Of a stretch of DNA of 20,612 nt, positions 1-20,612 are shown piece by piece. The translations under genes and the position numbers were made by a program. The number at the start of each line of letters is the position of its first letter. Within the stretch, counting starts at the first letter, position 1. The stretch spans positions 1 to 20,612 of the IMG/VR virus record IMGVR_UViG_3300021519_000092; one strand, 5' to 3'. The stretch comes from a virus. Under the pieces are notes generated by a model. It was not told the DNA's origin, ran no database searches, and was given only the letters and a program-made list of their open reading frames with translations.

Positions 1-36
1 GAGCCGTGGTCGTGGTCGGAGCCGTGGTCGTGGTCG
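1..36. repeat. Two perfect 18-bp tandem repeats at the left edge
   Basis: Bases 1-18 and 19-36 are identical copies of a unit beginning GAGCCGTGGTC. Each unit contains two GTGGTC sub-repeats. The array is cut by the window edge, so the copy number is unknown. It decays into GGGTCGGC just before the ATG at 45. In frame 1 it would encode E-P-W-S-W-S hexapeptides, and in frame 2 an Arg-Gly/Ser stretch. Confidence 0.85.
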
Positions 37-48
37 GGGTCGGCATGA
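1..48 (+). CDS. Possible 3' end of a gene with EPWSWS peptide repeats (partial)
   Basis: Frame 1 is open from the window edge to a TGA at 46-48 and reads EPWSWS twice, then GSA. The stop overlaps the ATG of the next gene in an ATGA. That arrangement recurs at 215-218 and 548-551 in this gene chain, and it is the main reason to prefer this frame over the Arg-Gly frame, which stays open to about base 100. Only 15 codons are visible, so no function can be assigned. Aromatic/serine repeat tails of this kind can expand and contract by slippage. The call rests on junction style only and could be wrong. Confidence 0.3.
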   Translation, partial: EPWSWSEPWSWSGSA

Positions 49-218
49 CGCCAAACCCTCGCGCCGCACTTCAATGCGACATATCACCCGAGTTATTTAA
101 ACGCTTCACCGCACTACGCAAAAAACTCGGCATGTCTAACCGCAGCTTGTTAGAACGCATACTGCTGGAGGCCCTGCCGCGTTGGGAGCATGTGACATTC
201 CCAGGAGACGAACGATGA
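45..218 (+). CDS. Small ribbon-helix-helix-like DNA-binding protein (57 aa)
   Basis: The ATG at 45 is preferred to the upstream GTG at 6, because the upstream extension would be a Val/Gly run encoded by the tandem repeat. The pattern fits the Arc/MetJ ribbon-helix-helix fold: a short strand (LQCDIS, about residues 9-14), a helix with alternating basic and hydrophobic residues (PELFKRFTALRKKLG), a turn (MSNRS), and a second helix (LLERILLEALPRW). Such proteins dimerise, insert the strand pair into the major groove, and usually act as small repressors in phages and plasmids. The gene overlaps the next by ATGA at 215-218, implying translational coupling. The target operator is unknown. The fold is inferred from the pattern; no homologue was searched. 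Confidence 0.6.
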   Translation: MTPNPRAALQCDISPELFKRFTALRKKLGMSNRSLLERILLEALPRWEHVTFPGDER

Positions 219-406
219 CGGTCACAGAACAACGCTTTCACTTTTGCCTCCAATGCGCCTACGCCGTCTGGCCCCAGGACGCGCTTGGGTACTGCGCCCA
301 CCCCGATTCGAGCCAGTCAATAACGTCTGAGTGCCGCGCTGCCAATGGCGCGTGCGGCCCGTCAGCAAAACTCTATAAGGAGATGCCCGATGAAAAAATT
401 GTATGA
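215..406 (+). CDS. Small Cys-rich, probably zinc-binding phage protein (63 aa)
   Basis: The ATG at 215 follows an AGGAGA ribosome-binding site at 203-208 and overlaps the previous stop. An in-frame upstream start at 182 would run through the previous gene and is less likely. The protein has C11-x2-C14, C27-x-H29, C40 and C47, followed by GPSAKLY. The order Cys-x2-Cys ... Cys ... Cys ... Cys-Gly-Pro-x-Ala-x-x-(Tyr/Phe) recurs in small early phage proteins of unknown function and suggests one bound zinc. There is no membrane segment. Its neighbours are other tiny early genes, consistent with a host-takeover or regulatory role, but that is inference only. Confidence 0.6.
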   Translation: MTVTEQRFHFCLQCAYAVWPQDALGYCAHPDSSQSITSECRAANGACGPSAKLYKEMPDEKIV

Positions 407-551
407 ACGCACTCTGGAACACCTCATCAATCGGCTGCGCGGCCCATGGCCCGACGCCAAGCCGCTCCCGCCGCACGTTGCCAATCTACAGCTAGACGCT
501 CGACTACTTCTGCTGCATCTGGTTAAAACCACGCACGGAACTGGGCGATGA
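390..551 (+). CDS. Small early phage protein, unknown function (53 aa)
   Basis: The start at 390 has an AAGGAG ribosome-binding site at 377-382. An upstream GTG/TTG-type extension would overlap the previous gene without need. The first 18 residues (MKKLYERTLEHLINRLRG) form an amphipathic basic helix. A Pro-rich linker (PWPDAKPLPPH) follows, then a Leu-rich helix (ANLQLDARLLLLHLVK). There are no catalytic motifs or cysteines. It overlaps the previous gene by 17 bases and the next by ATGA at 548-551, so it is part of one translationally coupled chain. I do not recognise the family. Confidence 0.5.
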   Translation: MKKLYERTLEHLINRLRGPWPDAKPLPPHVANLQLDARLLLLHLVKTTHGTGR

Positions 552-760
552 ACGATAAAGACGCATTTAACAAATGGTGCAACAAACACACAGACTTCTC
601 TCGCGGCGCGCTGTCTTCTTTGTTTGGCGTGGATGTTAGAACCATGCGCCGTTACGCGTCTGGTGAAACGTCCATACCTATCGCCATACTGCGTATGATG
701 GACATATTTGACCAACACACAAACGTCGAGAATGAGTATCTCAGTAAGTTTTGTAAGTAG
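548..760 (+). CDS. Helix-turn-helix protein, small (70 aa)
   Basis: Residues about 17-45 form a helix-turn-helix of the XRE/Cro style: FSRGALSSLFGVDVRTMRRYASGE. Here GALSSLFGV is the first helix, VDVRTMRRYASG is the recognition helix with its Tyr-Ala-Ser-Gly end, and IPIAILRMMDIF is the helix after it. The form 'V..RT.RR..SG...IP' is typical of small phage HTH proteins that bind operators. It could regulate this + strand chain. The start overlaps the previous stop in ATGA, which fixes it. There is no dimerisation extension beyond the C-terminal helix. DNA binding is inferred from the fold, and the target is unknown. Confidence 0.6.
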   Translation: MNDKDAFNKWCNKHTDFSRGALSSLFGVDVRTMRRYASGETSIPIAILRMMDIFDQHTNVENEYLSKFCK

Positions 761-1067
761 CGTGACGACCGTTAAACGCTACGCTCCAGCGTTCGAGTGC
801 CTCGGCTTTGTGGAAGCAACCACAAAGTCGGGGGAGCGGCGCTACATCATACGCCGACAAGACGGCAGCACTCAGTGGCTGCGTCCCATGCAGATGCACG
901 GGTTGGCCTTCCTGACCAGCCTATACCCAGACATAGGATACTGGCGCTCACGGCACCCCAAGCGATGCCGTTCGGGCGTTGACATCCAAGACGCCATGAC
1001 TTGGATTGTGCGCGAGTGTCACCGCATTGGCCTGTATCAAAACGGGCAGTCAGAAGGCAGCCGATAG
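732..1067 (+). CDS. Unknown phage protein (about 111 aa), antisense overlap with the primase gene end
   Basis: Three starts are possible: TTG 708, ATG 732 and GTG 762. I chose the only ATG. GTG 762, one base after the previous stop, is a fair alternative, since none has a convincing Shine-Dalgarno sequence. The protein is basic and tryptophan-containing. A probable beta-rich segment (GERRYIIRRQDGSTQWLRP) is followed by helices (VDIQDAMTWIVRECHRIG). I do not recognise it. Its last 31 bases overlap, on the opposite strand, the end of the primase/helicase gene. The two operons therefore run tail to tail with no terminator between them. Confidence 0.45.
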   Translation: MSISVSFVSSVTTVKRYAPAFECLGFVEATTKSGERRYIIRRQDGSTQWLRPMQMHGLAFLTSLYPDIGYWRSRHPKRCRSGVDIQDAMTWIVRECHRIGLYQNGQSEGSR

Positions 1068-3358
1068 ATCGTCTTTGGTCTTCCGCCGCCCTTGGGTTGG
1101 ATAATCTCTTCAACCAAATCCTCAGAACCCAACAGCGCCTTGAGTGTCGTGTCTCTGTCACGGCCCAAGAACAACGTCTGCTTGTACAGCGCCGACTTAT
1201 TCATCACGCCGCCAGCTTTACGGATCACTTCCAGAACACGCTTGGTGTAAGACTCGGCCATGTTGTCGGACACAAACCGCTCGATGCCCTGAACCATCAG
1301 GTGAATTGAATTCTCAACAATCTTCAAAGCGAAATCAAAATCCACCATGTCGATCACAGGCTCTTCTGGGTTGCGGCCTATGGCGTGGATGAGCGCGATC
1401 TTGATGCTCAGTTCATCACGCCGCGCCCACAGCGCGGTGTACGGTGTGCCCTTCACGGCGTTCAGCTTGTCGGTCGTCTTCTTCTCCAGCGCCTTGATAA
1501 ACACCGTTGCCTCCTCACTATACGGCACGGTCATAATCTCAGCGGGTGGGTGTTCGCCGTTCAACTGTATAGCTGACGATCCACCAACGGGCGTTGCGAT
1601 ACGCCTCATCATGTCCAGCAACTGCTCCGGTGGTGCCTTCTCGGGTGGATGCTGACTGTCTGGGTAATGCTCCTCGCTCTCGCAGATGATGAACCGAGCC
1701 AGTGAACCGTCTACTGCGCTGCTGGATTCCAACGCCTTCCAGAAGTGCCCCGGCACGGTCGTGCCGTGGATGCTTAAACACGGCTGGATGATCGACTTGC
1801 GCGGCCTGTCGCGCTGATCGGCATACTCAATGCCCCGGTACACATCGTTGCTGCTTGTGAACAACTCCGTCATATGCTCGATGATTTCGGTCAGATGCCG
1901 TGGGCTGCGCTTCTTATCCGCCGCCGCAGTCAGAAACATCCCGAACTCATCCAACTGAAACAGGATGCTGGGGCTGCGTAACAAGGCCGTCAGCAGACCA
2001 GAACCGGACGCGATCTTGCCACCGCCCAGCCTGTCGTCGCAGTCGATCAGATCGCTGAAGATGCGGCTGATGACCTGACGGCTGTGGTTCTTGCCAGCGC
2101 CCGAGTCAGCCAGACTGACCACGTACAGATTGGTACGCAGATTGGTGGGTGATCGGTACTTGCGCCCGGCCAGCGTCCCAATGGCGCATAACGCCGCAGC
2201 CACAGCCAACACCGGCTGGGGTCTGATGGCGGTTTCATTGATGTATTGAGCCAACATCCCCACAACACCCTGGGCGGACGGAAAACCCCCCTTCTTTTTT
2301 GCTGGCTTGTCCGTCTTAACAGGGGATGGCGCATCCATTGGCGGGAATGGGTTCGGCTCTACCTTCTGCTCGCGGTGCCAGGGGATGATAATATCGGGCG
2401 ATTTAGGGCTAATATCGGGCACCATTCCAGGCTGGAATACAGCCTCCTGGGCGAGCCCCAGCAAGTCCCGTAGGTATGTCGTGGCCGCCTCAAGATCAGC
2501 GCCTGTAGCCGCCATAACGAGGTCTATGGCCGTCATGCCTTTGTCTGTGCCAAAGTCATGAATGCCGCTGGGGTGGATGCCTACTTTCTTGGTCAGCTTG
2601 CTGACCCCGCGCCAGATCGGGTCTACCCTGTAGCCGCCGTCTGGCCCGCGCCCTGCATCTGGGAACAGCTTTGGAACCCAACTATCTAGATTTAACAACG
2701 CGCTATCATTGATAGCACGCCAATAGCTATCATTGTCGTCAGGGCTACGGGCGTGGATAGCTTTGACGCTTACCTGCTCTTTCTCTACCTTGGATTGAAA
2801 AGGCTCTAGGGCTTTTGCAATCCTATCGTGTATGTCATGAGGCAGTTCTGGTAGCTCAGAGGCCGTCAAATGCTCCAGGGTATCGGGCGTCGTCCACCTG
2901 TATGCCATGCCGTCGGGGTGGATGCTGGGCGGCAGAACCGTCTGCTTGCCCTGGGCCAGCACCTCAATGACGCTCACGCCGTCCAGCAGGTACTTCTTGC
3001 TGACCACCGCAAAGCCACGGTACAGCGCCGTATAGCCCTTCGCGCCCACCTTCTTGACCGGGGATGGCGGCAGACACGCCTCCAGAGCGGCGCGCACCTC
3101 TGGGCTGCCGTAGTCAAAGTCTATGGCGGTGAGGTTGCTGGCCCGTCCCAGTGCCAAACAGATCGACGGGCTAGGCCACTTGGCCCAAAGGTCCAACTCA
3201 AACTTGGTGGGAGAGCGTTCGCAATACCGCTGCCACTTACTCATACCGACCCACTGGTCGCCCTTGTACTCACCGGGGCGCTTCTCACCGGGGATGATGG
3301 GGATGACTGAGTACCCACGCTCTACGAGCCGGGTTGCCGTCGTGATGAAGTCGGTCAT
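1037..3358 (-). CDS. Phage replication protein: N-terminal prim-pol domain fused to a DUF3987-like P-loop ATPase/helicase (773 aa)
   Basis: Residues 1-165 look like an archaeo-eukaryotic-type primase/polymerase: RGYSVIPIIPGEKRP near the start, acidic motif I at D80-F-D82, and motif II S145-I-H147 in PPSIHPDG. Residues about 260-300 (HDFGTDKGMTAIDLVM) recall the end of a primase zinc-finger module but lack cysteines. Residues about 365-690 are a P-loop ATPase with Walker A-like DSGAGKN (418-424) and Walker B ILFQLDE (D470, E471). The tail (about 700-773) looks like a winged helix. Such fusions prime and unwind DNA at phage forks. Asn424 replaces the usual Thr/Ser of Walker A. The start overlaps the rusA stop in ATGA. 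Family assignment is from motifs. Confidence 0.8.
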   Translation of the reverse strand: MTDFITTATRLVERGYSVIPIIPGEKRPGEYKGDQWVGMSKWQRYCERSPTKFELDLWAKWPSPSICLALGRASNLTAIDFDYGSPEVRAALEACLPPSPVKKVGAKGYTALYRGFAVVSKKYLLDGVSVIEVLAQGKQTVLPPSIHPDGMAYRWTTPDTLEHLTASELPELPHDIHDRIAKALEPFQSKVEKEQVSVKAIHARSPDDNDSYWRAINDSALLNLDSWVPKLFPDAGRGPDGGYRVDPIWRGVSKLTKKVGIHPSGIHDFGTDKGMTAIDLVMAATGADLEAATTYLRDLLGLAQEAVFQPGMVPDISPKSPDIIIPWHREQKVEPNPFPPMDAPSPVKTDKPAKKKGGFPSAQGVVGMLAQYINETAIRPQPVLAVAAALCAIGTLAGRKYRSPTNLRTNLYVVSLADSGAGKNHSRQVISRIFSDLIDCDDRLGGGKIASGSGLLTALLRSPSILFQLDEFGMFLTAAADKKRSPRHLTEIIEHMTELFTSSNDVYRGIEYADQRDRPRKSIIQPCLSIHGTTVPGHFWKALESSSAVDGSLARFIICESEEHYPDSQHPPEKAPPEQLLDMMRRIATPVGGSSAIQLNGEHPPAEIMTVPYSEEATVFIKALEKKTTDKLNAVKGTPYTALWARRDELSIKIALIHAIGRNPEEPVIDMVDFDFALKIVENSIHLMVQGIERFVSDNMAESYTKRVLEVIRKAGGVMNKSALYKQTLFLGRDRDTTLKALLGSEDLVEEIIQPKGGGRPKTIYRLPSDCPF

Positions 3359-3774
3359 TCTTGCCCTATAACCGTTACGATTAATTGAGGAATCTCGGCG
3401 TATTGCTTGGTGGCTGTCAGCTTAACGATCTGCGAGTCATCGACGACGACAATGCCGTTCATGCCGTCGAGGGCTTTAACGATGTTATCTAGGTCAGGCT
3501 TCGTAACCGGCTTGATTTGTCCCGCGATGGCCGACAACCGCTTCTTTAACGACCATGAGGCGGGCACCATCATAAACGCCTCGACAACAACTTCAACAGG
3601 CCCGCCAAGGGGCGGTGTGTTTCTCATTGCCTCGGCAGCGTAAGCCGACACCTGATTCTCGTACCGGCGCGTTTTCTCTGGCGTGTACGAACGCACATGA
3701 CCACCAAATGTAGATATCCTGGCGCGTCCCTTCGCTACAGGTTGTCCTGGGACGGTGAAGGTAACAACTCTCAC
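3355..3774 (-). CDS. rusA: RusA-family Holliday junction resolvase (139 aa)
   Basis: RusA is a dimeric, Mg-dependent endonuclease that cuts four-way junctions formed during recombination and late replication. The diagnostic block is here: KPDLDNIVKALDG (residues 92-104), followed by VVVDDSQIV (about 109-117). D94, D96, K100 and D112/D113 correspond to the catalytic acids and lysine of the E. coli enzyme. The N-terminus (FTVPGQPVAKGRARI) also matches the family. The length is normal. The start is GTG at 3774, overlapping the upstream regulator's stop by 4 bp, and the end overlaps the primase start by 4 bp. It lies in a leftward replication operon, divergent from the Sak4/SSB operon whose products would create its substrates. 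Confidence 0.92.
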   Translation of the reverse strand: MRVVTFTVPGQPVAKGRARISTFGGHVRSYTPEKTRRYENQVSAYAAEAMRNTPPLGGPVEVVVEAFMMVPASWSLKKRLSAIAGQIKPVTKPDLDNIVKALDGMNGIVVVDDSQIVKLTATKQYAEIPQLIVTVIGQE

Positions 3775-3965
3775 GAATAGAAGTCCTGCGCCTTCACTTT
3801 TCCCCTTGTTGCCTTCTCTATAGCCAACATATGTTCTGGACGCGGTATACGCTTGTCATCATCCGTAGATGTCCACCTGTGTATCGCGCTGTCTGAAACA
3901 TCAATCATAACGGCGAACTCACGATTGGTGAGCTTCTGCAAATCAAGCCATTTTCTCAGCTTCAT
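3771..3965 (-). CDS. Cro/YdaS-like helix-turn-helix regulator (64 aa)
   Basis: The start at 3965 (MKLRKWLDLQ) follows a perfect GGAGG at 3971-3975. A longer in-frame extension to 4052 would run through the operator region and is rejected. Residues about 7-35 form a helix-turn-helix: LDLQKLTNREFAVMIDVSDSAIHRW. FAVMIDV is the first helix, and SDSAIHRWTS is the recognition helix with the His-Arg-Trp seen in Cro/YdaS proteins. The remainder (RIPRPEHMLAIEKATRGKVKAQDFY) matches the usual closing helix and C-terminal strand. It is the first gene of the leftward operon and sits beside inverted repeats over the divergent promoter, so it probably represses that promoter. Confidence 0.75.
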   Translation of the reverse strand: MKLRKWLDLQKLTNREFAVMIDVSDSAIHRWTSTDDDKRIPRPEHMLAIEKATRGKVKAQDFYS

Positions 3966-3994
3966 ATAAACCTCCGTTGTAGAGAAAATAGTGT

Positions 3995-4035
3995 TTGACA
4001 GAACCAAGACGACTTGGCAATCTCCTTTTTGCCAA
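3995..4035 (+). promoter_or_regulatory. Rightward early promoter overlapped by nested inverted-repeat operators
   Basis: A consensus TTGACA (-35) at 3995-4000 is followed, after 17 bases, by CAATCT at 4018-4023. The latter is a weak -10 with an extended TGG just before it. Overlapping the -10 and expected start is a perfect inverted repeat TTGGCAA (4014-4020) / TTGCCAA (4029-4035) with an 8-base spacer. A second inverted repeat, CCAAG (4004-4008) / CTTGG (4013-4017), shares its right arm. These half-sites lie between the divergent regulator (start 3965) and the recombination operon (start 4064). They are the best candidates for the Cro-like protein's binding sites. I could not place the leftward promoter confidently. 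Confidence 0.6.
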
Positions 4036-4063
4036 AGCGTAATCACAACCAACCGAGGAAACC

Positions 4064-4468
4064 ATGAACTTCAAACCGCAACCACTCGCCAACCGTACCG
4101 CCGCCGATGCCGCGTCAGATTGGATGGACGCGAAGAACCAAGAAGTCGCTGCCAACAAGCGCCGTCTTGAGATTGAGGAAGAGATTCTCTCCCTCGTCAC
4201 ATCTAAGACTGAAGGCAGTGAGTCTTATCAGGTCGGACCATACAAGGTCACGCTCACTGGTCGCCTCAACCGTAAGGTTGACTGGGACATGGTGGAAAAT
4301 CTGGGCGTTCCTTCTGCCCTCAACCCCGTTAAACACAAACTCGAACTGGACTTGAAAGGACTGCGTTATCTGGAAAGCAACGAACCAGAAATCTACAAAA
4401 CATTTTGCAAGGCTATGACTATTGAACCCGCGAAAACATCTGTAACCGTTATCAGGAACGAGAATTGA
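4064..4468 (+). CDS. Conserved-looking early phage protein of unknown function (134 aa), first gene of recombination operon
   Basis: It starts at ATG 4064 after GAGGAA at 4055-4060. The N-terminal half is a long charged helix (about residues 12-47, including MDAKNQEVAANKRRLEIEEE), probably coiled coil. A beta-type segment (YQVGPYKVTLTGRLNRKVDW) follows, then a helical middle (MVENLGVPSALNPVKHKLELDLKGLRYLE), and a final strand (IEPAKTSVTVIRN). There are no catalytic motifs and only one cysteine. Proteins of this shape commonly precede a Sak4-type ATPase and a DUF669 protein in phage operons, which suggests a partner or inhibitor in recombination. I cannot assign a function. The stop is 1 base before the next ATG. 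Confidence 0.7.
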   Translation: MNFKPQPLANRTAADAASDWMDAKNQEVAANKRRLEIEEEILSLVTSKTEGSESYQVGPYKVTLTGRLNRKVDWDMVENLGVPSALNPVKHKLELDLKGLRYLESNEPEIYKTFCKAMTIEPAKTSVTVIRNEN

Positions 4469-4469
4469 T

Positions 4470-5240
4470 ATGGCAATCAACCTACAATCATTACGCAAGA
4501 CGAGCGTAAACCACCCGCCACGCATTGTGCTGTATGGTACGCACGGTGTCGGCAAATCGTCTTGGGCAGCACAGGCCGACAGGCCGGTGTTTATCCAAAC
4601 TGAGGAAGGTTTGGACGCCTTATCCGTTACCGCTTTTCCAAAGGCGCAGTCTTATGAACAGGTCATGGAAGCTATCCAATCCCTGTACGCTGAAGACCAC
4701 GACTTCGGAACGGTAGTGCTGGATTCTGCCGACTGGCTTGAACAACTTATCTTCAAGCAAGTTGCCCAGAACCATAAGGTCAGCAACATCGAAGACATTG
4801 GATACGGTAAGGGCTACGCCTTCGCCGTTGAACTGTGGCGAGATGTGCTGGAAGGATTTGACCTGTTGCGGAATGAGAAGAATATGCAAGTCATTCTTCT
4901 TGCTCACACGCAGGTTAAACGCTACGACGACCCGCTGACTGATAGCTATGATCGTTACATGCTTGATTTGCACAAGGGTGCAGCCGCCATCATTTCCGAA
5001 TGGTGCGACTGTCTTGCCTTTGCCAATTATACAGTCACAACTGTGAAGAACGACATTGGCTTCAATCAGAAGAAGACTAGGGCTATCGGGTCCGGCACTC
5101 GCGTGCTTCACACCCAAGAGCGCCCTGGCTGGGTTGCTAAGTCACGTTGGTCGCTACCAGATACCCTGCCGCTAGACTACGCAGCCTTCTCAGACGCACT
5201 CTTAAACGCAATGCAACCTCAACCAAACGTAAAGGAATAA
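4470..5240 (+). CDS. Sak4-like RecA-fold ATPase, phage single-strand annealing/recombination protein (256 aa)
   Basis: Walker A is GTHGVGKS at residues 23-30. Walker B is TVVLDSAD at about 81-88. A later core strand, VILLAHTQVKRYDDP (about 141-155), carries the His/Gln sensor-type residues. The layout of a short N-terminus, a P-loop RecA core and a basic C-terminal part matches the phage ATPases grouped as Sak4 (AAA_24-type). These work with a single-strand-binding protein to anneal or exchange strands. A start directly preceded by AGGAACGAG, and a DUF669 protein 4 bases downstream, support that pairing. The exact biochemical activity (annealase or strand exchange) cannot be read from the sequence. 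Confidence 0.82.
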   Translation: MAINLQSLRKTSVNHPPRIVLYGTHGVGKSSWAAQADRPVFIQTEEGLDALSVTAFPKAQSYEQVMEAIQSLYAEDHDFGTVVLDSADWLEQLIFKQVAQNHKVSNIEDIGYGKGYAFAVELWRDVLEGFDLLRNEKNMQVILLAHTQVKRYDDPLTDSYDRYMLDLHKGAAAIISEWCDCLAFANYTVTTVKNDIGFNQKKTRAIGSGTRVLHTQERPGWVAKSRWSLPDTLPLDYAAFSDALLNAMQPQPNVKE

Positions 5241-5244
5241 ACAG

Positions 5245-5721
5245 ATGGCTGAATTAGATTTCGTATTTGATCCGAACACCGTCGAAGACCGCCCAGACTT
5301 CAGTCTGTTTCCGGTTGGTGAGTACATCGCTGAAGTGACAGCCAGCGACTACAAACCAACCAAATCCGGTAATGGTAAGTTCATTGAACTTGAGTTTACT
5401 ATTCTCGATGGCGAGTACGCTGGCCGTAAGTATTGGGACCGGCTCAATGTCCAACATGAGAATAAGGTGGCAATGGATATTGCCAACTCCTCCTTGAAGG
5501 ACTTGATGAAGGCTATTGGTAAACCTAACGAGCCTTGTCGGAACACCAATATGCTTCACGGCATCCCGGTAAAGCTGAAGATCGGCATGTCCAAGCGTAA
5601 GGACACTGGCGAGGACCAGAACACGGTGCGCTATAAGCCCATTGGTTCTCCGTCTGCTTCGGTTGTTAAGCCGTCAGGTGTTAGCCCTAACGGTCCCAAG
5701 AAGAAGCCCTGGGAAAAGTAG
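5245..5721 (+). CDS. DUF669-type single-stranded DNA-binding protein (158 aa)
   Basis: The middle (about residues 20-115) matches the DUF669 pattern: FSLFPVGEYIAEV, KSGNGKFIELEFTILDGEYAGRKYWD, and a helix ANSSLKDLMKAIG, then PVKLKIGM. This is the OB-like core of phage SSB proteins that partner Sak4-like ATPases. The C-terminal approximately 30 residues are Ser/Pro/Lys-rich and end KKKPWEK, a flexible tail that may bind partners. The acidic tail seen in bacterial SSB is absent. It is the last gene before a strong terminator and would therefore be produced in excess over downstream genes, as suits an SSB. Confidence 0.82.
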   Translation: MAELDFVFDPNTVEDRPDFSLFPVGEYIAEVTASDYKPTKSGNGKFIELEFTILDGEYAGRKYWDRLNVQHENKVAMDIANSSLKDLMKAIGKPNEPCRNTNMLHGIPVKLKIGMSKRKDTGEDQNTVRYKPIGSPSASVVKPSGVSPNGPKKKPWEK

Positions 5722-5729
5722 CGGGGTTG

Positions 5730-5760
5730 GCCGGGGGCATTACGCCCCCGGCTATTTTTT
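5730..5760 (+). terminator. Strong intrinsic terminator
   Basis: There is a perfect 9-bp GC-rich stem, GCCGGGGGC (5730-5738) / GCCCCCGGC (5744-5752), with an ATTAC loop. It is followed by TATTTTTT (5753-5760) and lies 8 bases after the SSB-like gene stop. It splits the rightward operon into a highly expressed recombination part and a downstream part. No clear promoter is visible between it and the next gene at 5801, so read-through or antitermination is likely needed for genes 5801-9156. Confidence 0.93.
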
Positions 5761-5800
5761 AAATTGAAGCCAATGCTGCGTCACTGGAGGAGGATCAGAC

Positions 5801-6031
5801 ATGACCCGCGAACCGACTGAGATGGAGACGAGGGTGGCGAATGTGCTTTGGAACCGCATGAACGGCTCTGAGGTTATGGATAAATATGACCGCATGGAAT
5901 TTGTTTGGCACGCGCGCGCTGCGATCCGCGCTATGCGTGATCCTGCGCCGGGGATGCCTCACATGAACAACGCTGCGTGTGTGCATCTTTGGTATGACAT
6001 GATCGACGCAGCCTCGCCGCAGGAGGAGTAG
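5801..6031 (+). CDS. Small phage protein of unknown function (76 aa)
   Basis: The start is fixed by an unusually strong ribosome-binding site, GGAGGAGG at 5786-5793. The protein is helical, with conserved-looking aromatic positions (VLWNRMNG, FVWHARAAIRAMRDP, VHLWYDMIDAA). The pattern 'A-R-x-A-I-x-A-M-R-x-P-x-x-x-M ... W-x-x-M-I-D-A-A' recurs in small phage proteins of unknown role, usually next to nucleotide-metabolism genes. There are no catalytic motifs. The stop is immediately followed by the next gene's GTG, so the pair is probably co-translated. Confidence 0.65.
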   Translation: MTREPTEMETRVANVLWNRMNGSEVMDKYDRMEFVWHARAAIRAMRDPAPGMPHMNNAACVHLWYDMIDAASPQEE

Positions 6032-6319
6032 GTGACCGCTGGCATCAAGCACGACGAAGGAAAGCCTTTAGTGCTAAAGGGCTTCCTTCGGCAGTTCCCA
6101 CTAGCCATTGAGGCTGTGGCGCGGGTGTCAGAGTTTGGCGCTGAGAAGTACACCTGGGGTGGTTGGGAGACTGTGCCGGAGGGCGTAGAACGCTACGGCG
6201 AAGCCCTGGCGCGACACTTGCTACAAGAGGGCTATGACGCGGAAAGCAATATGGTACACGCTGCCCATGCCGCCTGGAACGCAATGGCGCGTCTGGAATT
6301 GATGATGAGGAAGAAATAG
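6032..6319 (+). CDS. dATP/dGTP diphosphohydrolase-like protein (DUF5664/MazG-like, 95 aa)
   Basis: The start is GTG at 6032, directly after the previous stop, with AGGAGG at 6021-6026. The sequence reads KHDEGKP, then RQFPLAIEAVARVSEFGAEKY, GGWETVP, ERYGEALARHL, and AAHAAWNAMARLEL. This is the all-helical DUF5664 pattern: metal-binding Glu and Asp/His in E-x-x-x-E/H-A-A-x helices, and a Lys-Tyr-Gly-Gly-Trp substrate loop. Members hydrolyse dATP/dGTP to dNMP and pyrophosphate; in cyanophage S-2L the relative MazZ supplies precursors for 2-aminoadenine DNA. No purZ is in the window, so here it may simply adjust nucleotide pools. The family call is from the pattern; specificity is unknown. Confidence 0.75.
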   Translation: MTAGIKHDEGKPLVLKGFLRQFPLAIEAVARVSEFGAEKYTWGGWETVPEGVERYGEALARHLLQEGYDAESNMVHAAHAAWNAMARLELMMRKK

Positions 6320-7288
6320 ATGGTGCCCGTTGACTTGCCCGACCAAACGCTAGTCACCATGAATGAGATGCTGGTAAGTAATTACCGCAATGAACGGCGC
6401 GGTTATCTCGGCGCGTCTGGCATTGGCACGGCCTGTGAACGTCGCATATGGAACCAGTTCCATTGGATTGGCGACGACGCCATGACGGCGAAGTCTATAA
6501 AGGCAATCGAAGACGGTCACTACAGTGAAAGTGTGATGGCTGCGCGCCTACGGCTTGTCCCAGGGGTAAAGTTGTGGACAGAGGGTGGCGACGGGAAGCA
6601 GTTCAATTTCAAAGATGGACATATCCGTGGAAACTTAGACGGCAAGATCAAAGGGATTCACAAGAACCCCACTGATATGCACGTTTGGGAACACAAATGC
6701 ACCAACAATAAGAAATTCGATGCGTTGGTGAAGTTAACTGTAGACAACGAAAGCACCGCGCTATTCAACTGGGATGAGCAATACTTCGCTCAAGCCCAAG
6801 TCTACATGCACTACTTGGGTGTTCAGTGGCACTACCTTACAACCTGCTCGGCTGGTAGCCGTGACGAGACAAGCTGCATAACAGCTTACGATCCAGCCGC
6901 AGCCAAGCACTACATAGATAGAGCGCGGGGGATCATAAGGGCAGACAAACCGCCGCCGCGTATTTCGAGTAAGCCATCTTGGTATCAATGTAAAATGTGC
7001 CCATTCACCGATAATTGCCACGGTGATAAAATGCCATTGACCAACTGCCGTACATGCGCCCACTCCACTCCGTTAGAGGATGGCTCATGGAAGTGTGAGT
7101 TGCTGAACACACCTATTGACGACGAAGTGCAAAGGTCAGGATGCGGCAAGCACCTATTCAATCCTGGCTTAGTCCCAGGAGCGCAGACTGACGCTGGCGA
7201 AGATTGGGTAGAATACGAAATGAAAAACGGAACAACCATCAGGAACCAAAATGCTACAGTTACGACCCTATCAAAAACAAGCGGTTGA
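6320..7288 (+). CDS. Cas4/AddB-like PD-(D/E)XK nuclease with Cys cluster (322 aa)
   Basis: The nuclease core reads GNLDGKIKG (D107), HVWEHKC (E124-x-K126), and an alpha helix with the Q-x-x-x-Y motif (Q158-Y162). An early Cys in GTACERRIW (C39) plus C224, C227 and C233 match the four-cysteine iron-sulfur arrangement of Cas4 and AddB nucleases. A second Cys-rich domain follows (residues about 243-278: NCRTCAHS, GSWKCE, SGCGKHLFNP), probably zinc-binding. It likely degrades one strand of duplex ends for annealing by the Sak4/SSB pair. It overlaps the helicase gene by 38 bases. The Fe-S cluster is inferred from cysteine spacing. Confidence 0.8.
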   Translation: MVPVDLPDQTLVTMNEMLVSNYRNERRGYLGASGIGTACERRIWNQFHWIGDDAMTAKSIKAIEDGHYSESVMAARLRLVPGVKLWTEGGDGKQFNFKDGHIRGNLDGKIKGIHKNPTDMHVWEHKCTNNKKFDALVKLTVDNESTALFNWDEQYFAQAQVYMHYLGVQWHYLTTCSAGSRDETSCITAYDPAAAKHYIDRARGIIRADKPPPRISSKPSWYQCKMCPFTDNCHGDKMPLTNCRTCAHSTPLEDGSWKCELLNTPIDDEVQRSGCGKHLFNPGLVPGAQTDAGEDWVEYEMKNGTTIRNQNATVTTLSKTSG

Positions 7289-8879
7289 TTCGATATTCGA
7301 GTGGTTTGAGGGCGACGGCCACAATTCAAACCCTTTAATCGTGTTACCCACAGGCACGGGCAAGAGCCTTGTGCTGTCCGAAATATGCCGACGCTCGATT
7401 GCTGAGTACGGCGATATGAAGATCGTGGTCGTCACTCACGTTATGGAACTGATTAAACAGAACCATGAAGAGATGATGCGCCAATGGCCCGAGGCTGACG
7501 CTGGCATCTACTCGGCTGGCATCGGTAAGCGCCAGCACACCCCAGCCGTTGTGTTCTGCGGTATCCAATCCGTACACTCCAAGGCCCACCTGTTTCAGAA
7601 GGTGGACTTCGTAATCGTGGACGAAGCGCACCTGATCCCGCGCAAGACTGAGACTATGTACCAGCGGTTCCTTGGTAGCCTCCGTGTAGCCAATCCTCAC
7701 ATAAAGATCATCGGGCTGACGGCTACGCCGTACCGCATGGACACGGGGACACTACATACCGGAGACGGCGCGCTGTTCGACGGCATCTGCTACGAATACA
7801 GCGTCCTTGACGCCATTCGGCAGGGCTTTCTGTCTAACCTAGTGACCAAGAATACCCGCGTTGGGCTTAACACCAGTGGCGTCCACACCAGAGGTGGGGA
7901 GTTCATACAGTCTGAGTTGCAAAGCGCAGTGGATATAGACGAAACCAACCGCCTAGCCGTAGACGAGATCATAGAATGGGGCAGCGACCGCCGCTCCTGG
8001 CTAATCTTTGGCTCCGGCGTGGAACATTGCCGCCACCTGCAAGACCACTTATTGCGTAGGGGTATTATCTGCGAGACAATCTTTGGGGACACGCCCAAAG
8101 GTGAGCGCGCACAGATCATTGACGAGTTTAAGCGCGGCGAGGTCCAAGCCTTATGCTCTATGGGGGTGCTGACCACAGGCTTTAACGCGCCAAACGTAGA
8201 CTTGATAGCAATGCTGCGTCCTACACAATCACCCGGCTTGTATGTGCAGATTGTAGGGCGGGGGATGCGGGTAGCGGAGGGCAAGAAGGACTGCCTGATC
8301 CTAGACTTCGCCCGCAACATCCAACGGCACGGGCCTGTAGACGTAGCCCAGACCAGTCGCGGTCCCCATGTGAACCGCGTAGGGGAAGGTGAAGGCGCTC
8401 TGGTTAAGACCTGTCCTGAATGTAAAAGCGTCATGCACCTGTCGGCGCGTCAGTGCCTGGATTGCGGCTATGAGTTTCAGCAAGAGATTAAGATTGCTCC
8501 CACAGCCAGCACCCTGCCGGTCCTGTCAACCGCCATACCTTCGTACTGGGTTGATGTTGATGAGGTTAAGTACACAACCCACTCCAAGGTGGGCAAACCT
8601 GCCAGCATGAAGGTGACGTATTACTGCGGCCCTCTTAAATACAGCGAGTGGATTTGCCTTAACCACGAAGGCTATGCCAAACAGAAGGCCATTGCTTGGT
8701 GGCGCAAGCGCACATCTAACCTGCCGCCGGGGAATGTTGCCGAAGCTGTTGAACGGCATAGCGAGCTAACGGAGCCAGTGGCTATCCAAATCAAACGCAA
8801 CGGTAAATTTGATGAAATTACAAACTACAGGTTTGATGTGCTACGTGTGTCGCAGGGAGAGTCGAGGCTTTCGGTTTGA
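7251..8879 (+). CDS. SF2 DEAD/DEAH-type helicase with zinc ribbon and C-terminal extension (542 aa)
   Basis: Motifs appear in order: Q-like LRPYQKQAV (4-12), Walker A LPTGTGKS (32-39), DEAH (124-127), GLTATPYR (155-162), a second RecA domain LIFGSGVEHC, TTGFNAPNVD (308-317), and motif VI QIVGRGMR (333-340). A four-Cys zinc ribbon follows (C388, C391, C402, C405), then an approximately 130-residue extension of unknown fold. The RecG/UvsW/RadD style suggests branch migration, or unwinding of duplex for the preceding nuclease. The ATG at 7251 has AGGA at 7241-7244 and lies inside the nuclease gene, implying coupled translation. Polarity and substrate cannot be read from sequence. Confidence 0.88.
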   Translation: MLQLRPYQKQAVDSIFEWFEGDGHNSNPLIVLPTGTGKSLVLSEICRRSIAEYGDMKIVVVTHVMELIKQNHEEMMRQWPEADAGIYSAGIGKRQHTPAVVFCGIQSVHSKAHLFQKVDFVIVDEAHLIPRKTETMYQRFLGSLRVANPHIKIIGLTATPYRMDTGTLHTGDGALFDGICYEYSVLDAIRQGFLSNLVTKNTRVGLNTSGVHTRGGEFIQSELQSAVDIDETNRLAVDEIIEWGSDRRSWLIFGSGVEHCRHLQDHLLRRGIICETIFGDTPKGERAQIIDEFKRGEVQALCSMGVLTTGFNAPNVDLIAMLRPTQSPGLYVQIVGRGMRVAEGKKDCLILDFARNIQRHGPVDVAQTSRGPHVNRVGEGEGALVKTCPECKSVMHLSARQCLDCGYEFQQEIKIAPTASTLPVLSTAIPSYWVDVDEVKYTTHSKVGKPASMKVTYYCGPLKYSEWICLNHEGYAKQKAIAWWRKRTSNLPPGNVAEAVERHSELTEPVAIQIKRNGKFDEITNYRFDVLRVSQGESRLSV

Positions 8880-9156
8880 CCCGAAGGCTATCGGCCTGTT
8901 CGACTCTGTGCTGCACTTTTGTTCAATGAGATGTATGGGGGACCGTATGATTGATCCAACGGCAAACGAACTAAAGGCAATGGAAATGTCCAGCGAACGG
9001 GCTGGGGAATACCTTGGCTGGCTGAAGAAGACCGACATGGCTGAGTTCAGCAAGAAAGAGTGGTCCGATCTTATCGAGGTGATCGTGACCGGCTACTTTG
9101 AGGGGATGCAGAATCTGGCCGAGAAGGCGCTGGAGATTGAGCCTGTGCCGTTTTAG
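8836..9156 (+). CDS. Small zinc-binding phage protein with N-terminal CxxC...CxxxC (106 aa)
   Basis: C2-x2-C5 and C29-x3-C33 (CYVC ... HFCSMRC) form a treble-clef-like zinc site. The C-terminal half is helical and acidic (SSERAGEYLGWLKK, EWSDLIEVIVTGYFEGM). It resembles small phage proteins classed as DUF6511, but I am not certain of that name. The start is uncertain: ATG 8812 would add eight residues, and I prefer ATG 8836 because the Cys pair usually follows Met closely. It overlaps the helicase gene by 44 bases in another frame. The stop overlaps the end of the convergent o-spanin-like gene by 4 bases, so the early and late transcription units meet here without a terminator. Confidence 0.65.
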   Translation: MCYVCRRESRGFRFDPKAIGLFDSVLHFCSMRCMGDRMIDPTANELKAMEMSSERAGEYLGWLKKTDMAEFSKKEWSDLIEVIVTGYFEGMQNLAEKALEIEPVPF

Positions 9157-9362
9157 CCACACCCCAACCGCTCACTCCACACCACCGCGTAGTCCATCAT
9201 CCACCTAGTCGGGCTTGTCAGGTCCGGCGCTGGTATCACCAGACACACCCGGCTTGGGTCCATACTTGGCTTCAAGTCGCTTCCAGACGCGCAGCCGGTC
9301 AGCGTCGGTAATAGGAACAGCAACCTTAGCAATGACGTCCAGCGTTTCTTGTGCGTTTTCAA
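9153..9362 (-). CDS. o-spanin-like lipoprotein (Rz1-like, 69 aa), largely embedded in the i-spanin gene
   Basis: It starts at a TTG (9362) and encodes a basic N-terminus (KTHKKRW), a hydrophobic stretch (LLRLLFLLPTL), and a lipobox LTGC with C24 as the lipid-attachment residue. The mature part is about 45 residues with several prolines (KPSMDPS, IPAPDLTSP). A lipoprotein read in another frame from inside a short membrane-protein gene in a lysis cassette is the classic Rz/Rz1 arrangement. Such a pair spans the periplasm and fuses the membranes at lysis. About three quarters lies within the i-spanin gene and the rest extends past it. The TTG start has no obvious ribosome-binding site, so the exact start is uncertain. 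Confidence 0.65.
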   Translation of the reverse strand: MKTHKKRWTSLLRLLFLLPTLTGCASGSDLKPSMDPSRVCLVIPAPDLTSPTRWMMDYAVVWSERLGCG

Positions 9363-9462
9363 GGGCTTGTTCCGACCGGCCAGCGTTGATTAGCTGGCGG
9401 TCCCTGAAGTACCCGAAGATCGCCCCGAGTGCCCCGAAGACCGCCTTAATCAGACCGATCAC
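9205..9462 (-). CDS. i-spanin-like small membrane protein (Rz-like, 85 aa)
   Basis: The start is GTG at 9462, overlapping the holin stop by 4 bases. A hydrophobic N-terminal segment (MIGLIKAVFGALGAIFGYF) is followed by a basic/charged helix (RDRQLINAGRSEQALENAQETLDVIAK, quoted in outline) and a Gly/Pro-rich tail. This is the topology of an inner-membrane spanin subunit, but at 85 residues it is shorter than lambda Rz (about 150). The function is inferred from position, after the holin and endolysin, and from the embedded lipoprotein gene. A short holin-accessory membrane protein remains possible. Confidence 0.55.
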   Translation of the reverse strand: MIGLIKAVFGALGAIFGYFRDRQLINAGRSEQALENAQETLDVIAKVAVPITDADRLRVWKRLEAKYGPKPGVSGDTSAGPDKPD

Positions 9463-9650
9463 TTAACGATGGCGGTCTTGGTGACCAGCCGAAGGGCGAT
9501 ATTAACCAGCGCCAGGATGGTGGTGACAACGGTCGCCTGGACTTCAGGCGTCAGGCCGAGGTCGATCTTGAACACACCGGCCAGGGTGGCCAGGGCGGCG
9601 ACTACGTTGACCCAGAGCGTTTTTGAAGCAAACCATTTGGTCGTTTCCAT
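9459..9650 (-). CDS. Probable holin, two transmembrane segments (63 aa)
   Basis: The start at 9650 follows GGAGG in the endolysin's final codons, and the ATG abuts the endolysin stop (TAAATG). The protein is METTKWFASK, then TM1 (about residues 12-29, LWVNVVAALATLAGVFKI), a short polar turn with LTPE, TM2 (about 38-56, QATVVTTILALVNIALRLV), and a basic end (TKTAIVK). The pattern 'ASKTxWxN ... LTPEVQA ... NIxLRxVTK' is a common phage holin type annotated near endolysins. It would permeabilise the inner membrane and time lysis. The assignment rests on size, topology and cassette position. Confidence 0.7.
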   Translation of the reverse strand: METTKWFASKTLWVNVVAALATLAGVFKIDLGLTPEVQATVVTTILALVNIALRLVTKTAIVK

Positions 9651-10079
9651 TTAGTCCTCCTTGAATAGATCAGTTACACGGCCCGCACGTTGCGGCGTCT
9701 GTTTGGCCCAGGCGCTGTCCAGGGCCTCTCTACGGGCCGCATTGTAATCCCTAGCCTGTAGGGCAGCCAACATCTTCTGGAACTTCAGCACCCCTCCCAG
9801 GCCCATCTGGAAGGTCATATTGGCTATGGCGCGCTGGACCCCCTGGGGCTTGGTTTCCAGCCAGGGGAGGGCCTTGGCAAGCTGCCCCTTAACCCGCTCG
9901 ATGTCGTTATCGAGCATCATCATGGCCTCATCCTCGGTAATGCCTACGTCGTCTAGGTTCCGGCCCACGCCAAGGGTGAGCTTACCAGCCGGGCACAGGT
10001 ACGGCTTTAGCCGTAGGCCCTCCTCGGCAATCAAGTCTTTTCTTAGACCTTCCACGGCACACCGTGGGACAATAGCCAA
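9651..10079 (-). CDS. Endolysin, T4-lysozyme-like muramidase with Glu-Cys-Thr triad (about 142 aa)
   Basis: Residues 19-42 align with T4 lysozyme: EEGLRLKPYLCPAG and KLTLGVGRN. The E-8aa-D/C-5aa-T catalytic signature is present as E20, C29 and T35, with Cys in the place of T4 Asp20. The rest (ITEDEAMMML, NMTFQMGLGG, SAWAKQTPQRAGRVTDLF) matches GH24 to the end. It cleaves peptidoglycan beta-1,4 bonds at lysis. The start is doubtful. TTG 10079 gives 142 residues, GTG 10055 would give 134, and TTG 10034 would start right at IAEEG. No signal peptide or SAR segment is visible, so it depends on the holin. It overlaps the preceding gene by up to 37 bases. Confidence 0.88.
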   Translation of the reverse strand: MAIVPRCAVEGLRKDLIAEEGLRLKPYLCPAGKLTLGVGRNLDDVGITEDEAMMMLDNDIERVKGQLAKALPWLETKPQGVQRAIANMTFQMGLGGVLKFQKMLAALQARDYNAARREALDSAWAKQTPQRAGRVTDLFKED

Positions 10080-10234
10080 CCCACCATTGCCAACAGAAGC
10101 CCGATCATGCCGTACATGATGGTGTTAAGGCGGTCATGGATGGCCTTGAAGGCTTCCTTGATGTCGGCATACCGTTCCGCGCATACCTCCTCATGGGAGT
10201 TAAGGCGTGTTTCGGTAACTAAGGGGTCGCTCAT
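10043..10234 (-). CDS. XhlA-like small membrane protein, probable holin accessory (63 aa)
   Basis: It starts at ATG 10234 after AGAAGG in the end of the giant gene. Residues 1-37 are hydrophilic and helical (RLNSHEEVCAERYADIKEAF, coiled-coil-like). One transmembrane helix follows (about 41-58, YGMIGLLLAMVGWLL) and a short end (SHGVPWKV). 'ETRLNSHEE ... LNTIMYGMIGLLLAMV' resembles the XhlA/hemolysin-type phage proteins: a single C-terminal membrane anchor with a cytoplasmic coiled coil, which assist holins. It opens the lysis cassette and overlaps the endolysin start. Which of the two small membrane proteins sets lysis timing is unknown. Confidence 0.55.
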   Translation of the reverse strand: MSDPLVTETRLNSHEEVCAERYADIKEAFKAIHDRLNTIMYGMIGLLLAMVGWLLSHGVPWKV

Positions 10235-10238
10235 TTAA

Positions 10239-13200
10239 CTAACCTTCTTCTTCGTTATACAAATCATACAACGCTGGGCGCTTGAGCTTCCTGGCGTTTC
10301 TAACAGCTAACTCTGGGTGCATCATTACCAAGGCGCGGTTTTTGATAGAAGAAATAGACGGCGGCTGCACCTTCTCATCAAGTGGAACACTCGGGCTTCC
10401 AAAATCAACAGCGGCCCTTTGATACTTGTCTACAAACTCTTTCATAAGTTTGTCGGCCTTCTGGCTATCGCCCTTTTCCCTAGCGGATATGCTATTCGCA
10501 AGTTTAGCTGACAGGTTTGTACTCAGCATATCTTCCGCTTCTTTGGTCCTGTACTTTAGACGCCGTGCAAAATAATCGCGCTCCTGAATAGAAGCGAATT
10601 TAGTTGGCTGGAAACCGGCCGCCTTAGAGGCGCGCTGTCCGATATTTGGTTCCGCAACCTTCATGTCTCCGCTTTGTGTGCGGTAGCCTTCAGCAGGGAG
10701 TTGTACTAGACCGCGTGCTATGTCAGACGGCCCTTTGGGGATGCCCATAGACGCCAAAGCCAGCGCCCCACCTATAGGCTGGTCTGAGTCGAACCTTTTC
10801 TTGGCTTCGATAACCTTGCCAACAGTCGCGGACAATATTGGGATGTTCATAATAGGGTTGGCGTCAGGCAGTATCTGGCCCTGGCCAATACGTTTAGACA
10901 CATCAATCCCAAGGAACCGAGCAGGGCCACGCGCTGCGGCTTCGGCCCACTCGGGACTCGCGCCGATCCCCTCAAGCATCTCGCGCATTTCGTACTCGAT
11001 CATCGGGTCAATGCCGGTCAGGTTCTTCATTATAAATTCGTAGGAATCAACAAGGTCGTCGGCAAACGGCAGACCGAGAAGGCCACCAAAGGCGGTGAGT
11101 GCCATTAGCATCATGGTCCCGGCGATCTTCCCCTCTGGCCCCGCGCTGGTCATGTTGTTCTTAAGGATACGCAGATAGTTCATGGGGTATTGCTTAAACT
11201 GAAAAGCCACACCACCAATGCCGCGCAAGGCCTCTGGCCGGTCGATCTTGCCACCAATGAATTGAGTTTCGTTCACAAAGAAGTCAGCGATATTGGCTGG
11301 CGTTAAACCAAACTGACTCTCTATGAGGCTAACCCGCGCATCGTTGGCGTACATATTCTTAAACTTGGCTATAGCACCTGGAGCTTGCGCCTCTCTGTAT
11401 GCAGCCAGCCATGCTGTGGCGCGGTTGACCTGTTCAGCCCCGTTAAACGCAGACGTTCCAACGTCGAATATGTTCCAGATAACCCTTTGTATTTTGGCAG
11501 ACTTATCGTTTCCGATTTTCTTAGATATTGATTGCCAGTTATCGGGCGACGTTCCGTGAAGGTCTTGCGTCACAGTAGGGTTAATGCGCCCTCTGTTGAA
11601 CGCATCCATAAACGCAACCTGCTCTTCAGGGCTGTTGAATTTAATTTTATTCGGGTCAAGGTTAATGCCTTTGCGTCTATCAAATGACAAGGCTCTTAAC
11701 ATATTCATAGACAGTTTGATCGTTCTGCCCGCCGCAGGTATCCCAGCCCAGCCAGCTATTTGTGTGGCTGTAATGGTCGGAGTTTGCGAAAGGTTCACAA
11801 GCGCCGAAGACGCGGACCCCCATAGGCTAGACCAGAACCCGTATTGCTTTAGCTGCCCAATCAGTTTCTCGTCGCTATCAAGATAATTGTTTACGCGCTC
11901 GGCATACTTTCTGATGTTCTCTGGAACATTCCTGCCGTCTTGTGTGCGCTCATAAGCATCTTCAGTTTGTTGACCGTACTCAACGCCAGACACAACACTG
12001 GCAGATGCGCGGTTGTAATCAATGATTGATTGCAAGAAGTCGGTGGAATACCCAGGAACATTCCTAGATTCTTTTGTAAACCCGGCACGTTGCGCCTTCT
12101 TAACTTGGTCAAGCAAGCTATCGCGCAATGCGTTCTTTACGTCAGTCTTGCCCAGCCCTGTGCCTTGAAGGGCTTCCAGAATGTTGTTCATCGCGCTGTT
12201 GCGGTCTTTCTTATCCGCAATGTTTGTCGCCGCGAGCAGCTTCTCGATTAGCGAGACATCGAGCTTCTCAATATTGTCTTTATTAATTGGGTCATTCTTT
12301 ACTTCGTAGAGAGGTTCCCCATTAGCATCAAGCTCAGGGAACTTCTTTTGAAGTTCTGCAAATTTACTTTTGATGACTTCGTTCTTCTTAACACTAGAGC
12401 CCGTGAGCCCACCCCACACGTTTTTAGTGTTGACCATCTCAAAGTACATAACTTCGCCGGTTAGTTTGTTTCTGACAGTGAATCCCTCATCACCCGCACG
12501 GCTAAACGGCACGTAATTCTCACGCGCTTTTGCGTCGGCGTAGATGGCGTTCACAAACTCTAGGTTCTTAGCGCGCTGGCTGTTGCCGTCTGCTTGGGCT
12601 TGAGCGATGGCGGCTTGGATTGCCCCGGCGTCCCACTCACCCTCATACCCCCACCGCTTACCAATGGCTTGGCCGTACTGGTTCCAGCGGGCCTTGAAGT
12701 AGTCCTTAATCCCCATGAAGATTTCAGTCTGCTCTTTATCCAGCATGAAGACTTCGCCGGGGCGACCAAGCACGCCGTTGTAGTTCTCCGGCAGGACAAC
12801 GGTGATGCGCCCGTTCCTGGGAGTAATGTTGGTATTCGTAAGGCGCGCAAACTCCATAACGGCCTCGATCTGTTTGCGAGGCTTGTATTCCAACTGAGTC
12901 ATGCGCTCGATTGGCTTTTCGCCTTCCTTAATAAGCGCGGTTTCTCTTTCACTCCTGGCTTGCAGAAGGCTCTGAAAATTAGCGATTACAGGAAAGCGGC
13001 GGGCGACACCCTGCATCATGGCGAACCACAGTACGGGGCGGGAGATTGTCTCAGACGCCAGCTTGGGCGATCCACCCGTTACCCTGTTGACGCTGTTAAC
13101 CGTATTGCTGACCTGCGCGGCGGTCTGCTCCGTGCCATCAGGGTTGAGTAATGGTTTAGCTTCTTGCCCTTTGGAGAGAGAGAACGAGCCGGAGATGTCA

Positions 13201-16200
13201 GACAGTTCAGAGAACAAATCAAACTGAGTTGGCTTGGACTTCTGTTCGGCCTTTGCTTCTTTGTAGTCAGGGAATATTTCACTGACATCAGCATTTAAGA
13301 AGCCTTCTGAAATTCTAAGAACTTCAGAGAGCGCGGTGTCTGACTTTGCACTTAACCCCAAGAACCTTCTGATTGATTCAATAAATTTAGAAAACAGATT
13401 GCCACCCTTATAGGGTATGCTTTCAAGAAAGCTCTGTGCTTTTGGATCGGTAAGCGCATAGGTTATAACTTCGTCGTTTGTAATCTCTTGACGGCTGTTT
13501 ATAAAATTATTTTTGTTTCCATAAATTGCTTTTTCAAAATCAGTAAGCGGCTCTCCTGAGTCAACTTTTTTATTAAAATACTTAATAATTCCATTTTTAA
13601 CATCAAATAAATCTTTACGAAGTCTTCCAAGATTAGTATCTGGACCGTAGTCTTTATAAACCGCTTGTCTAAACGCAGACAAAGTTGCTGCATGAATTAA
13701 TTCATGCAAAGTGGTCTTTTCGTCTGTGCCGAAATTATCTGGAGAAAGACCAACAGATTTTAAGTAAACATTAAATTTCTTATGTGGTTTTGACGGATCA
13801 GAATACACAAATCCTCTTACGCTTGTGTTTCTAATGCTTAACCATTCGGCTCTAGAAGCTGTAAAAGTTTCATTAGGTTTTATAATTTTAACACTGAACT
13901 CAACGCCAGCTTTAGAAAGCTGTTCTAGTTTTGCCAGAACACGCGAAGCTATAAGTCTGTAAGACGGATTATCAGATTTCTCCGCAATTACTTTTGCGAT
14001 TTCACTGACAGTTTTACCTTCAATCTGTTTTTCAAACTCTAAGGCTTTGCTGCGCTCTTCATCTTTCACAGTCTTTTCTTCTGACGACATAGATATGTCA
14101 GCAAATATCCTATCGGCTTCAGCGCGCTGCTCCTCAATAGTCTTCTCTTCGAGCTCTGGAGTCTGGATAGTCTCTACAAAACGCTCTTGTTTGGGAAGCG
14201 CCGCCTCTTGTGGTTCCGCCTGAATAGCAGCACGCTCGTCTGCCTCATCTCTTTCCAAAATCTGTTTCTCAGAAAGCGCATTGTCAGCGGCGCGCTGTTC
14301 TTCGGCTTCCTTTCTTAGACGTTGTGATTCAGACAGGACTCTCTGGGCTTCTCTCTGTTCCCATAATTCCTTACGTCTCTCTTTAAGCTGATAGATATTC
14401 AGCTTTTTGGTTTCTTCAATAGGAACACCAAAGGACGTATGTAAGTCTTCACGATGCTGAATAGTCTCAACATCTTCGCCCTTAAAACCGGCATTGCCGA
14501 AGATCGACTTTAACTCAGCGCGTCTATCGCGTTCTACCTGTCGCGGGTTAACGCCGCCATCTTCAGCGGCGTTAGGAAAGGTCTTCTTCGCATTAGACAG
14601 GGCGGTCTTAAACGCATCCATGTCTTCTTTAGTGTTCGCCTCCTCTGGCCCAATCTCTTTTATCGGCCCGAGGTAGCCAGCCTTTTCGGCGCGATTAACC
14701 GCCTCTCTGACTGAGATGCCATTGCCTCTAAGAAGTCCTTTGAAAGCGCCCGCGCCACCAACGTCTTCAACAAATCCAAGTCTAGGGTTAATCCCACCCT
14801 GATCTATCAAATAACCGTACAGGGACTTCACCCTAACGGCTTTAGGAAGATCGCCAACGGGGGTTAGCGGTTCGTACTTTAATGGAGCAACCGTAACCTG
14901 GGGAGCGCCCTCTCCAGTCTTAGCTTTTGTATCCATCAAGTCTGTTGGCGGCGGGGTGTACTCCATCGGAGGCGGGGCGGCAGCCTTACGAGCGGCTGCG
15001 CCTTCTTCTTCTGTGACTTCAACAGGCTTATAGCCGCGTGTCTGCTCAAGTCGGTTGGCCTCTTCTCGTTTTGAAGCGGCCAGTACCTTCAGATTATCAA
15101 CATACAACTGGTTTTCGGGCGTTATGTTTCTGCGCGCTGTTATCTTTAACGCTTCGTCTTCGTGTTCCTTTGCGGACTCTCTTAAAGCACGAACATTATC
15201 CAGCCCGGTAACATCAAGCATTGCCCCAGGCTCAACGGGCTTTAACTTTTTTCTCTCTAATCTAATTTCGGCAGTCCGCTCATCGGCCATCGACTGTACA
15301 TCAAACGGGGGCGGCTCCGCATTATCTTCAGGCGGAGCCTTCGTCAGTGGCGCGACATCCGTGTCAACTAAGTTGGGTAACAGGTCTTCAACACGGCTGG
15401 TATTGGGGCCTCCCCCAGCCGGAAGAGCCGGGTCGGTCTCATCATGCAGCGTGAATGTAGCAATAGGCACGCCATCAACATCCTTAACACTGTCAATGGT
15501 GGCGACCCTTACAACACCCGCATCGTCCTTAATGCCAATCGCGCTGCCCACCGGCCTGAAGCCAATCGTCGTGGGGTCAGCGATGTCCTTGCCGACGATG
15601 CTGCCCAAGGGCTCTGGGGGTTGTTCTTCTGTGGGTTGTTTCTGTTGGCCACCAAACGTAGCTTCAGTGCCAGCACCCAAGACGCCGCCAGCAAAGCCAC
15701 CCTTTAATGCAGAATCTATAACATCGTCCCAGTTGATTGCCTTATTTGACCCTCCGGCCTGGGCAGACGCTTGTTCAACGATTGTTTGAAGACCTTCAGT
15801 GCCGCCTTCAAGCAGGAATTGTTTAGCACCCTCTACGCCAAGTCTTTTAATAAGACTACCGCTTACATCTTTTGCGGCTTCGCCAAACATCTTCCCCAAG
15901 ATTGGTACATCAGCGACAACATCAAGAGCGCCAGCTATAGCGCCGCCGACTACCGCCGCTGCGGCACCTGTGCCGCCGCGCTTTCCGGTTTCATCTACTA
16001 TGTCGCCATATATTGATCCCATTTCCATACCGGCAGACGGGACATACGCACCAGCCGCAGAGCCGACAGCCACGCGCTTTGCAACCATTTCCGCTGCGGC
16101 TTTCTCAGCGGCATCTTTACCTAGTCCTTCACCTATTTTTTTAGCAACCATATCGGCTACTAAACTTTCGGCACCCTTGCGTGCCACGGTAGCGCCAACA

Positions 16201-16664
16201 CCACCGCTTACAAGCGACGGTATAAACATTGGTAAGTTTTCAAATATGGCATCAACCGCATATTTACCGGCGTCACCAAACCCGTGAATGTCTTTGTATG
16301 TCGGCACATCAGAAGCAAGCTCCTGAGCCCTAGCTTCTGTTTGCTTGTACTTTTCAAGCATGGATGTACCAAAGTCTTTGGCACCAACAACGTCAGCACC
16401 CAACGCGGCAAGACCGTAGCCTGTGGATTTTAACCCTTCTACCCCGCGCTCTAAGGACTTACTGATGCGCCCCTGGCCCGTGTCTTCTTCGGGCGCGGGC
16501 GGTGCGGCAGGAGCGGATTGTAAGTGAGCCAGTATTTCTTGGCTGGAATACCCAGCTTTCTTTGCGCCCTCAACATCAAATTTACGAGTTTCGGCAAGAT
16601 GACTAATGATTTCGTCATCATTATACCCAGCCGCTTTCGCGCCTTCTATGTCGAACGGAGGCAT
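10239..16664 (-). CDS. Giant virion/ejection protein of the large polyvalent type with HExxH metallopeptidase domain (2141 aa)
   Basis: Order of parts: two 20-residue N-terminal repeats (F4-L23 and F29-L48, core EGAKxAGY); Gly/Ala hydrophobic segments (about 133-160, 230-258, 320-338); a Pro-rich linker (about 340-600); a coiled coil (about 755-870); a zincin-like segment with H987-E-L-I-H991 and likely third ligand E1065; then a long alpha-helical C-terminal half with a hydrophobic stretch near 1848-1868. The C-terminal half recalls PLxRFG-type polyvalent proteins, but that name is tentative. It contains no cysteine. It occupies the place of T7 gp16 after two smaller virion proteins, so it is probably ejected with the DNA. 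The ribosome-binding site is weak. No transglycosylase motif was recognised. Confidence 0.8.
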   Translation of the reverse strand: MPPFDIEGAKAAGYNDDEIISHLAETRKFDVEGAKKAGYSSQEILAHLQSAPAAPPAPEEDTGQGRISKSLERGVEGLKSTGYGLAALGADVVGAKDFGTSMLEKYKQTEARAQELASDVPTYKDIHGFGDAGKYAVDAIFENLPMFIPSLVSGGVGATVARKGAESLVADMVAKKIGEGLGKDAAEKAAAEMVAKRVAVGSAAGAYVPSAGMEMGSIYGDIVDETGKRGGTGAAAAVVGGAIAGALDVVADVPILGKMFGEAAKDVSGSLIKRLGVEGAKQFLLEGGTEGLQTIVEQASAQAGGSNKAINWDDVIDSALKGGFAGGVLGAGTEATFGGQQKQPTEEQPPEPLGSIVGKDIADPTTIGFRPVGSAIGIKDDAGVVRVATIDSVKDVDGVPIATFTLHDETDPALPAGGGPNTSRVEDLLPNLVDTDVAPLTKAPPEDNAEPPPFDVQSMADERTAEIRLERKKLKPVEPGAMLDVTGLDNVRALRESAKEHEDEALKITARRNITPENQLYVDNLKVLAASKREEANRLEQTRGYKPVEVTEEEGAAARKAAAPPPMEYTPPPTDLMDTKAKTGEGAPQVTVAPLKYEPLTPVGDLPKAVRVKSLYGYLIDQGGINPRLGFVEDVGGAGAFKGLLRGNGISVREAVNRAEKAGYLGPIKEIGPEEANTKEDMDAFKTALSNAKKTFPNAAEDGGVNPRQVERDRRAELKSIFGNAGFKGEDVETIQHREDLHTSFGVPIEETKKLNIYQLKERRKELWEQREAQRVLSESQRLRKEAEEQRAADNALSEKQILERDEADERAAIQAEPQEAALPKQERFVETIQTPELEEKTIEEQRAEADRIFADISMSSEEKTVKDEERSKALEFEKQIEGKTVSEIAKVIAEKSDNPSYRLIASRVLAKLEQLSKAGVEFSVKIIKPNETFTASRAEWLSIRNTSVRGFVYSDPSKPHKKFNVYLKSVGLSPDNFGTDEKTTLHELIHAATLSAFRQAVYKDYGPDTNLGRLRKDLFDVKNGIIKYFNKKVDSGEPLTDFEKAIYGNKNNFINSRQEITNDEVITYALTDPKAQSFLESIPYKGGNLFSKFIESIRRFLGLSAKSDTALSEVLRISEGFLNADVSEIFPDYKEAKAEQKSKPTQFDLFSELSDISGSFSLSKGQEAKPLLNPDGTEQTAAQVSNTVNSVNRVTGGSPKLASETISRPVLWFAMMQGVARRFPVIANFQSLLQARSERETALIKEGEKPIERMTQLEYKPRKQIEAVMEFARLTNTNITPRNGRITVVLPENYNGVLGRPGEVFMLDKEQTEIFMGIKDYFKARWNQYGQAIGKRWGYEGEWDAGAIQAAIAQAQADGNSQRAKNLEFVNAIYADAKARENYVPFSRAGDEGFTVRNKLTGEVMYFEMVNTKNVWGGLTGSSVKKNEVIKSKFAELQKKFPELDANGEPLYEVKNDPINKDNIEKLDVSLIEKLLAATNIADKKDRNSAMNNILEALQGTGLGKTDVKNALRDSLLDQVKKAQRAGFTKESRNVPGYSTDFLQSIIDYNRASASVVSGVEYGQQTEDAYERTQDGRNVPENIRKYAERVNNYLDSDEKLIGQLKQYGFWSSLWGSASSALVNLSQTPTITATQIAGWAGIPAAGRTIKLSMNMLRALSFDRRKGINLDPNKIKFNSPEEQVAFMDAFNRGRINPTVTQDLHGTSPDNWQSISKKIGNDKSAKIQRVIWNIFDVGTSAFNGAEQVNRATAWLAAYREAQAPGAIAKFKNMYANDARVSLIESQFGLTPANIADFFVNETQFIGGKIDRPEALRGIGGVAFQFKQYPMNYLRILKNNMTSAGPEGKIAGTMMLMALTAFGGLLGLPFADDLVDSYEFIMKNLTGIDPMIEYEMREMLEGIGASPEWAEAAARGPARFLGIDVSKRIGQGQILPDANPIMNIPILSATVGKVIEAKKRFDSDQPIGGALALASMGIPKGPSDIARGLVQLPAEGYRTQSGDMKVAEPNIGQRASKAAGFQPTKFASIQERDYFARRLKYRTKEAEDMLSTNLSAKLANSISAREKGDSQKADKLMKEFVDKYQRAAVDFGSPSVPLDEKVQPPSISSIKNRALVMMHPELAVRNARKLKRPALYDLYNEEEG

Positions 16665-16667
16665 TTT

Positions 16668-18497
16668 TTATTGACCAAAACTATTTAAAGGCGGGCGCGC
16701 ATTAGAGCCGCCCCCAGCCAGTGGGGGCGCAGCGCCGCGCTCTTGAGTTGAAAGGTTTGTATTAAGTATAGAATACGCCCTATTGTATGCGTCGTTGTAT
16801 GCTTGGTCCTTGAGCTTTTTTAATGCTTCAGGTTTTAAACTCATATTTTTTAAATCTGCATCAACCGCCTTTACAGCTTCATCAGCTTGCTTCAGAGCGA
16901 TGGCTTTATTTAAGTCATCATTTTTTTCGACTCCAGATGCTACACGCGCAGCTTCTTGGGGAGCTAACCCCCCTTTATCTACAAGCAAGTTGTATTTGTA
17001 TTCAGCTTCTGTGGCTCTATCAGGTTTGGAATTTTTAACAGCTTCGCTTTTGTAGTAATTAATTACTGCTTGAGCTTTTTGATATTCTAAACTTCCAGGT
17101 ATTTGCGCGCTTTCATATTCTCTCTTCTTCAAATCAGCATTAGCTTGTTCAACCTTTAAGCCGCCCTGAGAAATATCCAACTGGCGATTACGCGCATCGT
17201 TGTTCAAGTCCTCACTACGCTGAGATTGCAACAACGTAGCTTGCTTCATATTTCTTTCAGCGCGTGCGGCTTTAGCTTCTTGCAGTTGTTTAACGCCCAA
17301 CATTCCACCTTGGCCGATTGAGCCAAGGAACTTGGCCCCTGGCTGCGAAGCAGCCGCCATCGTGCCCAAGCTGGCTTGAAGAAGCGCCATGTATTTGTCC
17401 TGCGACGACAACGGCTGGTCATCACTTAGCAGCTTATCCATGCGCTCTTTGTAAGCATCGGACTCTGATTGCTTACGTGCGTTCATAGCTTCCGCCGCCG
17501 CGTCTGGCTTGCCCGGTTCAACGGCTGCGGGCGGCGGAGCGGTTAAGGCTTGGGATGCGCGCTCTGCGGCCTTAGCGCGAGGGGCAGCAATGGCGGCGTC
17601 GGGCGCGGCGATTTCGGCTGCGTTTTCATTTATAGGAAACTCTTGAAAAGTCGGCTTGAAGTCTTTTAAGGATTCAAGCTGGTATCTTTCTTCTCCAGGT
17701 GCAGAATCACCCATCCGTTTTTTTCTAAGTTCTTCTGCAACAAAATCAGGGTCTTGGGTTAATTCAGAACCTGTAGAGTAATCAATAGCTTTGCGTGCAT
17801 ATGGTTCAGCTTTTTCATAAAGATAACCTACGCTTTTATTGATAGCGGAACCCAACCCCCCGAAATAATTTTCGGGGGATATGTCTGGAATTTTTGAAAA
17901 CATATCTTTTATAAGTTGAGGATTATTTCTTCCCTCACCCTCAGTGTAAAATTTCTCAGTAGCTTCTTCCTGCGTCATCTCAGGGGGGACAAGCCCTCTC
18001 AATCTTTCAGACAAAATATCTGTTCTGGGATAACCCCTACCACCGAGAAAAGAATAATCTCCCCTATTCGCACTTCTGGCGTTTCTAATAGTTCTCTCTA
18101 AATAACTCTCGCCCCCCTCCGCATACCCCTTCACCGCCCCGCCGCGCGCCATAGCCGCTACACGGCTGGCATCAGCCGCGCCCGACATCAGGGCTTCCGT
18201 GGACGGGTTCTGCGGCGCTTCCGGCGCGGCCTGACGCTGCGGGATTTCGGGCTGCTCTTCCGGCCCTTGGCCCAGCATTTCCTGGCGCACAGCGGCCATA
18301 AAGCCTGGGTCCATTTGGCTCACGCCCGTGCTGTCGCCGGTCATCTGCGGCGGTTGCGCGGGAGCGTTAGCCCCGCCCCTCATAGTGTTCAACGCCGACA
18401 TCGCGGCCATGCGCTGCTGCGGTGTTGCACGCGGATCGGTCATCATCGCCATCAGCATGTCGGGAGACTGCTGCTGTTGCATTGGATTGATCGCCAT
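16668..18497 (-). CDS. Virion-associated (internal/ejection-type) protein, 609 aa
   Basis: It starts at 18497, overlapping the previous stop by one base (TAATG), with GAGGG upstream. The N-terminus is Met/Gln/Pro-rich (about 1-115) and includes the motif GGAVKGYAEGG at 119-129. A more globular middle follows (about 130-290), then an Ala/Pro linker (about 295-345). A long helical region follows (about 350-570: YMALLQASLGTMAAASQPG, KQLQEAKAARAERNMKQ, DLKKREYESAQIPG), probably coiled coil, and the tail is Gly/Pro-rich. It has no cysteine or tryptophan. Its position between a Gln/Ala/Gly-rich protein and the giant protein parallels T7 gp15. No enzyme motif is seen. GC content varies sharply along the gene. 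Confidence 0.65.
   Translation of the reverse strand: MAINPMQQQQSPDMLMAMMTDPRATPQQRMAAMSALNTMRGGANAPAQPPQMTGDSTGVSQMDPGFMAAVRQEMLGQGPEEQPEIPQRQAAPEAPQNPSTEALMSGAADASRVAAMARGGAVKGYAEGGESYLERTIRNARSANRGDYSFLGGRGYPRTDILSERLRGLVPPEMTQEEATEKFYTEGEGRNNPQLIKDMFSKIPDISPENYFGGLGSAINKSVGYLYEKAEPYARKAIDYSTGSELTQDPDFVAEELRKKRMGDSAPGEERYQLESLKDFKPTFQEFPINENAAEIAAPDAAIAAPRAKAAERASQALTAPPPAAVEPGKPDAAAEAMNARKQSESDAYKERMDKLLSDDQPLSSQDKYMALLQASLGTMAAASQPGAKFLGSIGQGGMLGVKQLQEAKAARAERNMKQATLLQSQRSEDLNNDARNRQLDISQGGLKVEQANADLKKREYESAQIPGSLEYQKAQAVINYYKSEAVKNSKPDRATEAEYKYNLLVDKGGLAPQEAARVASGVEKNDDLNKAIALKQADEAVKAVDADLKNMSLKPEALKKLKDQAYNDAYNRAYSILNTNLSTQERGAAPPLAGGGSNARPPLNSFGQ
16709..16729. repeat. GC-rich hairpin near the end of the 609-aa gene
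   Basis: CGCCCCCA (16709-16716), loop GCCAG, TGGGGGCG (16722-16729) form a perfect 8-bp stem. It lies about 45 bases before the giant gene's start on the transcribed strand. There is no following T-run in the leftward direction, so it is not a simple terminator. It might slow the ribosome or protect mRNA upstream of the weakly initiated giant gene. It also encodes Pro-Leu-Ala-Gly-Gly, so it may be incidental. Confidence 0.45.
17857..17878. repeat. Perfect 9-bp inverted repeat inside the 609-aa gene
   Basis: CCCCCGAAA (17857-17865), loop TAAT, TTTCGGGGG (17870-17878). It sits inside codons for PENYFGGLG of the leftward gene. No U-run follows on the transcribed strand, so termination is unlikely. 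It is symmetric and could be a protein-binding or structural element, or chance in a coding sequence. Confidence 0.4.
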
Positions 18498-20134
18498 TAT
18501 GAAGCCCTCGCAAACATTCCAAGTCCACGCTTCGGCAGCTTGCCGTAGCTAGACTTCTTCAGCGAACCCTTCTTGATAGCGCCGCCTTTGGCTTTCACAA
18601 GGTTGGCTCCGGCGATAATCGTTCCAGCCGTACCAGCTACCTTACCGGCAGTGCTTCCACCAGGGACAGATGTGCTGGATGTGCTAGTTGTCCCGCCTGG
18701 GGGCGCATTGCCTACGATACTCATGCCTGTTTTTATATTTTCAAACGGTGCGGCGTTTTCTACCACAGCCTGTCCTCTGTTGGCGTCAATGACACGCTGG
18801 TCCCGAGCTTCCGTACCTTCACCAACCGCCATCAATGCGCCAGAGTCCTTTAAGGTCATACTTTGGGCGTCTTTACCCAGACCAATATTAGCTGCACCAG
18901 CCCCAAGCTGATTGGCGGCATTGGCTGTCATCAAGCTTCCAAGTCCAGCGGCAACACCGGCCTCACCTTGACCAGCCGCCAGTATACGCGACAAGTCGGC
19001 TTGGCTGGCCTGGATATTGGCCTGACCGATTGAGGACAGTCCCTGTCCAGCCGCAAGCTGACGGGCCGCGTCCGACCCGGCTAGACCGGCATATGTAGAC
19101 CCAAGGCCAGCATACGAAGTGCCAAGGTTCCCAAGTCCAGCGCCCGCGCTTTGTAGAAGCTGCTGCTGCTGGGTGCCAAGGCTACCTGCCGTAGCGCCCA
19201 ACTGGCCGTAGCGCGACAGGTCAGCCGTTGAAGCGGCAAGCCCTTGGCCATAACCGCTCTGAAGCGCCTGGGCTTGCTGACCCAGGATTGACTCCTGGGT
19301 ATCCCGCGCTGCGCGACCGATTAGATCGCGCTGGCGGGTTGAACCGTAGCCACCGGCCTTGATGAAGTCGCTGCTGATCTGCGGAAGGATATTCTCAGAC
19401 AGGTTCCGCGCCCCAAGCTGGGCAATGCGGTTGGTAACCTGCTCATTGTAAGGGTTCATGTACTGCCCGACATTCTGAGCAGAAGACTGGCCAGCGGCTT
19501 GCAGATACGGAGAAGCTGAAGACAAACCCAAGGCGTCCGTGGACTGACCGTAGAGATTACCAGCTTGGCCATACTGCCCTTGCGCTTGTTGGGCATACGG
19601 GCTGAACATACCAGCGGTGTCGGTGTTGGCCGCTTGCTCAAACATGCCTGTAGCGGCGTTAAACTGCCCCTGACCGGCTAGACCGGACTTACCTGCGGCG
19701 GCTTGGTTGTAGTATTGAGATGCCTGATTATAAGTCGGCGCACCCGCGCCATAAATGTCCATACCGGAAGCATTGTTAATATTAGCGCCACCGCGCACCA
19801 ACCCAAATTGACCAGCCCCTTGGCCAGCACGCACTTGAGCGTTGGCCGCTTCAATATCAGCGTTTGTGCCAGCTACAAGGGGTTCGCCGGTTCTTTCATA
19901 ACCACCTAATTCGTAAGTTGGATTACCACTTGCGTCTAATACAGGTTTGCCGTCCTTGTCGTATATTGGTGCATTTTTATTTTGTAGTGTTGCATTCCAC
20001 TTAGACCCGTAAGGGTTATAAGGCGCACGGTTCATTAACTTCATAAGATCAGGGAACGCCTGATTTCTAACGGCTTGCGTAGCCTCATCGGGTATGATCG
20101 TTTGTGATGTATAAGTAGTGTTATTGTCGGCCAT
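18497..20134 (-). CDS. Ala/Gly/Gln/Ser-rich virion-associated protein, 545 aa
   Basis: It starts at 20134 after AGGAG at 20140-20144. After a polar N-terminus (about 1-110) comes an extended low-complexity region with repeated Tyr-Gly-Gln and Leu-Gly units (YGQAGNLYGQS, LGTSYAGLGSTYAGLAG, GQGLSSIGQ). It contains a more conserved-looking block about 220-290 (YMNPYNEQVTNRI, NILPQISSDFIKAGGYGSTRQ, RDTQESILGQQAQAL). That block is typical of internal or tail-tip proteins next to podovirus ejection proteins. The C-terminus has GGAIKKG (517-523) and ends KRGLGMFARAS. There are no cysteines. It may play the T7 gp14-like role of a pore-forming ejected protein, but this is inferred from position and composition. 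Confidence 0.65.
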   Translation of the reverse strand: MADNNTTYTSQTIIPDEATQAVRNQAFPDLMKLMNRAPYNPYGSKWNATLQNKNAPIYDKDGKPVLDASGNPTYELGGYERTGEPLVAGTNADIEAANAQVRAGQGAGQFGLVRGGANINNASGMDIYGAGAPTYNQASQYYNQAAAGKSGLAGQGQFNAATGMFEQAANTDTAGMFSPYAQQAQGQYGQAGNLYGQSTDALGLSSASPYLQAAGQSSAQNVGQYMNPYNEQVTNRIAQLGARNLSENILPQISSDFIKAGGYGSTRQRDLIGRAARDTQESILGQQAQALQSGYGQGLAASTADLSRYGQLGATAGSLGTQQQQLLQSAGAGLGNLGTSYAGLGSTYAGLAGSDAARQLAAGQGLSSIGQANIQASQADLSRILAAGQGEAGVAAGLGSLMTANAANQLGAGAANIGLGKDAQSMTLKDSGALMAVGEGTEARDQRVIDANRGQAVVENAAPFENIKTGMSIVGNAPPGGTTSTSSTSVPGGSTAGKVAGTAGTIIAGANLVKAKGGAIKKGSLKKSSYGKLPKRGLGMFARAS

Positions 20135-20143
20135 TTCTATCTC

Positions 20144-20581
20144 CTACGCCCGTGCGCTATTTAACAAAGAGCCAAGGCCCTTTTGTTTAGGCGAGGCTTT
20201 GCGGGGATTCTTGCGACCCGCACTGCTGCGGATTTTGTGTTTGATTTCTTCAAGCCGCTTCTGGCCGGTGTCGTTGTCGCCGTTGCCGAGGTCTGAGACG
20301 GTAGCGGCGTCGATCACATGTTCGCCATTTGAAAGCAGCGCCGGGATGTCGTCGCTCTTGCCGTCGCCGGGGCCAGCAATTCTGCCGCCGGTACGGGCGT
20401 TCAGATAGCCAAACTGCGCGGCAGACATAAGCTGCGGCATGGCGGCAGACTGAGGCAGACCCATGCCAACCGGAGCAACGTCGCCACCATCGGCGTACGT
20501 TTGTTGATTAAGGCCATCCATACTTTGGTTATAAACATCCATAGGTGTAGATGCAGGGTTATTGGTTATAGTAGGGTTCAT
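20144..20581 (-). CDS. Virion-associated protein with GPGDGxSDDIPALLSxGEHVI motif (at least 145 aa, 5' end may lie outside the window)
   Basis: Residues 70-90 carry the phage motif G-P-G-D-G-x-S-D-D-I-P-A-L-L-S-N-G-E-H-V-I, followed by LGNGDNDTG. This motif is common in small phage structural proteins of unknown role. Two Gly-Gly elements (ADGGDVAP 30-37, TGGRIAG 64-70) precede it. The C-terminus is basic and ends KQKGLGSLLNSARA, like the next protein. The ATG at 20581 has no good ribosome-binding site, and the frame stays open to the window edge (codons read SSFLRPAYRA), so this may be the 3' part of a longer gene. It has no cysteine. Function unknown. Confidence 0.6.
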   Translation of the reverse strand: MNPTITNNPASTPMDVYNQSMDGLNQQTYADGGDVAPVGMGLPQSAAMPQLMSAAQFGYLNARTGGRIAGPGDGKSDDIPALLSNGEHVIDAATVSDLGNGDNDTGQKRLEEIKHKIRSSAGRKNPRKASPKQKGLGSLLNSARA

Positions 20582-20612
20582 TGCTCTATATGCAGGTCTT
20601 AAAAAAGAAGAC

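Follow-up and report, generated by a model that had tools for sequence, protein, structure and literature searches.

A cysteine-free four-gene block in a viral contig: a probable ejection set of a podovirus-type phage

The four-gene block and its place in related phages

The window analysed here is a whole viral contig of 20,612 bases. It carries a block of four minus-strand genes, called slots 1 to 4 (Table 1), the last of which encodes a giant protein. There is no cysteine in the block: a direct count over the ORFs of 2141, 609, 545 and 145 aa gives 0 in 3440 residues, as the earlier note had claimed, and its figure for the primase of the same phage (8 Cys in 773 residues) also agrees. That note had read the four as virion proteins of these lengths. 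The cysteine count stands for the smallest, which is not a complete protein of 145 residues: it must be a C-terminal fragment, since its frame at 20144 continues up to the right contig edge and the slot 1 gene has 424–453 aa in five relatives. The 609- and 545-aa proteins have no His and 0–1 Trp. Slot 1 carries a tape-measure-like motif (best E 9.9e-9 against the PHROG tape-measure families), and slots 2 and 3 have no family match in PHROG, Pfam or NCBIfam. PDB searches with profiles of slots 1–3 gave nothing convincing, slot 1 matching a tape-measure protein weakly (E 0.031). A weak profile similarity connects slot 3 with phiEco32 gp25 (E 9.5e-4). A near-DNA search in phages led nowhere, and a search for the PF12236 portal family gave 0 of 29, its controls also giving none.

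Table 1. Features of the block and its neighbours in the window, and slot 4 loci in relatives
Feature	Position	Strand	Remarks
Endolysin (phage lysozyme), after the block	9651..10079	-	Pfam PF00959; 2 Cys, a contrast to the block
63-aa ORF with hydrophobic stretch	10043..10234	-	1 Cys; no family match; perhaps holin-like
Slot 4, giant protein	10239..16664	-	2141 aa; 0 Cys; zincin-like domain and C-terminal PLxRFG (tail-700) domain
PLxRFG/tail-700 domain of giant	10425..12197	-	residues 1490-2080; NF032893 and F116 p60 homology
Zincin-like domain of giant	13230..14030	-	residues 879-1145; alignment of 33 sequences
HELIH motif of giant	13692-13706	-	residues 987-991; conserved Glu further on
Slot 3 protein	16668..18497	-	609 aa; 0 Cys, 0 Trp, 0 His
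Slot 2 protein	18497..20134	-	545 aa; 0 Cys
Slot 1 protein, C-terminal 155 residues	20144..20611	-	~440-aa protein cut at contig edge; 0 Cys
145-residue ORF inside slot 1 frame	20144-20581	-	smallest protein of the earlier note
Slot 4 locus, relative L034	11824-15192
Slot 4 locus, relative L033	11965-14031
Slot 4 locus, relative L038	11809-14607
Slot 4 locus, relative L003	7606-10254

The comparison covered five relatives, four of them about 60 kb long and one 33 kb. Their gene order is terminase, portal, scaffold-like protein, major capsid protein (phrog_371), tail genes, slots 1–4 and lysozyme; in G033 no lysozyme homologue is listed adjoining slot 4. The location of the block between tail and lysis genes is seen in these relatives, the window contig itself ending before the tail genes. 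Slot 4 holds a giant in the window and in G033, an SLT transglycosylase protein in G004 and G032 and by homology in G030, a third type in G003 and an 882-aa ORF in L003, and it is cysteine-free whichever type occupies it. The last slot is swapped among unlike proteins (the zincin/PLxRFG giant, transglycosylase proteins and others) while slots 1–3 stay. Caulobacter phage RLK, an isolate, resembles the window in having four slots, all cysteine-free, of which slots 1–3 are homologous: its gp066–gp063 (580, 333, 435 and 722 aa) have 0 Cys in 2070 aa. RLK gp063, in slot 4, gives a transglycosylase match, unlike the window giant.

Two side features of the relatives lie outside the block. Slot 1 is separated from the tail gene by a gap of 240 bp (e.g. 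L052, 13975–14240). A small plus-strand frame of about 78 codons in this gap is conserved, its changes across seven relatives being of the wobble type; the ORF filter had hidden it behind an antisense ORF. Adjoining the scaffold-like gene (L051, 19349–19942) there is a weak match to a GroES-type co-chaperonin family (phrog_3188, E 2.3e-4).

Domains and nearest counterparts of the giant protein

The HExxH motif and the downstream Glu of the giant are invariant in 33 aligned sequences; HExxH formed part of the search pattern, whereas the downstream Glu and a Gln did not. Judged by these residues, the domain is a putative metallopeptidase. Residues 881–1144 match phiKMV gp37 with 25% identity over 271 aa, and the giant finds the structure of that internal virion protein (9sfn) with E 1.2e-15. 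A profile of the domain retrieves from the PDB 9sfn (E 1.2e-61), the tetrameric ejection protein gp48 (8vb2, E 1.4e-5) and the N4 virion RNA polymerase (RNAP; E 8.8e-5 to 1.6e-4), the six best sequences being 9sfn, 8vb2 and four of the N4 virion RNAP. An AlphaFold2 model of the region (mean pLDDT 87.6) aligns best with zincins and with residues 2124–2348 of the N4 RNAP at Z 7.3–7.4, under the tool's safe level (9pnt: Z 7.3, 182 aligned, 4.4 Å), and Foldseek alone found no match to the model under 0.001. In N4 gp50 the motif reads HELVH (at 2228), and the Glu motif further on is present too. A zincin-like domain is common to the window giant, phiKMV gp37 and N4 gp50 (residues 2203–2320). In the G033 giant the middle has diverged, with HExxH still present.

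The C-terminal domain scores 142 bits against NCBIfam NF032893 (cut-off 100, E 2e-41). A PDB search with its profile gave nothing convincing, and its AlphaFold2 model (mean pLDDT 44.4) was not used. The PLxRFG giants of F116-like and other phages resemble the window giant in that this domain scores above the curated cut-off. Those of F116-like phages are mostly longer, with 0–2 Cys and often 1–2 (21 of 39 loci before clustering); F116 p59 and p60 have 4 and 1. In similar phages (L083–L117) a single, much longer frame takes the place of these two (L061, 22839–34200), and a frameshift in the F116 record is possible at this point.

The giant is like N4 gp50, the virion RNAP of the Schitoviridae, in its size, its zincin-like domain and its lack of cysteine (0 in 3500 aa in gp50), and gp50 is ejected. 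It differs in its PLxRFG domain and in that no polymerase match was found: Pfam and NCBIfam gave none, and the profile match to N4 gp50 is confined to the zincin region. The phiKMV protein is likewise cysteine-free, has the zincin domain and is encoded by the final large gene in its ejection block, but it is shorter (1337 vs 2141 aa). According to the available part of PMC10747016, the giant internal proteins of StenR_269 and the Zobellviridae are also cysteine-free and helical, and the absence of cysteine is there one ground for naming the giant a virion RNAP; the window case suggests that a polymerase cannot be concluded from this absence alone. Several unlike effector domains combined with a metallopeptidase in one chain are described for polyvalent proteins in the accessible text of PMC5512222.

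Cysteine in the block, its homologues and other virion proteins

From position-specific base frequencies, 42.9 in-frame TGT or TGC codons are expected in the block, where there are none. Avoidance of TGY as DNA was ruled out, since the remaining two frames of that strand contain 86 and 183 occurrences. Composition was taken into account by a Poisson regression in which the other 19 residues predict cysteine (cross-validated r 0.66); its training set was 121 phage proteins outside the ejection class, leaving out an 868-aa terminase ORF of G030 with 14 Cys that looks fused. It expects 13.0 Cys in the block, or 20.7 if trained on virion proteins alone, of which the giant accounts for 10.0 or 13.9, respectively. 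The 609-aa and 545-aa proteins expect so few (1.1–3.0 and 1.2–2.3) that they say little alone. Zero in the block is unlikely under any of these expectations, and the same regression gives 54.3 for the block of the window and five relatives (24 proteins, start-corrected), where the count is again 0.

The homologues of slots 1–4 keep the absence and do not have the ordinary cysteine content that the earlier note had named as contrary to its reading. All 24 distinct slot 2 ORFs (one of them cut), all nine distinct slot 3 ORFs and all eight slot 4 ORFs are cysteine-free. For slot 1 this holds in 15 of 26; the other 11 have one cysteine at residue 5–8, upstream of the shared start, in TTG- or GTG-initiated stretches ahead of an ATG that serves as the start in relatives lacking the extra stretch. 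These are treated as start-site artefacts, and the regression used trimmed sequences. Part of the upstream stretch overlaps the small conserved frame mentioned above. Near-identity of the homologues was ruled out as the cause of this agreement, as diverse homologues agree. The tail protein adjoining the block has 3–5 Cys in 20/20 full-length ORFs. At distant loci, ORFs with cysteine occur downstream of slot 2 (L015, 647 aa, 3 Cys; L025, 696 aa, 3; L020, 1017 aa, 1; L008, 339 aa, 1).

A wider search for the zincin domain kept 80 of 99 relatives. Among full-length cluster representatives of the giants, 29 of 33 are cysteine-free, and together they have 6 Cys in 72,429 aa against 283–355 expected. 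Before clustering, 48/52 full ORFs of the zincin set and 8/9 of the PLxRFG set (exception L108) have none, and cut representatives with cysteine number 4/22 and 1/3, respectively. In 39 representative loci, 77 other full ORFs of at least 200 aa have 326 Cys in 40,955 aa, and 42 are cysteine-free. Two of the four exceptions have a cysteine pair near the N-terminus (residues 55 and 67 in L183, 39 and 51 in L195), within a CPDGTxVxxNExCPE-like stretch; the pair perhaps forms a disulfide.

Known ejection proteins show a similar depletion. In reference podoviruses, hand-picked rather than random and labelled from annotation, position and background knowledge, they total 13 Cys over 17,925 aa and 16 of 24 are cysteine-free, a rate that leaves outside T7 gp13, P22 gp14, N4 gp53 and several F116 and LUZ24 rows; inclusion of T7 gp13 ('internal virion protein', 138 aa, 3 Cys) would bring T7 to 4/2399. 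Those of T7, phiKMV, P22, SP6 and N4 are nearly cysteine-free, and the N4 virion RNAP has none against 17.9 expected. Other classes in the reference phages have 30/5605 (portal), 16/3369 (capsid), 72/8952 (tail), 54/4397 (terminase) and 170/12,439 (early proteins). With F116 excluded here and from the regression, and with LUZ24 gp50/51 labelled as ejection proteins by position, the ejection proteins are lower than portal, capsid, tail and fibre proteins in 13/13 phages (13/33,381 vs 204/32,516). Further phages give 0/2956 (phiEco32 gp22–26), 0/2192 (SIO1 gp25, 26 and 26.1) and 1/3003 (BPP-1 bbp10–12), totals that omit phiEco32 gp21 ('membrane protein', 6 Cys in 343 aa) and unlabelled HTVC010P rows. 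Exceptions are the 'ejection' proteins of epsilon15 (7 Cys in 2728 aa) and P-SSP7 032/033, which hold 5. Used as a guess, a cysteine-free ORF of at least 400 aa is an ejection protein in all eight cases in T7, phiKMV, P22 and SP6, in 2/3 in P-SSP7 and in 2/4 in the examined part of N4, and it misses all of those in epsilon15.

Cysteine is also absent from some other virion proteins. The major capsid protein (301 aa) of the relatives is cysteine-free in 5/5, as are their scaffold-like protein and two fibre-like ORFs (628 and 724 aa); the terminase has cysteine and the portal 4–5. The earlier note had held that equally cysteine-free capsid and portal proteins would speak against it, and this is the case for the capsid and not for the portal. 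Its view that the absence is an independent marker of ejection has to be given up, since capsid, scaffold-like and fibre-like proteins share it. All of 12 scaffolds are cysteine-free (16.3 expected from the regression), while P2 scaffold O has 5 and the phiEco32 scaffold 1. Of eight tape-measure proteins, seven have none (the set, from 8 phages, totals 1 Cys in 7396 aa), including 4/4 from phages of Gram-positive hosts (Lactococcus, Staphylococcus, Streptomyces and Mycobacterium). Cysteine is present in T4 Alt (3/682), P1 DarB (9/2255) and the virion RNAP subunits of phiKZ (10/2165), ejected enzymes that reach the cytoplasm through long contractile tails, and is absent from T4 IP I–III and gp2. 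Given these cysteine-free capsid, scaffold, fibre and tape-measure proteins, and the cysteines in ejected proteins of long-tailed phages, absence alone is not a clean marker of ejection.

An absence of cysteine is in print for the N4-type virion RNAP. The available parts of PMC2784036, PMC3715699 and PMC3915230 give an entry-related reason, and that of PMC4837373 reports the absence in an N4-like virion RNAP without one. As both the lack and the entry idea are thus published for this protein, the window block is a new instance of it. The pattern is apparently broader than that example, and such breadth was not found in literature searches: no paper stating a cysteine rule for ejection proteins at large was met with, and "cystein", "disulf" and "thiol" do not occur in the review PMC8954989.

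Probable function of the block and possible reasons for the absence

The reading that we regard as probable is that the block encodes the ejection (internal virion) proteins of a podovirus-type phage of ~60 kb, and that cysteine is kept out of them by purifying selection. The gene order of the relatives, the homology of the giant to solved ejection proteins and the SLT or transglycosylase matches in slot 4 of relatives argue for such a set. Most likely the four proteins are located within the capsid, on the portal. At infection they would leave together through the portal and the short tail as partly unfolded chains, and would reassemble as a conduit across the envelope, with slot 4 supplying an enzyme that works on the envelope, by its zincin-like domain here and as a lytic transglycosylase in other relatives. 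In densely packed chains that are threaded through a channel and refold outside the reducing cytoplasm, a free thiol could form wrong disulfides, which would account for purifying selection against cysteine.

A different division of the block, in which slots 1–3 are tail or head proteins and slot 4 alone is ejected, is unlikely. It would suit the tape-measure-like motif of slot 1 and the want of a family or convincing structural match for slots 2 and 3, but it sits poorly with the constant four-gene order beside slot 4 in near relatives and RLK and with the similarity of slot 3 to phiEco32 gp25. Selection against thiols would be unnecessary if Ala/Gln-rich, helical or disordered chains were simply poor in Cys, Trp and His, as the scarcity of His and Trp in slots 2 and 3 and the 12 Trp-poor scaffolds without cysteine might suggest. 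We consider this improbable: the regression allows for the other residues and still expects 13–21 Cys in the block, 54.3 in the lineage set and 283–355 in the zincin giants, TGY is common out of frame, and the N4 virion RNAP, also without cysteine, is an enzyme of 3500 aa.

As to the reason for selection, the earlier note had proposed that proteins refolding in the periplasm lose thiols, which would meet DsbA-type oxidation there. The ejected T4, P1 and phiKZ enzymes, which keep cysteine, fit this proposal, and the available text of PMC3715699 offers passage through the tail and/or the periplasm as the reason in an N4-like virion RNAP. It fails as the whole reason, since the tape measures of phages of Gram-positive hosts are cysteine-free too; the 12 scaffolds, T4 IP I–III and gp2 tell against it as well, and that the periplasm is the only cause is rather doubtful. 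The cysteine-bearing enzymes of long-tailed phages favour a role for the envelope route, whereas Gram-positive tape measures and scaffolds oppose the periplasm as sole cause, and the two lines remain at odds. Selection against thiols in chains that pass through the particle or rearrange within it is in keeping with the pattern. Mobile virion proteins at large might then exclude cysteine, the absence marking an internal or mobile protein rather than an ejected one. This has a reasonable chance, if short of even, of being correct: scaffolds, tape measures (7/8) and the capsid proteins of the relatives agree with it, while the P2 and phiEco32 scaffolds do not, and in T7, phiKMV, P22 and SP6 every long cysteine-free ORF is an ejection protein.

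Beyond the block itself, we put forward more tentatively that a general rule may exclude cysteine from phage chains that travel or are remodelled within the particle, in phages of Gram-negative and Gram-positive hosts alike, set by redox inertness rather than by the periplasm, that it may predict large ejection proteins from sequence alone, and that the zincin domain may in that case be a component shared among ejection machines. Ejection proteins show little conservation and are difficult to annotate; if the rule holds, a cysteine-free ORF of at least 400 aa among the late genes of a short-tailed phage would be a cheap first guess at one. A zincin domain would also be placed in three otherwise unlike giant ejection proteins, and the passage of virion proteins through a channel and their refolding would become testable by redox chemistry.

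Follow-up and report, generated by a model that had tools for sequence, protein, structure and literature searches.

We identified a predicted zinc metallopeptidase domain of the zincin type inside a giant, putatively ejected virion protein encoded on a viral sequence of 20,612 nucleotides (IMG/VR record IMGVR_UViG_3300021519_000092, positions 1 to 20,612; referred to here as the window). The domain spans residues 881-1144 of the protein (13233..14024, minus strand) and was recognized by BLAST, by an AF2 model and by a structural match to the virion RNA polymerase (vRNAP) of phage N4. Judged from sequence and model together, it is an active-site-complete, gluzincin-type zinc metallopeptidase domain, and it is likely that it binds a metal and is catalytic. 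The overall reading, that the zincin is an active and exchangeable cassette in a PLxRFG ejection protein and cuts a protein during genome entry, has in our view about an even chance of being correct.

The giant open reading frame (10239..16664, minus strand; 2141 amino acids) encodes a protein that matches the NCBIfam model NF032893 for PLxRFG virion proteins with 142.2 bits, above the curated cut-off of 100. The PLxRFG ('tail-700') region covers residues 1490-2080 (10425..12197, minus strand; E 2e-41). Charged linkers flank the zincin domain; the one ahead of the cassette is of low complexity (residues 761-880; 14025..14384, minus strand; 40-53% charged residues per 40 amino acids), and its residues 823-857 are common to the giant protein and its counterpart in a sister phage (L002). 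Two segments with putative functions are hydrophobic over 19 amino acids: residues 238-256 (15897..15953, minus strand; hydropathy 1.84), which might insert into a membrane, and residues 1847-1865 (11070..11126, minus strand; hydropathy 1.81). At the N terminus, the motif FD(I/V)(E)GAKxAGYxxxEIxxHL occurs twice in tandem (amino acids 4-24 and 29-48; 16521-16655, minus strand). Pfam searches detected no domain in the whole giant protein, including an N-terminal lytic transglycosylase of the T7 gp16 type, and none in the zincin domain alone. An RNA polymerase fused to the zincin, as in N4 vRNAP, was not detected in the window protein.

Ahead of the giant gene, as part of the same gene run, lies the gene for a putative internal virion protein of 609 amino acids (16668..18497, minus strand), for which no family match was found, followed by that for a Gly/Ala-rich putative ejection protein of 545 amino acids (18497..20134, minus strand), which weakly matches phrog_4287 'DNA ejection protein' (E 0.007); both are in the same order in L002. 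Directly downstream of the giant gene is an endolysin gene (9657..10046, minus strand) whose product is 82% identical to the L002 endolysin, which itself matches phrog_7 endolysin. The L002 genome further encodes a portal protein of about 810 amino acids, a terminase and a head protein, and the window phage is a probable podovirus. For a PLxRFG protein of phage H66, presence in the virion was detected by mass spectrometry according to the annotation in its record. Because of the PLxRFG/virion context, the neighbouring genes and the relatives of the domain, the putative ejection of the giant protein together with the DNA is considered highly probable. The first-pass annotation had taken the product for a giant putative ejection protein of polyvalent type, and NF032893, the ejected-protein relatives and the BFVD matches given below agree with that description.

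The motif H987-E988-L-I-H991 (13692..13706), predicted to bind zinc and to be catalytic, and E1065 (13470..13472), the predicted third zinc ligand in a 'glutamate helix' (ExxT), are present as had been reported, and both are encoded on the minus strand, which the first-pass annotation did not specify. Shuffling the giant protein 20,000 times gave an HExxH in 0.5% of the shuffles, and with the homologues taken into account the motif lies far outside chance expectation. A viral search with an alignment as query returned at least 175 relatives, and 80 IMG/VR homologues were kept and aligned with the window domain. All 81 of these divergent sequences share H987, E988, H991 and E1065, and in every one of them the motif around E1065 reads ExxA/T/S; an ExxA/F/T/S/G-type motif is the signature of the gluzincin 'glutamate helix' (PMC7213743). 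In a 13-sequence alignment the invariant columns are exactly four, namely the two histidines, the catalytic glutamate and E1065. This conservation is not a selection effect, since E1065 is kept in 48/48 loci that were retrieved through the HExxH pattern only and HExxH is kept in 20/20 loci that were retrieved through the E-helix pattern only. The proposed role of E1065 as third ligand is thus supported by both conservation and position, and the predicted fold and the structural matches agree with a putative cluster of the two histidines and the glutamate around one metal. The catalytic glutamate is not a metal ligand, and its invariance argues for an enzyme.

The AF2 model of the domain, for which 54 sequences (the window and viral relatives) were used as input, has a pLDDT of 89 and a pTM of 0.88. 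The model contains the elements H47-65, E69-75, E98-102, E110-116, H129-150 and H207-219 (protein numbering is model residue + 853), which places the strands at residues 922-928, 951-955 and 963-969, followed by the HExxH helix (982-1003) and the Glu helix (1060-1072). This order of a helix, three strands, the HExxH helix, an insert and the Glu helix is the one by which Iyer et al. (2017) define polyvalent MPTases. The first-pass annotation had suggested a structure prediction, in which the HExxH helix now sits in the zincin order of elements, and the segment FNVYLKS, which it had called strand-like, is mostly strand in the model.

With VIA-align, the top match of the model was N4 vRNAP residues 2134-2349 (Z 7.4, rmsd 4.5, 186 aligned residues), followed by M34-type zincins, among which the lethal factor catalytic domain reached a Z of about 7 and PPEP proteases 5-6. 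All Z scores for the window domain are middling, below or near 8, a range in which a shared arrangement can be incidental; they gain credibility because zincins fill almost all of the top rows and a separate profile search gives the same N4 region. The N4 domain has been tied to lethal factor by HHpred before (Iyer et al., 2017; PMC5512222). A Foldseek search of the PDB with the domain model gave no significant match, although a missing entry in such a list does not count as evidence, and the structural relatives came from VIA-align and from BFVD, in which phiKMV-type internal core proteins, vRNAP, 'large polyvalent' proteins and crAss-like proteins were the top matches. Zincins of family M34 (the catalytic domain of anthrax lethal factor, PPEP-1) may share the overall fold, at Z scores of 5-7, below 8, but are secreted enzymes with other substrates and show no sequence-family match to the window domain: Pfam gave no M34 match for the window protein or the domain, and M34 is absent among the 25 families listed for 54 homologues.

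Relatives of the domain were found by sequence in internal virion proteins of phages. A tblastn search with the domain retrieved gp37 of phiKMV and LUZ19 and proteins of phiNV3 and of Achromobacter, Xanthomonas, Proteus and Limnohabitans phages, with N4-like virion RNA polymerases as weaker matches; the domain is 25% identical to phiKMV gp37 over 264 amino acids (BLAST, E 1e-20). A family profile searched against the PDB matched 9sfn_G over the full domain (1e-68) and, over the half that carries the motif, 8vb2_A (PhiM1 gp48; 5e-9) and N4 vRNAP (1e-6). Among the family members, 53/54 match phrog_2206. The domain was not matched in 72,556 plasmids or in a single-sequence viral scan, and 84,980 genomes of bacteria and archaea yielded it at 3 loci only. 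No literature on PDB 9sfn was found. The suggestion of a zincin-type metallopeptidase therefore holds by conservation, profile matches, AF2 model and structural matches alike.

The domain is a new member of a class described before, which comprises the MPTases of the 'polyvalent' proteins ejected by phages (Iyer et al., 2017) and the corresponding N4 vRNAP domain. The Iyer MPTases, grouped in 12 published clades, likewise reside in giant injected proteins and have a three-stranded sheet, an HExxH helix, a Glu helix and a variable insert (PMC5512222), whereas the window domain escapes Pfam models. Gp37 of phiKMV and LUZ19, a T7 gp16-like ejection protein corresponding by sequence to chain G of 9sfn, has the same domain with HEAVH and ELVA conserved, but is 1337 amino acids long, lacks the PLxRFG region and is labelled 'endolysin domain' in GenBank and RefSeq. 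The C1 domain of N4 vRNAP (2124-2375) and other Schitoviridae vRNAPs also contain HExxH and Glu, with the difference that in N4 vRNAP the zincin is fused to an RNA polymerase. In gp48 of Pectobacterium phage PhiM1, a tetrameric ejection protein (8vb2), HEAAH and Glu lie in residues 373-517, likewise in an inserted domain, and residues 268-528 were published as 'endolysin/exotransglycosidase-like' (PMC11440229). Relatives are annotated as 'internal virion protein with endolysin domain' or 'lytic exotransglycosylase'. The 'endolysin/exotransglycosylase' label on the zincin region of phiKMV-type gp37 (L003:5023-9036) and PhiM1 is probably a misannotation. One conserved, predicted zinc site would thus link ejection-protein domains of phiKMV-like phages, PhiM1, N4-like phages and the PLxRFG giants, suggesting that the 'endolysin' labels on many such domains are wrong.

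The zincin lies in a low-GC segment of the gene (residues 861-1165; 13170..14084, minus strand) with a GC content of 37%, compared to 51-52% in the flanks. The GC3 of this cassette is 31% versus 47% and 58% on its two sides; across 13200-14199 GC is 35-40%, compared to about 51% around it, and the 800 bp with the lowest GC of the whole record (36%; record mean 52.6%, sd 4.6%) lie in this stretch. The giant protein is 63% identical to that of L002 over residues 1-818 and 79% over 1172-2140, but across 881-1160 the identity is about 30% or less, and at the cassette it drops from about 80% to about 25%. In this slot L002 carries a different zincin (L002:11070-11759), which was found by the family profile. 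Its AF2 model is moderate (pLDDT 67), and since the alignment borrows the family it serves as supporting evidence only; it matches N4 vRNAP residues 2388-2586 (PDB 9pnt/9pnr; Z 8.2, 132 aligned), a stretch that differs from the one matched by the window domain. In L100 and L101, whose C-terminal halves are 41% identical to the window protein, the slot holds yet another HExxH domain (HEIIH) that the family profile missed. This third slot type is assigned by sequence, from HExxH together with a Glu further downstream that four relatives conserve; its relatives in bacterial genomes keep both HExxH and a later Glu. A search of IMG/VR and the 84,980 genomes for further sister chassis returned only L002, L100 and L101. 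Three different HExxH domains at the same site indicate that the slot is reserved for domains of the HExxH type, which replace one another there. The cassette is thus exchangeable and looks foreign, with one protease cassette per slot. L002 also has, directly ahead of a linker shared with the window, an inserted ParB-like domain (L002:10470-10790; DGHNRAAVA, read from the sequence) in a stretch of low GC (41%), and this insertion may represent a second exchangeable cassette. The exchange in the slot, the low GC of the cassette and the extension to phiKMV-type gp37 and PhiM1 gp48 are new; in the literature searched, the coverage of which was incomplete, neither the exchange nor the extension is stated. 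The first-pass annotation likewise contained no exchangeable, foreign-looking cassette and none of the relatives in phiKMV-type gp37, PhiM1 gp48 and N4 vRNAP.

We propose that the giant protein would be carried inside the head and leave it along with the DNA. While the genome enters, the zincin would then probably cleave a protein, most likely one of the host that it meets in the envelope or the cytoplasm. At any given time the slot would accommodate a single exchangeable protease cassette, so that specificity could shift while the delivery chassis is unchanged. If the domain is active, these phages inject a protease within the first seconds of infection. Compared with T7 gp16, which does without it, PhiM1 has the homologous domain inserted into the hub (PMC11440229), and the domain is therefore best seen as an accessory tool and not as a component of the channel. 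A host-facing target best accounts for the exchange and the foreign composition, and the exchange in the slot independently hints at a target that differs from host to host. We give somewhat less than an even chance to the substrate being a host protein and not the phage protein itself. Anti-defence, as suggested in the first-pass annotation, is one possible host-facing role. The giant protein had no match in PADLOC, a comparison that does not test function. Anti-restriction by proteolysis on the model of ArdC was marked down: ArdC of plasmid R388, the closest precedent with experimental data, which bears an MPTase, keeps its anti-restriction activity after mutation of the metal-ligand Glu (PMC7213743), and such a domain can therefore be dispensable for anti-defence. 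It is a tentative and rather unlikely generalization that ejection proteins of podoviruses have a dedicated slot in which zincin cassettes of differing origin are swapped at a fixed site, each cutting a host protein at DNA entry, with phages adapting to hosts by changing the injected protease.

The main rival to a host target is self-processing, in which the zincin would cleave the charged linkers of its own giant polypeptide during or after ejection and the parts would go to different places. Self-processing has been proposed for the polyvalent MPTase class, and Iyer et al. generally favour it, with processing of P1 DdrB as an example (PMC5512222). The position of the domain between charged linkers agrees with it, interchangeable zincins suit a generic linker cutter, and exchange of the cassette would fit a self-processing protease, too. 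However, PhiM1 gp48, which contains the domain, is unprocessed in the virion (PMC11440229), and recombinant full-length N4 vRNAP survives expression and was modelled through the domain (PMC12633501). Both observations argue against obligatory self-cleavage, and we regard self-processing, which may take place after ejection, as possible but the less probable course.

Two further readings place the domain in the passage of DNA through the envelope or in the virion itself. As a cell-wall enzyme it would cut peptide bonds of peptidoglycan and let the ejection channel through, as the endolysin and exotransglycosylase names of its relatives imply (including PhiM1 268-528). Gp37 of phiKMV and phiNV3, however, has no lytic Pfam domain, the wall enzyme of phiKMV is the product of a different gene (gp36, 'lysozyme motif'), and the relative YIMV22061 has an SLT domain separate from the zincin. 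Transglycosylases, moreover, need no HExxH+E metal site, and a role in wall degradation is accordingly judged improbable. Similarly little weight is given to a zinc-stabilised structural domain that packs in the virion core without catalysis. In PhiM1 the domain is found in the ordered core, close to the coiled DNA (PMC11440229), but the catalytic Glu is invariant in all 81 sequences and T7 gp16 dispenses with the domain. The absence of a Pfam domain could be cited for a coincidental HExxH in some helical stretch of no relation to zincins, but this reading is refuted by the 81/81 conservation and the zincin-type AF2 model, as well as by the profile and structural matches, and its probability is practically nil. 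The preferred reading of an injected protease is open to direct test in the model phages N4 and LUZ19.

Several observations concern related proteins and the rest of the window. N4 vRNAP 2388-2586, a stretch described in the N4 paper as lacking structural homology, directly follows the C1 HExxH domain, and judged from the match of the L002 zincin model to it, a tandem pair of zincin-like domains may be present in N4 vRNAP. The vRNAP of Vibrio phage phi 1 has two HExxH sites (1942 and 2177), and the Schitoviridae vRNAPs of L009 and L014 have a further HExxH of another type (HEVGH and HEAGH), far upstream of the zincin (amino acids 1218 and 1069, respectively). In the head gene region of the sister phage (L111:5350-5940) a weak GroES-like match was seen (phrog_3188, E 2e-4). 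The window also contains a replication module (1037-8879) with a Prim-Pol/DUF3987 primase and a RusA-like protein on the minus strand and a Sak4-like ATPase, a Cas4-type exonuclease and a DEAD/ResIII helicase on the plus strand.

Follow-up and report, generated by a model that had tools for sequence, protein, structure and literature searches.

What do short Gly-Gly elements and basic C-termini do on neighbouring, otherwise dissimilar proteins of one virus? A sequence-only reading of this locus had pointed to GGx[V/I] elements in three consecutive proteins, two of which also end in a basic stretch with GLG and ARA, and had suggested a common partner, scaffold, protease site or packaging tag. 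The window, by which we mean the whole stretch of DNA that was analysed, is a complete virus record of 20,612 bases. Read leftwards from its right end, the minus strand encodes P_A (cut by the window end), P_B (545 aa), P_C (609 aa), a 2141-aa protein at the P_D position and a lysozyme (Table 1), and the left part of the window carries primase/polymerase, RusA, Sak4-like, exonuclease and helicase genes. All genes were called simply as ORFs; those of P_B and P_C are whole, and the P_C start codon overlaps the P_B stop. The order P_A-P_B-P_C-P_D is also present in the relatives G001-G004. A scan of genome contigs returned six relatives, all of them MAG contigs without a clear host. In G004, the terminase, portal and major head genes lie on the cassette's own contig, with a GroES-like co-chaperonin gene (L054 6280-6759; phrog_3188, E 1.6e-5) between the portal and major head genes.

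Table 1. Positions of the features discussed, on the window of 20,612 bases.
Feature	Position	Strand	Basis
P_A, C-terminal part only, cut by window end	20144..20611	-	open frame, longer homologues
YADGGDV element of P_A	20477..20497	-	motif scans; YADGG-type also in relatives
Tape-measure-type module of P_A, GGRIAGPGDGKSDDIPALLSNGEHVIDAATVSDLGNG...KIR	20228..20398	-	PHROG, tblastn, PDB chains, alignment
Basic C-terminal tail of P_A, KQKGLGSLLNSARA	20147..20188	-	close-clade conservation, charge rank
P_B, 545 aa, probable DNA ejection protein	18497..20134	-	phrog_4287 match, alignment
P_B 31-aa tail, AKGGAIKKGSLKKSSYGKLPKRGLGMFARAS	18500..18592	-	identity and codon differences
P_C, 609 aa	16668..18497	-	ORF; homologues L006, L008, L013-L018 and others
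MARGGAVKGYAEGG element, end of conserved P_C leader (residues 1-130)	18111..18152	-	leader conservation
P_D position: 2141-aa PLxRFG protein without tag	10239..16664	-	NF032893; motif absent

Several features suggest what kind of proteins these are. P_D is transglycosylase-like in G001 and G002 by PHROG, with a Pfam SLT match in G002 (E 3.5e-10), and the P_B homologue in L040 matches the PHROG DNA ejection family phrog_4287 at E 2e-7 (window P_B itself, E 0.007). On the basis of these matches and of gene order, we read P_A-P_D as a podovirus-type ejection cassette, whose proteins are probably carried inside the virion. The cassette shares with the podovirus ejection proteins (T7 gp14-16, P22, epsilon15; PHROG 4287) a gene order after the tail genes, along with the transglycosylase-type P_D and the P_B match just described, whereas AxGGx[VI] is missing from the final 40 residues of the T7 and epsilon15 ejection proteins. 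In the H66 record, gp60 (PLxRFG) is marked as virion-verified and gp59 carries no such mark. For those tagged proteins whose function is unknown, Pfam gave no match.

The 145-aa ORF at the right end had been taken for a complete protein, and this proved incorrect. Its frame of 155 codons is open up to the window end, no ribosome site is evident for the ATG at 20581, and relatives reach about 250 or more residues further N-terminal. The missing part is supplied by L012, a near-identical phage (100% over 34 residues) that matches residues 1-34 of the 145-aa ORF at position 261 of its own open ORF, which brings P_A to about 391 aa. Close relatives have about 390-440 aa counted from an MTMGL start, and the open frames of more distant relatives are mostly 537-973 aa long; the homologue gp066c of Caulobacter phage KcrB has 580 aa. 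AlphaFold models P_A, at low confidence (pLDDT 53), as two short strands followed by two helices.

GGRIAG, which had been listed as an element of its own, is not free-standing, because it opens the module GGxIxGPGxGxSDxIPAxLSxGExV that is common in tail tape measure proteins. The P_A module matches PHROG tape measure profiles at E 1e-8, and these families are also matched by 23 of the 24 sequences in the alignment. A tblastn search with the module returned 167 phage records, and relatives with the aligned module are encoded in 461 viral stretches, 80 of which were kept. In tape measure proteins the module begins with the same element, for example FADGGLVRGPGTGRSD in Flyfo and FATGGRIKGPGTGTSD in Gregale. 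It is also present in the PDB sequences of Douge gp16 and JBD30 gp46 (matching chains 8zdo, E 1e-14, and 8rk3, E 0.0014), for which the excerpted sources describe a structure built for the last 42 and 33 residues only. In an excerpt of their report, the JBD30 authors place a predicted hook at 1022-1066, by which the protein could be anchored in the baseplate; the module match, at 1011-1052 of the PDB sequence, overlaps this hook. The hook fold would consist of a short beta hairpin and two helices, and the P_A model is too poor to confirm it. P_A thus resembles the tape measure proteins of JBD30, Douge and many siphophages in module sequence, but here the module makes up the C-terminal part of P_A, which belongs to an ejection cassette. 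The module is a known one, though without a name, and neither its strings nor any described tag or motif of this kind was found in the open-licence papers searched. A tape-measure-type module also occurs in Pelagibacter phage HTVC104P (L159 6144-7445), in the protein encoded directly after the portal. This placement links the module to the protein with several Gly-Gly copies that stands there in the window's relatives.

All quoted Gly-Gly strings are present in the window where they had been placed. However, as GGx[VI] the pattern has shuffle probabilities of 0.008, 0.58 and 0.18 in the three window proteins, so that only the first is unusual. The element is better written as [Y/F/M/K]AxGGx[V/I]. 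With A.GG.[VI] the probabilities are 0.016, 0.13 and 0.030 (product 6e-5, for a motif picked after looking). Judged by sequence, the case for a motif is weak from the window alone and strong with relatives. In the cassette of G001-G004, with genes taken by position, [YFMK]A.GG.[VI] occurs 14 times against 0.21 expected from shuffles, and A.GG.[VI] 16 times against 1.76; the rest of these genomes gave 11 against 0.74 and 17 against 6.59, respectively. Ten of those 11 matches fall in two further tagged families, one whose gene directly follows that of the portal and another whose gene comes after the lysis genes. The protein directly after the portal gene is basic and has several motif copies. 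When all six tagged families (22 genes) are pooled, A.GG.[VI] occurs 28 times against 1.85, in families picked partly from their own matches, and the 195 other genes have 5 against 6.3. The corrected form of the motif therefore recurs in relatives on unrelated proteins, as had been proposed, and the shuffle comparison upholds it there.

Comparison motifs support the specificity of this pattern. Motifs such as A.AA.[VI], A.SS.[VI] or [YFM]A.AG.[VI] gave 0.5-1.6 fold; those without Gly-Gly stayed at 0.6-1.6 fold, and those that keep Gly-Gly and change a flanking residue gave 0.5-2.0 fold in tagged genes, L.GG.[VI] being the highest. In T7, A.GG.[VI] occurs 4 times where shuffles predict 0.72, and three of the four lie outside the ejection genes, which indicates that shuffles understate the background; with T7, epsilon15, HMO-2011 and HTVC010P taken together the count is 9 against 2.9, so that exceeding the shuffles two- to threefold is nothing unusual.

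The motif extends to more distant loci. In a diverse set of loci retrieved through the module, [YFM]A.GG.[VI] occurs 32 times against 1.3 when the module gene is taken together with the five that follow it, and 6 times against 0.7 elsewhere. A related scan took 69 of the 80 kept loci as its diverse set; two loci, L095 and L070, had no callable module gene. The diverse set is more independent than the window and close relatives on which the motif was refined, yet it shares the module, and its enrichment count also includes close-clade loci. Position is biased as well: of 40 matches in the five genes that follow the module gene, 18 fall within 35 residues of the C-terminus (1.92 expected), as compared with 1 of 30 matches within the module gene. 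Counting against a tag, motif scans found none in the giant P_D proteins of the window and of L071.

This position at protein ends could have another origin. A maturation protease might cut after Gly-Gly, removing the C-terminal tails and chopping the multi-copy portal-adjacent protein in the way that prohead proteases act on scaffolds. The motif does occur at protein ends and at the L040 domain junction, and the multi-copy basic protein stands in the scaffold position; moreover, excerpted sources report an experimental cut after R1127 in the T5 tape measure protein and a cut proposed by the JBD30 authors at 1066, just behind the module. However, across nine records, some of them fragments, the protease search gave 0 of 9 for S78, 0 of 9 for C39 (whose controls rang in 8 of 14) and 0 of 9 over the cut-off for S49, the control of the C48 search being silent, and the P_B tail that follows Gly-Gly is itself strongly conserved. 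The zincin of the window's giant protein was rejected as a processing enzyme, since its HExxH motif is absent from P_D of G001-G004, where the Gly-Gly motifs are kept. We consider cleavage at the motif improbable.

Both C-termini that had drawn attention read as quoted: that of P_A in full, and that of P_B with KRGLGMFARAS at its end. As a specific shared tail, GLG...ARA was discarded, because a local alignment of the last 25 residues of P_A and P_B does not exceed chance in the window (shuffle p=0.22); across four relatives the same alignment gave p values of 0.21, 0.13, 0.18 and 0.03, and for L072 it gave 0.04. The basic character of the ends did hold, with P_B at charge rank 1-2 and P_A at 2-4 among 30-65 genes. 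For P_A, P_B, P_D and the post-portal protein, in that order, the C-terminal charge ranks are 4, 2, 7 and 4 of 62; 4, 2, 9 and 1 of 65; 2, 1, 4 and 2 of 60; and, in G004, 2, 1, 4 and 3 of 30. The end of P_C is not basic (ranks 8-36). Of 14 tailed virion genes (P_A, P_B, P_D and the post-lysis proteins of G001-G004), 12 have a looser pattern, [KR][GA][LM][GSR], within their last 25 residues, as against 0 of 232 other genes; this result is suggestive only, since the pattern was written after seeing the tails and the 14 genes are orthologues of four families. The basic P_A tail is kept within the close clade, and tails in distant phages differ from the [KR][GA][LM][GSR] type.

Basic ends of this kind would be expected if the tails contact DNA or neutralise charge, with glycine turns and basic helices binding packaged DNA or membrane and no specific partner. 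In this respect, the C-termini of P_A, P_B, P_D and the post-portal protein are among the most basic of their genomes, and a review, known from an excerpt, states that T7 requires the basic residues at the gp16 C-terminus in order to be infective. Charge leaves unexplained, however, the AxGGx[V/I] spacing and the motif in P_C and inside P_A, and distant phages have non-basic C-terminal versions, such as AMAQGGLVAAGG. We regard charge by itself as an unlikely explanation.

The P_B tail has an identity of 0.91 as compared with 0.45 in the preceding 60 residues, and its codon differences over 36 pairs are 330 synonymous versus 102 nonsynonymous. Judging from these codons, the P_B tail is under purifying selection; speaking against the tag, it is absent in 10 of 11 distant homologue rows of the alignment, which contained the window protein and 18 of the 24 stretches listed. 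The Caulobacter phages KcrB and RW have homologues of both P_A and P_B, and the KcrB P_B is without the tail. A PDB search with P_B gave no match, and its AlphaFold model is as poor as that of P_A (pTM 0.21 and 0.23, respectively); at this low confidence, both tails are modelled as coil plus a short terminal helix.

Tails also occur on exchanged bodies. Two post-lysis proteins, of 145 aa and 315 aa, have a common 17-aa C-terminal tail (94%) on bodies without significant similarity. Of its 17 codons, 8 are identical, 8 carry synonymous changes and 1 a nonsynonymous change; the flanks of the tail are unrelated (11 of 60 bases identical upstream and 27 of 120 downstream). Similarly, a tail of about 29 aa is common to three P_D bodies (G004, G002/G003 and L066) that have no blastp match to each other at E 0.01. 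Among 53 representatives with a C-terminal motif, 7 of them on the opposite strand and probably spurious, tails match in 13 pairs without homologous bodies, several of which are the same three P_D bodies counted repeatedly, and in 75 pairs with homologous bodies. In P_C it is the leader, residues 1-130 and ending in the motif, that is kept, and the remainder has diverged or has no match in several relatives. Since tails are kept on bodies without detectable homology, the motif behaves like an exchangeable tag.

These exchanges raise the possibility that the motif is a residue of recombination, with gene ends persisting because mosaic exchange occurs just upstream and the motif having no function of its own. 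For P_D, the DNA past the stop codon is kept as well (74-150 of 150 bases, e.g. 131 of 150) and few codon changes in the tail are synonymous, so that this tail may sit on the conserved side of a recombination junction; P_C bodies, too, have been exchanged behind a conserved leader. On the other hand, the 17-aa tail lies between unrelated DNA on both sides with its changes mostly synonymous, the P_B tail shows the codon pattern given above, and the same motif occurs in unrelated phages. We give a purely recombinational origin little credence.

The motif thus looks like a handling tag rather than chance, with a putative function. A docking or loading tag best fits a peptide that is common to unrelated proteins of the same assembly and can be exchanged between them, and the pattern, found in the cassette and beyond, agrees with the packaging tag or common partner that had been suggested. 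We tentatively favour the reading of [Y/F/M/K]AxGGx[V/I] as an exchangeable docking or loading tag for injected virion proteins of the ejection cassette; the sequences show enrichment, C-terminal bias, conservation and a single body exchange between unrelated flanks, and virion packaging, docking, a partner and an anchoring role are what we infer from them. The tag, behind which there is often a short C-terminal tail of basic or amphipathic character, would help proteins of unrelated fold to load at a common site inside the procapsid, from which they would then leave with the DNA. Candidate docks are the portal and the multi-copy basic protein encoded next to it; an excerpted P22 paper places ejection protein sites at the barrel and crown of the portal. 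The P_A copy lies within the larger tape-measure module, which may anchor P_A in the tail or portal conduit.

The nearest known counterpart is the T4 capsid targeting sequence (CTS), a short peptide common to otherwise divergent internal, injected proteins, for which an excerpt of PMC9026906 reports that 10 residues from the start of IPIII are enough to bring about incorporation. As in T4, a short sequence is common here to non-homologous proteins, which are presumably internal. The CTS is N-terminal, about 10 residues long, of other sequence and removed by gp21, whereas the motif described here is mostly C-terminal, or internal in P_A and P_C, and known from sequence. How cargo is chosen to enter the head and leave with the DNA in podovirus-type phages is largely open outside T4, and an exchangeable, sequence-defined tag, if true, would predict cargo from sequence alone and mark unknown genes of metagenomic phages as encoding injected proteins. 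A broader and rather doubtful version is that the motif is a general address label for injected proteins in a wide range of tailed phages, C-terminal or internal. Such a label would either stem from the first element of the tape-measure module or be recognised in the same way as that element. New cargo could then join the ejection machinery by acquiring the tag.

The untagged 2141-aa P_D of the window belongs to NCBIfam NF032893 (E 2e-41; 142 bits versus a curated cut-off of 100) and resembles the PLxRFG and polyvalent proteins by this profile and by a zincin-type HELIH motif at residue 987 (13692-13706), differing from the other cassette proteins here in that it has no tag. The L071 giant has HEAVH. 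The N-terminus of the 2141-aa protein (16514-16664) contains a stretch of the type FD[IV]EGAK.AGY...EI..HL twice. In L040 (6866-9127; G005), P_B runs on into a longer C-terminal part, and GYAEGGTVKKK and FADGGDVDM lie where the two are fused; in the P_B homologue of phage ctpbd312 (L044 6827-8065) a long cysteine-rich run at the end is followed by ASGGSVDAK and GGLPVKKG. The ctpbd312 homologue is labelled 'coronavirus S2 glycoprotein', which is probably a misannotation.
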